Assembly: GCA_034401795.1 (NCBI GenBank)
Contig: CM067369.1
Coordinates: 91,254,579 to 91,318,578, forward strand
DNA: 64,000 nt
Reading direction: 5' to 3'
Source of the DNA: Chaetoderma sp. LZ-2023a
Taxonomy: Eukaryota > Mollusca > Caudofoveata > Chaetodermatida > Chaetodermatidae
Shown: positions 1-64,000 of the stretch, piece by piece
Numbering within the stretch: position 1 is the stretch's first letter
Layout of the letters: the number at the start of each line of letters is the position of its first letter
Position numbers and translations under genes: made by a program
The notes under the pieces: model-generated
Seen by the model: the letters and a program-made list of their open reading frames with translations, nothing else
Databases searched by the model: none
What the model was told of the DNA's origin: nothing

Positions 1-113
1 ATGATTACTTTGTCTGATGATTAAACAGTTGTGTTAAAACATTGTTAAAATATGCTTAGAACATTTATTTAAGTTTTCCCAGACATCTAACTACGTTTTG
101 CTGTATTATCCAG

Positions 114-197
114 GATATATACAAATCCTTAGCTGAGAGCAAACGTGAACTGGAAAGTTTAAATGCTCATGGTGGACAATACATCCGTGAAGCAAAG
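114..197 (+). CDS. MACF1: Spectraplakin exon, plakin-domain spectrin segment (28 codons)
   Basis: The acceptor is TATTATCCAG and the donor AAG|GTAGGT; both ends are phase 0. It encodes a charged helical segment running from DIYKSLAESK to GGQYIREAK. The ELESLNAHGGQYIREAK part resembles the spectrin-repeat segment of plakin domains, followed in the next exon by MYDAVVRQY. It is too short to identify alone; the assignment rests on frame continuity with the next exon and on the motif. Confidence 0.85.
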
Positions 198-832
198 GTA
201 GGTGACTTTGTCAGTGGACAGGTGTATTACATCGTTTTCTATCATATCGCTCAATTTTCTTATCGTTTCCTGAATGTTGGAATGTGGCCATTAATTTGCA
301 GTCATACTTAACATTAGCGCATGCTTGCCTTTTAGTTGCACTAACTATATCAATTAGTTGCAATGCTTCCAATAGTGTTGTAATGCTTGTTTTATGGATC
401 ATGCAATTGCATTAGGTTATGGTTAAACATTAAGATTTTGCTCAAATAAAGCTGTAAAAAAATCTCTTTTTTCACACCAATTAGTTATAATCAGAATTTA
501 AGCAAAATTAAATTTATGTTAGTGATTAGGAGATCTACTTTTTATTATATTCAAATTTACCATTTTTCATTTACAATTTATGGCAACATAGTAAATATGT
601 AGAAATTTGATGACTGGAAGCTGTTGCTGGTTAAGGCAGTAATATCATCCAGTCAAATTAATTTCAAAAATGAACAATTTGGTGCTGGCTTCCATTGACA
701 CCAATGCATGTGTGTACGTGTCTTGACTTAAGCCGGCCCACACACCAAGAGTTGTACGATATATATCAATGAGATGTTGCAATTTTATGCATACCATATC
801 ATGATATTGTCTAGGGAAATGGCGTGGCCCTA
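198..832 (+). other. Intron, no gene
   Basis: This is AT-rich intron. The only structure I see is a degraded hairpin core at about 608-672, with the CCAGTCAAATTAATTTCAAA arm shared with families A and C. The small open frames here are not conserved in character. Confidence 0.6.
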
Positions 833-1158
833 TAATAGAGGGATCCAATCTGTCACTCAAGTATATTATGTCATGATCAGATATGTCATGTTAGATGATG
901 TCACAATCAGAATTTTCATGGAAAATCGCAGTCTGTCATCAAATTGGATGAATTGTATGTCTGATGAATGTGTAAATTAAATATTTTGAAACTAATTTGA
1001 CTGTGAGCCCCCAGTTAAATTGGTTTCAAAGTATTCAACAGCTCGCGTGTATACTTACCTTGAAATTTAGATTCTGGGAATTCAGGTTTCAATATTTCAA
1101 ATGGATTCCAGCATTCGTAAAAAGTGAACAGGATTAGCTAGAAATGGACCCCACTATT
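833..1158 (-). mobile_element. MITE family A copy
   Basis: A reverse-oriented copy. It begins GAGGGATCCAATCTGTCACT, carries a decayed core hairpin at 978-1040 (ATTTTGAAACTAATTTGACTG and its complement), and ends near the GGATTAGCTAGAAATGGA segment. The termini match the AATGGATGAATCCA-type ends of better copies. Confidence 0.7.
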
Positions 1159-1640
1159 ATCAGCCACTTTTGTTTACTATGCATGGTTAACAGCCTGTTT
1201 TGTTTCAGTTTGCATTGTGTTTTATTTGATGACATCACCATTTGCCAAAGTACTTCTGTTGCTTGCTCTTTTCCTGATTTGTCATGGTTTTCACCATTTC
1301 GCACACACAACAACTCTAAGCGCTTCCCACACTTATTCACCCACTATTCAACGCTATTGTGTTGTTTTGTTCGCTGGACCATGCGCCGTAAGTAGTTGAG
1401 CTAATAATTTTTTGTATGCTCTAGGTCAAGCGCTGATGCTAAACTTGGGGACAAATATCTCTAACCCTTTAATCCTCAAATGTGTTCAAGAAAATTTAAA
1501 TTTTAACGAAAATGTCTGTTTATTGACCAATCAATGATTATTTTTAATGGGTTAATACTGGAATGACTGCAATGATGTTGGGGTCATGGTCATGATTCAT
1601 ATTTGATTGCAAAGTCATAAAGTCGAGCTTTATGGTTGCA
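1159..1640 (+). other. Intron, no gene
   Basis: Low-GC intron. Open frames of 60-83 codons at 1144-1399 overlap each other in two frames and look like chance. Confidence 0.55.
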
Positions 1641-1649
1641 TTGCAGCCA

Positions 1650-2040
1650 CGTTTCTGGTTAAAATTTACCTCTCCAATGATGACTGGTGCAGTTATCGAG
1701 CCAGTGATTCGATTGATAAATTTTCAAAAATCATCTCTTCTCGGCCAGTAAACGGACATTTCTCAAGACCATTGCAGAAGACGTTTTGGCCGGCTTGTGT
1801 ATTATCCCTTTAACAGTTAGACAGCCAGTAATGGCTTTTAGAGTGGTCATGAGAAATGCACATTTGCGAGCGAAGAGAAAACTATTTTATAAAAATGTAA
1901 CACTGGAATTACTGGCTTGATAACCGAGCCACTTATGCCAGTGATAAATTTTCAAAGATCACGTTCTCATGGCCTGCAAATAGACATTTTCTATGAGAAA
2001 ATATAAATTTTCTTCAACAAATTTGAGAGTTATAGGGTTA
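1650..2040 (+). mobile_element. MITE family D, two adjacent copies
   Basis: Two palindromic units lie side by side, about 1650-1815 and 1815-2040. Each has the GACTGGYKCRR...AGCCAGTSATTC centre, the AAATTTTCAAAAATCAT arm and the GCAAATAGACATTTTCTATG arm. Both are diverged. Confidence 0.65.
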
Positions 2041-2124
2041 TGCTTGACGCTTTCTTTGTCAGCAAAGCGCATGTCTTAATGCTTTCTTGGACAGGGGCTA
2101 TGCAATGCCAATAAGACTCTATTA

Positions 2125-2360
2125 ACTCTTACCACTTTGCTGTCAAAATTTTAAATTTTCAACTCAAATGAAAAAGTAAACTGTTGTTCATTATTTAACA
2201 AATTTGGTGGAAGATTGTGCTGTCTACTCGGTTGAAGATGGTGCTGTGATAAACAGAAACATTGTCCGCCAAAATTGTTGAAAAATGTACACCAGTTTCT
2301 TTGCTATTAACACAGTAAAATATAGAATATTGACTTCAGAGTGGTAGGGGTTAATAGATT
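2125..2360 (+). mobile_element. MITE family E copy (TTAA-type)
   Basis: The termini are TTAACTCTTACCACTTTGCTG on the left and CAGAGTGGTAGGGGTTAA on the right, so the inverted ends sit inside TTAA. The inside shares GAAAAATGTACACCAGTTTC with the copy at 42518-42728. Confidence 0.7.
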
Positions 2361-2440
2361 TTGTTCCAAATCCGTTAATTGACAATCTGCTCACTTTATT
2401 CATATCTTCATCTTCACATGCACCTTCATATTAACCTACA

Positions 2441-2643
2441 GTACAGCTCATAAATAAGCTAAAATGTTTCCAAAACAGAAACACATTAGTTAGTAAGAAG
2501 TACTCTGTTGAATATTTTGAACCTAATTGGATTGGAAGACATTGCTACCTAAGGCAGAAGTGTCTTCCAATCCAATTAGGTTCAAAATATTCAACAGTTT
2601 GTTTTATTTTGTTTTGGAAACTAAGTTATATCTGAGGTGTACT
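2441..2643 (+). mobile_element. MITE family B copy
   Basis: The outer inverted ends are GTACAGCTCATAAATAAGCT and their complement near AAGTTATATCTGAGGTGTAC. Inside is a strong hairpin, 2509-2600, whose arms include TGTTGAATATTTTGAACC and a TTGGATTGGAAGACA segment. It is related to the copies at 18784-19003 and 44355-44580. Confidence 0.75.
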
Positions 2644-3654
2644 ATATATATACATTACTGGCCCTATTGTCAAAATCCTGTAGCATCTGGGATAGTCATG
2701 ATGGTGTACATTTCAGCTTACCTGGGTGATCTTATGCTCTGTTGATGTGTCCGTCACAAATAGTGGCCAACATTTCTTGATGGATTAAAAGCAGCAGATC
2801 CGTTTCCTTTTGCAATATCCTTTTGGGTTATAAAATTTAACTTGATACTTGTATAACGAAATTACTCGATGAATGGGACAGATCTCGGTCTATTCTGATA
2901 CAACTAATATTGCCAGATTTATTCCCCTTATTAGATTTTTAATGTATTAAAAGCTATAGTGAAAATGTATTTGTCACATTTCGACATTTGCGAGTGCTGA
3001 ATTAAGCATATGTTGAGTCAGTGTGGTAATATCCCCATGCCATCTCCATAGAGGCAGTTTCCCGGTGTCTTTCACCTTGTTGTTCAAATCTAGATGTTTT
3101 CAGAATGCATCTGCTGTCTCACTGACATGTTTTCCTGTTGAACTATTAAGAAATCCTGAAGAATGTTGAAATAAACTATATATCTGTCTATGCTGCGCAT
3201 GTTGTTAATATTACAGTAATACAGATTTATGGTCCTTTACAATAAGTATTACCGCCTATGGGATATGAATTTGCACAGAACTTGGTGGGTGCACATACTT
3301 TTGAAAATCAGTTTTCATAAGATAACGCTACGTAACTTTGCCCGTTTGATTCGAAACATTGTAAATCCATTGGGTGAGGTATGTAATGGTCATCTTGAAA
3401 ATTGGTTTCTGTACAGCAATTCAGTCTCGTCCAAGTGAGCATTATGTTCCCCCAGGCAATTTCTTAATATTAGTGACCTTGTATGCTATTGCCACTTTAA
3501 ACAGCAGTGGCTTTTAGAAAAACAAGCATGGAGGTGGCTTTCTCAGAGTTATTAAAATTTGACCGACTGATAAATCGACAGACAGATAACCTGAAAGCTA
3601 TACAGACAATCGCTAGGTGAGAGTTTTAGCTAAAATATGTCAAAAAAATAGATA
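2644..3654 (+). other. Intron, no gene
   Basis: I see no exon-like open frame with consensus splice sites, no clear inverted repeat and no similarity to the other repeats in the window. This is one of the few long unique-looking intron stretches. Confidence 0.5.
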
Positions 3655-3985
3655 CCATTAGGTGAATCTGATCTGTCAATCAAGTATATGATGTCATAAT
3701 TACCTACGTCACATGTAGGCTGGTGTTATAATATTAATAATTAACAGAGAATACGCTGTCATGAAGAGGGAATAGTCTGTCAAGTGTATGAATTGTATGT
3801 CTTTGATGGATTTACTATTTAATAAACATTCTGTTGAATATTTTGAAACTAAATTGACTGTGTATGGCAGCAACAGGGTGCGTGCTGTGGCTGCCTATGG
3901 CAGCAACAGTACCAAGTCAAATTAGTTTCAAAATATGTACCAGATTACCTGTATAGTTACTTTGAAATTAAGATTCTGGGTATTC
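3655..3985 (-). mobile_element. MITE family A copy
   Basis: Reverse-oriented. It holds the GTCTGTCAAGTGTATGAATTG and TTTAATAAACATTCTGTTGA segments, then a core hairpin whose loop carries a duplicated CTGCCTATGGCAGCAACAG piece (3866-3920). Confidence 0.75.
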
Positions 3986-3989
3986 CGGC

Positions 3990-4160
3990 CAAGTGAGAAC
4001 AAATTTTGAAAATTTACCGCAGATATGACTGACTTGATAACTGAGCCCATTATTCCAGCAGTAAATTTTCCAGCAAATGGACATTCGCACTACAGAAAAT
4101 TCCATTTTCTTTCACCAGTATTGACCACTTAATGGTCAAGCTTGACAGAAATGGATTCTA
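3990..4160 (+). mobile_element. MITE family D copy, partial
   Basis: It has AAAATTTACC, GACTGACTTGATAACTGAGC and TGGACATTCGCACTACAG pieces of family D, and its end abuts the next copy at TTAATGGTCAAGCTTGACAG. Confidence 0.55.
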
Positions 4161-4300
4161 CACTAGCCTTTAGAATTGGCCATTTACAAGGCCAAGAGGA
4201 CTTTAAAAAAACTTGCCACCTGACTGACTGACTGAGCCAGTCATTCTAGTTGTAAGCTTTAATAAATATTCATCTTTTGGCTTGCAGATAAGGATTGCTA
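4130..4300 (+). mobile_element. MITE family D, left half of a copy split by a transposon
   Basis: It begins TTAATGGTCAAGCTTGACAG, contains the GAGCCAGTCATTC centre and stops in the CTTGCAGATAAGG arm. The matching right half resumes at 13961 with TATGAGAAAATG and runs to about 14030. The two halves together give a normal family D unit. Confidence 0.75.
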
Positions 4301-4583
4301 TAGTAGGGCAGATATGTGAAAAAGATGTTCCATTCGGGCAGAAAGCATGAAATTTGGCATATATGTGGTTTAAGGTATCCTGATCATAATTAGATGTGGT
4401 GCCACGTGATTCTACCAAGGGAACCCATTCAAAATGACGGATTCAAAATGGCCGCCTTCCCAGCGGAAAATTTGCATTACTCAAGCTGTAGACGGAGTAG
4501 AGAGATGGGATTAATGTCAAATTAGGGGTTTCATGGGTCAATCGTTATAATTCTACTCACTAAAATACTCTAAATATGTAAAT
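4301..4583 (+). repeat. Left terminal inverted repeat of the nuclease transposon
   Basis: It runs from TAGTAGGGCAGATATG to CTAAAATACTCTAAATATG. By eye it matches the complement of 13664-13960 over nearly its whole length, with scattered substitutions and short indels. Confidence 0.85.
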
Positions 4584-4830
4584 ATCAATCCTTCCATAGC
4601 GACCACCTGTGTTTGATGTCAAAAGACGGTGGCTCTTTAAGATGTGTTATCTAAAAGATCCATCTCTTGAGAACAAAAGCAATATAGCATCTAGAAATAG
4701 TTTAAATTACTTGATTTCTTAATATCGAACCAAGTAATGGTCATTATAGATACATTTAATTATCATATTAGAGTATGCAAGGCTATACATGATGCTGTTG
4801 ATTGTTGAATCATGATTCACAGACATCACA
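4584..4830 (+). other. Subterminal spacer of the nuclease transposon
   Basis: AT-rich sequence between the left inverted repeat and the C-terminal end of the antisense gene. It would hold that gene's 3' untranslated region; no clear poly(A) signal was identified. Confidence 0.4.
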
Positions 4831-5603
4831 CGCACTGTGCACCGCATGAACACAACTGTGTACAAGGTATGTTGGATTTATAGCATTTGCATCTGCTAGT
4901 TCAATTACTTTTGCAAGCACATTTTACGAGTTCCCGACATGCCTTAGATGCGTCTGCAAGCAAACTCCATTGCGGGGACCAAGTGTCTCCATCTCTGACC
5001 CAACCCCAGTCAGCTGGCGATGGCGTTTTTGCATTTGCATGGAGTGATTGGCCCAAAAGATGACCTGCCTGGAACGCAGCACGTTTGGTGTATTGCAGCA
5101 GAGCTGCACTGGTCGGAGGAATGTTTTCTAGCTGCCTGTTGCCAAAAGCGAAAAGCCGTTTTCGTGCCTCATTAACCTTTGACAATGGTGATGTGCGTTT
5201 ATACAGTAGTGCGACAAACCTCTCCAGCGTTTCCATGTCATTGTCACACAGAGACGCCGGGGCATCAGAGTCTCCTAAATAGTGACTTGAATAGATCTGA
5301 AGTCCTCCAAACTTCCCATGCTGTCTTCTTGCCAATCCCACAAAATGCAGACGCAGTGTCACACCCAGAGAAAGCATGCATAAATAGCAATCCTTGTGAC
5401 GCTTCTGCACCCAAAACTGTTGCAATGCCATGAGCTGATACATAGCGGAAGGTCTTCCCATGGCCAAATGCGACCCAGAGATCACACCCATGAACAAAGT
5501 TTGCTGTCCGTATGGCTAGGACTACGACGTCTGTATCTGTAGCATGAATCATTATTGTTCGATAACCTTGGTGATATGCATGGAAGGCGTGGAGCAACAT
5601 TCT
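4830..5603 (-). pseudogene. XPG/FEN1-like nuclease, C-terminal half (degenerate)
   Basis: Reading leftwards, it starts at RMLLHAFHA (5603), then has TDTDVVVLA (5514-5540), like the acidic motif of XPG/FEN1 nucleases. SGCDT followed by GIGKKTAW (5316-5369) matches the GCDY...GIGxKxA helix-hairpin region of that family. Beyond a frameshift near 5285-5300 the gene continues in another frame with LERFVALLYKRTS, NIPPTSAALL and KRAAFQAGHL. It ends in KCACK; a TGA follows, and after it a Cys-rich tail SRCKCYKSNIPCTQLCSCGA is still readable to about 4830. The gene is therefore decayed. Similar stand-alone proteins are common in cnidarian and other invertebrate genomes, from memory. Confidence 0.75.
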
Positions 5604-5795
5604 TTCACTTCAAGAGTATACTTACCTCCCTAATACTCTTTGATATTGCTAAATATCGGCTTTCACTCAATAAACACTCAGATTAAAACAGTTAGGTGCC
5701 CCTACTGGGCAGGGAGTCAGAGGGCAGTCCGGCGGATGCCAGCCCCACCACCGCGCATGCGCAGACTAGCACTTCCTCTTTGCTAATTTATTGGC
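5604..5795 (+). repeat. DIRS A left inverted terminal repeat
   Basis: The TTCACTTCAAGAGTATAC end is followed by ACTTACCTCCCTAATACTC. It matches the complement of the right end through the CATGCGC and GCCAGCCCCACCACC segments. Confidence 0.85.
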
Positions 5796-6690
5796 AGAGG
5801 GTGTACATATGCTTTTGTGCTCAAAGCTTTTCCAAGCCTTTTCAAGTCTTTTTAAGCGATTATTAGAAGTCTAGAACACCTGTAGAGATGGCAGATAGAA
5901 TTACTTCGCCAGAGGAGGGCCCAGGATCTATCCATCAGGTGACTTCTATTATATTTTAGCGAGTTTTTTCCCGGTGTTATGTGTTTCCGGGACTCGCGTT
6001 TATCGTGATAAGCGCCTAGTATAGTTGTTTTATTTCAAAATGGTGCTATATAATACTAATCTCTCTTTGTGTTTATGTTCACAGGTATCTGTCTGGATAT
6101 GTATGGGACATCACATTAACAGAGGGTTTGTTTCTCTCCACTGAGACCATTTCCTACTAATACTGTTAGGTTATCTAACCAAAAAGTCTATGTCCAGTGA
6201 TTCGGAGGCCTCGTAAGAAGGTCTTCTCACTTTGCCCTCTTGATCCAATTCCTTTCCCCTTAAGGTGCAGAGAGTTAAGAGGTCATAGTCTTGGTGGAGT
6301 GTTCCAGTTCATCAGATTGGATGGTTTGTCTATACAAAGAATCAGGTATTCTAGTTAATGATATGAGGCACTTCTCTTATTTTTGAAAATAATTATGTAA
6401 ACTTTTGCCAGTATTATCATTGTTTATCTGATGTTTGTGTAGCCTGAATATCTATCCTTCCTAGTTAGATGTTCTGGATATGAATACAATTCGTCCTTAC
6501 ACCTGGATGTTTGTTTCGGATCGATTTAATTTCTGTCTTGAAATTATGATGTCATAATCAGCCTTGCACTTTATTAACAATTAAAGTTTTGCCCAACGCT
6601 GGCTTTCTCATATTGATAGGTGATCTTTATGATCATTTTCTTCCTCTCTTTTATTTTGGTTTTGAGTTTCTAACCGTAACTAAAATACTC
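5796..6690 (+). other. DIRS A leader
   Basis: A non-coding stretch between the left repeat and the first coding region. I see no recognisable domain. Confidence 0.5.
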
Positions 6691-6691
6691 A

Positions 6692-8248
6692 TTGTCCTCG
6701 TCTTCTGCCCTGTTTCAGAGACCTGTTTGTCCGTCCTGTGGTCGCTTCTTAAAGGAGAAGTTCATCCCTCACCTGTGCTTCCAATGTAGTCCTTGTGGAC
6801 CATTACTTAAATGTGATGTATGCAAGCAGTGGGGGTGGGGGGGCCGCGAACTAATGAATGAGTTCTTATCTTTACAGGCGAAGGATAAGGTCGGGGAGGA
6901 GGAGAGGAAGATGAAACGAGAGGTAGCAAGTAAAAAGGATAAGAGGAAGGCCTCGTCCTCAGTGGACATGGAGGCCTTCCGTAGTGAGATGTTGGGAGAG
7001 ATGAAGAGGACAATCAAGGATTTGGTTCCAGAGTTGCTCCGTAGCATGCTTCCTGGATCAAATCCTTTGTTGTCCTCTTCATCTGCTTCAGAGCAGATAA
7101 TCCCCGCCTCTGAATCTGGTTTCCTTAGGCCGCTACCAGTTTTCGGCGATTCAGAGGTGGCCCCATTAGAGGGGGTGTTCCACGACATTGGCAGCAGGCG
7201 TGCCATGCCGGTGGTCCGTGGACGGTTGTCGCTGGAACCTGCTGGCTGCTTATCAGCCCAGGGGTATCCGCATGCCGCAGGTGCCAGTACCTCCTATGGC
7301 ACCTTTCCTGGCCAGTCCAGGTTAGCTCTCTTTGCTGACCCGGAGTCTAATCTTTCTGGCCAGGAAGAAGAGGATTATCTGCTGGGTTCCCCTTCTGATG
7401 CCGTGGCCATGGATTTTGACATCTGTGCACCCCTCGCGGGGAATACAGGCGACATTGTCCACGGTTCTACTCATGCAGGAGTAGAATTCACGGCTCAGAA
7501 GGTGGCCCTGGTTGGATCTGACGGCCAGTTGTTCCGCATACCTCAGCTTGCCGAGAGTATTGCTGGTTCTGGCCGGGGCCGTGGTGTGGCGGTAAGCGCC
7601 CCACGCACTACCACGGCGCCTGCTCCTGGACAAGCCAGTCAGATTAACATGCCTGCTCTTTCGGGCCCGCATGCTTTCTCTGGCTTGCCAGGAGTGTCAG
7701 GCTATCCAACTTCAAGCTCAACTGCGTTTGCTCATGAGGAAGACGAAGGCCCTCGTCTTGTAGAGCTTTCGCAGGTAGCCATGGAGGAGGATTGGTCAGA
7801 CGCTTGTCAATGGCTGATAAGCGTCAGGCCAGACCTGCCCGTGGAACAGTCGGCTAGCCAGCAAGACCACCGGCCGTGGTTAGCTGGTAAGTCGACTGTT
7901 AGCGCCATGCCATCTCTGCCGCTAGCAGAGCATATCGTTGATATGTTCTCGGCGGCGGAGACGTCCATCAAGGCGAATGGACATCTCGCGAAGGCCCCTC
8001 GCGAGGTTGCAAGGCGCTGCCGCATCGTACCTGTGGGGTATCAGAGGTACGGTGTGGTACCTAAGCCCAGCGTTGATGACCGCGCGGCTTTAGGTGAAGA
8101 TACGCGGCCAGGCTCCCGTTCTGACATGGGAGCGCTGTGTTCGAACGCGCTGCGTTCGGCCACAATACCGCGTTGCGTGATGCGGAGGAGAGTGGGAGAG
8201 CGTCTATTGCGGCGCTTTCTCACGTCTCCCAGCTGTTGCAAGGGGTAG
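6692..8248 (+). CDS. DIRS A gag-like region
   Basis: A long open stretch at the position of the DIRS gag-like gene. The N-terminal part has closely spaced cysteine pairs (CPSCG, CFQC, CDVCKQWGW), probably zinc-binding. A Lys/Glu-rich helical stretch follows, then a long Ser/Pro/Gly-rich region. Homology to other gag proteins is not visible, so the call rests on position and composition. A second open stretch at 8137-8778 ends in a basic Arg/Gly/Gln-rich tail that could bind nucleic acid. Confidence 0.6.
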   Translation: MSSSSALFQRPVCPSCGRFLKEKFIPHLCFQCSPCGPLLKCDVCKQWGWGGRELMNEFLSLQAKDKVGEEERKMKREVASKKDKRKASSSVDMEAFRSEMLGEMKRTIKDLVPELLRSMLPGSNPLLSSSSASEQIIPASESGFLRPLPVFGDSEVAPLEGVFHDIGSRRAMPVVRGRLSLEPAGCLSAQGYPHAAGASTSYGTFPGQSRLALFADPESNLSGQEEEDYLLGSPSDAVAMDFDICAPLAGNTGDIVHGSTHAGVEFTAQKVALVGSDGQLFRIPQLAESIAGSGRGRGVAVSAPRTTTAPAPGQASQINMPALSGPHAFSGLPGVSGYPTSSSTAFAHEEDEGPRLVELSQVAMEEDWSDACQWLISVRPDLPVEQSASQQDHRPWLAGKSTVSAMPSLPLAEHIVDMFSAAETSIKANGHLAKAPREVARRCRIVPVGYQRYGVVPKPSVDDRAALGEDTRPGSRSDMGALCSNALRSATIPRCVMRRRVGERLLRRFLTSPSCCKG

Positions 8249-8722
8249 TGACAGCACCCGCTTCATGCCAGCCGAGCCCGATCACGGTCCAGAGAGCCAT
8301 CCAGGATGGTATCAACCTGGCTCTGGATTGTATGACTCGGGCTGTGACCAGAAGTGTCCGGGCGAGGCGCACGTTTGCGTTGGATAACCTGTGCCCGTCC
8401 CAGGACCTGTACAATAGGCTTCTGCGTACGCCTATGGCAGGTCCTGGTCTCTTTGGAGGTGAGGGATGTAAGCACCTCCAGGAGACGGTCACTCTGGTCA
8501 ACAACCAGAGGGTGCTGCACGAACAGTTTGAGGTGCTCCGTAGGGAGCGCGTTCGCGCTGCACCCCCTGCGTACCATCCCCTGCAGGCTCGAGGTGGAGG
8601 TGGCCATGTCAGAGGCCAGCCACCAGCGCAGCGTCGGCCTTGGCCGCATGCGATTCGGCCAGCAGTGAGGGGAGCGCAGGCTCCTCAAGCGCAGCCAGCC
8701 AGGCAGCCACCCGCGCACCAAG

Positions 8723-10740
8723 GTGCGCGCGGTGCTGGTCGTGGCGCGCGAGGATTTGGTTGTGGTAATCGTGCCTGATGGGCCGGTTACCACGGTGAGA
8801 ACCACTCCGGTGTTTCTGGCAAAGGAGACAGTGCCACTCTTGCACTCCTTATGTCCACCTCTCTCCCTAGGTGGTCCAGTGGGGGGCCGGTTGGCCCGCC
8901 ACAAGCAAGAGTGGGAACGGTTGACTCAGGACCGTTTAGTCTTGCCATGGCTTTCAGTCGGGTATCATCCCGATTGGATGACAGGCCCACCATCGCGACT
9001 GTCTCTGGTGCCGATCTGGACTCAAATTCCGAGAGATCCAGATCAAAGGTTGTGTATAGAGGAGGAAATAAACTCCCTCATACAAAAAGGAGCAATTCAG
9101 CTGGCACAAAAGTGTCCGGGCTTCTATTCAACCGTGTTCTTAGTGACAAAAAGCACCGGAGGGTGGAGACCAATTCTCAACCTCAAGCCTTTGAACAAGT
9201 TCATAGAGACACCCAGTTTCAAGATGGAGACTGTGAAGTCGGTGTTGGCGGGGTTGGAGAGGGGAATGTGGACAGCTTCAATAGATTTGAAGGATGCTTA
9301 TTTCCACATCCCTATAGCGAGGAGTTTCCGTCGCTTCCTGAGATTTGCATTCCAGGGCAGACAGTGGGAATTCAGGGTGTTACCCTTCGGAATTTCCACG
9401 GATCCTATGGTTTTCACCAGAGTGGTTCTTGCGATTACAGCATACCTCCGCAGGAGAAGCATAGCAGTCCACACGTACATAGATGACTGGCTGTTAAAAG
9501 CACACAACTGGGAAAGTTTATCAGCGAATCTGGAGATAGTTTTGAAAACTCTCACAGACTTAGGCTGGATAATCAATTTCCAAAAATCAGAGCTGACTCC
9601 ATCCCAGAAGTTTGTTTACCTGGGAATGTTCTTCGATCTAGAGACAGGATATGTTTATCCTACTCAGGAGAGGGATCAGATACTCATCTCAGTAATACAG
9701 TCAGTGTGCAACAGTCGTCATGTCCTGGCACGGGTTTACTTGAGAATGCTGGGGTTGATGGTTTCTCTGGAACCAGTCATTCCTCAGGCGGCCTTACGCA
9801 GGCGGCCGATCCAGTTATTTCTCATGACGCAATGGACCCAGAGTACAGGTTCACTGGACTCAAATGTGTCAGTGTTGGAGCCTCTAATTCACCACCTTCA
9901 ATGGTGGTTGAAGACAGAGAATCTCTGGGTGGGGGTTATGCTAACCCCTCCTCACCCTCAAGTAACTGTGTATACAGATGCCTCGATGGAGGGGTGGGGA
10001 GCTTGCCTGGAAGAATCCATGATATCAGGCCTTTGGAATCTGGAACAGTCAAAGGAACATATCAATCTACTGGAGTTAAGAGCAGTAGTCCTGGGCCTGG
10101 AACATTTCTTACAGAAAGTTCAGGGCAAGAGTGTTCTTATTCGATCAGACAACTCAACAGTAGTGACTTACATAAACCACCAGGGCGGAACGAAGTCGCC
10201 CAGTCTGTATGATGACATGGAAACTGCTTTGTTGGTGCCTGGATCACAGGATTACCTTGAAAGCAGTTCATATTCCGGGAAGGTTAAATCTGCTAGCAGA
10301 CTCATTGAGCCGAAGGATGAGTGTTTTACAGACGGAATGGCAACTAAATCAATGTGTGGCGGATCGTCTGTTCGACCATTGGGGGAAACCCAACATCGAT
10401 TTATTCGCAATGAAGAAGAATGCGAAGATGACGACCTACGTCTCTCCGGTTCCAGATCCAAGCACTTTCGCAACAGATGCGTTAGCTATCAGCTGGGTGG
10501 GAATGTATGCATATGCATTCCCTCCAGCAATCCTGATTCCAAAAATTCTTCAGAAAATCAGAGAGGAGGAGTGCCAAGTGCTTCTGATCGCCCCAAATTG
10601 GCCAAGCCGATCATGGTATACGGATCTGCTGGACCTTCTGGTCTGCAATCTGGTTCCTCTGCCTCTGATGGACGACATTATCTTCCAGGGCAAGGCCCTT
10701 CACAACAATCCGTCAATGTTCAGATTGACTGCGTGGATGT
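8723..10740 (+). CDS. DIRS A reverse transcriptase - RNase H - methylase region
   Basis: Reverse-transcriptase motifs appear in order: GGWRPILNLKPLNKFI, IDLKDAYFHIPI, LPFGIS and the active-site block VHTYIDDWLLKA. RNase H follows with VYTDAS, NLLELRAV, IRSDNSTVV and HIPGRLNLLADSLSRR. After that comes the block WGKPNIDLFA...DALAISW...YAYAFPP, which in DIRS elements is the DAM-like methylase region. Coding parts lie in overlapping frames, an arrangement known for the order. The region is well preserved. Confidence 0.85.
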
Positions 10741-10769
10741 TGTCAAGGAATCTAGAATTAAGGACGGCT

Positions 10770-11745
10770 TTTCTGAGCAAGCAGCAATGTTTATGGCTAA
10801 AACCAGGAGGGGGTCAACCTCCAGAGCATATAATTATAAAATCAACAGATTTGCAGAGTGGTGCTCAAAAAGATCTATTGATCCAATGGATTCATCTATT
10901 CAGGTAGTAGCTGATTTCCTCTGTCACCTGTATGATGCCTATAGCCTCAAGCCTAACTCTATTGCTGGTTATAAATCAGCTTTAATGACAGTTATTCCTT
11001 GCTTGGCTAATAGGGGAAGTAATAAGTAAGTACATTAAATGTATTAATTAAAGGCATGGTCAATTTAAGACCAAGGAATCCCCCTGTGATTCCATCTTGG
11101 AGTTTATCTCTAGTGCTTCAGGTACTAGGTGATAAGCCTTTTGAACCACTTAGTTCCATTTCTATGAAAATGTTGACTCTTAAAACTGTATTTTTAATGG
11201 CTGCGGCCTCGGCTAGGCATAGGAGTGAAATTCATGCCTTATCAGCCGAGGAAGACCGTTTCGTGGTTACAGGGGAAGGCCTTAAGCTTCTACCTAGGAT
11301 TAATTTCTTGGCTAAGAATCAGTCTTTGAAATATCCAGGTCAACCTATTTTTTTGCCAACTTTAACTAGATATGGTCCTAATTCTAAAGCGTGGTGTCCA
11401 GTCCGAGCACTGATCTGGTACAAACAAAGTACTCATGAGTGGCGGACGGACCAGTCAGCGTTATGGTTGTCATATATTGAACCCCATGGCAGGGCATCTA
11501 AGGACACCATTTCCAGGTGGATTGTAGAATGTATTCAATGTTGTCATAAATCCACCACAGGTAAACAAGTTGACATGGCCAAGGCTCACAGTGTCCGTGG
11601 CGTAGTGACTTCCACTGCCCTATTTAATGGGGTCCCTGTGGATGACATTATGTCAGTTGCTCAGTGGCACTGTGTGTCAAGTTTTACAGACCATTATCTC
11701 TGTGACACCTCAAATCCTCTCGCCTTATCGATTTTGAACAAATAA
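10770..11745 (+). CDS. DIRS A tyrosine recombinase region
   Basis: It begins with a helical core-binding segment (SRAYNYKINRFAEWC). The catalytic part has SARHRSEIHAL (first Arg), HSVRG (the His-x-x-Arg box) and WHCVSSFTDHYL (Trp/His and the nucleophile Tyr). This enzyme inserts the circular DNA copy and explains the lack of a target duplication. Confidence 0.85.
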
Positions 11746-12281
11746 TCAGGTGTACTTTTTTGATGAGGCTTCCTCATTACTTGTATATATCACAATTAAT
11801 TAATGGGATCAACCACTTTTTGGGACTACATCAGCCTTCACCGCTGGGAAGATGATGTCAGCAGCCAAGTTCAACAAGGTCAGTCTTGTTTATGTGTTGT
11901 TCATTGTTAATTGTATTGGCACGTGACCCTTTGTTATTAAAATGGTGATGGTATGTGTTTTTATGTGGTTCATTATTGAGAGTATTCGAAAATGGAGCTT
12001 TTTTGTCTCTTGTCCTATAGTACATGGCACTTGTACGTAGAGAGCGTATGGGACATTGAAGTCATTCGAGTCTTCCTCCCAGGAAGGGGGGGGGGGGGGA
12101 AGCGCATATGACATTCGGTCATCTCTCATCCATCGGTTTGGGTTAGCCGATGTTTATCAAATCCTGACTGTGTTTTCACACAGTTTCAGAAGTTTAAGTG
12201 CCTTAAACGCAGAAAAGCGCATAGGGAAGAGCTGGTCTTTTGACCTCGCCTCCCTCCCGCCGAATTCCCTGTCAAATTCTG
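11746..12281 (+). other. DIRS A tail before the internal complementary region
   Basis: Non-coding, with a G-run near 12087-12099. No domain was recognised. Confidence 0.5.
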
Positions 12282-12388
12282 GCAATATCAAAGAGTATTA
12301 GGGAGGTAAGTATACTCTTCAAGTGAAATAAACGGAAATCATGGATTTCTTTTTTCACGAGAGAGTTGATACTTACCTCCCTAATATG
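12282..12388 (+). repeat. DIRS A internal complementary region
   Basis: The first part (GCAATATCAAAGAGTATTAG and on) is complementary to the left end at 5604-5650. The second part (TTTTTTCACGAGAGAGTTGA and on) is complementary to the right end at 12601-12660. In order, it is the complement of right end joined to left end, as in the DIRS-1 circle model. Confidence 0.85.
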
Positions 12389-12448
12389 GACCCGGCCTCT
12401 CCATCCCACAGAGGCTCTGTCTTCAGGCTCTTGTTAGTTGCATGTGTC

Positions 12449-12666
12449 AGCCAATAAATTAGTCAGAGGAAGTGCTAGTCTGCGCATGCGCGGTGGTGGG
12501 GCTGGCATCCGCTGGACTGCCCTCTGACTCCCTGCCCGTTAGGGGCACCTAACTGCTTTAATCTGAGTGTTTATTGAGTGAAAGCCGATATTTAGCACTA
12601 TCAAAGAGTATTAGAGAGGTAAGTATCAACTCTCTCGTGAAAAAAGAAATCCGTGATTTCATTTAT
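12449..12666 (+). repeat. DIRS A right inverted terminal repeat
   Basis: It mirrors the left repeat through GGTGGTGGGGCTGGCATCC and GAGTGTTTATTGAGTGAAAG and ends TTTCATTTAT. The host sequence ACCATCTGC follows. Confidence 0.85.
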
Positions 12667-13553
12667 ACCATCTGCTTCATCTTGCATATATGGCGCGAGT
12701 TGTGAGACGTCATGCTCTGGCCTCATCAGCACGTTTTCCTCACATGGTGTGACGAGTACATGTATCTTTCCTTCTGGTAGCTCGAATGACTCCAATGTAT
12801 GTGCGAGAAAGGTGAACAGGCCTGTTTTGTTTGCATCAACTTCACCATGAGCTTCACCATGTCCCCGTAATTCTCTAGCGTGTGTCTTCAAGCTTCCCGC
12901 CTTATACACGTCTCATACAACATCCAATCTTTTAACCGTCTGTAGTTGTCTAGCAATGTGTGGGAGGAAGACGTGCTCTGCAAAATCTCCAAGTGTGTTC
13001 ACAACCACGTTTGATTTCTTGGGATCTAGATTATGCATCATAGCTGCGCCGTCAATGATCTTCACTTCAACCTCTGGACAATCAGCTGCACGAGATACTA
13101 ATGCTTCCAAACATCCCATCAGATCTGATTTGCTGCCTTGACGCATTGCGTTGCTCTCAGCAAGTGATGGGGGCCATGGATGATTCTCATGCTCAAAGAA
13201 TGAATCACGGTCTCCGTCTCTGGATTGGCAGGAAATGTACAGTCTAGAGAATAACTGTACATCTCTCTTCATTGCAACAAGCTTCTTGTTGGTTCTGGTA
13301 CTCTTCCTCTGTTTTGATTTGAACAAAGCCAAATTGTTCTTTTGGATTGGGTCATATACCGATTTTGATGATACAGATATTCGATCTGCAACGAATGCGT
13401 GGTACTGTCTGATGCCTAGTTCTTCTGCTGTTCGGATCGCATTCACTACAGACTCGGACATAATGACTTTGTAGACCAATTGTTTTGAGTAGCGAAAACT
13501 TGTTTCTAAAATGTTCCACCCGGAACATGTGTGTACAAACGTTTAGCAATAAT
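12667..13553 (-). pseudogene. XPG/FEN1-like nuclease, N-terminal half (degenerate)
   Basis: Read leftwards from about 13553, the open frame gives CSGWNILETSFRYSKQLVYK, then a Lys/Arg-rich part (KSKQRKSTRTNKK). KIIDGAAMMHNL (about 13028-13061) follows, a likely N-terminal catalytic Asp motif of the PIN/XPG fold. A TGA at 12910-12912 precedes DVYKAGSLKTHARE, where related proteins, from memory, read WDVY. The half ends at QDEADG (12667-12684), whose acidic residues fit the internal XPG motif, and the DIRS junction follows at once. The true N-terminus is not visible; a stop lies just upstream. Confidence 0.7.
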
Positions 13554-13559
13554 ACTACT

Positions 13560-13591
13560 AATTTACAAATGTTACAACAACAACGACGACC

Positions 13592-13623
<32 letters not shown>

Positions 13624-13660
13624 CATAATAATAATAATAATAATAATAATATATTTTTTC
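13560..13660 (+). repeat. Microsatellites (CAA)n and (AAT)n
   Basis: A run of about a dozen ACA/CAA units is followed by about ten AAT units, between the nuclease pseudogene and the right inverted repeat. Confidence 0.95.
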
Positions 13661-13663
13661 AGC

Positions 13664-13960
13664 ATGTTTATCTATTTAGAGTATTGTAATGGGTAAAATC
13701 ATAACCAGCGACCCAAGAAATCCTTAATTTGACATCAATTCCAGCCCTCTACTCCGTCTAGAACTTGAATAATGCAGATTTTCCGCTGGGAAGGCAGCCA
13801 TTTTGAATCCGCCATTTTGAATGGGTTCCCTTGGTAGAATCACGTGGCACCGCATCTAATTATGTTCAGCATACCTTAAACCACCTATATGCCAAATTTC
13901 ATGTTTTCTGCCAGAATGGAACATCTTACCTCAAATTTGTTACATAACCACCCCACTACT
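13664..13960 (+). repeat. Right terminal inverted repeat of the nuclease transposon
   Basis: The complement of 4301-4583. It ends ACCACCCCACTA, with CTA then TGAGAAAATG of the split family D copy. Confidence 0.85.
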
Positions 13961-14030
13961 ATGAGAAAATGTGTATATTCTTGATCATATTTTGACCACT
14001 AATTTGTTAGGATGTCTTTACTCTGCACAA
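13961..14030 (+). mobile_element. MITE family D, right half of the split copy
   Basis: TATGAGAAAATG, then TTCTTGATCATATTTTGACC, is the end arm normally following GCAAATGGACATTTTC in family D. Confidence 0.7.
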
Positions 14031-14048
14031 ACTTTCTTAACTTGAGAC

Positions 14049-14430
14049 GAATGGATGAATCCACCTGTAGCTATTTCCCGCACATTTCTATCTAAGCTCT
14101 GCCAACACATTTCCCGTGTTGGTGTCGATCGCAACCTGAATTCCCAGAAGCCTAATACTGAAGTAACTATATAGGTAAGTTGGTGAATATTTTTTAATGA
14201 ATTTGACTGGGTGCTGTTGCTGCCTATAGCTGCAACAGCGCCCGGTCAAATTAGTTTCAAAATATTCAACAGAATGTTGATTAAATAGTAAATCCAAATC
14301 CAGCACAGACATAAAATTTGTTCACTTGATGGACTTTTCAGCTTCATGACGGAGAAATGTATGTCAACTATGATGGTAACATCAACCTGTATGTGATGTA
14401 ATTGATTATGACAGATTGGATTCATCCATT
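14049..14430 (+). mobile_element. MITE family A copy, complete
   Basis: The ends AATGGATGAATCCA and TGGATTCATCCATT form terminal inverted repeats. The core hairpin (14185-14277) has the GACTGGGTGCTGTTGCTGCC arm. This is one of the best copies for defining the family, about 380 bp. Confidence 0.8.
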
Positions 14431-14939
14431 GCGCTTAGTATGCACTTTAATATTTATCTGTGCACCTATATCTATTTAATGTGTATGTGTGCAAAACTAT
14501 GCATGTTGTCTTTGGATTTATTGTTTAACGGGTTACTATTCTATTTGCACATCCATCCATCCAATCCATCCATCCATCCATCCATCCAGTTTTTCAATGA
14601 ACATTTAATTCATCAATGACTTATCCAGTCGCAATAAAACAGATTTATTTAATACCATCATTGCATCCTATCATGATCAAAATGATTTTCAATTTTTTTC
14701 GATATGTCTATATGGTTTGAACTGAAGTTATTTAGCACCTAAAATTAGACTTAAAATTTTCCAGAAAATTCCCCTAAGGTTCAACTTGAAGGCCCCACCT
14801 CCAGTGCAATGCTTTGACGTATTTATATCAAATCTACCAAATTATATTACACACGGACAAGTATTGAGGCGCAACACAATTATTTTAGTTGTGACTTGCT
14901 ACTAATATAGGTTGATGTGTATGTCAATCAAATTGGGGA
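14431..14939 (+). other. Intron, no gene
   Basis: It contains a short ATCC microsatellite (about 14551-14587); otherwise it is AT-rich and featureless. Confidence 0.55.
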
Positions 14940-15322
14940 ATCAATTTCTAACTATGCCTTGCCCATTCCTAGCTAAGCTCCATCCACGCTTTGGCCGTGT
15001 TGGGATCGTTTGAACCCTGAACTCCCTGAAATCTCAATTTCGAGAAAATTATACAGGTAAGCTGTTGAATATTTTGAAACTAATTTGACTTGGTGGTGAT
15101 GTTGCTGCCAAGGGCAGTATTAGCACCCAGTCAAATTAGTTTCAAAATATTCAATAGAATGGTTATTAAGTAATAAAGACATACAATTTGCACACTTAAA
15201 AAGTTCATGATGAATCTAGCTATGCCATTCATTACGCATTTTGATTGTACGGTCAGCCTACATGTGCCTAAATTCATTATGACGTCACATACTCAAGTGA
15301 CAGATCAGATTCATCCATTGGT
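14940..15322 (+). mobile_element. MITE family A copy
   Basis: It starts GGGGAATCAATTTCTAACTA and ends CAGATTCATCCATT. The core hairpin is at 15062-15152. It includes CAG|GTAAGC at 15054-15062 and a TGACGTCA site at 15280-15287. Confidence 0.8.
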
Positions 15323-15705
15323 TTGCATTTCTAACAAAGCCGCTTATGTAGCAACTACAGCGTGTTGAACATTATTCTGATTAGTGAAAACTTAAATGGC
15401 GATAGATTTCCTAGAATGGAGACATGTACCCACATTTAGCTATAGTTGTGACATGTTGTGGTGGCAATGTAACCAGCTTTATCAGAGATGTATAAAAAAT
15501 TGACAAACTAACTGACACGAGACTGACATACAGATAGACTGACGTCTATGAGTTACAAGTCATAACTAAAAATTGAATATACTTATACCCTGTAATAGAA
15601 ATACGTAAATACACTGCATCATTTATATACTTATCTTAACTATAAGATGTCAGAAATATTCTCAAGAAAACATGTTTCTAAAAAATATGTTTTGTTATTC
15701 CACAG
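15323..15705 (+). other. Intron end before the next exon
   Basis: It includes a decayed ACTGACAGACAGA-like stretch (about 15505-15570) resembling 32651-32790, then an AT-rich run and the acceptor TTGTTATTCCACAG. Confidence 0.5.
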
Positions 15706-15933
15706 ATGTATGACGCAGTTGTGAGACAATACCGTAAATCCTTGAATCAGGTTGATCTGGGTCGCTTCGAGGGTCATATTGCAAAACGGGCCAGGATGGG
15801 ACAAAGTGGCTCTGATAGCATTCTCGCGGAGCTTGACTCTTTAAACAAACATTATGCCAACATGGTTGCATGGACCACAACTCGTCTAAGAGACATTGCG
15901 GCAATGTGCACTGAAGCAGGATTGGATGTACAG
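15706..15933 (+). CDS. MACF1: Spectraplakin exon, end of plakin domain (76 codons)
   Basis: The acceptor is TTATTCCACAG and the donor CAG|GTTTGT; both ends are phase 0. The protein runs from MYDAVVRQYRKSL through a basic patch AKRARM to DSILAELDSLNKHYANMV. This order, with a KR(R/A)RM patch followed by a helical block with a spaced Leu and Tyr, recalls the last spectrin repeats of the plakin domain in plectin and BPAG1. It joins the upstream exon as IREAK-MYDAVV without shifting frame. The apparent start Met is an internal residue. Confidence 0.9.
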
Positions 15934-16250
15934 GTTTGTTTAAGCCAAGATATCTTTTGTTCAGAAAGTGGCGTGGTAACATTTCCTTCTAAGTATCATA
16001 ATTGATATTCATTTCACTGTACAGTTAATGCCCTCATGATTATTTTGAGAACAATTTGAATGAAAATGAGTCCCAAGAAGTATTTTTCAGTCAAAATGCT
16101 ATCAAATGTGAGACTAATTCACAAAATTTTAAGGGTTTTTTTTGTGGTGTGGGAGGGAGGGGTGGCTGGGCTGGGTGGGAGGGGGTGGGGTGAGGTTGGT
16201 GGGGGCAAGTGTATTGCCATTTGTAGCCCAATGGAAGATTATTTTGAAAA
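15934..16250 (+). other. Intron with a G-rich tract
   Basis: Positions 16135-16207 are strongly G-rich on the + strand (GGGAGGGAGGGGTGG, GGTGGGAGGGGGTGGGG) and could form quadruplexes. Nothing else is recognised. Confidence 0.6.
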
Positions 16251-16390
16251 AATTACAACAGGAATGACTGGCTAGATTATCGAATCAGTGATTCTGGTGG
16301 TAAGATTTTAAAAATATGCTCCTCATGACCACTGCAATGACCATGTTTTGGTCAGTTTGATCATTAAAGAGGTAAGCGTGACCACCTTAT
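16250..16390 (+). mobile_element. MITE family D copy, short
   Basis: AAATTACAACAGGAATGACTG, the centre and the closing GTTTGATCATTAAAGAGGTAA are present; the middle arms are shortened. Confidence 0.6.
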
Positions 16391-16427
16391 GGGCCATAGA
16401 TAATTATTAACAGCTCCTCCCATTTTT

Positions 16428-16598
16428 GCATGTGTTGGGATTGATTTTATGTTATTTGAACTTTAAATTCCCAGAATCCCAATTTCAAGGTTACTATTCA
16501 GGTAAGCTGTTGAATATTTTGAAACTAATTTGACTGGGCACTGTTGCTGCCAATGCACCCATTCAAATTATTTTCAAAATATTCATCAGAATGATGAT
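16428..16598 (+). mobile_element. MITE family A copy, truncated
   Basis: It enters at TGTGTTGGGATTGATTTT, includes CAG|GTAAGC (16499-16507) and the core hairpin, and ends shortly after ATTCATCAGAATGATGATTA. Confidence 0.7.
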
Positions 16599-16599
16599 T

Positions 16600-16825
16600 A
16601 ACCGTTTAACACTCATATCAGCCGAAAATGGCTTCAGCAGTGGTCTTGAGAAATGTCCATTTGCAGACCAAGATTTTTGAAAATTTACCACTGGAATGAC
16701 TGGCTCGATTACGGAGCCAATTATTCCAGTGGTACATTTTTAAAAATAGTCTCTTAGTCTGCAAATGGACATTTTCAATGAGAAAATTTAATTTTTTAAA
16801 ACAAAGTCAAGGATTAAAAGGTTAA
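16600..16825 (+). mobile_element. MITE family D copy
   Basis: TTAACACTCATATCAGCC...GGATTAAAAGGTTAA; both palindromic arms are present, with TGACTGGCTCGATTACGGAG at the centre. Confidence 0.85.
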
Positions 16826-17039
16826 ATAGTAAAGAATTCGTACACATGACAGACTTCAATGCTCATGACGGAACTAGATACCTCACTGTGTATTTTGATG
16901 CGTTGGGGCTGATTTTATATTCTTTGACAACTTATCTTAGTCCCTTACTGGGCAAGATTTGTCTGGAAAATTAAATCTACTTAATTGGTTATCAGTCCAT
17001 AGACATGCAGCAATTTATTTGGACGTAACATATTCTTAT

Positions 17040-17290
17040 TATGTCAAACATTCAATGGTCAAGCCAGTCAAATAATGCTATCTGTAGTGGTCTTGAGAAG
17101 TCTCCATTTGCAGGCTAAGACAAGACTTTCTTGTTAAATTTACCACTGGAATGACTGGCTCAATCATCAAGCCATTTATTCCAGTGGTAAAATTTCAAAA
17201 ACATTCTTGTCTTTGTCGGTAGACAGACATCTCTCAAGAGTAATCCAAAGGCTGGTTTTGGTCCTCCTGATCATTAGAAGATTAAAGGAT
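17040..17290 (+). mobile_element. MITE family D copy
   Basis: It begins near TCAATGGTCAAGCCAGTCAA, with the centre TGACTGGCTCAATCATCAAG, and ends in CTGATCATTAGAAGATTAAAG. Confidence 0.8.
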
Positions 17291-17477
17291 CGCCATCAGT
17301 TCGTTTCAATAAATAGCACGGCCTGCACTACTAAAATGTTCTCTATATCCAGTCTTAGATAAATGTTAAGAAAGACATTCTTTTAGACAATATCCAAGAA
17401 CAATTTAATGGTAAAGATTGTGTTTTAACCATCTCAGGCTTCTTTCACTTATCCATCGAAATATGGAGGCATACGAG

Positions 17478-17630
17478 AAAGCTGTTAAATATTTTCAAAA
17501 TAGTTTGAGTGGGGGGGGGGGGGGTGGGTGGGTGGGGGGGGGGGGGGGTGGGGGGGTGGGGGGGGGCCATTACTGCATCGGCAGCAATGGCTTACAGCTA
17601 AATTAATTTCAAAATATTCGACAATAATTC
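17478..17630 (+). mobile_element. Core hairpin with a poly-G loop
   Basis: A left arm (AGCTGTTAAATATTTTCAAA) and a right arm (TTAATTTCAAAATATTCGAC) flank a 60-nt tract at 17508-17567 that is almost pure G broken by single T residues. The tract may have expanded from the GACTGGGTG part of the normal loop. Confidence 0.75.
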
Positions 17631-17639
17631 TCACATTGT

Positions 17640-18680
17640 GCTAGGAGCTAAGGGGTTTTAACCCTCACTATTAGCCAATCTAAATTTCTATTAGCCAATT
17701 GATAATTTTATAGCTCACCTTGCATAGAGATTCATGTTTGGTCTAGCAAAGCTGATCGGCCAGTTGGCCGGCGACTATCTTGGATTTTGGCTGATTTTTA
17801 GACATGTCTAAAAATATTCTTCTCTGAAACCGCTTGGGGGATCAATTCAACTCAGGACATCATCTCAGCCAACAACTTGATTGGCCAAATGCTTCAGCGA
17901 CCATCTTAGATGACCTAGTTTTCATGAAAACAACAGCTTATGATCATGTCGATAGTCACTTACAGGACTGGCGGTATGATCAGTGAACGAAAAGAAGAAG
18001 ATGAAAGCAACTGCAGAACTGGATCGGGTCAAAATTTGGAAGATATGATTAGGGAATAAAGACCATGAAAGTTTGTTCAAGGGAAGGTGATATGTAAAAA
18101 AACATATCGTTCATGGGCCAGTCAAAATGTAGTGTGTTTGGCAGCCATATTTTATTTCTTTAGTTGACAGATTTTAAAGCCGAAATTGGTTTTAGATAAG
18201 TTTTTGGGTATTCTTATTTCAAATCTGCCATTTTCAAAACTATCGATTAAACGGTTTGGCAGCCATCTTTGATTGTTTTCACGCCACAAGCTCCCATTTA
18301 CTAAAGCAATAGGAAATTTAAAATGCCTTCTCGAGAACCACTGGGACGATTTCAAGTATATTTGGCAGAAAACATCCGTTGGGCATAGAGACACAGATTT
18401 ATTCAAACGAAGCCGGTTGGTCAGTTTGTCTTACAGCCAGAACAAGTTATCTTGGATTTTGCCCGATTTTTTTTTGTTGTTAAAACACCTTTAAAAATAT
18501 TCTTTTCCGAGTTAGCTTGGGGGTTCGATTCAAAACTGATGATGAAAGGTCATCTAGGGCAACAGCTGAACAAAGTTTGTTCAAGGGACCTTGATTGACC
18601 CAATGCTTTATATCAAGCCATCTTGTGTGACCTAGTTTTCATGACCGACAATACAGGCCTGTTTGGCCTCTTGTTTAGTT
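17640..18680 (+). repeat. Two diverged direct copies of a ~300-bp repeat
   Basis: 17755-17935 and 18410-18640 share, in order, ATCTTGGATTTTG, TAAAAATATTCTT, GCTTGGGGG, CAACAGCT-like and GTGACCTAGTTTTCATGA pieces. The stretch between them (17936-18400) shows no gene. Confidence 0.6.
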
Positions 18681-18783
18681 TTGGCTAAGTGGGTAATAGG
18701 TAGCGCGTGCCCTGAAGTAGGTGGTCATTTGATCTGATTTGAATGTGGTTTGATGCCGCTCACAAAGGGAGGTCACTCCTATA

Positions 18784-19003
18784 CAGTACAGCTCAGAAAT
18801 AAGTTAAAATGTTTCCAAAACAAAAACAGAAATGTGTTAGTACTATTTTGAACACGATGTAAGAGATGGTCTATTGAATAGTTTGAACATAAATGGATTG
18901 GAAGACATTGTTTCCTTCGGCAGCAATGGCTTCCACTCCAATTATGTTCAAAATATTCAACAGTATGTTATATTTTGTTTAGTTATTTCTGAGCTGTAAT
19001 ATG
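18784..19003 (+). mobile_element. MITE family B copy
   Basis: The ends are TACAGCTCAGAAATAAGTTA and TTATTTCTGAGCTGTA, a clean inverted pair. The inner hairpin at about 18868-18962 has the GGATTGGAAGACATTG arm. Confidence 0.85.
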
Positions 19004-19051
19004 CTTTCAAACATTTTCTCAAGTTGTAACAGTGATATTGATCGTGAATGA

Positions 19052-19257
19052 CTTAATCCTTTTACTGACGAATCCCTGAAAAAAATTAATTCTTTACGAT
19101 ATGAAACTTATTCTGTTGAATATTTAGAAATTAATAGGACAGCCAGCTGTTGCTGCCTTAGACTTCTAGTCTAATTAATTTCAAAATATTCAACAGTTTT
19201 CCTGTATGGATGACTTGAAAATGGGATGTGGGGGAATTGATCGGTGAAAGAGTTAAT
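19052..19257 (+). mobile_element. MITE family C copy (TTAA-type)
   Basis: The ends TTAATCCTTTTACTGACGAA and TCGGTGAAAGAGTTAA are inverted and enclosed by TTAA. The inside carries the shared core hairpin. Confidence 0.75.
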
Positions 19258-19434
19258 GGGAAGCATAGACATTGTAACAGTATATGCGTCGAGGTAATGG
19301 ATGCTATAACAATGGCTTATCATAATGTCTGTAGTGCTCCTTTAAGTCATTCACTTTCAATATCCCCACTACATCTTGAGAAAATGTTTTGAAAGAATTA
19401 AGGTGGTATGACGAGCTCTTTGACAGTAATAGTC

Positions 19435-19665
19435 AGATTTTGTAACTAAATATTCTCATAGAAAATGTCCATTTGCAGACTAAGAGAAAAATATGTTAGC
19501 AAACTTAATGCCGGAATAATTGTTGCAGTTACATGTACGAGACAATTTATCAAATGCTAAGGTTATTAAAATATTCATATCTGGGTCTGCAAATTCTCGA
19601 GATCACTGCAGAAGTAATTTTGGGCTGCTTGATTTAACGGATTAAATAATAATTCAAATCTGTGA
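19435..19665 (+). mobile_element. MITE family D copy, diverged
   Basis: AGAAAATGTCCATTTGCAGA and AAATTCTCGAGATCACTGCA arms are present; the centre is decayed. Confidence 0.6.
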
Positions 19666-19784
19666 AATATGTTCAAAAATTCATTTGTCTTACACTAGCT
19701 AGGTAGTTTTGACAAGTGCTAAGAAGTAAAATGGAGGAATCATCAAAATTACATGTTATATTAACCCTTTGACACTCTCAGACC

Positions 19785-20010
19785 AGAAAATTCAAATTCT
19801 TTAACCCTTTAATGGTCAAGCCGGCCAAAACCGACCTCTGCAGTGGTCTTGGGGAATGTCCATTTGCAGGCCAAGAGAAGACTATTTTTGAAAATTTACC
19901 ACCGGAATGCCAGTCATGTCAGTGATAAATTTTCAAAAATAGTCCTCTTGGGCTGCAAATCGGCATTCAATAAGCACATATTTTGATTTACTTGACCAAA
20001 TTTGACCATT
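19785..20010 (+). mobile_element. MITE family D copy
   Basis: TTAACCCTTTAATGGTCAAG...TTTGACCATTAAAGTGTTA. The ends are clear; the centre is shortened. Confidence 0.8.
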
Positions 20011-20034
20011 AAAGTGTTATGGTGTAAGGAATAT

Positions 20035-20105
20035 TCAGTTGAATATTTTGAAACAAATTTTCTGGGAGTGGTTCCAAAAATATTTAACAGCTTTCCTGTA
20101 TAGCT
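20035..20105 (+). repeat. Isolated core hairpin, short
   Basis: TTGAATATTTTGAAACAAAT and the complementary arm ending in TATTTAACAG, with almost no loop and no recognisable A, B or C ends beside it. Confidence 0.65.
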
Positions 20106-20139
20106 GTTTTGAAATTCAGACACCAGAAATTCAAGGGTT

Positions 20140-20375
20140 AAAGGGTTAGTCATTTAATGATCAAGCCAGGCATAAATGTCTTCTGCAGTGGTCTTATGGA
20201 ACGATTATTTGCATACCAAGAAAAGACTTGAACATTTAACACTTGAATGACTGGATCGAAAAAACGTGGCAATCATCCAAGTGGTAAATTTTCAAAAATA
20301 GTATCCTCTTAGCCTGCAAATTGACAGTCAGTCAGCAATAATTGTGATTTTCTTGACCAATCTTATCCAATAGAA
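20140..20375 (+). mobile_element. MITE family D copy
   Basis: It starts TTAATGATCAAGCCAGGC and ends near TTGACCAATCTTATCCAATAG, about 45 bp before the acceptor of the 11.6-kb exon. Confidence 0.7.
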
Positions 20376-20419
20376 AAATCAACTGCGATATAAGGTTTGC
20401 TTTGTGTTCTTCATTTCAG

Positions 20420-23400
20420 TTTGAGTTGGACGAGATACCATTGCTGCGAACATTCCGCGCGGAGCTCAATAAACGTTCGTCAATGATCATCGACAAAGAC
20501 ATGGCTGACTTCTTACAGCAAATCGCAGCTGGTGAACAGGAGATGATTAATTTACAGATGCCACCCAAGCGTACACAGTACACAACAGAACTACGGCTCG
20601 CTGGTCTCAGCTCACCAGGACAGTCAACGATGTCTTCACCGGGCAGCCATTCCACAACGCTAATCGTGAATACCCATAGGCCAGCCTTGACTGTCGAATT
20701 TCAAGCGGTTCAAGATCAAGGTCATATTTCATCTACCATGAAAGAACCAACGAGCGCTACTCTTGAACTCTCAACAGATAAGCGAGATAGAACGAAAGCC
20801 ATAGAAACCAAAATAGTCAAGGCTCCACAAAGTATACAAACTGTTGTTCATGTACATCAGGATAAGATTTCGCCAAAGAGTGGCATCCTTTTTGCTGAGG
20901 CCATTTTGGATAAAAAATCTGCCACAAAGTTAACGCTACCAGAGGCAATCGATATGGGTGTTGTTGATTTAGATTCAGAATGTATTGTTGATACTAAAAC
21001 TGGATTCAGAATAGCTTTACCAGAAGCTCAAAGACAGGGTATGATTAACCGCGAAACAGTTGAAGCCCTTCATCAGCTGTCTGGTATCACTGATCCAAAA
21101 ACAGGAAATGAGTGTACACTGTTACAAGCTCTGCAGAAAAAACTGTACAATCCTAAAGAGAACACAATACATAATCCATTAACAAATGAAGTATTAAGTA
21201 TTAGTGAGGCACAACAGAGACACTTAGTGAGCCAGTCATTAGCGTCAGACTTAACAGATATGACTTTAACACTTTCAAATGTGACACAATCACAAGCACT
21301 TTTTGGTGAAGATATGAATTTCTCCGTTGCTGAAACAACGCTGACTTTGAGTGAAGCTATTGAGAAAGGCTTGTATGATCGTAAAACAGGAAAATTCAGT
21401 GATCCTGTTTCAGGCGAAGCTTTGAGTCTTATCGACAGTATTGAAAAAAGTTACATCAGACCAAACTTAAAAGAGGTAGTTGATCCTGTGAGCGGACGAA
21501 AAATAACAGTTACAGAGGCTGTTTCGAAAGGAATAATTGACCCACAAATGGGAACATTCTTGGATAAAAATACTGGGAAGAAAATTGGCCTTGATGAAGC
21601 ATATGAGAAGAATAGACTTAGTCGGCCTGTAACGATAACTGAGGCTTTGTCCGAAGGTTTAATTAACAAACAGAATCAGTTCTTGGATGAAAGTTCTGGC
21701 AAACAGGTGACATTGTTAGAAGCAGTGCGTCTTGGTTTCTTGGATACTGATACGAAGTGCATCGTAGATCCAGAAAATAATGGTATACTTTCTTTTGAAG
21801 AAGCAAGACATAAAGGCATCATCAACGCAGCGGGCAGCTTTGTGTCACCTCTTAATAATGAAGAAATGTCGATCCATGAAGCAATGCAGAGAGGCATGGT
21901 GAAACTGGTTAAAGAAGAGGTTCTGTTCGCAAGAAGAGGAATATTAGACTTGAAGAGAGGTGAATGGGTCAGCTTAGCACAAGCACTTAAACATGGAATG
22001 ATCACTAAAATGGGACATTTTGTTGATAGTCGGACGGGGCGAACAATGCCATTGCATGATGCAGCGGAAAAGGGATTCATAGATTATGAACTATTGAATT
22101 TGTTAGAAGGGAATGTGAGTTTGTATGATACAAAGGGGAAGAAAGTTTCCTTACTAGCGGCTGTCCTCTCAGGAAAAATAAATGCTGAAAGTGGTGAGAT
22201 AATGACTCAATCTGGCACCAAGTACACAATCCAGGAAGCTGTTACAGAGAATGTTCTGGGAATAGAGGAAGCTGGTACTATCTTGAGCATAATTTGCCCA
22301 CTTATTACCACAACAACTGTCACAACAAAGATGGAAACAACATTGCATACTGCTCCACGCCAACCGATAAGCGTTTCAGAGGCTATTCGCCAAGGATACC
22401 TTATTGAGAATACTGGGATGTTCACTGATCCGGTCACGGGTGTTACAATGCCTGTAGATGAAGCCATAAAACGAGGCTCACTCAAACTAACATCTGATTG
22501 GCCTGATATCCTTGGAGAAGATGAAACAGATAGTGACATGTATACAGCCACAGGTGCAAAGGTTGAAGCAAGCTTTGTGACTAGAATAGGCAATACATTT
22601 ACGTTGACTCAAACAACAATTTCTAAGCCATCAAAATTACAAACAATTATAGCAGAAAAGAAACATTTAACAATAAGATCGGTTTTGGACCCATTAACTG
22701 GTAAGCTCATAACTGTGAAAGAGGCAGAGGAAAGGGGGTATCTTGATCACTTCAAGGGCTTATTTTACAATCCTCAGACAGGTGAACGTATGCCTATAAA
22801 TAAAGCAATAGAGCATGGTTTCATTGTGGCTGAAAGGTCAAGCTCTTCAGATATATTAGATGGTGATGAATCAACAAAAGAGACAAAAACATATACAATC
22901 ACGGGAGCCATCCATCCAAGAACCGGAAAACGAATTGGTGTTGGTGAGGCTATTCAGCTTGGAATATTGGACCAAAATAATGGACAGTATGTTGGCGTAG
23001 ATAATGATGGAACAGAATACTTTATTCCGATTAGTGAGGCGATTGCAAGAGGCCTTGTAATCGCGGAAGATGTTAGTGATGATAACTGGTCATATTCCGA
23101 TGATTCGATAATACGTGAAACACGAACTTACGATCTGAAACATGTTATCAATCCAATTACACATCAGTGGATTGATATTAAAGAAGCAATCAGAGTGGGA
23201 ATAATTGATGAAGGAAAGGGACTGTATATTAACCCACAAACAGGAGAATCAATGTTTGTTACAGATGCTATTGGAAAAGGCTTGATAGAAGCCGAACTGA
23301 TTTCCATTAGTCAGACATCAGATAACAGTAGTAGAATCATCACAACAAAACAAACAACTTTGTCAGTTACATCAGTAATTGATCCACGAACAGGACAAAC

Positions 23401-26400
23401 AATATCAATCCAGAAAGCCATTCAGGATGGCATTCTGGATCAGATAAAGGGAATCTATACGGATATTGTAACTGAGAAAACCATGAGTATTAACGAAGCT
23501 ATTGAAAGAAAACTTGTGTTTACAGAAAGTTTGGAAACCTCAGGATCCAGACCTTCATCCATTGCCAGTATCCACATTACTGATGATGCAGAACCAGTAG
23601 AAGCAACATTAGTTGAAGAAATCACTGAAGAAAAGATGACGTTTAGTATAACGGGTGTTATTGATCCTCGGACAATGGAAATGGTTTCATATGATGATGC
23701 GATAGAGTATGGAATAATAGATTTGAAAAAGGGAACCTATGTTAACAGAAGTACAGGTGAACGTTTACCCATTCAGGTAGCATTGTCCAAGGGCCTTATT
23801 CATGGAGAAATGACATCAAAAACTGAAGAGGAAGAAATCATGAAAAGTACATTTACAGCAGGTGCTTCATCATTAATGCTTCAAAAGAACTTCACATCCA
23901 TCAAGGATTCTCTTACTGGAAAGGAAATTTCTATTTCTGATGCCATTAAGGATGGTCTTATCAATCCACAAACCGGAACAGTTTATGATAGCAAGCGACG
24001 GCAATCAATTTCAATTAATGAAGCTTTATCACAAGGCTTACTTCAAGAGTCCAAATTTACTGATGCAGCTAGAATAGCGGAGATTGAAGCAGATGAGTTA
24101 GCCCATAAGCCACACCTCAAAGTTACGGATAGTGTTGTTTCATCATCTGTAGATATCACGGTAGAGAGAGCTGAAGAAAGCCGACGAGGTGGTGGGCATG
24201 ACCGATCCAGAAGTAGATCTCCCGCGGTTGAAACACTTAACTACAATACCAGTGTTGAGATGAATAGCACTCTTGATAGTTCATTTTCATCCAGAAGTGG
24301 GCAGAGAAGTATGAGTCCTCTTGGAAAATCAGGAGTCCAGAAAGCTGGAAGTGGAACACAGTTTACAGAGTCAGCCCCCAGAAAGACACCAGAAGTCGCG
24401 CCAAAACCGACAAAAGTATCTGCTGATAAGCCCTCTCGACCGGTACATGCAGGGATTGAATATTTTGAATCCAATCAACTGATTTCAGATCAAGCTAAAA
24501 TGTCCTATGAGTCGGCTGTTCGCCTTGGGTTGTTGGATGTAGACTCAGGAACATTTCGCAATTCTTCCACAGGTGAAGTTATGACATTGAAGGAAGCTCT
24601 AGATAAGAACTTGATTGATGTTAATCTTGCAGCATTCCGAGACATCAATTCCGGTAAGACATTCTCATTGAAGGAAAGCATTAATAGGAATATTATTGAC
24701 CCATCAACAGGTCACATGGATGAATCTGTATTAGCTATGCAAAATGTTACAGTTGAGCCAATATTCTTTCAAGCCAGTGATATAACTGCAATAAATCTTC
24801 AGGATGCTATTCAGGGTCATATATACAATCCAGACAATGGCCGCTTTAGAGATCCTGCTTCCGGAAAGGAGATGACCCTCCGAGAGGCAGTAAATCGTGG
24901 AATGATATCTGGGATATCAACCACGATTGATCATCCCAGGACAGGGGAAAAGATAACTCTTGCTAATGCAATGCGACAAGGAATTGTTAATGGTGACACA
25001 GGAATTGTAGCTCATCAGGGTTCAGGAAAAGGTGTGCCTCTGCATCAGTGGCTTGCAGATGGTAAAATTAAATCCACATTTGATTCCACAGCTGGTACGA
25101 TTTATGATCCAGTTACAAAAACCAATGTTTTGATCGATAAAGCGATTATGAGTGGACAGATAAAATCAGAAGATGCTAAGATTTTTGATACTGACAAAGA
25201 TGAAATGGTGTCTCTCGATGTTGCTTTTCGCCGCGGTATTTTGGATCGCAGAACTGGTCAAATTATAGATAAGTCAACAGGAACTAAAATGACAGCAAAA
25301 GATGCAGCTAAACTTGGACTATTAGCGATAGTTGGAGCGCCTGTTTTAGCGGGTAAAATGCTCTATGATGCTGTTAAAGGGACAGGTGGCTCGGCTACAA
25401 ATGCTTCATTATCACAGAGCTTTATCTCGGACACAACTGATACAGCACCTTCAGGACTAAGACGGACACAGTTGCCTGATAAGTTTATCAATGGTCATGA
25501 TGAACCGGCTACATCAAGTACACCAATTAAGCAGCTTCAACGCCACTCAGAAGAGCATCAGCGCCTCCATTCTCAACAGCCCTTGACTACTATCATATAT
25601 GCTAAGCCTGGTGACCGCATCCAGGCATCCAAGCCATTGGATGACTCCATCTCTGAGGAACTTCAGGTGTGGATGACGGATGGTACTGATGTGAGAGAGC
25701 GACTTCCATCTACATCACCGAAGCTGCAGTTCTCAAACAGGGTAAGTGCTGGAATTCAGGATATCGTCACTCCTAGATCACAACGTGCACTAGTTTATCC
25801 TTCTACTGACTCTGCTAATATTGCTGGTGTTGATGACATCACAACTGGTGGTGGTTCACATAGTCATCCAAGATCGCCTACTCTCCCTCCTTCTAGTTCT
25901 CCTAGAGATAGTAGTTCTACTAGTACCACTTCTCGGGTGTCTTATAATACCGGAGAGGTGGCCTTGCACCCACAAAGACACGCCGATATAACAGTGGTGG
26001 ATAGGCTAACACAAATTAGAATGCAAAAGCCATTAGCAAAACATGATAGAGGTGAAGGTGATGAGCAAACCACGATAAATGTTATTTCATCTTCACAGCA
26101 TCCAAGAGGTATATCTTCACAGCATCCGAGAGGTGTGGTAGATGAAGATGAAGTTGTATCCATGAGAAACATTCGCATTGATTGGACAAAAGGAGAAGTT
26201 GTAGACTGTGATAATGGTCAGACAATGCCTATATCTGAGGCGGTTCAAAAAGGACTAATAGACTCCGATACAGTTGAAAAACTTGCAGATTCTGCTGCAC
26301 AAGAAATTCAACTAAACAATCCCAAGATTGACTGGAAGACGGGTGAGATTTGGGATAGCACAACTGGTGAAAAGATGAGTGTTTTGAATGCCTTTTACAA

Positions 26401-29400
26401 GGGATATATAGATATTAATGTAGCACAGTCACTATCAGCAAAAACTGGTGAAATTTTACCAGAGAATATATTAGAGCAGGCTCTTATAGATGCCCAGAGC
26501 TATACTGTTAAACATTCTGTGCCGCCACAAACAGTTATGCAGACAGGAAGACCAGAAAGAATACCTTTTCTGCCATCTGATAAAAAACTTGGACAAGCTG
26601 CTATTGAAAAAGGCAGTATATCGATTGTAGCAAAGGTGAAAACAGTTGAAGAGCCAGTTAAGCAGAAAACTACAAAGGCAGAATTTCCTACGAACAGTCA
26701 TGACTTTCCATCTTTATATAGTCTGCCAACTGATCAAAAGCCTGGATACACTGATCATGAAGAACGCAGCATTCCGATTGTAACAAAAGTGACAACAGTT
26801 CAAGAGCCTGTTCTGGCGAAAACTACAATGCCAGAATTTCCTAAGACCAGACATGAATTTCTATCTTTAAATCAGGCTTTAGAAGAACGAATGGTTACTT
26901 TCGATCGTGGCCATGTGATTGACAATTCTACTGGAAAAGAGATGTCCTTGAAGGAAGCCATCAAAAGAAGAATTTTTAATGAAAAGGAATCTTTTGTAAT
27001 TGATCCTAAAACAGGACAAGCAATTTCACTTCAACAAGCTATATTACAGTGTGTCATTGACCCAGACAGTGGTGATGTTGTTCATACTACAACAGGGGAG
27101 AGAATTCCTCTGAGTGAAGCATATGTGGAAGGGCTTATTCCGAATAGACCGACTGATATTACGCAAAGAGATATGTTTGATACAGATCAGACTGGATCAT
27201 CAGGGCAAGAGCGTGTTATTCAAGAACCAAGGCATCGGTCTGCAGTTTCAGAGCCGGAAACCATTCCTGTAAAGATAGCAATGAAACCTTTAAAAATATT
27301 CTCATTAAAGGAAACGGTTGAAAAGTTTGGTTCCACTGTGTCTCTAGATGAGCGTGAATCAAGAAAGGACTCACCAGCATCAGTTATCAAGCCATCAGAT
27401 TCAGTTCCTGATGTGTCACAAAGAACAAAGGGTTTGATTTCTCGCGCAGAAGCACGTAAAGACATGATGTCACATGCTCCATTTGATGCATCCATAACAA
27501 CAGATATGCCTCGTCAAATCCATGTTGATCGAATTGCTGAACCTCATCGACATCGTGAAAGCGTACCTGTATCATCAATCATATCATCTCGAGAAGTAAG
27601 AGAATTTACTGAGCAATTCGAAGATGTATCTTTGAAGAGACTTTCATTTATCGATGCTATGGACCGTGGACTGATAGATTTGCAGTCAAAGATATACACA
27701 GATCCAAGTAGCGGTTCACGTATTGCTATTGTTGATGCTATTCGTGAACGACTAATTGATCCAACACCAGATATTGACCTCCCAAGCTCTGGACAAATGA
27801 CACTTCCATCAGCTCTGAATTCCGGTCTGTTTGATGAAGATACAGGGCTTTTCACAGAGCCAACAACGGGGGATCACATGACCTTGGAACAGTCGATTAA
27901 AGAGGGAAGAATCAGTGGCTCACTGCAATTCTATGAGACGTCGAGTGGTAAAATATTTACACTAGAAGATGGTATCCGAAATGGTAAAATTGATTCAACA
28001 ACTGGGAAATATTTTGATGACGAAAGAAAAACGAGCATGTCTGTAAAAGATGCTGCAAAGCTAGGTTTGCTCGCAGTTGTTGGTGCACCAATTCTTGCTG
28101 GAATGGCCATTAAGGATAAAATACAGGAATCAATTCGTGTAAGAGCAACTACTGTAAAGATGCTTCAACGTGACACCTTACAAATCACTCGATCAGAAGA
28201 GGTCACATCAGCGGATTCAGCTCTCCGAGATGAAATGACTATTATGGAAGCCATTTCTAGTGGGTATCTAAATTCCAAGACTGGTATTTTCACAGATCCA
28301 AGTTCAGGAAATCAGTATACACTTAGACAGGCAGTTGAAGAGAAACTTTTGAATTCAGAATCGCTCTCTGTACTGGACAGAACAAACAACAGAACTGTTA
28401 ATCTGTCTGAAGCTATGGCAAGAGATTTAGTCAGTGATACTGGCCACATGCTGGACTCCAGAACAGGGAACATCTTGACATTGGATGATCAGATTAATAG
28501 TGAAATAGCTGAAGAGAAACCTTTGCCAAGTACATCAAGCAGAACTGTTGAGAAGACAACAGAAACCATAGGTGTCAATTATGTACAGGACATGGCGACT
28601 GGACAAAAAATGGACCTGAAGACTGCAGTTGACCACCAACTTATCAATCTGCAAGAAGGAACATGTCGGGATACCAGAACTGGCCAGTCAGTGTCCATTA
28701 TAAATGCTCTTGAGAAAGGCTTAATCGAGGGGCATGTTCTGGATAGTTATGCGACTAAGCATGTTGAAAGTGTCTCTGGCCTTAAAGCTGAAGTGATATT
28801 ATCTGAGAAATCTGACGTGAAGGTTTCTCATGTCATCGACCCTTCAACTGGCTCCCGTCTTCCACTCCCAGATGCAATTTCTCAAGGTATCATTGATAGT
28901 AAAAAGGAAGTTTATATGAATCCACGGACAGGCGAGCGTATGGGCATTGAAACAGCACTTGATAGAGGCTGGGTGGTTGCCAGTAGACTGGAAGCTGAAC
29001 AACATAGCACACAGATGAGCAATCGATCAGAAGAAAGTACTGTTCGGCAAACACGTTCGCTTAGTGTTCATTCAATTGTTGACCCAGCTACTGGGCAAGA
29101 TATCAGCTTATCCAATGCAGTTGAAAGAGGCATTCTTGATCTAGTTTCAGGTCAAGTGAAGAACATTCAGACTGGTGAAGAGATTGCATTAGGTGATGCT
29201 GTTAAACGTGGAATAGTCAAAGGTACCACTTCAAAACCCACTGTCACACCGGCGGTATCTGGTTCTATAAAACAGACAGTAAATCTGAAAAGTATCTATG
29301 ATCCACAAGTTGGTTATAACATTCCGGTACAAGATGCTTTGGATAAGGGATTAATAGATCAAGGTCAGTATCGAACCAATCAAGGAGAATTAATTCCAAT

Positions 29401-32038
29401 TCACAAAGCCATCAAAGATGGATTTATAGTAGCCAAACATGGCCATCAAGGTGCTCCAACAAACGAAACTGTGATAACTCATGAGATAAACACTTTTGCT
29501 ATTACTTCTGTGATTGATCCAAGGACAAAACAGAGTATTTCTGTGTCACAAGCCATTGATAAAGGGTTACTAGATCTAAGAAAAGGTGTTTATACTGACG
29601 TATTAACAGGAAGGACATTTCCAATATCTGAAGCTATAGAGAAAGGTTTTATTTTAGCTGAATCTCCATCTGTAAACACACTTGTTGAGCCTGGTGAAAG
29701 TGTGCAATTTGGAACTGAAACAGCTACTAAATCTGTGGAAGTTAAACTGGTTTCTGATCCACGATCTGGTGAGTTTGTGCCTGTAGCTGAAGCTGTAGAG
29801 AGAGGCTTGCTTGATCAATCACTATGCAAATATCTAAATCCACAGACAGGACAGATGATGGGTATTACTGATGCGGTCAAACAGGGTCTAGTTGTCGCTA
29901 AAGATGATTCCAAGAGATCAGCTGCTATGGTTATTCATGATCGTCGACCCATCAAGTATATAGTGGACAGCAGAACTGGTGAAAGACTTACCGTGAAAGA
30001 TGCTGAGAAGCGTGGCCTGTTTGATCTAGCTACTGGTAAAGTTTTCCATGCTGCTCTCAATAACAAGCCATTATCGCTCCAGCAAGCTGTTGATGCTGGC
30101 CTAGCTGTGCTCAATGATGACTCATCAGATCCTGACCATGCTTCCATTCGCATTCATGGTATGCAAGTGACGCATGTTCATGACCCATCATCCGGACAAA
30201 GAATTGCTGCTGCTGAGGCAATCAAACAAGGTATTTTAGATCCACATCATGGTGATATTATTGATACATTTCATGGTTTTAAAGTTCCATTCAAAGAAGC
30301 GCTGAGAAAGAACCTGGTTGAAGGTACTGTTGTAGATAAGGAGTCATCATCTGTTCAGTCCAAAGATATTACAGTATCGGCTGTGTTGGATCCAATAACA
30401 GATGAGGAACTATCGTTAGAAGAGGCACAGAAACGAGGCATTGTCGACTCGAATAAACACACTTACTTTGACAAAGCTGCAAACAAATCTTTACCTATTG
30501 AGGAAGCTATGAAACAGGGTCTAGTCGCTGGTGCAATAGAAACGGTTACAAAATCGAAGAAGCGTTCACATGCTGTAGCTCCAGGCGCCGTGTTCAATGT
30601 TTCGTCTGTTGTAGATACTCTGTCAGGTAATATTCTACCTGTTGATGAAGCTCTGAAGAAAGGCTTACTAGATCAAGCTGGCAATTTTCAAGATACACGA
30701 TCTGGAAAAATTCTTCATGTTTCCGAAGCTATTCGGAAGAATTTGATTATTTCTGAGCAAAAATCCCCAGCAGATCCTGGCTTTGGGGCACAACCACACC
30801 CACGTGCAATCAGTTTCCTCAAAGCGCTTCAGAAGAGAGCAATTAATGTTGAAACTGGTGTCTTTATAGATAGTGGATCAGGGCACAGAATGACAGTTGA
30901 TGAAGCTATCATTGATAAACGTATTGTCAATGATAATGGCATTCCATTTCAACTTCGGCCTGAATTATCGGCTGATGTAAATGTGTTCAACTTTGTGGAG
31001 GCATTCAAACATGGTTTGATTAATCCAGCAACCGGCATGTATTGGAATCCTGGAACTGGAGGCTTTATTAGCATAGATGAGGCATTGAGAACAGGAAAGT
31101 TATCACCATATGCAGATTCATTCAGTTCTAGCGGATCTGTTGTTGTTCTCAAAAGTGGTTCCCTTGAAGCAACAGTGAAAGATGGCTTAGGTTTCACAGA
31201 TGCTCTTGCCAAAGGTCTGATTGACAAAGATACTAAAGTATTTAAAGACCCAAGTAGCGGTGGGGAAATGTCGCTCGAGAGAGCTATTGAAAAAGGAAAG
31301 GTTAGCCGTGATAGCATGCCGTTATCAGTCGCTGCAGAAGAGACACTTGTGAATCCAGAAACAGGACAGTATACTGATATTCTAACAGGCAAATGCATGT
31401 CAGTGGATGAGGCAGTTATTGCTGGCTTTTTAAGAATTGATGATGCATCAAAAGTTAGAACTTCAGTTTCTCCCCTTGTTGATAATTTGGGACAATCTGT
31501 ATCACTGTCCGATGCTGTGAAAAGTGGATCTTTAAATTTGAAAGATGGCATGTATAAAATTCCTGGCCGAGACCCAGTCAGTATTCAACAGGCTATAGTA
31601 TCTGGCTATCTGCAACCTAAAATAATAGTATCAGATTATCATGACACGGAAAGTGAATTGCCTTCTCTACCTAGCAAACAGTCCAAATCAAAATTGAACA
31701 AAGATCAATATGTTATTGTGAAGGAAGGATCACCATTAAAACCATCTACAGACATTTTGAAAGTAGATGGTAAGTCTGTGTCTAAAACATCAACTGAAGT
31801 CTCAATTACTGCGACCTCCGCTACATATGTCACAAAACCGGGTTTCACCATCGATTCGACAGGTATGGTGATTGATTCAAATACAGGACAGAGGATATCA
31901 TTACAGGAAGCTGAACTACTGGGAATAGTCGAAACCGAGGATGAGGATGTCACATCCAGCATTCAAATCATTGGTGATGGTGTACCGCCGAGCCTTTCAT
32001 CATCATCTGCACGGTCCACACCCAGTCCGAAGTTACTG
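20420..32038 (+). CDS. MACF1: Spectraplakin giant exon: plakin-repeat array (3,873 codons)
   Basis: The acceptor is TTCTTCATTTCAG and the donor CTG|GTGAGT; both ends are phase 0. Residues 1-65 finish the plakin-domain helical region. A linker follows, then plakin repeats of about 38 residues with the pattern DPxTGxxxsxxeAixxGlid, often paired as 72-80-residue modules. By genomic position: block 1 is 20880-24100, a Ser-rich linker 24110-24450, block 2 24455-25383, a disordered Ser/Thr/Pro stretch 25384-26160, repeats with linkers 26160-28130, and the longest block 28200-31640. A final repeat lies near 31840-31930. By eye there are some 70-90 repeat units. Blocks 2 and 4 each end with AAKLGLLAxVGAPxLAG. 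Plakin repeats bind intermediate filaments in desmoplakin and plectin; in spectraplakins they are in junction-type isoforms. Confidence 0.95.
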
Positions 32039-32410
32039 GTGAGTAGTAGATATAACTATATTAAACCATATTTAACCTATATGATATGTAGGTTTTCATC
32101 TCTGCTAGATACACATTTGCTCTAACTTGTCCTGGACTAAATTCTACATCTTATGTAGAATGTAGGCTGTATCATATTTGTTCTAGGAACTCCAAATGCA
32201 GTATAATAAATATTTGAGGCCATTAAGAAAAATTCTAAATATAATTGTATAAGCTTCTTAATTATTTAGGACTATTTAGTATCTTTGCTTATTAAAATTG
32301 CTGGTGGTAGGGGTTTAGCTGAAGTTGGGTACAGTAGGTACATTGCTTTGTAAAGTTTCTAAATGTGATGGTTGCATGAGGTAAATTTATTAATATTATG
32401 GTATTGGCAG
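32039..32410 (+). other. Intron start; possible read-through tail of the giant exon
   Basis: The frame stays open for 29 codons past the donor and stops at about 32123. AATAAA lies at 32205-32210. No cDNA evidence is available here. Confidence 0.35.
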
Positions 32411-32411
32411 T

Positions 32412-32415
<4 letters not shown>

Positions 32416-32463
<48 letters not shown>
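32416..32463 (+). repeat. (TAA)n microsatellite
   Basis: About 15 uninterrupted units. Confidence 0.97.
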
Positions 32464-32464
<1 letters not shown>

Positions 32465-32696
32465 TACCATTTTCATTATTGATTATCCATTCTATAAGTA
32501 TCTTACAATGCGATATTGCACTATTGTCCTGCATCAAGCAATTTTCATTTCAGCAATAGCCAGGTGACCACCTGTTTGGATAGAAAAATTAGTTAGTAAT
32601 AATAATAATTATAACACATGCTCGGTTAATCTAATAAGAAATGTAACACGATCTAGTTGTAACAGCAGCAACTTTGTCAGAAATGTCACACATTTG

Positions 32697-32750
32697 ACAC
32701 AGACAGACAGACAGACAGACAGACGGAGGCAAGCAGGCAGGCAGGCAGAC
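32697..32750 (+). repeat. (AGAC)n / (AGGC)n microsatellite
   Basis: Seven or so AGAC units, then GCAGGCAGGCAGGCAGAC. Confidence 0.95.
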
Positions 32751-32789
32751 TTGTACTACTTGTTAGTCATGACTAAAACTGTTTTAATC

Positions 32790-34335
32790 TTTTTGAATAA
32801 TTTGTGTCATATGTATCACTTTTCCAATGGCGGCGACGAAAGTTAGTTTTTTGCGTTTAGAGAAAACTTCTCGGCTTATATTTCAGGATCATTTAATCCT
32901 ATTGCAACTAAACTTGACTACGTGGTTACCTATACTGTTAGGAAGCAGCATGATGATATATGTCATTGTGACCTTGATACAAAACTCTGTTTTTTCCAAC
33001 GTAAAGTTTTTGCGTTTAGCAGTACAATTCAGCTTATATTTCAGGATTGGAACTAAGCTTGGATACATGGTTACCTATGATGTTAAGAATCAGCATGCTA
33101 ACATTGAGGTCAAAGGTCAAAGTCACTGCGACCTCTACAAAACTTATATTTGAACATTGCGTTTTTGCGTTTTGCCATTTTTATCAACTTATATTTCTGG
33201 ATTGCTTTAGCCTAATGGAACACATCTTGGGTACACTGTTACTTATACCACAAGAATGTGGGTTGATGAGAGGGAGAGATCACCAAGTTCAAGGTCATTC
33301 TGATCTCTAGAAAACTTGATTATTTTTTAACATTAAGTTTTTGCGTTTAGCAAAGCTTATCAGGTTATATTTTGGGATTGCTTGACCCTTTAACACTTGA
33401 AGTTCTTCAAGAAAATTTCAAGTTTTTCAAAGAAAATGTCAATTTGCAGACCAAGAGGAGACTATTTTTTAAAGTTTAGCACTGGAATGACTCGCTCGGT
33501 TATCGAGCCAGTCATTTCAGTGGTAAAATTTCAAAAATAGTCTTCTCTTGGTCTGCAAATGGACATTTCTCAACATCACTGCAGAAGCCATTTTTTGGCT
33601 AATATGAGTGTTAAAGGGTTAATCCTAATGAAACACAACTTGGGTACGTGGTTGCTTATACCAAGAGGATGCAGGCTGGTGACAGGGCGGTCAAAGGTCA
33701 TGGTCATTCTGACCTTGTTATTTGACCTCTTCTTTTTCAACTAATCTTTTTCGTTTAGCGAATCATCTACATTTATATTTCAGAATTAGTTAATACTACT
33801 AGAACCAGAGGTTGCGTGCGGATCGTCACATACTTAAGTCCACTGTCAAGGTCATTGTAGCCTTGATATTTTACCTGTCATGTCTATTTCTAATGTTAAG
33901 TTTTTGTGTTTGCCTATGTTTTAGGATTGCTTAATCCAACTGGAATCAAACTTGAACACATGGTTTCATATACCATACTGAGGCAGCATGATGATTGTGA
34001 GGTCAACGGTCAAGCCTAATCTGATATTCGTGTTTGACCTCTGCTTTTTCAACTTTAATTTTTTTCATTTAGCAAATCATTTACATTTATATTTAAGGGT
34101 TGGTTGATCCTATTGGAACTAAACTTGGATACATAGTTACCTATAATGTTAGGAAGCGGCATGATAACATTGAAGTCAAAACGTCAAAGATCAAGGTGAC
34201 TGACAAACAAGAGACAGATGAGACATTTAGTTCCGTGGAATTCTTGTTCTTAATATATACCACTGAAACCAAGATGTGTGGCATATTCCTGTATTCAGCA
34301 TATTTAGGAACTGTTATTCATCCTTGTTGAAAGCT
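32790..34335 (+). repeat. Tandem ~190-bp repeats (family F), interrupted by a family D MITE
   Basis: Diverged tandem units repeat the pieces TTTTTGCGTTTAGC, CTTATATTTCAGGATTG, ACTAAACTTGGATACATGGT and AGCATGATGA, each ending with GAGGTCAAAGGTCA-like sequence and a GTGACCT half-site. I count six to eight units. The same family occurs at 51340-52300. Confidence 0.8.
33385..33622 (+). mobile_element. MITE family D inside a family F unit
   Basis: The family F sequence GGATTGCTT...TTAATCCTAATG is interrupted by CCCTTTAACAC...GTGTTAAAGGG. Uninterrupted units read GGATTGCTTAATCC, so the element sits in TTAA (left copy now TTGA). This defines its ends and target. Confidence 0.85.
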
Positions 34336-34349
34336 GAAGCATCGTCTTT

Positions 34350-34585
34350 AACCCTTTAACATTCAAGTTGGCCAAAAACAGCTGCAGTATTCTTGAGAAA
34401 TGTCCATTTGCAGACTTGTAAATAGAAGAGTATTTTTGAAAATTTAGCACTGGAATGACTGGCTCGATAACCAAGCCAGTTATTCCAGTGATAAATTTTC
34501 AGGAATGGTCGTCTCTTGGTTTGCAAATGGATATTTTCTATGAGGAAATTGAAATTTTCCTCAATGATTTTGAGAGTTGAATTGT
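34350..34585 (+). mobile_element. MITE family D copy
   Basis: TTAACCCTTTAACATTCAAG...GATTTTGAGAGTTGAATTG. The centre is a clean palindrome with TGACTGGCTCGATAACC. Confidence 0.85.
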
Positions 34586-34898
34586 AAGATGGTTCGTTAG
34601 TAACCAGTACCTGTCTGTCGGTTTTCAGTAACTGAATGTGCATTGAAAGATACATGATATACATCAAGTTAGTCATTTATCAGGACTGTTTTGGCATGTT
34701 TAGAAAGCAGATAAGCCATCCACAACCTTCACTACTCTTATAGAACTTGTTGACTGATAAACACCTGATGCTGACCAAGTTATGATCAAGCCAAGGACTC
34801 AATGTCAACTTGATCAGCATCAGATGTTTAACGCTCGAGAGGCCAAAAGCGGCAGTGGTCATGAGAAATGTACACTTGCAGAACAGCAAAAGATTATT
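34586..34898 (+). other. Intron, no gene
   Basis: It holds a short inverted pair around TGATCAAGCCAAGG (34745-34830: GATGCTGACCAAGTT and AACTTGATCAGCATC) and a family D fragment near 34838-34885. Confidence 0.5.
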
Positions 34899-36000
34899 AG
34901 CTCAACTGGCCAGAAAGGACAAGTGAGCGTATGCCATGGTGACCATCCATCCGCTGCCCATCTGTCCGTCAACTTTTGTTTTAAAACGCAACTTCTCATT
35001 AACTGCTAGACAGATTTTAACCTAAGTTGCCTGGAATCCCCCTATACGGATAGGCTTCAGAACTTGCATACAGAATTCTGATTGTTCATTTTTTTGGGTG
35101 AAAAACTGAAATTGTCAAAACACTACTCCTCATTAACCGCGTGGCAGACTTCAAATTAATTTTGCTGGAAGGATCCTACCACTTTTAGAACCTGCAAACA
35201 GAATTTTGATTAGTCAGATTTTTTTTGTCCACCATCTTTCTGAAAAATGGCAGGAAATTGTTTTAAAACATTGCTCCTCATTAACTGCTTGGGCAAATTC
35301 AAGCGAACTCGGTTGGAAGATCCCTAGCCGGATATGCTTCAGAACCTGTATATAGAATTTTGATTGGTCCATTTTTTTGGTGGTCATCTTGTATTTTCCG
35401 AAAAATTACATGAAGTCGTTTAAAGTGCTACTCGTCATTAACTGCTTGAGCAATTTCAACTGGAAGGATACTAGGCTGTTAGGTTTCAGAACTTGTTTAC
35501 AGAATTTTGACGTGTCAATTTTTTCGGCGCCCATCTTGGATTTTTGGAATATTTCAGGAAATCGTTTAAAAGGCGGCTACTCGTTAACCCCATGAACAAT
35601 TTCAAGCAAACTCTGCTGGAATGACCATGGAGTCATGTGGGTCAGAGCTTTGTATACAGAATTTTGATTGGTCAATTTGTTCAACGGCCATATAAACTTT
35701 TCGAAAAGTGTCTGGAAATTGTTTAGAATTCTACTCCTCATTAACTACTTGAACAATTTCAACCAGACTGGCCGTAAGGAGCCTAGGGTGGTAGGTTTTA
35801 GTACTCGTATCCAGAATTTTGACGGTCAATTTTTTCGCCGCCCATCTTGGATTTTCTGAAAAATTTTTTAAATCACTTAAAAGGTTACTCCTCATTAACT
35901 GCCTAGCTCATTTCAACCAAATTGAGCTGTAAGCACCCTTGGTCAGTATGCTTCAGAACTTGTATACGGAATTTTGACTGCCTGATTTTTTTTACGTGGA
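34899..36000 (+). repeat. Tandem ~160-170-bp repeats (family G)
   Basis: It opens AGCTCAACTGGCCAGAAAGG, then GTGAGCGTATGCCATGGTGA. Six or seven diverged units follow with the pieces CTCCTCATTAACTGCTTG, GCTGGAAGGATCC, CTTGTATACAGAATTTTGA and CCATCTTGGATTTTC. It is cut by the assembly gap. Another family G start is at 57922, and its continuation follows the second DIRS at 63847. Confidence 0.8.
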
Positions 36001-36500
36001 NNNNNNNNNNNNNNNNNNNNNNNNNNNNNNNNNNNNNNNNNNNNNNNNNNNNNNNNNNNNNNNNNNNNNNNNNNNNNNNNNNNNNNNNNNNNNNNNNNNN
36101 NNNNNNNNNNNNNNNNNNNNNNNNNNNNNNNNNNNNNNNNNNNNNNNNNNNNNNNNNNNNNNNNNNNNNNNNNNNNNNNNNNNNNNNNNNNNNNNNNNNN
36201 NNNNNNNNNNNNNNNNNNNNNNNNNNNNNNNNNNNNNNNNNNNNNNNNNNNNNNNNNNNNNNNNNNNNNNNNNNNNNNNNNNNNNNNNNNNNNNNNNNNN
36301 NNNNNNNNNNNNNNNNNNNNNNNNNNNNNNNNNNNNNNNNNNNNNNNNNNNNNNNNNNNNNNNNNNNNNNNNNNNNNNNNNNNNNNNNNNNNNNNNNNNN
36401 NNNNNNNNNNNNNNNNNNNNNNNNNNNNNNNNNNNNNNNNNNNNNNNNNNNNNNNNNNNNNNNNNNNNNNNNNNNNNNNNNNNNNNNNNNNNNNNNNNNN
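36001..36500. other. Assembly gap of exactly 500 N
   Basis: The round length suggests a placeholder rather than a measured gap. A DIRS of the 58-64 kb family emerges on its right side with its 5' part missing, so several kilobases may be absent. Confidence 0.9.
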
Positions 36501-37496
36501 GCCACATCCAACCACTATTTCGCACACATCACAAGTTTCTTCCACTTGCACTGAACAATGGCCATGCACATGACCTGAGAATGACCGTGGATTGGGCCGA
36601 GCTCCTGTGATGAACAAGAAAGACCAAGCACTCAAAAATGGTGAGTGTTTGCCTTAATTAAGTGACTAATTTTAAGTTTACTTATAGTCGAAATACCAGA
36701 CTATCTAAGTAAATAGTCTGGACAAGAACATCCTATTTTTTTGCAGACATTAGACTCATTCCAATTTGAAAATCTAATCGATATACTGATAGTTTCTTTC
36801 AAAATCTAGAAGTTGTAGTAGCTTCTTTGCACTCTACTGGACTGCCCTAGCTGAAACTTGGGGCTGACACAGGTCTGGTGGGTGTTGCTCCCCGTTTTTG
36901 ACAGCCCTCTGGAATTTGTGCGGACAAATAGGGGGGGGTGGGGGTGGGTGGGGGGAGCGCGGTCTAGACCATGGAAGTTTAGCAGTCTATTGAGTCAGAT
37001 GGCAGAACCCAAGCGTATGCCAGGGTTCTAGTCTCTTCACAACCTTTTCTGTCGGATGGTAGATGAGTGCTGGTTCGAGCCTCACCTCCTCCCACCGGTA
37101 TTTCCTGGCTGTCGAAATCCGGAGTTTATCATAATAGTACATCTGGTAAGTATTATTCGAAGTAGAATAAAAAAAAGCATCCGCTTTTGTTTCTACGAGA
37201 ATTCTTAATACTTACCAGATGTACTATGGCCCTACCTCAGCCGCCCCGCTGAGGTGAGGCTGAGCTGCTTTCGCTGTTTGTCAAGGCAAATATAAGTCGA
37301 ATTTGACTGTGATTGGGAATTGATTCGGTACCTGTGGCTATGGTGATTCCCGGACACAGTATGGGCAGGACCAGGAGAGTGCGGAGTTTTTAATTGTTTA
37401 TTTTGAGCTGGACTAGATAATAGGCATTATCATAATAGTACATCTGGTAAGTATTAAGAATTCTTGTAGAAGCAAAAGCGGATTCTTTTTTGATTC
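36501..37496 (+). mobile_element. DIRS retroelement copy C, right end only
   Basis: It matches 62892-63846 of the second DIRS nearly throughout, from GCCACATCCAACCACTATTT to the right end. It includes a G-rich tract (36929-36957), the internal complementary region (37127-37230) and the right terminal repeat (about 37300-37496). The coding part and left repeat lie in the gap, so completeness cannot be judged. Similarity to the other copy suggests comparable age. Confidence 0.85.
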
Positions 37497-37805
37497 AGCA
37501 GGGTTAGTGACCAGTAAAGTCTGCTAGTCTTAAAGTTAGCCTGAACAAATAAGAGTAGGAAATCATGTGGAAATTCATTAGCGATAGTCTTCTTCCAAGC
37601 CACCATTTTAGTCACTATCTAGGCAGCTCTGTTCACTTAGAAAGCCAGCAGGACAATCACTATCATTAGCGTTACATGATAGTTTTATACTAAGCATTGC
37701 CCAACAGCCAGAACAATAGAATACAAAATAATGGTGGCTACAAATAGCAAACTAAAATGGTGTCATTGCAGAAGATTATTATTACTGAATCATTATTTCA
37801 GTAGA
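37497..37805 (+). other. Intron, no gene
   Basis: Unique-looking sequence with no exon and no repeat recognised. Confidence 0.5.
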
Positions 37806-37807
37806 AC

Positions 37808-37935
37808 TTTAACCCTTTACTACTCAAGCTGACCAAAAAAGATTTCTGCAGTAGTGTAAAGAAATGACCATTCGATATTTTCTATGTGGAACTTGAAATC
37901 TTCCAGAACAAATTTGAGGATTAACGGGTTAAAAA
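37808..37935 (+). mobile_element. MITE family D copy, central deletion
   Basis: TTAACCCTTTACTACTCAAG...GAGGATTAACGGGTTAA. The ends are good; the central palindrome is lost. Confidence 0.75.
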
Positions 37936-37959
37936 TATGTTTTAGCCCTTTGTCTTCAA

Positions 37960-38305
37960 CAATGGAGGAATACAGTTTTAGCTATGCCCCGCCCATCTCT
38001 ATCTTAGCTCAACCCGTGCTTTTCCTGTGTTGAGATCCATCTATCTCTAAATCTCAATTTCCAGAAAACTATGCCGGTAAACTGTTTAATATTTTGAAAT
38101 TAATTTAACTGCTGTTGCTGCAAGTCAAATTAGTTTCAAAATATTCCACAGAATGTTAATTAAAAAGTAAAGACATCCAATTCGTACAACTTGAGGAACT
38201 ATTAAGCATTTAAGACAGACTGATTGATTTTGACATCAGCCTACATGTGACATTGATTATGACGTCTTACGGTTGAGCGATAAACTGGATTCATCCATTG
38301 CTTTT
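37960..38305 (+). mobile_element. MITE family A copy
   Basis: CAATGGAGGAATACAGTTTT and ACTGGATTCATCCATTG are the inverted ends; the core is shortened (TTTAACTGCTGTTGCTGC). Confidence 0.8.
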
Positions 38306-38507
38306 ATATATTATACTACAGCTTTTATTTTTTGGTTCCCTTTTGTACGAAAACTGGTGCAATATTGAAAACAATGTTGTACCAAGCTGTTGCTACTTCT
38401 GCTTTCAAAGTTACACTAGTTTTTTACATGTTCCTCACGAATATGCTGTCTTTGTTCGCTATATTAGAATTATAATATACTATCCATGTAATGCTTACTA
38501 CCTCGCC

Positions 38508-39185
38508 AGGGTAATAGAAGGATCCGATGTGTCACTCAAGTATCTGATGTTATAATCAAAATATGTCACTTGTTAGCGTATGTCACAAGCAAAATGATTT
38601 AGGTCTGTCATGAAGGTCACAATGGTCCATCATGAGTGTCTTTAATGGACCTGTCCAGTTTATCCATCCATCATATGACTTCATAAACAACTACTTGGTG
38701 CATAGGATGATGTCATAATCAATTACAACATGAATGACTCGATTTAGTCTGTCTTAAACGCTTAATAGTCCGACACGTACGAATTGTAAGCCTTTACTAC
38801 CAGTATTTAATAAACACACTCAGTCAAATTAGTTTTAAAATATTCAACAGCATACCTGTATAGTTTTCTGGAAATTGATAGTCATGTACTTCATAGATCG
38901 ATCAATCCCAACACGAGCGAGGTGTGGGTGGAGCTTAGCTAGAGATTGGCCGGGCATAGCTAAAACTGGAAAGGTCCATTGTATGTTGAAGGTGAATTTA
39001 CAGTTTAATAAACATTCTTCAAGATATTCAACAGCTTACATGTATGTGTACAACTTACTTGAAATTGTGTTTGTGAGAATGAAGGGTTCATTCAATGTGT
39101 TAAGATTGTTTCAAATGTATGTACAACGTGAGCGGGGCATAGCTAGAAATGAGTGGGGAATAGCTTGAGGTGGATCCTATGACAC
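38508..39185 (-). mobile_element. Two overlapping family A copies, reverse
   Basis: One copy runs from GAAGGATCCGATGTGTCACT to the GGGCATAGCTAAAACTGG end near 38970. A second, shorter one follows with CATTCTTCAAGATATTCAAC and ends at GAATAGCTTGAGGTGGATCC. Confidence 0.65.
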
Positions 39186-39284
39186 ATTTCTACATGGCTG
39201 ACCTTCACTTCCAAGCCCGGGATAAATTTCTATCTTAGTAAAAGGTGGCACATTATACTAGACAAATTTTTGGAAATAGATACA

Positions 39285-39970
39285 GGTTCTAGATTCTCTG
39301 GTCAAGAAAATTAAAATGTCCATTCACATGCTAAGAGAAGAATATCTTAGAAAATTTGCCAATGGAATGATGCTTCTATGCCTATATTATATAGAGGGTC
39401 TAGAACGAGGTCCCATTTCATATCATGGTTATCAAACGAGTCAAAAATTATTACATTAATTATTACATCACAAATATTCAGTTTCAGCGAGTGCAATGTG
39501 ATAATTTTTTACAAGGTTGATAATAGTGATATGAAATGGCTGAGTTTGAGATCCTATTTATCATATAAACTGATATTTTGACAAATTTTCCATTAAAACT
39601 AATCCCCGAAACCCGTTTGAAGCACCATTTTACGGTGTTCGTTTGCATCACTTGATAAGAGTTCTGACTAATGTACCGCCAAAATTGTTTTGAACTTGAA
39701 ATTGAGTCGATTATGCAAATTTACAAATGTATTTTATAACTAGGTAGTATATATATATTTAAAATTTAAATCAATGACATAACATATTCCGTATTGATTT
39801 CATTCTCGTCGTCATCGTCGTTAGCACACATTTGCAGTGTCACAGGGCATGTGGGATTATTACACATGTAATCAATGAAACCATCGTTGAATATTACATG
39901 TGTGGTCATATTGAGAAATATGGACTGATATGAAAACCTTGTTTATATGATAAATGTAATTGTTTTTCAG
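39285..39970 (+). other. Intron before the small spectrin exon
   Basis: A family D fragment lies at 39290-39370. An imperfect inverted pair (CCATTTCATATCA near 39413 and TGATATGAAATGG near 39527) follows. The rest is AT-rich, ending in the acceptor TGTAATTGTTTTTCAG. Confidence 0.5.
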
Positions 39971-40054
39971 TTGTTCATGACTGATGTATTGTCACATCAG
40001 GGTGAATTGAAGTTTCTCAATATGACCGTGCAAAGCTTCATCGACCAAGTCAGG
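39971..40054 (+). CDS. MACF1: Spectraplakin small spectrin exon (28 codons)
   Basis: The acceptor is AATTGTTTTTCAG and the donor AGG|GTATGT; both ends are phase 0. It encodes LFMTDVLSHQGELKFLNMTV and then QSFIDQVR, which runs directly into LHRIEVEAF of the next exon, giving a helical spectrin-repeat segment. It has the same length and phase as the 114-197 exon and a similar pattern: EL, two residues, LN, then an aromatic and Ile near a basic end. It is too short for ordinary gene prediction; frame continuity on both sides supports it. Confidence 0.85.
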
Positions 40055-40069
40055 GTATGTCAATAACAA

Positions 40070-40435
40070 TATTAGAGGGATTCAATCTGTCACTTAAGGA
40101 TCCGACGTCATAATGAAATACATCACATTTTAGCCGATGTCACAAACAAGGTGCCATCACGAAAATCAATCTGTTACGAAAATGTGCAAATTGTATGTCT
40201 TTGATGAAGGTACAAATTAATAAACATTCTGTTGAATATTTTAAGACTACATTGACTGGCAGCTGTTGTTGCCATAGGCTTCAACAGCCCCCACTCGAAT
40301 TAGTTTAAAACTATTGAACAGCTTATATGACTATTTATTGTATAGTTAGCTTGAAATTTAGATTCTGCTAATTGAAGTAAAGAAATTGGATGACACATAG
40401 CAAGAAATGGCAGGACATAGCTACCGGTAGAAGTC
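40070..40435 (-). mobile_element. MITE family A copy
   Basis: It begins GAGGGATTCAATCTGTCACT 15 bp after the preceding donor, has the core at 40230-40320, and ends at GCAGGACATAGCTACCGGTA. Confidence 0.75.
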
Positions 40436-40524
40436 AATCGCTCTGTTACAACAACATTAGCTAACAATAATAGTAATTTAATTACGTGTTATAAAAATAT
40501 CTGCCACATAGTAACCATTAAATG

Positions 40525-41106
40525 GTTTAACCTTTTAATGGTTAAGCCGGCCAAAACCTGCCTCTGCAATAGTCTTAAAGAATGTCCATTTGCAGGCCAA
40601 GAGAAGGCAATTTTTGAAAATTTAGCACTGGAATAACTGGCTCGATAACCGAGCCAGTCATTCCAGTGCAAAATTTTCAAAAATTGTCTTTTCTTGGGCT
40701 GCAAATGGACAATCAATAAGAACATTCTTAGATTTTCATCACAAAATTTGACCGCTTGTCTTCTCTTAGTCTGCAAACAGACATTTCTCTGGACTCCTGG
40801 AGAAGCTAATTTTGATCGACTTGACCATTGAAAGGTTGATTATCTGAGCAGTTCCAAAAGGAAAGTTTTAACGCTTTACTGGTCAAATTATGTGAAGAAA
40901 ATCTAAAAAATATTCTTATTGAAAGTCCATTTTCAGTCCAAGAGAAGAATATTGTTGAAAATTTTCCACTGGAATGACTGGCTCGGTCATTGAGCCAGTC
41001 ATTCCAGTGGTAAGATTTAAAAAATGTTCATCTCTTGGCCTGCAAATGGGCATTCCTGAAGACCATTGTAAAGGCTGGTTATGTCTCGCTTGACCATTAA
41101 AGGCTT
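40525..41106 (+). mobile_element. Two MITE family D copies in series
   Basis: Copy one (40525-40845) runs from TTTAACCTTTTAATGGTTAA to GACCATTGAAAGGTTGA. Copy two (40868-41106) runs from TTTAACGCTTTACTGGTCAA to TTGACCATTAAAGGCTTAA. Both have clean GAGCCAGTCATTCCAGTG centres. Confidence 0.8.
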
Positions 41107-41320
41107 AAGGGGAACACAAAAAGCACACCAAGTGATGTTTTTGCATAATTTAGATAAAATAAAATATTTTTAGCATATTTTTGAATTCCTAAATAGTAAA
41201 TCTTTGCCACAGAAGGTAATTTTCTTCTATTTTCTTTGAGAATCACTGAGTGAAGTAATCGCGTGAATGATTGGTGTGGTATGATGTCACATGTGAATAA
41301 TATTTTGTTGTTGATAATTA

Positions 41321-41930
41321 GGGCCCCGCACTGGAAGGTGCGGAAGCCCTATAGTAATCACAACGTCTGTCTGTCCATCCATCTGTCTGTCCATCTGTCT
41401 GTCTGTCCACAAAATCTCATAAACAGCATGTCATATAGAACCGCTTAAGATATTTTAATGATACAGAACTGCTTAAGATACTTTGTTGAAACTTGGTGTA
41501 TACCCCGCTTAAGATACACAGATGTGCCTTTTGAAGGATTCACCTTCATAGACAAATACTTTGGTCACATGTCTCTTTGGGCACCAGCAATACTTGTGAT
41601 TTTATTTGAACTTTCTCTTTTGGGCACCAGCAATACTTGTGATTTTTTTTTTTCACTTTAACGTACTTTCACTTGATTTCTAGGGGTGTCCCTTTATCTA
41701 ACGTCTGTCTCCCAAGGAAAGCCACAGGTATTGCCTGTAGTGAAATTTTTGTTGCCACCAAATTGTGAAATCATCGGTAGCTTGTAGCTTTATACCTTAT
41801 CCTGCTCGACACAGACACATTTATTTTTGTTATTTTTTGTTTTATTTTTTGTTTTTAATATTATGAAGGCTTTGAATAAAATTGCTATTTACTACATAGA
41901 AAAAGGTATTTTCAGTGATTGCGGGGCCCT
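41321..41930 (+). mobile_element. Element with GGGCCCCGC inverted ends
   Basis: It starts GGGCCCCGCACTGGAAGG and ends TGATTGCGGGGCCC, a perfect 9-bp inverted pair. CTGTCTGTCCATC repeats lie near the left end. Inside, a ~45-bp segment around GGGCACCAGCAATACTTGTG occurs twice (41579 and 41624). No gene is seen. Confidence 0.75.
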
Positions 41931-41992
41931 CTGAGTCAAACAACATTTTCTAGTTGATTTCTCACAACAGCTTGTTCATATACTGCCATATT

Positions 41993-42222
41993 AACCCTTT
42001 AACACCCATATCAGCCAAAAACAGTTTCAGCACTGGTTTTGAGAAATGTCCATTTGCAGAGCAAGAGAAGCCTATTTTTGAAAATTTACGACTGGAATGA
42101 CTGGCTCGATAACCGAGCCAGTCATTCCAATTCTAAATTTTCAAAAATAGACTTCTTGGTCTGCAAATGGACATTTTCTATGAGAGAATTTAAATTTTCT
42201 TGAATACTTTCGAGGGTTAAAG
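41993..42222 (+). mobile_element. MITE family D copy inside family H
   Basis: TTAACCCTTTAACACCCATA...CTTTCGAGGGTTAAAG. A nearly perfect palindrome with the TGACTGGCTCGATAACC centre. Confidence 0.85.
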
Positions 42223-42517
42223 AGAAATACAAGCATTTGATAAACTGGAGCTTGAGTTGATATCCAGCTTCCTAACTGTATTAGACACAAATCTAATCTA
42301 TTCTGAAAACAGGTGTGACATAATTTTGAAATTCCAGATGTTGATGATTCACGAGATGACACCATACTGTAAATTTTACGCAGTGCCAAAATTCATGACT
42401 AACCAAAATTTTAACAGTGATTGAGTTTGTGATATTTGTCAAATTTGTTCACATCATAAAATATGAAGAAAATCTTCTTTTTTTTGCCTTTAAATTATTG
42501 ATTCTCATTTGCGATCT

Positions 42518-42728
42518 TTAACCCTTAGCACTCTGATGTCAAAATTTTTAATTTTCAAATAAAATTAAAAGATGAACTGATGTTCATTTGTCAACAAATT
42601 TAGAGGAAGATATCGCTGTTGTGGACAGTAACATTGTTCACCAATATTATTGAAAAATGTACACCAGTTTCTTTGCTATTGACATAGTAAATGTTAGAAT
42701 ATATAGATTATCAGAGGGGTAAGGGTTA
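42518..42728 (+). mobile_element. MITE family E copy (TTAA-type)
   Basis: TTAACCCTTAGCACTCTGAT on the left; TCAGAGGGGTAAGGGTTA on the right. It shares ATTGAAAAATGTACACCAGT with 2125-2360. Confidence 0.8.
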
Positions 42729-42900
42729 TGTCACAGAATGGATCACAAAATATTGTATGCTCAATTCATTAGTATCAGCTGCAGCAGTAGTACTAGTATT
42801 ATCATCAACAGTAGCAGTATCGTTAGTATTCATAGTAACATTATCAGAAGGAGTAATATAAACATATGAATTCTAAAATGTAGCTGAATTGTATTTGCAG

Positions 42901-44323
42901 TTACACCGGATAGAGGTTGAGGCATTCCGTACTGGAACAGACAAACCAAAACGATTAAGCCGCCTTACATTGGATGGTGTGGATGCTGAGCATATGCGTG
43001 AAAAGTTACGAGATTTAACCTTAAAGTATCAGCAGTTGCAGGCAGATTGTACCACACGCGAAGAAAAACAGAGAAATGTAGAGAGCAAGCATAAGGAGTT
43101 CACGGATAAGCATGATACACTGGTGAACTGGCTTGACACAACTGATAGTAAGCTTGGAAATGTAGATGATTATAGTGGCGGTCGACCATCTTCAGCAGCG
43201 ATAAACCAACAACTTGACACACTAAGATCATTAAACGCAGAGTGCGTGACTGGAAATGGAGAGTTGAATACGCTGCATAAACAAGAACAAGATCTGTTAC
43301 AGGCTCTTATGGAGCTTCATGCTGACCAGCATGTTGTTGATACCCTTATTGAGAGAGTACAAGATATTTCAGGCAAGCATGACTCACTTAGTCAAGAAGT
43401 CGTGCAGATGTCACAGACCTTACAGGCATCGCTTGTGAAGTCACAGGATGCTCAGGGCGCATTAGATGGTCTATCACATTGGCTAAAACATGCAGAGAAT
43501 GTTGTGGGTAATCAGAGGCCAGTGAGTTTACAGGCAGACATTCTTAGTGACCAGATACAAGAGGCTAAGGTTCTTGGTGCAGATATTCTTGGGCATGGAA
43601 CCAGCTTAGAATCCTTGGTTGACAAAGCCGATGAGCTGAGACGTAGTGGTGATGCATCATTATACACTCGAGTGGATGAGATGAGCACACGATACCAGGA
43701 AGTGAGCAAAGAACAAGCTAAGAGATCACGGGACCTGGATGAAATCAGCACTAAATTGACACAGTTTAATGATAATGCAGGTCAATCCCATGAATGGTTG
43801 ACGGCTAAAGTAAATGAATTACAATCTACTGATATGAATGCATTAAGTGACAATGAGTTTCAGATTCGCATTGATGAAGTGCATCAGTCTAAGCATCCAT
43901 ATCTGGAGAAGATCGAGACTGTACAGCGAATTGGAACAGAGCTCATTCAAGATGAGCGCACAGGCAATGTTGCTGCTGTTAAAGATAAAATGACTGGTAT
44001 ACAACGTAAGTGGGTGGATTTTGAGTCATTACTCACGGAGCGAGAAGGCGAAGCCTCTATGCGTGATCGACAAGGTAGTGAATTTTCAGTTACGAAGCGT
44101 GAGGTGCAAGAATGGTTAGGAAATATGGAGGGTAGAGTTGATTCTTTGCATCCTGTTGCAATTGACCTTGACATTATTGGTGATCAGATTGAGGAAATTA
44201 AGCCACTTCTAGGCCAGTATGATGGCTATGCACCAAAGATAGATGAATTTACAGAAGTAGGCAACGCGTATGATGCTCTGGTGAACATTGGACAACCTTT
44301 GGCACCTATCAGACGCTCAAACA
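42901..44323 (+). CDS. MACF1: Spectraplakin exon, first block of spectrin repeats (474 codons)
   Basis: The acceptor is GAATTGTATTTGCAG. The donor is AACA|GTAAGT, phase 0 in and phase 1 out. It encodes about four and a half spectrin repeats. Heptad-rich helices show the usual tryptophans (LVNWLDTTDSKL, LSHWLKHAENVV, SHEWLTAKVNEL, RKWVDFESLL, VQEWLGNMEGRV). The end, APIRRSN, leads to a Ser-rich linker, as after the first rod repeats of MACF1/dystonin. It is wholly coiled-coil-like, without catalytic motifs. Confidence 0.93.
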
Positions 44324-44354
44324 GTAAGTACTCCTAGTTATTAGGATGAAAATC

Positions 44355-44580
44355 AAACTACAGTACAGCACAGAAAGAAATTAACATGTTTTCCAAAGCA
44401 AAATAAAACACACAGTTGAATATTTTGACCATGATTTGATTGGAAGACACTTCCAATCCAATTATATTTAAAATACTCAACAGACCATTTCTTACATCAT
44501 GTTCAAAATTGTACTTTAGAACTAACATGTTTCTGTTGCTGTTTTGGAAACCTGTAAACTTATTTATGAGCTGTACTGCA
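44355..44580 (+). mobile_element. MITE family B copy
   Basis: GTACAGCACAGAAAGAAATT and TTATGAGCTGTAC ends; the inner hairpin with GATTGGAAGACACTTCCAAT has almost no loop. Confidence 0.8.
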
Positions 44581-44587
44581 CTCTCTA

Positions 44588-44905
44588 AAGACAATGGAGG
44601 AATCCAGTTTTAGTGATGCCCTGCCCATCTCTAGCTCAGCTCCACCTACATTTTGCCCGTGTTGGGATCTATCGATCCCAGAACTCCCTGACTATCAATT
44701 TCCAGAAAACTATACAGGTAAGCTGTTGAATATTTTGAAACTAATTTGACTGGGTGCAGTTGCTTAGTCCATCATCAATAATTCATACATGACTAACTTA
44801 GCCATGTCATTCATAAGGTAATTGTTTATGACGTCAGCCTACACATCACCTTGTTGATTATGACGTCATATGATTGACTGAGAAACTGGAATCTGCCATT
44901 TGCTG
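44588..44905 (+). mobile_element. MITE family A copy, right core arm lost
   Basis: CAATGGAGGAATCCAGTTTT start, CAG|GTAAGC at 44715-44723, left core arm only, TGACGTCA at 44829-44836 and 44861-44868, and the AAACTGGAATCTGCCATTTG end. A family D fragment lies beyond, at about 44960-45060. Confidence 0.75.
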
Positions 44906-45233
44906 CTTTTGGAGTGGGATATGGTGTGTATCTGCATGTGTGTTTGACATTTCTATGGTCATATTTTGTCGAGAAAATCAAAATAGTTTCTTATTGAATG
45001 CCAATTTGCAGGGCAAGAGACTTTTTTTACGAAAAATATTTAAAATGGTAAGTTAGCCACCAACAACTTTCAGTCAAATTGTTTTCAAAATATTCAGCAT
45101 ATCCAGATTTAAACCATGGCAAATGTAATCTGCAGAAATTCAGCAAGCAGACAGTTAAAACATCTGATAGCTATATCTTTTATTATCGTGGTTTTGTGTC
45201 TAAATCACTCATGCTTTAATTATCACCGAGCAG

Positions 45234-45389
45234 GAACTGGACGCAGCATGCTTGGTACGGTATCATCTGCTCGCCATCGATCACCATCACCGTCGCAAGT
45301 AACCTCATTGTCAGCACTAAGCCCTCTATCGAGTGAATCTAGCGGCATCAGCAGTCGAAAGAGCTCCGTCGATAACATCATAGTAGATG
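45234..45389 (+). CDS. MACF1: Spectraplakin exon, Ser/Pro-rich linker cassette (52 codons)
   Basis: The acceptor is ATCACCGAGCAG and the donor GATG|GTAAGT; it is phase 1 at both ends. It encodes a basic, Ser/Pro-rich segment (HRSPSPSQ, SALSPLSSESSG, SSRKSSVD) with several SP and RxxS sites, so phosphorylation is plausible. It is probably a flexible hinge between rod blocks. Because it is symmetric, it can be skipped without a frame change. It is less certain than the neighbouring exons because the composition is generic. Confidence 0.8.
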
Positions 45390-46080
45390 GTAAGTGAATA
45401 ACAGCTTCCAGTCGAATTAGTTTCAAAATATTCAACAGAATGTTTATTAAATTGTAAATTCAACAAAGACTATCAGCTATCTAGTGACTTAATTATAAAC
45501 ACTGCTATGCATTGCGGTTGTAATGTTTTCGTCCCATCCGTATTTATGTACGTTCTGAAAATCTTGTTTCCGCAACTCCTACATTTTGTGAGATGACTGT
45601 ATGTACCATGCTCCAAGATGTAGCTAATGAGAACAGTTTTTCATCGGCCTATTCTGCCTGTTCGTACATATGTAAATACATCTGTTCCTTCCCGAAAATC
45701 TTGTCACTGCATCTTCTAGAATTTGTGAGGAAATTGCATGAAACTCTATAGGAGTTATAGACATACTCAGATCTAATCATTTTAATCACGGGGAGTATTT
45801 AAATTATAACATGCTCAGCACTTTATCAGCTACTCTTCTCTACTGGCCCCAGCTTCCTAGTTCCGAGTCAGTGGATATGTTTAGTTTTGAGTATTTATCT
45901 ACATCATGGTGTTTCTAGTTAAATCTTTTATGTGAATAAAGTGTTATTTTGATGTCATTGTTCTTGACATCATCAAATCAAACCGTATTCATTCGCCCAT
46001 CGGTCATTTGTCTGTTCATTTCGATTCATTGCCTGACCATAGCTTGAGTGCCAGCATAGATCTGTATGTACTGATAATGT
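45390..46080 (+). other. Intron with a core-hairpin fragment and a small duplication
   Basis: 45405-45440 is a right core arm (CAGTCGAATTAGTTTCAAAA). 45500-45610 and 45625-45740 are diverged direct copies sharing GTACRTWYKTAAATAC-like and GAAAATCTTG pieces. Confidence 0.5.
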
Positions 46081-46084
46081 AGTA

Positions 46085-46440
46085 ATCATGTTTTAGCTAT
46101 TCCCCGCCCATCTCTGGCTAAGCTTGACCCACACTTCGCCGTGTTGGGATTGATTGATCCCTGAACTCCTTGAATATCAATTTTCAGAAGACTACATGTT
46201 AGCTGTTGTATGGCAGCTACAGCGCCCAGTCAAATTAGTTTCAAAATATTCAATAGAATGTTTATTAAATGATAGACATACAATTCGTACAACAACACCT
46301 AGTCTATCATCAGTTAAGTGTTTGGCATTCGTGATGAGACTAAAATATCTACATCATTCATGACATCATTGATTATTATGTCATCCTACGCGTAACATAG
46401 TTGATTATGACATCATATGAGTGATGGATAAACTGGAAAG
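46085..46440 (+). mobile_element. MITE family A copy
   Basis: CATGTTTTAGCTATTCCCCG start; a short core; GTTGATTATGACATCATATG near the right end. It stops about 70 bp before the next acceptor. Confidence 0.75.
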
Positions 46441-46508
46441 TTTAGCATTATGAAGATGTTATCTATACATGTACAACAAAAGTGATGCTGCTGTCTCATT
46501 TCTTGCAG

Positions 46509-46738
46509 ACTTGACAGAAACACAGCGGGTTCTACTTGATGCAACGCAGAGATATGAGATAATCGGAGAGCGTCTTTCAGATAGACAACAAGAGCTGAAG
46601 ACAACATTGAGTTTAGTGAAATCCTACCTTCAAGATGTACAAGACATTCATTCATGGCTTGATCTGAAAGAATCTGAGATAGATAGATCGGTTCCTACTA
46701 CATATAAAGAGGCTCATCGCGCTTTAAAACACCACGAG
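46509..46738 (+). CDS. MACF1: Spectraplakin exon, spectrin repeat (77 codons)
   Basis: The acceptor is CTCATTTCTTGCAG and the donor GAG|GTATGC, phase 1 in and phase 0 out. The protein reads DLTETQRVLLDATQRYEIIG and on, with VQDIHSWLDLKESEID carrying the conserved Trp. This is the first and second helix of a rod repeat. Confidence 0.92.
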
Positions 46739-47245
46739 GTATGCTAGAACGTTTACCCAATATGGGAATAATAGATTAACTGAATGAATTCGGATTTCTG
46801 GTTATTATTTATACACTAAAATATTTCAAAGTAACTACGTTTTCCTAAAATAGCATGTCCTTATAGTCGATTGTAAAGAATTTATTTTGCAATGTTTGAA
46901 ATTGACAAAAATTAGTTTTAGTGTGAATCAGTTCTGCACACTGTACTACCCTTATTTTTACCAGCAACGTCTTCTTTGAGTAGGATCTTATATACACAGA
47001 TCTACTTACAATTTCTCTGTTTTGATAGTATAAATCTCATACTTTCGACGTTTATCTCAAGATGAAGCTGTGTGTGTATTGAAACTAGGTATCATACTGG
47101 GTTTCTCTTACGAAAGAGGAGACATGGGGAGAAGGCTATACAGCTGATTGCGGGTCAGCTTTTATTACCTAGTTGGCTGGTGTTTATAATATTTTTGAAC
47201 ATGCATATGCTTTGTGTCTATAGCATAATATTTCTGTTTCTGCAG
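46739..47245 (+). other. Intron, no feature seen
   Basis: Short intron without recognisable repeats, ending in TTTCTGTTTCTGCAG. Confidence 0.6.
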
Positions 47246-47375
47246 TCTTTCCACAAGGAGCTGCTGAGTAAAGAAAGCTTGATTGATGACATAAAACAGA
47301 AAGCACATGAGCTGGTGAAGAATCGTGATAATGTGCCTGGCAAAGAAGATCTTCAAGATAACCTCGCTAATCTAG
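47246..47375 (+). CDS. MACF1: Spectraplakin exon, spectrin repeat (43 codons)
   Basis: The acceptor is TTTCTGTTTCTGCAG and the donor CTAG|GTAATC, phase 0 in and phase 1 out. SFHKELLSKESLIDDIKQKA, then HELVKNRDNVPGKEDLQDNL, is the third-to-first helix junction typical of spectrin repeats. Confidence 0.9.
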
Positions 47376-47934
47376 GTAATCCAGTAGTACTTTATATATT
47401 GCCTTGCTCACATTAATATTATCCATCCCTCATTCTAAATATACATATATAGTTTGTGTGTTTTGTGGGTGTGTCTATCCAGTGGATTTTCACCAAACTA
47501 GTCCTATTTTGTGTCCCAAGAAACTATTGATTTTGAGGTGTGTTTCGTTTCTGGATAATAACTCAGTTTGTACTGAATGGATATTCATACTCGGGCTGTG
47601 AATTCCCTTTGTGGTCCGAATAAAACTTATTGATGATTGGGTCCAAATGTCAAAGTTATAGTGACCAAATTATCGTGAATTTGCCGATGATAACTTAAGT
47701 TCTACCAGGTGATATTGTGGTCAAAGCCAATTACGGAAATTACATTGTGTTTTCTGGTGATAACACGTTATACTAATGGATCTTCAACAAATTTATACCA
47801 CATCCAGATCCCTTTTGGAATCAGAAGCCTATTTCTTTTGGTGCCAAATGGTCAAACTAGGTCATGGTGATAACGACCCATATTTCGGCCGTCTGTTGTT
47901 TTTGCTTTGTTTTCAGAACCTCAAGGCCATGGTG
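47376..47934 (+). repeat. Intron with GTCA/GTGACC-bearing diverged repeats
   Basis: Loosely repeated units contain GGTCAAANTNGGTCATGGTGA and TGATAACAC-like pieces, a more decayed cousin of the family F style. No gene. Confidence 0.45.
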
Positions 47935-48262
47935 ACCCAATGGACCTTTCCAGTTTTAGCTATTCCTCACCCATCTCTAGTTAATCTCCACCCACACCTC
48001 GCCCATGTTGGGATCGACTAATTTGACTGGGTGCTGTTGCTGCCTATGCAACAACAGCGTCCAGTCAAATTAGTTTCAAAATATTCAACAACATGTTTAT
48101 TAAATAGCAAAGACATACAATTCGTGCAACGTGTCAGACTATTAAGTGTTCAAGACGGACTAAATCGAGCCATTCATGGCGTCATGATTATGACGTCATC
48201 CTAGACATCACGTAGTTGATTATGACATTATATGATGGATGGATAAACTGGAAAGGTGAATT
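47935..48262 (+). mobile_element. MITE family A copy
   Basis: CCAATGGACCTTTCCAGTTT start; compact core hairpin at 48020-48090; TGACGTCA at 48191-48198. Confidence 0.8.
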
Positions 48263-48368
48263 GTGAGAAGTGGCTATTAGAAAACTGGTTATGCGGAGAT
48301 GTGGTAGAGGCATAAATCATTGATCTTTCCTCGTCATCTGTATTATTACTATGGGTATTATTTTGTAG

Positions 48369-48568
48369 AGGAAAAGTGGACAGGGTTGCGTGTAGCATCA
48401 CAGCAGAAACGTCAACATCTCGTTGAAATGGTTGCTGATTTACGCGACTTTAAAGAGAGTCACCATCAGCTGAACACATGGCTCACCCAGAAAGATAAAA
48501 TGATGGCTGTACTCGGGCCACTAGCCACTGACCAGGGCATGATTGAAACACAACTTCAACAAGTACAG
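48369..48568 (+). CDS. MACF1: Spectraplakin exon, spectrin repeat (67 codons)
   Basis: The acceptor is GTATTATTTTGTAG and the donor CAG|GTAAGT, phase 1 in and phase 0 out. EEKWTGLRVASQQKRQHLVE, then HHQLNTWLTQKDKMM, has the two tryptophans expected in helices A and C. Confidence 0.92.
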
Positions 48569-48740
48569 GTAAGTTATTGCAGATTTCTATTTCTATTTCA
48601 TACGTAAGTCTTGAACTACGTTACGCAGTCATCGATAAGCAGCACGTTAAGATGTAGCAAGACATGCAATCAGTATAGAGTCTCAGTGTAAGAGTGATGT
48701 CTTAGTGTATGTCTTTAGAAGTGCAAGATGTGTGGCATTA

Positions 48741-48943
48741 AACCCTTTGACCCTAACAGTGACAAATCCCTGAAAATGTATATTATTTACACTATAAAGA
48801 GTATTCTGTTGGATATTTTGAAAGTAATTTGACTGGAAGTAAAGCAGCAACGGCTTCCAGTCAAATTAATTAAAAAATATTCAAGTTTTCCTGCTTCTGC
48901 CTTGAAAATAAGATAAGGGGAATTTATCAATGAAAGGGTTAAC
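48741..48943 (+). mobile_element. MITE family C copy (TTAA-type)
   Basis: TTAAACCCTTTGACCCTAAC to TATCAATGAAAGGGTTAA, with the shared core hairpin inside. Confidence 0.8.
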
Positions 48944-49180
48944 ACTCTACTAGTCAAGATCAGTCAAGAAAATCTAAATTTCTAATAAGTCAATGTACAT
49001 TTGCAGGCCAAGAGAAAACTATTCTGAAAATTTCCACTGTAATCACTGGCTCAATTATCAAGCCATTCATTCCCATTTACACTTTTAGAAAATGGCTTTA
49101 AAAATATAAATGGACATTTCTCAGCACCACTACAGAGGATATTTTTTTGCCAAATTGACCATTAAATTACTAAGGGTCAT
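48938..49180 (+). mobile_element. MITE family D copy adjoining family C
   Basis: TTAACACTCTACTAGTCAAG to TTGACCATTAAATTACTAAG. It shares the TTAA with the family C copy before it. Confidence 0.75.
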
Positions 49181-49257
49181 GCCAGACAGAAGTAATGTCT
49201 GCAGTGCCGTTGAGGAATGTAGCCCAACAAAGAATATTTTTGAAAAATTAATGTTGG

Positions 49258-49650
49258 AACGGTAATGCAGGAATCTAGTTTTAGCTTTGCCCCACCCATC
49301 TTTAGCTAAGCTCCACCCACACTGCTGTGTCGGTCGATCCCTGAGCTTCATGGCTATCAATTTTCAGAAAACTATTCAGGTAAGCTGTTGAATATTTTGA
49401 AACTAATTTGACTGGGTTCTAGGCAGCAATAGCCCCCCATCAAATTAGTTTCAAAATATTCAACAGCATGTTTATTAAATAGTAAAGATATACAATTCAT
49501 ACAACAAGGTGTATTGAGTCATCTATTAAGCATTCGTGACGAACTTAGCTAAGTCATTCATAAGATAATTGATTATGACATCATCCTACACGTCAGGTAG
49601 TTGATTATGACGTCATATGATTGATGGAGAAACTAGAATCCTCCATTGAG
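49258..49650 (+). mobile_element. MITE family A copy
   Basis: TAATGCAGGAATCTAGTTTT start, CAG|GTAAGC at 49377-49385, core hairpin, TGACGTCA at 49608-49615, end CTAGAATCCTCCATTG. Confidence 0.8.
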
Positions 49651-49849
49651 CCAGTGTTTCTAATGATGTGATTTCTTACATATGCTTCTCTTGGCTTACA
49701 AATAGACATTTCCTATGAGAGAATGGGTATTCTTGATCTCATTTTGTCTGGCTACAATAATTGTTATGTTTGGAGATAAATATAAATAATTTATTTATTA
49801 TTATGTGATGCAGTGAATTTATGAGTTTATGTTCTACTTTTCTTGGTAG

Positions 49850-50005
49850 GTCTTACAGGAAGAGTCAACTAGTCAGGAACCACTTTATGAGCAATTCTTA
49901 CAATCTGGTAATGCTATCTTAGAAAAATGTTCCCCAGAATCGAGTCACTCATCGTCTATCAGCAACAAAATGGATACTATCAGCAAGTCCTGGGATAGAT
50001 TTCAG
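49850..50005 (+). CDS. MACF1: Spectraplakin exon, spectrin repeat (52 codons)
   Basis: The acceptor is TTTTCTTGGTAG and the donor CAG|GTGAAA; both ends are phase 0. VLQEESTSQEPLYEQFLQSG, then SISNKMDTISKSWDRFQ; the final SWDRFQ continues as SRLKERED in the next exon, the classic end of a spectrin helix A. It is an easily missed exon, since its frame is short and has no start codon near its 5' end. Confidence 0.9.
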
Positions 50006-50107
50006 GTGAAATATGACTTCATCACATAACCAGTGTTCGCATCACTTATGAAAATCATTTAATGTTTTTGGAACCTGAGAATTTTGTCCACTATACTGTT
50101 AAAATTT

Positions 50108-50969
50108 GACTAAAGAACGCAGTTTTTTGGTCAAATTACATGTTCTATGAAGGGGGTTGCATCCTATAATCGAGAACAGTCCTTGAGCACATTTTTGGGT
50201 CAAAATCTTTCTTTAAAAAGTCAAAGATTATCCCACGGAAATTGAACTAAATGTTACGGTAGACAATTCGCGCTGCCTGATGACTATGTTTAATGTATAC
50301 TCCAAAAACACCAAGCGGAAGTGAAATTATGAAATTGGGGCACCTAAATATTGCTTATTCTTTAATAAATATCACTTATTACATCAAAATTAATCCAGAA
50401 TTTGACATAAAATGGCGTCAAGAAAAGATACATGTATAAATCACGTGATTCGCCTCCAATCACAAAAGATCTTTATTCTAATTAGAGCGAGTACTCGGAT
50501 CTAAATATTCTGGACTCAGAAATTGCTATATATCATCATTGCGCGTTAGAAACTGAATGTTCCCGTACCCGTTTGATAACCGACTCCCGTTAGCGCATAA
50601 GATCCCACAGCTCCTCCAAGCGCAAAAGAGCCATCTTACCAAATTCCTAATGTCACGTGATTTCTATATTTTCAATGCGACATTTTATGCCAAAATTAGA
50701 TTGATTTTAATGTAATAAATGATCTTTATTGAATATATGCAATATTTAGGCAGTCTTATTTAATAATTTCTCTTCCACCATAATATTTTTTAGGCAATGC
50801 ATTAAACATAGTGTTGAGTGATGGTAATTTTTTATACCGATTTTCGATTTTTTTAAAGGTACGTTTTTCTAAGTTTAACAGCGTCTTATACTTGAATACA
50901 AGAGTTTTTTGGGTGGATTTTGTTCAAATTTGGGACAGCGTCCTATATTCAAGGGTGGCCTTTAGTCGA
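50108..50969 (+). mobile_element. Long-inverted-repeat element (family J, ~860 bp)
   Basis: The inner arms are clear: CACCTAAATATTGC...CATAAAATGG...AAATCACGTGATT near 50340-50456 pairs with AATGTCACGTGATTT...CATTTTATG...GCAATATTTAGG near 50648-50755. Pairing extends outward through CTATGTTTAATG (50285) and CATTAAACATAG (50798). The proposed ends are TGACTAAAG and CTTTAGTCG. No coding capacity. Confidence 0.7.
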
Positions 50970-50984
50970 GAAGTGACATTAAAT

Positions 50985-51325
50985 AACACTTTAATAGTTA
51001 TATCAGCCAAAGTCGGCTTCTGTAGTCATCTTGAGAAGTGTCCATTTGCAGACCAAGAGAAGACTATTTTTGAAAATTTACCATTGGAATGACTGGCTCG
51101 ATAATCGAGCCAGTCATTCTATTGATAAATTTTCAAAAATAGTCTTCTTGGTCTGCAAATGGGCATTTTCTATAAGAAACTTGAAATTTTGTGGACCAAA
51201 TTCGGGGATTAAAAAGTTAACGAGGCATCTGTTGTAAATATAGAATTCTCTTTGTTTGCAAACGAACATTTTATGAGAAATTTGAAATTTTCTTTAACAT
51301 ATTTGAGGGTTAAAGTGTTAAGCTA
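50985..51325 (+). mobile_element. MITE family D copy plus a half copy
   Basis: 50985-51220 is a full palindrome (ACTTTAATAGTTATATCAGC to GGGATTAAAAAGTTAA). 51241-51325 repeats only the right arm and end. Between them is a 41-bp segment also found before the 57695 exon. Confidence 0.75.
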
Positions 51326-51339
51326 GGAAATGATGTGCA

Positions 51340-52300
51340 GCAGGGCTGTATATTCACATTTATCCCACCATCATGCTGTTTGCTACCTGTACATTGTGTG
51401 TGAGTAAGTGAGTGTACTACATTGTGCGTGGTAGCAATGAGATCCAAATGTCAAAGGTCAATGTGACCTTGGTACAAAACACAGTTTTTTCAATGTTAAC
51501 CATTTGTGTTTAGAGCAAATCTTCTCAGCTTATATTTCAGAATTGGTTGACCATATTGGTACTAAGCTTGGATACATGTTTGACTATTCTGTCAAGAACC
51601 AACATGATGATACTAAACTCACAAGGTCAAGGTCACTGCTGTCTGATGCTTATTGGGACGACACATTTAATTCCAACAAGTTCTTGTGCAACAAATATTC
51701 CAGCCCAAAATTTCTGGTTTCTGGCCAAGTTTATGTATTTTGTGCCTAAATTTGTGCATTTTAGACCAGATTTTCACATTTTGGGTAGTATTGTTAACTG
51801 CATGAGATTTAGGACCTCGGGTGTGAGAGCATGAGACGGGGACTAATTGTATGTATCTTTGGTTGTAAGGGCACTATCTCAATGTCACAATGACATTGGT
51901 ACAAAAATCATTTGGTTATCCATTATTCAGGCCTTGTGTGTCCAACTATTATGAACATTTTTTTTGCATTTGGGAAGCGGCATGGGCCTCTTAATTTTCA
52001 AGGCAGCTGCCATGGTCATAATGACCTTAGTACCCAAGTCATTGTGATCTACCGTACTTCAAGTTTCTAGAGACAGATTATTAGGAAATTTTATAAGCAT
52101 TTTGTCCGTGAGATAAAAGGTTGTTTTAACTTACTATTCATGATCAAAGTGATGCTACTCTTGCGACAACATTCAACATTACCATCATGTTTTTGTTAAA
52201 TCTTCATTGTAGCATATTGCAGTGAAAATTTGCATCCCTACCTATCCTAGCCGATGACCTTGACCTTTGATTTGATGCTTATGTGGAATAAGGTGGGAAG
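51340..52300 (+). repeat. Tandem repeats, family F second tract
   Basis: Units carry CTTATATTTCAGAATTGG, ACTAAGCTTGGATACATG and AACATGATGA as in the 33-kb tract. AGGTCAATGTGACCT lies at 51455-51469. The tract is more decayed beyond 51700. Confidence 0.7.
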
Positions 52301-52331
52301 TAGAGACATTTACTTCTATTTACTTTTATAG

Positions 52332-52568
52332 TTAACTCTTTAACACTCAAGTCGGCCAAAATTATCTTCTGCAATAGGCTTGAGAAATGCCCATTTGAAA
52401 ACCAAGATTATTTATGAAAATTTATCACTGGAATGACTGGCTGGATAACCGAGCCAGTCATTCGGTGGTAAATTTTCAAAAATAGTCTTCTCTTGGCCTG
52501 CAAATTGACATTTTCTTTGAGAAAATTGAAATTTTCTGATAACAAATTTGAGGGTTAAAGAGTTAAGC
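52332..52568 (+). mobile_element. MITE family D copy
   Basis: TTAACTCTTTAACACTCAAG to TTGAGGGTTAAAGAGTTAA. Complete ends inside TTAA. Confidence 0.87.
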
Positions 52569-52664
52569 CTATTGAAAAGTGAAAACATCAATTACCAAGG
52601 CAATCAGTTAAATATATTAAAATTTTGTTTTTCTCAATGGAAACTGTGTTTTGATTAAATTCAG

Positions 52665-52841
52665 AGTCGTCTGAAAGAAAGAGAAGACAGCTTGCACGCG
52701 ATGGAAGGTCTGAGCACTGTCTACACACAGCTGTTGGAAGAGATTTCTGATTGGATGTCAGGTGTGAATGACAAGCTAAGCAACCAATCAGCAGCCACGT
52801 CTAGCCCGGATGAACTTCAGGAACAACTTGCCGATATTACA
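52665..52841 (+). CDS. MACF1: Spectraplakin exon, spectrin repeat (59 codons)
   Basis: The acceptor is TGATTAAATTCAG and the donor ACA|GTATGT; both ends are phase 0. SRLKEREDSLHAMEGLSTVY, then LLEEISDWMSGVNDKL with the conserved Trp, ending in DELQEQLADIT. Confidence 0.92.
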
Positions 52842-52967
52842 GTATGTTTAGAAATTTGCTTCATAGTGTTGTCATATGATAGCTTTAGTCAGCTTAAGTG
52901 TCTTCTCTTACTGACATGGTGTAGTTATAAATATTTATCAGTATTCAGCATCAACTCCCGTCAAGGT

Positions 52968-53085
52968 GTAGAGAATATTTTTGAAAATTTGCCACTGGAA
53001 TTACTGGCTCAATAACTGAGCCAGTCATTCCAGTGGTAAGATTTTTGAAAATAGTCTTCTCTTGGCCTGTAAATGGACATTAATG
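52968..53085 (+). mobile_element. MITE family D copy, inner part
   Basis: The central palindrome TTACTGGCTCAATAACTGAG with both AAAATAGTCTTCTC-type arms; the ends are lost. Confidence 0.7.
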
Positions 53086-53284
53086 AACAAAAGTCCAATC
53101 CAATCATGACCATTTATGGACTAATTCGTTGTTCGATACAACATTTATGCATCCTTGCATCAGTGAATTCAAAATAGTAAAAGTAAGCAAGCCGCAGTCA
53201 TAAATAAAAGTATATCAACCAGATGGGTTTCATGCATTGCTACCACATGTGTGGTTATAGATGGGACTTTGGCCGTGTTCTCAA

Positions 53285-53392
53285 TGCTGACTATCACCAC
53301 CATGAGAACCACCACCACCACCACACCACCACCATAATGATTATGTGTAATAATAATAATAATATAATAATAATAATAATAATAATAATTAT
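53285..53392 (+). repeat. (CCA)n and (AAT)n microsatellites
   Basis: CACCACC units, then about a dozen AAT/TAA units ending 12 bp before the next exon. Confidence 0.9.
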
Positions 53393-53404
53393 GTTTTGCA
53401 TCAG

Positions 53405-53567
53405 AATTTGGAGCGCGATGCGGAAGAGAAACGAGGCATAATTACAAAAGCTGGTGAAGTGTGCAAAGCTTTGTGTGATAAAACTAAAGACGCGACTACA
53501 AAGAATGAACTGCGTAACAAGCTATCCAGTATAGAGAAAGGCTATGCTGATGTCATGAAGAATATTG
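53405..53567 (+). CDS. MACF1: Spectraplakin exon, spectrin repeat (54 codons)
   Basis: The acceptor is TATGTTTTGCATCAG and the donor ATTG|GTATGT, phase 0 in and phase 1 out. NLERDAEEKRGIITKAGEVC, then LRNKLSSIEKGYADVMKNIG. The polypyrimidine tract is weak because the microsatellite abuts it. Confidence 0.88.
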
Positions 53568-53699
53568 GTATGTTGTTAATGATATTATGCTTGTGATTTG
53601 TAATGTTTATTACAGTCCTACTTGTGAATTTTGGGGCATGGTGAATGAAATTCTGACACGAAGATTACTTTTGGAGAAATTGAAGTCGTATGGCAATTT

Positions 53700-53804
53700 A
53701 ACAAATTAACTATGGCCAAAAATGGCTTCTGTAGTGGTCTCGAGGAATGACGATTTGCAGGGCACGAGATTATTTTTGAAAATTTACCACTGGAATGACG
53801 GCCT
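53700..53804 (+). mobile_element. MITE family D copy, left part
   Basis: TTAACTATGGCCAAAAATGG, TGGTCTCGAGGAATGACGAT, then GAATGACGGCCTC, where the copy breaks off. Confidence 0.6.
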
Positions 53805-54075
53805 CAGGACGTGGCGCTATTACTGCCATAAGTGTACAGATTGTATGTCTTAGATGGATTTACAATTTAATAAGCATTCTTTTGAATATTTTGAAACTTA
53901 TTTGACTGGACGCTGTTGCTGCCACAGCACCCAGTCAAATTACTTTCAAAATATTCAACAAATTATCGATCCCAACACGTGCGAAGTTGGTGGGGGTGTT
54001 AGTGAAGCTTAATTAAAGATGGCTGTGGGGAGGGGTTTTGGTGGGGCATGACTAAAACTGGATTCCTCCATATTT
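53805..54075 (-). mobile_element. MITE family A copy
   Basis: It has the TAGATGGATTTACAATTTAA segment, the core at 53880-53960, and GACTAAAACTGGATTCCTCC at its end; the distal part is truncated. Confidence 0.75.
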
Positions 54076-54369
54076 TAAAATACATTATCTCATTCACAGA
54101 TATATAATAACTACTGTTTAATGTTTTCTGAATAATTTAACTGAAAACCATTGTGACCATTTACTTTATATTTTTTTATAGCTGTTTTCACGACTAAAAG
54201 CCGTAGTTCTGAGTATGCGCAACAGAATTTAGTGCCGAACATAGTGTGTTATTATTTCATATCAGAAATTATTTATTATTCATCTTTAAAATTTAATTTT
54301 AAAACATTTTAACCATAGTAAAATAATGTGACAACCAGCATTGTTACATGGTGTTTCTTTTTCATTCAG

Positions 54370-54533
54370 GTGAGCGTAAAACTGTTATTGAGAAAGCATC
54401 TCAGGAAGGGAGTCATTTACGTGACCGATGTACCGACATCTTGACCTGGCTGTCTGATGCGCAGAAGCGTCTTGGAGATGACGGTGTCTCTGGACAGCGG
54501 GATGAGCTCACCGAACAAGCACATGCTCACCAG
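54370..54533 (+). CDS. MACF1: Spectraplakin exon, spectrin repeat (55 codons)
   Basis: The acceptor is TTCTTTTTCATTCAG and the donor CAG|GTGTGT, phase 1 in and phase 0 out. GERKTVIEKASQEGSHLRDR, then CTDILTWLSDAQKRLGDDG, has the helix C-type Trp. The first family A base pairs lie only 17-18 nt past the donor. Confidence 0.92.
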
Positions 54534-54550
54534 GTGTGTATGAAATAAAT

Positions 54551-54942
54551 AGATGAATCCCCTTTTAGCAATGCCAAGCCCATCTTTAGCTAAGATCCCC
54601 CACGCGTTGTGACTGTTGGCATTGGTTGGGATCGATTTATATACTTTGAATCCTGAATTCCCAGAATCACAATTTCATGGTAACTATACAGCTAACCTGT
54701 TGAATATATTTGAAACTAATTTGACTGTGAGTTGTTACTGCTATAGGCAGCAACCCAGTCAAATTGGTTTCAAAATAGTCAGCAGAATGATTATTAAATA
54801 GTAAAGACATACAATTCATACAACTGGCAGACTATTCCAGGTCCATGAGTATTTCTATCAATTATGATTGTGACGTCGGCCTACGTGTGACGTAGTTGAT
54901 TATGATGTCATATTTGACTGACAGATTGCATTCAGCCATTGT
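54551..54942 (+). mobile_element. MITE family A copy
   Basis: AGATGAATCCCCTTTTAGCA start, core hairpin at 54695-54785, GATTGCATTCAGCCATTG end. Confidence 0.8.
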
Positions 54943-54944
54943 TA

Positions 54945-55125
54945 ATAATCCTTTAAAGGATAGGTTGCCCAAAGCTGGCCTCTGTAGTGGTCTCGAGAAA
55001 TTGCCATTTGCAGGTCAAGAGAAAACTATTTCTGAAATTTTTTAACTCAAATTCCTGGCTCATTGACTCATCATTCAAGTGATGCATGTTTGAAAATAGA
55101 CTTCTCTTAGGTTGCAAATGGAGGA
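54945..55125 (+). mobile_element. MITE family D copy, diverged
   Basis: TTAATAATCCTTTAAAGGAT start, CTCGAGAAATTGCCATTTGC, a weak centre, and the ACTTCTCTTAGGTTGCAAAT arm running into the next family A copy. Confidence 0.65.
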
Positions 55126-55516
55126 TTCCAGTTTATCCATCAATCAATCATATGATGTCATAATCAACTATGTAATGTGTAGGCTGATGTCAATCAATTA
55201 TGTCATGAATGACGTAACTAAGTTCGTCACGAATGCTTAATTGATGACGGACTAAGCCTTGTATGAATTGTATGTCTTTACTATTTAATAAACATTCTGA
55301 TGAATATTTTGAAACTAATTTGACTGGCCGCTGTTGCTGTCATAGGCAGCAACAGCATCCAGTCAAATTAGTTTCAAAATATTCAACAGCTTACATGTAT
55401 AGTTTTCTGAAAATTGATATTCAGAGAGTGCAGGGATTGGTCGATCCAGACACGGGCAAAGCATAGGTGGAGCTTAGCTAGAGATGAGTGGAGCATAGCT
55501 AAAACTGGATTCCTCA
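55125..55516 (-). mobile_element. MITE family A copy, near complete
   Basis: AATGGAGGATTCCAGTTTAT...AACTGGATTCCTCAACTG; a strong core hairpin at about 55297-55388 with GGCAGCAACAGC. Confidence 0.82.
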
Positions 55517-55719
55517 ACTGAGATTCACTAAGCAAAAATGTCAATTTTCTTTTGCTATTTTGCTAAATCCTACCCATTAAATGTTTAGCCCTGAATCAAT
55601 ATGACTAAATAAGAAAAATCATTTACAATCAAACATTCTATAATAATCTGACTAGGAACTGTTGTGGGCGCAGTTGTTTTCAATCAATTTGGCTTCAAAA
55701 TAGCCAACAGCTCCTTTAT

Positions 55720-56015
55720 TGAAATGGAGGAATCCAATCGGTCACTCATACCCAAATATGTCACAGGTTAGCTGACATCACTCTCAAAACGACGCATAGC
55801 TACGTCACTAAAATTGAAAACTCATTAAGTGTACAAATTGTATGTCTTTTACAATTTAATAAACCTAGGCAAATTAGTTTCAAAATGTTTGACAGCTTAC
55901 CTGTATAGTTACCTTGACATCTAGATTCCGATAGTTCAGGTTTCAAATTTTCAAATCGATTTCAAAGCATAAATGGTGGGCAGAGCTTAGCTATAAATCG
56001 ACGGGACAAATACAT
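55720..56015 (-). mobile_element. MITE family A copy, truncated
   Basis: AATGGAGGAATCCAATCGGT start; only the right core arm remains; it ends near the AAATCGACGGGACAAATACA segment. Confidence 0.7.
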
Positions 56016-56127
56016 CGCTCTAGTGAAATTCTGTGATTCAAAGTGTTAAAATAATAAATTTATCTAATAATTCCATCGCTGGATTATATCATCCTGGCGG
56101 TGCTGGAATCTTACACATATGGATAGT

Positions 56128-56306
56128 TTTATCCCTTTCACAGATGAATTCCCCCATATGTCATTTTCAAGGCAACCAAACAAGAAAACGGCCTGCCGTA
56201 AGCAGCAATGGCCTACCAGTCAAATTTATTTCAAAATATTCAACAGAATAAGTTTTATATCATAAAGAATTAACTTTTTTAGGTATTTGTCGGTGAAAGG
56301 GTTAAG
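56128..56306 (+). mobile_element. MITE family C copy (TTAA-type)
   Basis: ATCCCTTTCACAGATGAATT and TTGTCGGTGAAAGGGTTAA ends; the left core arm is degenerate. Confidence 0.7.
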
Positions 56307-56443
56307 TTTATTCATAGCAGTTGTAAATTTTATTAACCTTATTACATTCCTTGAGTCTATTGTGATGTAGAAGAGAAATCATTTGCCTAAAATTTACGAA
56401 TTATCTGTTGTACATTTATACTTTCATTTCTGTTCATAATCAG

Positions 56444-56578
56444 CTCCTGCAACAGGAGATTATCAGCCAGGAGCCAGAAGTAATGGATGTGCTGCAGAGA
56501 AGTCGTCATCTCCTACAAGATATGCCGAGTTCATCTCCCACAAGCTGTGAACTGGCTGAACAACTTGAAGCCATAGAG
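56444..56578 (+). CDS. MACF1: Spectraplakin exon, spectrin repeat (45 codons)
   Basis: The acceptor is TCTGTTCATAATCAG and the donor GAG|GTGTGT; both ends are phase 0. LLQQEIISQEPEVMDVLQRS, then a helix ending in LAEQLEAIE. It joins as HAHQ-LLQQE upstream and EAIE-SEWDHL downstream. Confidence 0.92.
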
Positions 56579-56599
56579 GTGTGTATAAGAGCATAGGCG

Positions 56600-56857
56600 T
56601 AATTGATGATGGACTATGCATTGTTGTGCGAAATGTATGTCTTTACTATTTAATAAACATGCTGTTGTATATTTTGAAACTAATCTGACAACACCCAGTC
56701 AAATTAGTTTCAAAATATTCAACAGCTTACACGTATAGTTTTCTGGAAATTGATAATCAGGGAGATCGGGGTCCGATTGATCCCAACACGGGTGAAGTGT
56801 GGGTGGAGCGTAGTTAGAGATGGGCGGGGAATAGCTAAAACAGAATTCCTCCATTAT
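56600..56857 (-). mobile_element. MITE family A copy, truncated at the exon side
   Basis: It starts inside the family at TAATTGATGATGGACTATGC about 22 nt after the donor, has a loopless core at 56662-56727, and ends AGAATTCCTCCATT. Confidence 0.75.
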
Positions 56858-56869
56858 TGGCTTGCTTGG

Positions 56870-57465
56870 CCATTAAAGGGAAGCAAATAGAGAATGGTCA
56901 CGGGTCGCAAAATTGTGCTTTTGTATAATTTAATTAAAATAAAATATATTGTTTGCATATTTTCGAAATCCTCAATAGTAAGTTTCTCCACCCGGCATCA
57001 TTTTTTTCACGTTTGCATGAGAATCACGGAGTGACGACATTGCGTGAACAATTGTTGTGGTATGATGTCATCTCATGAATATTATTTTGTTGTCATTTAT
57101 AGCTCACACCACCACAATCAAACATGAGCATATTACCTAGATGCAAGAGAAACACTAGTGTTTATTAAACTAGAACTTGGATCAGAGATGATGTCCCACT
57201 TCCTAACTGTATAAGATGCTGGTTTCTTCTAGTCTGAAAACACGTGTGGTGTGATCTGAATCCATGTGGTTGACAATTCACGCGAGGACGTGATACCATG
57301 AATTTTATGGCCTGGTGAAAGGCATGACCTTAACTGAGACTTTAGTAGTGATAAAGTTTATGAAAATCTGTTCCTTTCTTTTTAATTTATAAAATATGAT
57401 AAAAACTTATTTTTGGCATTTTTTGCTGAAATCTAATTCTCAATTTTGATATTTTCTAACACTAA
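56870..57465 (+). repeat. Repeat family H copy, uninterrupted
   Basis: It aligns with the two flanks of the interrupted copy at 41107-42517. It gives the empty state for both insertions there. No gene seen. Confidence 0.7.
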
Positions 57466-57655
57466 CACTCATATCAACCAAAAACGGCTTCTGCAGTGAT
57501 CTTGAGAAATGTTCATTTGCAAACCAAGAGAAGACTATTTTTAAAATTTTACCACCAGCGGTAAATTTTCAAAAATAGTCTTCTCTTGGTCTGCAAATGG
57601 GCATTTTCTATGAGAAAATTGAAATTTTCTGGAACATTCGAGGGTTAAAAAGTTA
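57465..57655 (+). mobile_element. MITE family D copy, central deletion
   Basis: CTAACACTCATATCAACC to TTCGAGGGTTAAAAAGTTAA. The central GAGCCAGTCATTC palindrome is missing. Confidence 0.8.
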
Positions 57656-57694
57656 ACGAGGCATCTGTTGTAAATATAGAATTCTGATTTTCAG

Positions 57695-57895
57695 AGTGAA
57701 TGGGATCACTTGAAATCTCGTGCTGGTCAACGACAGGTGGAGATAAATGAGAGCATGTCCCATGCAACAGTATTTTACGACAAGCTTGATCGGATGTTGA
57801 TGTGGTTGGAAATGAGTGAGGAGAAGTTAGACAGCATGTCATCAGGATTAACGGCAGAGCGTGAGGATTTACTACAACGTCTAACTGATATCAGG
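57695..57895 (+). CDS. MACF1: Spectraplakin exon, spectrin repeat (67 codons), last in window
   Basis: The acceptor is AATTCTGATTTTCAG and the donor AGG|GTATGT; both ends are phase 0. SEWDHLKSRAGQRQVEINES, then LDRMLMWLEMSEEKLDSM, shows both helix tryptophans. No stop follows in frame before the donor, so the rod continues beyond the window. Confidence 0.93.
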
Positions 57896-57921
57896 GTATG
57901 TTCTCTATTTTCATGATTATT

Positions 57922-58007
57922 ATTAGCTCACCTGACCTGAAAGGTGAGCTTATGCCATGGTGGCAGTCCGTCCATTGTATGTGTGTCTATCCGTCAAATC
58001 GTGTCTT
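57922..58007 (+). repeat. Family G start, split by DIRS B
   Basis: AGCTCACCTGACCTGAAAGG forms a short hairpin with GGTGAGCT; then TTATGCCATGGTGGCAGTCC. The family resumes at about 63847 (CTCCTTAATGTTTTGACTG). Confidence 0.75.
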
Positions 58008-58177
58008 CTACTTCGAATAATACTTACCAGATGTACTGTTATGATAATGTCTATCATCTAGTCTAGCTCAAAATAAACAATTAAAACTCCACACTCTCCT
58101 GGTCCTGCCCATACTGTGTCCGGGAATACCATAGCCCCAGGTACCGAGTCAATTCCCAATCACAGTCAGATTCGTCT
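58008..58177 (+). repeat. DIRS B left inverted terminal repeat
   Basis: CTACTTCGAATAATACTTAC, then the CTCTCCTGGTCCTGCCCATA block, complementary to the right end. Confidence 0.85.
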
Positions 58178-58247
58178 ATTTTGCTCTCGCATGCTAGTCG
58201 TGTTTTTTGTAGCTCTTAAAATTTGCGATTATTTACGGAATTAATGG

Positions 58248-59880
58248 TTGTTTGCTGAATTCATTGCTGGAAGGATGGAGGATAAAGGAAAATCATCACA
58301 GGGGCAGGACCAACCTTTAGGTGGCCCGGCTAGTTCTGCGGAGGGACAAGCACCTTTCCCTTCTCTGACCTTGGCTCAAGAGCCGATGGCGGAGGAGGAG
58401 GAAGATTCCGGCATGCCAGATATTTCGCTGACAGCTATGCCTAGTACATCCCAGGGATCTCCCTCGGGATTTGTATGGGTTTGCCAAGCAGGTGGTGATG
58501 TCGACGTTCCGTCAGGTATTTTCCACCCAGACTTCGTTCAACCCGCGTTGTCATTGGAGCCGTGTTTTGCGGTTCTTAGCGGCATCCCGGCGGCGTTAGG
58601 TGCAGCTCCTCTCAGAGTGCCGGGTTCTACCGTGGTAAAAGCGGCTGTACTCCCGCCTCCCGTGCTGGAGCCGATGGACTGCGGTTGGACACCGGTGCCG
58701 CTAGTAGTCGGGCTATGGACGCGCCTCATGTTGGTAGGAGAGCGGGCCATAGCTCTCAGCATGGATCGTCGGTGGCCTACTCATCCAAGGGTGAGGAGGA
58801 TGAAAACGGTAGTCCATTGATGGACGAGTCCGCTTTCTGCACCAAAGCTGAATGGGTGCAGGTCCTTGGCTGGATGTCCGACCGTCTCGGGTTGCCATCG
58901 GATCAAGGATCTCAGCGTGATCCGGCGATGGAACGGACGTCAGAGCGAGCGGCTAGCGCTCTGTCAAGTGGCTCTTCGGCCATGCCGACACTCCCTTTGG
59001 ACACGCAGACTTCTGACATGTTGGAGGTTGCGGCATATCGTCTGGTTCAACCAGAGTATGCGTTCCCCAAAGCCCCGAAGGGGATAAGGAGTAGGGTCCG
59101 TTTTCCGGAGCTGGCCTATCATCAGTATGCCCGGGTTCCACAGCTTTCCGTCAGGGAGCGAGAGGTGTTGAATAGGCCATTGGCTGGAAAATCTAAGGGG
59201 GCGTTCTCGTCCCTTAGTTTCCCAAGCCAATAAAGATCAGTTTAATGAGCTGACGCTCATTGAAGATGCGGCGAGGGCAGCCATGGCTGCGCTCTCGCAT
59301 GGATGTACCGTCCTGCAGGGTATGCTGGCCTGCGTGGCGGAAGGTGGACAAGTGCCAGAGGCTACTCCCGGAGTTGTTCGGGACACCATGCGCTTGTCCC
59401 AGGATTGCCTGGCCAGGATGATCACCAGATCGTTGGCGGAGCGACGGAGAATGGTTCTTGATTGTGTAGAACCAGGACCTGAGATGAGGGCTGCGTTATC
59501 TTCTGCGCCTTTCATTGGTCCAGGCTTGTTCGGCGGCTCGGCACGATAAGCCGTATCCAAGGTCGCGTCAATGGTTGCTGAGCAGGAAGTAGTCGGCAAG
59601 TCGTGGAAGTCGACTAAGAGGACACAGCCGCAGCAGTCCTACAAACAGCATCGGCACGAGCAGCAGAGGCAGCGCCAAAGATCGCCCTTCCGTCTTTCTG
59701 GCCGTGATGTCCATCGGGCATCCGGATCACAGGGACCAGGCCATACGAGAGGCCGTATGAGGACGACAGGAAGGGTGGCGTTTCGGGCCGCAGCGGTTAC
59801 CGTAAGGATAGCCGTGGCGGCGGTTCTGGGCCGTCATATTCCAAGAAGCCGCTCCACGCGTGGAGGCCGGTCCTGACGGG
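58248..59880 (+). pseudogene. DIRS B gag-like region
   Basis: Ser/Pro/Gly-rich coding-like sequence, then a helical part (DTQTSDMLEVAAYRLVQPE) and a basic Gln/Arg/Ser-rich end. The order and composition echo the gag-like region of copy A. Decayed. Confidence 0.55.
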
Positions 59881-60059
59881 TTTCCGGCGGAATCAGTTCC
59901 GGTGACATCAGGAACGAAGGGAGTCGAGAATCTTCACCCAAGCGATTTAGCGTCTTTTCGTGCAAACTCGACCGCCAGCTGTGTGCAGATTCCTATTGTC
60001 GGAGGCAGACTTCAACTGTTCTCAAGCCAATGGGAAGAGGTCGTGTGAGATTGTTTAGT

Positions 60060-61880
60060 CTGTCAATGGTTAAGAAACGGCTACGAACCGGACTGGCTCA
60101 TCCGTCCATCGTTAGTTCCGTTAACATCGACTCCAGTGTGGACTCCCGTTCCAAGGGAATCCGATCGTCTAGATGCCATTTGCTCAGAAATAGAATCTCT
60201 TCAGCGTAAGAATGCGATTCATCTAGTCCGCAATCAGTCCTCCCTAGGCTTCTATTCGATGATGTTCCTCGTTCCGAAACGTACCGGAGGATGGAGACCA
60301 ATTCTCAATCTCAAACCGTTGAACAAATTTATTCTTTCTCCAAAATTTCAGATGGAGACTAGCAGCGGTGATGACAGAGCTGAGAAAAGGCATGTGGGCA
60401 GTGTCGATAGATCTGAAGGATGCATATCTTCATATTCCAATGTCAATTCCATTTCAGAAATACCTTCGCTTTGCATTCCAAGACAATGTTTGGGAATTCA
60501 ATGCGCTTCCATTCGGCCTGACCACAGCAAAGAGGGTCTTCACCAAAGTGGTTCTCGCCATGACGTCTTATCTTCGCAGTACAAACATAGCTGTTCATAC
60601 TTACATAGACGACTGGCTGCTGAAGGCGGTGAATCCAGTCACTCTGCGCAACAATCTCCAGGTAGTCCTAGCCTTACTAAAGGATCTAGGGTGGATTGTG
60701 AATCTAGAGAAATCAGAATTGACTCCATCTCAGGAGTTTGTTTATCTGAGAATATTGTTCAACCTCAGGGATGGCGTAGCTTTTCCGGCGGAGAGCAGAG
60801 TCAAGAGTTTGATTGCAGTACTGGAGTCAGTTTCTCTAGGAGCCTTTGTGACGGCACGCCAATTTCTCAGGCTACTGGGTTTACTAGTATCTCTGGAGAA
60901 GGTGGTTCCTTATGCGGCATTCAGGCGCAGGCCGATTCAGATGTACTTAATGTCATTCTGGTCTCAGAGAACGGATCCGTTGTCTCTGAGGATTCGAGTA
61001 AAAGAGCCATTGATATTCCATCTTCAGTGGTGGTTATCAGAACAAAATCTCCTGCGAGGTGTTCCTCTACAACTTCCTCAACCACAGATGTCCATCTTCA
61101 CAGATGCATCGACAACGGGTTGAGGAGCGATATTGGACGATCAGTCAGTGTCAGGGGAATGGGATCGGATCAATGCGCAGAAACATATCAATGTTCTCGA
61201 ATTATTAGCAGTGACATTAGCACTTCGAAAATTCGAGAGCTTAATCCGAGACAAGATTGTCCTAATAAGGACAGACAACTCAACAGTGGTGTCTTATTTA
61301 AACCGCCAAGGCGGGACAAGATCACCAGAGTTGTGCATGATGATTTGGAACCTTCTGCTGTGGTGCCAAGAGAGGAATGTTATTCTTCAGGCAGCACACA
61401 TTCCAGGAAGACTGAACATCTTAGCGGATGCTCTCAGTCGAAGGACGGTTTGTCGTCCGATGGAATGGCAGCTCAACCAATCGGTAGCGGAGGTTCTATT
61501 CAAACATTGGGGCAAGCCAAATGTGGACCTGTTTGCGATGAAACAAAACGCAAAGATGGTCTCATACGTGTCACCGATCCCGGACCTGCTAGCTCTAGCG
61601 GTAAACGCACTGGCGATAAGTTGGAAGGGAATGTACGCGTATGCGTATCCTCCAACGATTCTCATCCCAAAAGTTCTGGCAAAGATAAGAGAGGGTATGT
61701 GCCAAGTACTACTGATCTCCCCTTATTGGCCAGGCCGATCATGGTTTACGGATCTGCTGGACCTTCTGGTCTGCAATCCAATCCCTCTTCCAGACAGAAG
61801 AGATCTAATCTCTCAGAACAGGGGTCTGTACTTCCATGACAGACCAGAAATGTTCAAATTGACTGCATGGATGTTATGAA
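60060..61880 (+). pseudogene. DIRS B reverse transcriptase - RNase H - methylase region
   Basis: GGWRPILNLKPLNKFI, SIDLKDAYLHIPM, LPFGLTTA, VHTYIDDWLLKA, SIFTDAS, IRTDNSTVVSYL, HIPGRLNILADALSRR and WGKPNVDLFA appear in order. Similar to copy A, but decayed. Confidence 0.8.
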
Positions 61881-61894
61881 GCAGTGTGCAATTA

Positions 61895-62891
61895 AGGGTG
61901 GCTTTTCTGAGCAAGCAGCGAAGTTTGTCGCTTCAGCCAGAAGAGGATCAACCACTAAAACATATAATTATAGAATCAACAAATTTGCATAGTGGTGTGA
62001 GAGAGGAGATATTGATCCCTTTTCTGCATCTGTTCAACACGTAGCAGATTTTATCTGTCATTTATACGAAGTTGACAAACTTGTACCTTCTACCCTAGCA
62101 GCATATAAGTCTGCATTAGCTTCAGTCATTCCCAGTCTCACTGTTGAAGGAGTGGAGAATGACACCTTGAATGAAGTTATTAAAGGAATGAGCAATCTGC
62201 GACCTAGACAGCCAATTCCTGTCCCAGCATGGAATCTATCTCTTGTTCTACAGGTTTTAGGGCATGCTCCCTTTGAACCGATTAGATCTATAGACATTAA
62301 ACTGTTAACTATTAAATCGGTTTTCTTGGTTGCAGCAGCGTCGGCGAGAAGGAGAAGCGAAATTCATGCGCTTTCTGCCGAACAAGACCGTTTTGTCGTC
62401 ACGGGTGAAGGTTTAACACTACTTCCACGTCTTTGTTTCCTGGCAAAGAATCAGTCACTTAAATATCCAGGATAGCTGATCAATTTGCCAAGTTTAACTA
62501 GACATAACCCAAACTCTTCTGCTTGGTGTCTGTCAGATGTCTGAAAATGTATTAAAAACTTACTGAGGAGTGGAGAGATGACCCGAAATCTCTGTGGTTA
62601 TGTCTCAAAGCTCTTAATTTACGCGCCTCGAAAGATACCATTTCTCGTTGGATAGTCGATGCTATTCAGATGTCGCACAAAATCGCTACAGGAAAGCAGA
62701 TTGATCGTGCGAATGGCCATCAGGTCCGAGCACTAGCAGCATCGTCGGCCCTGTATAAGGGTTTCTCATTAGAGGAGGTGATGTCTGTAGCACAATTGCA
62801 TGCCGAGTCGTCATTTACTGATTTCTACCTTCGCGACATCTCCAGCGCACTTAATCCGGTAGCCATCACCAATTTATCGAATCTGAATTAA
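61895..62891 (+). pseudogene. DIRS B tyrosine recombinase region
   Basis: SARRRSEIHALSAEQDRF holds the first catalytic Arg; the C-terminal part has GHQVRALAAS and a final SSFTDFYLRD. Decayed. Confidence 0.75.
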
Positions 62892-63471
62892 GCCACAGCC
62901 GACCACTACTTCGCACACATCACAAGTTTCTTCCACTTGCACTGAACAATGGCCATGCACATGACCTGAGAACGACCGTGGATTGGGCCGAGCTCCTGTG
63001 ATGATCTAAAAGACCAATCACTCAAAATGGTGAGTGTTTACATTAATTAAGTGACTATAAATAATTTACTTACAGTCGAAATACCAGACTGCTTAGGTAA
63101 ATAGTCTGGTGTAAGAGTATACTTATCCTCTCAAACAGACATTAGACTCATTCCAATTTGAAAACTTAATCGATATACTGATATTTTTTTCAAAATTAGA
63201 AGTTGTACTAGCTTCTTTGCACTCTACTGGACTGCCCTAGCTGAGACTTGGGGCTGACACGGGTCTGGTGGGTGTTGCATCCCCTTTTCGACAGCCCTCT
63301 TGATTTTGTGCAGACAAAAGAGGGGGGGGTTGGGCGCGGTCTAGACCATGGAAGTTTAGCACTCTATGAGTCAGATGGTAGAACCCAAGCGTATGCCAGG
63401 GTTCTAGTCTCTTCACAACCTTCTCTGTCGGATGGTAGATGAGTGCTGGTTCGAGCCTCACCTCTTCCCAC
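62892..63471 (+). other. DIRS B tail before the internal complementary region
   Basis: Non-coding, nearly the same as 36501-37126 of copy C. It has a short G-run (63321-63331). Confidence 0.7.
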
Positions 63472-63590
63472 CGGTATTTATCATAATAGTACATCTGGTA
63501 AGTATTATTCGAAGTAGAATAAAAAAAGGATCCGCTTTTGTTTCTACGAGAATTCTTAATACTTACCAGATGTACTATGGCCCTGTCTCA
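63472..63590 (+). repeat. DIRS B internal complementary region
   Basis: The TATTCGAAGTAGA part is complementary to the left end; the TTTGTTTCTACGAGAATTC part is complementary to the right end. Confidence 0.85.
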
Positions 63591-63644
63591 GCCGCCTCGC
63601 TGAGGTGAGGCTGAGCGGCTTTCGCTATTTGTCAAGGCAAATAT

Positions 63645-63846
63645 AAGACGAATCTGACTGTGATTGGGAATTGACTCGGTACCTTGGGCTATGGTATTCC
63701 CGGACACAGTATGGGCAGGACCAGGAGAGTGCGGAGTTTTAATTGTTTATTTTGAGCTAGACTAGATAATAGACATTATCATAATAGTACATCTGGTAAG
63801 TATTAAGAATTCTCGTAGAAACAAAAGCGGATGCTTTTTTGATTCT
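63645..63846 (+). repeat. DIRS B right inverted terminal repeat
   Basis: From GACGAATCTGACTGTGATTG to GCGGATGCTTTTTTGATTC. Confidence 0.85.
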
Positions 63847-64000
63847 CCTTAATGTTTTGACTGATTTCAACTAAATTTGGCAGGAAAGATTCTAAGCTGG
63901 TACCCTCCTAAAAATTTTTTTCAGAATTTTGATTGATAAAATTTTTGGTTGAAAATCTTAGATTTTATGAAAAATCTACCGGAAATGGTCAAAATGTTAC
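63847..64000 (+). repeat. Family G, continuation after DIRS B
   Basis: CTTAATGTTTTGACTGATTT, GGCAGGAAAGATTCTAAGC and TCAGAATTTTGATTG match the 34.9-36.0 kb tandem units. Confidence 0.75.

What the first reader, a model, noticed from the sequence alone, without database searches (positions are those of the whole stretch)
4301..13960. Transposon that seems to carry only an XPG/FEN1-type nuclease
The antisense gene has IIDG, DEAD, TDTDVVVL and GCDT...GIGKKTAW in the order of XPG/FEN1 catalytic motifs, plus a Cys-rich tail. It is framed by ~290-bp inverted repeats and a candidate 3-bp CTA duplication. No transposase or helicase is visible in the ~2.6 kb left after removing the DIRS. XPG domains are reported in Academ transposons, but as part of a larger protein. 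This may be a cut-down Academ relative or a little-described nuclease-only element family.
Basis: partly seen in the sequence, partly recalled or inferred. Interest (0 to 1): 0.72.

Follow-up and report, generated by a model that had tools for sequence, protein, structure and literature searches.

The report
Deleted transposon copy keeping nuclease gene
This is one worn-out copy of an abundant DNA transposon that lost its transposase part by internal deletion and kept a decaying nuclease-like remnant, so it looks like ordinary transposon debris and not a new nuclease-only element.

Summary
A TIR-bounded element lies at 4301-13958 with a 3-bp CTA duplication. It holds an antisense gene with FEN1/XPG-like motifs, split by a DIRS (about 5604-12666). 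The 2.44-Gb genome holds many copies (searches reached their scoring caps). Longer copies explain the case: one runs 6999 bp between the same TIRs, and open frames of 706 and 961 aa join a transposase-like region to the nuclease. The window copy is an internal-deletion derivative. Its junction was not found elsewhere among 40 scored places; the 12 most similar places have other junctions. Some deletion junctions do recur, in about two to five copies each. Of 29 copies chosen by TIR alone, 12 keep the nuclease block and lack most of the transposase-like region; 12 others have the nuclease cut or removed. Nuclease-keeping deletion copies decay neutrally (omega 0.98; 23 stops seen, 25.4 expected). 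Three-bp duplications flank 16 of 18 copies read, which fits published AcademX (3-4 bp, nuclease) and not AcademH (9-10 bp, helicase). The XPG label rests on motifs: profile and PDB-sequence searches found no XPG match and both structure models failed. I found no good evidence for a nuclease-only family. Interest is low.

The parts
4298..4300 (.). left copy of the 3-bp target-site duplication (CTA)
   Evidence: 3-bp duplications in 16 of 18 copies read
4301..4600 (+). left terminal inverted repeat (on the side of the nuclease C-terminus)
4901..5603 (-). C-terminal part of the nuclease-like gene (ATDTDVVVL, GCDT..GIGKKTA) and Cys-rich tail; open frames 5265-5609 and 4901-5515 are out of frame with each other (frameshift near 5265)
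5604..12666 (+). DIRS-like retrotransposon inserted into the gene between DEADG and RMLLH (boundaries plus or minus 1-2 bases)
   Evidence: RVT_1 over cut-off and RNase H just below it; inverted repeats; junctions
12667..13490 (-). N-terminal part of the nuclease-like gene (IIDG, VV-stop-DVY, DEAD); premature stop at 12910-12912 and a short in-frame loss after ELRGHGEA relative to other copies
13469..13473 (.). internal-deletion junction (r1739/r4862 of the long copy): about 3.1 kb with the Cys-rich and transposase-like regions is missing here
   Evidence: not repeated among 40 scored places
13660..13958 (-). right terminal inverted repeat (upstream side of the gene)
13959..13961 (.). right copy of the 3-bp target-site duplication (CTA)

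Best explanation
It is a non-autonomous internal-deletion copy of an AcademX-type cut-and-paste DNA transposon. The long copy read here is 6999 bp, about 5.8 kb without what I take as a foreign insert. It encodes a Cys-rich region, a transposase-like region and a FEN1/XPG-like nuclease region with a Cys-rich tail, the last two in one frame. The window copy lost about 3.1 kb that holds the first two and kept the TIRs, so it could be moved in trans by full copies. It inserted with a 3-bp duplication, decayed, and was hit by a DIRS. Shown: TIRs, 3-bp duplications, long copies, joined open frames, many different deletions, neutral decay. Inferred: mobilisation in trans, deletion during gap repair, and the role of the nuclease. 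My guess for that role is cutting or trimming the strand or flap that the transposase active site does not handle.
For: Copies: 40 scored TIR hits (the window included) printed at 97-100% identity; 150 matches for each nuclease query, at the cap. TIRs around the gene. Long copy of 6999 bp; 706-aa frame in L032 that spans the end of the transposase-like region and the whole nuclease; 961-aa frame in L098 that joins the transposase-like region to the first third of the nuclease, stops follow; transposase-like region in 126 matches, 121 scored. Three-bp duplications in 16 of 18 copies. Diverse junctions. Neutral decay of 30 deletion copies: N 360, S 133, omega 0.98; stops 23 against 25.4 expected. 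AcademX 3-4 bp, AcademH 9-10 bp (PMC10045372, passages). Academ mean length 5565 bp in a bivalve library (PMC10294476, passages).
Against: No library profile recognises the nuclease or the transposase-like region, so AcademX is not shown by homology to a named Academ protein. Kojima 2020, which defines AcademX, is not held. L057 and L047 lack a 3-bp direct duplication. No empty allele was found, only paralogous repeats that read through the site. Some nuclease-keeping deletion forms recur.
Confidence: 0.91

Rival explanations
1. A nuclease-only transposon family that spreads as a unit and keeps the nuclease because it helps its own movement, with transposase from elsewhere.
For: Many TIR-bounded copies keep the nuclease block and lack most of the transposase-like region: 12 of 29 TIR-chosen copies. 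Some junctions recur: 1875->4590 in L007, L041, L053; 1729->4517 in L011, L036; 1790->4904 in three places, with two more within a few bases (L119-L123), and 1714->about 4825-4836 in four places of which two are the same stretch on two contigs. One such copy (L044) has a 596-aa frame open to near the C-terminus.
Against: Omega 0.98 and stops at the neutral number in 30 such copies; 29 of these 30 have a stop or frame-breaking gap in the nuclease region and the other (L041) lacks a fifth of it. Right-hand breakpoints do not spare the nuclease start: 9 of 25 upstream of it, 8.6 expected. The 1790->4904 group has lost the MSESVV start codon (r4872). The window junction is not repeated among 40 scored places.
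Confidence: 0.05
2. A different DNA transposon superfamily with 3-bp duplications that happens to carry a FEN1/PIN-like nuclease, not Academ.
For: No profile hit ties the long protein to any named superfamily. Zator also makes 3-bp duplications (PMC10045372, passages).
Against: The set of 3-bp duplication, a nuclease with the transposase and about 5.8 kb length is what the papers read give for AcademX/Academ.
Confidence: 0.06
3. The nuclease-like region is not a XPG/FEN1 homologue and the motifs are chance.
For: No XPG or other convincing Pfam hit in 18 of 18 aligned copies. Local alignment of L058 to host FEN1 is not significant over the core (p 0.067); hhalign gives probability 1% and E 0.054. 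My five-motif regex matched neither host FEN1 nor this protein, and my three-motif regex matched host FEN1 but not this protein.
Confidence: 0.08

Closest known systems
AcademX lineage of the Academ DNA transposon superfamily (Kojima 2020, not held; described in passages of PMC10045372)
   Same: 3-bp target duplication; a nuclease encoded together with a transposase-like region; long element with TIRs
   Different: The window copy lacks the transposase-like region through an internal deletion; membership by protein homology could not be tested
AcademH lineage
   Same: Academ superfamily, accessory enzyme with the transposase
   Different: 9-10 bp duplications and a helicase (PMC10045372, passages); here 3 bp and no helicase hit
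KolobokE, KolobokP, KolobokD (DDE transposons with other accessory nucleases; PMC9587614, passages)
   Same: A DDE transposon that carries an accessory nuclease
   Different: Other nuclease folds and another superfamily
Host FEN1 (L099, 380 aa)
   Same: GCD[YT]...GIG.K.A motif and acidic motifs in the same order
   Different: FEN1 hits XPG_N and XPG_I in Pfam; the transposon protein does not

Membership tests
AcademX | 3- or 4-bp target-site duplication | tested here: met
   3 bp in 16 of 18 distinct copies with both ends read; L057 and L047 fail; L046 was not assessable and L060 duplicates L045
AcademX | terminal inverted repeats bounding the element | tested here: met
   TAGTRGGGC...GCCCCACTA ends in most copies read; 264-nt arms at 89% in the window
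AcademX | XPG-type nuclease encoded (type recalled; the paper read says nuclease) | tested here: inconclusive
   motifs in order, but no profile or PDB-sequence hit and both structure models failed
AcademX | Academ DDE transposase in the same element | tested here: inconclusive
   long copies carry a large region in frame with the nuclease; no library or reference here could name it; absent from the window copy
AcademX | autonomous length near the Academ mean (5565 bp in a bivalve library) | tested here: met
   6999-bp copy minus an inferred foreign insert of about 1.2 kb; mean from PMC10294476
AcademH | 9-10 bp target-site duplication | tested here: not met
   3 bp
AcademH | helicase encoded | tested here: not met
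   no helicase hit in the long-copy open frames scanned; the same scans also failed to name the transposase-like region
   window junction not repeated among 40 scored places; the 12 closest have other junctions. Other junctions do recur in about two to five copies
   omega 0.98 on copy-specific changes in 30 copies

The most novel reading that the evidence does not exclude
Deletion copies that keep the nuclease block are a functional non-autonomous class: the free nuclease, in some copies with a start codon at MSESVV near the junction, once helped such copies spread in step with transposase from full copies, and small same-junction groups are its trace. The present neutral decay would be only the aftermath of insertion.
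Probability: 0.05. Interest if true: 0.45.

Novelty: new member of a known kind. Interest (0 to 1): 0.15.

Why it matters
It settles the case as ordinary: an XPG-only transposon need not be invoked, because longer relatives with the same ends sit in the same genome. What is left of use is a large AcademX-like family whose nuclease region is too diverged for Pfam, and in which the role of the nuclease in transposition could be tested.

Tried and rejected
Structure prediction: a single-sequence model of L032 (pLDDT 36) and a model on 18 aligned copies (pLDDT 33) were useless, so no fold search was made. Relatives of the nuclease in IMG/VR and GTDB: none confirmed; a FEN1 query by the same tool also found none, so that tool's silence says little. 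PF18701 was a wrong guess of mine. PF00867 over the genome gave 10 hits, four over the cut-off; I read only L099 (FEN1), take the others as host FEN1-type genes, and saw none at a listed place of this family when comparing by eye. The L040 junction also differs. Sparing of the nuclease start by breakpoints was rejected. Paper searches for 'Academ' with 'XPG' and for Academ internal deletions found none; this says only that the held library has none. The check raised the odds of the nuclease-only rival and of the novel case from 0.04 to 0.05 (recurring junctions) and those of 'not XPG' from 0.07 to 0.08 (three-motif regex), and lowered the main reading from 0.92 to 0.91.

Full report
What is there. 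The element runs from 4301 to 13958, bounded by CTA at 4298-4300 and 13959-13961. Its ends are inverted repeats (264-nt arms, 89% complementary). On the minus strand it carries a broken gene: open frames 12913-13542, 12601-12912, 5265-5609 and 4901-5515. A DIRS-like element with a reverse transcriptase domain, and an RNase H match just below its cut-off, sits inside the gene at about 5604-12666. It falls between residues DEADG and RMLLH, as seen against an uninterrupted copy. Besides the DIRS the gene has a stop at 12910-12912, a short in-frame loss, and a frameshift near 5265.

Copies elsewhere. The window lies in a 2.44-Gb assembly, which I take as an animal's from the spectraplakin-like gene beside the element. 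The left TIR (300 bases) gave 40 scored places, the window included, printed at 97-100% identity, out of 1657 first-look candidates. The N-terminal nuclease piece (209 aa) and the C-terminal piece (114 aa) each gave 150 matches, the window included, at the scoring cap. In most of the fetched loci the same TIRs lie beside the gene; L021 and L025 have the TIR without the nuclease.

Target site. I read both ends of 18 distinct copies: the window, L032 and 14 others, and L047 and L056. Sixteen have a 3-bp direct duplication right outside TAGTRGGGC...GCCCCACTA; in L042 and L044 one or two of the outermost bases of the element differ. L057 and L047 fail; the flanks of L047 are inverted copies of each other. 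L046 could not be assessed and L060 duplicates L045. Joined window flanks found no empty allele. Five relatives of the old repeat into which the element went, at about 71-75% identity near the join, read through it.

Longer copies. One copy (L079, L032 and L061 in genomic order) is 6999 bp between the same ends. Aligned to it, the short copies whose right end was read lack r333-1546 or nearly all of it, which I take as a foreign insert, and the window copy also lacks about r1740-4861. The missing 3.1 kb holds a Cys-rich open frame (L061:1249-1917) and a large region just upstream of the nuclease. In L032 a 706-aa frame spans the end of that region and the whole nuclease. In L098 a 961-aa frame joins that region to the first third of the nuclease; the rest follows in the same frame after stops. 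The upstream region has 126 matches in the genome (121 scored) and the Cys-rich region 150. I call the upstream region transposase-like from its place in the element and from recall of Academ-type proteins; no library named it.

Deletions. Of 29 copies chosen by TIR similarity alone (L002-L030; 18 of them extended by 1.3 kb), 12 lack most of the transposase-like region and keep the nuclease block, three of them with small gaps inside it. Five continue from the nuclease into the transposase-like region as far as read. In the other 12 the nuclease block is cut or, in L021 and L025, removed while part of the upstream region stays. These counts are by eye from the alignment tables; L014 and L030 are borderline. 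Junctions differ widely. Those seen to recur are 1875->4590 (L007, L041, L053), 1729->4517 (L011, L036), 1790->4904 (three places, one of them L029, and two more within a few bases), and 1714->4825-4836 (four places, two of which are one stretch on two contigs). The window junction, 1739->4862, was not seen again: of 40 scored places 12 others matched nearly the whole query at 82-89%, and all 12 have other junctions; the rest match one side only or both sides apart. Of 25 right-hand breakpoints 9 lie upstream of the nuclease start codon, against 8.6 expected for a uniform spread.

Selection. In the 536-codon nuclease region of 54 copies (L060 left out as a duplicate), changes seen in one copy only give, for 30 copies that keep the nuclease but lack at least r2671-3917, N 360, S 133 and 23 stops. 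Observed N/S is 2.71 against 2.76 expected (omega 0.98), with 25.4 stops expected. For 14 copies that keep the nuclease and extend upstream of r3918, omega is 0.80 (N 156, S 63; 8 stops, 11.3 expected). Shared changes give 0.69 and 0.67 in the two groups. That is what one expects if only the full-length source lineage is under constraint; no error bars were computed. Of the 30, 29 carry a stop or a frame-breaking gap, and L041 lacks a fifth of the region. L044 is nearly open.

Comparison with the literature. PMC10045372 (passages read) says that AcademX makes 3-4 bp duplications and AcademH 9-10 bp, and relates this to the nuclease and helicase they encode. PMC10294476 (passages) gives a mean Academ length of 5565 bp and a bivalve-specific amplification. 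Kojima 2020 is not held.

Mechanism. Full copies supply the transposase-nuclease protein; TIR-bearing deletion copies ride on it; internal deletions probably arise when the gap left by excision is repaired incompletely (inference, from recall of other DNA transposons). The role of the nuclease is not shown here. My guess is that it trims or cuts the strand that the transposase active site leaves.

Noticed in passing
window 20357-32122 and 42877-44337, + strand: A 3922-codon open frame full of plectin repeats and, downstream, a spectrin repeat: a spectraplakin-like host gene lies beside the transposons.
   Followed up: partly
window 58245-62475, + strand: A second DIRS-like element with frames similar to those at 8669-11745; the reverse-transcriptase-like match at 61124-61879 is below its cut-off.
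   Followed up: no
window 3807-3944, 14165-14296, 15047-15177: Copies of a palindromic repeat around the insertion; relatives elsewhere in the genome read through the empty site.
   Followed up: partly
L061, r333-1546 of the long copy: An apparent foreign insert of about 1.2 kb in the long copy; stretches at 64-81% identity lie in the flanks of L002, L026 and L048, so it looks like another repeat.
   Followed up: no
L047, flanks of 609-3308: The flanks of this copy are inverted copies of each other for at least 14 bases, with no direct duplication.
   Followed up: no
L045 and L060; contigs C847/C1968, C689/C1116: Pairs of hits with the same flanks or scores on two places suggest duplicated or haplotype stretches in the assembly, which inflate copy counts.
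   Followed up: no
window 36001-36500: A run of 500 unknown bases (N).
   Followed up: no
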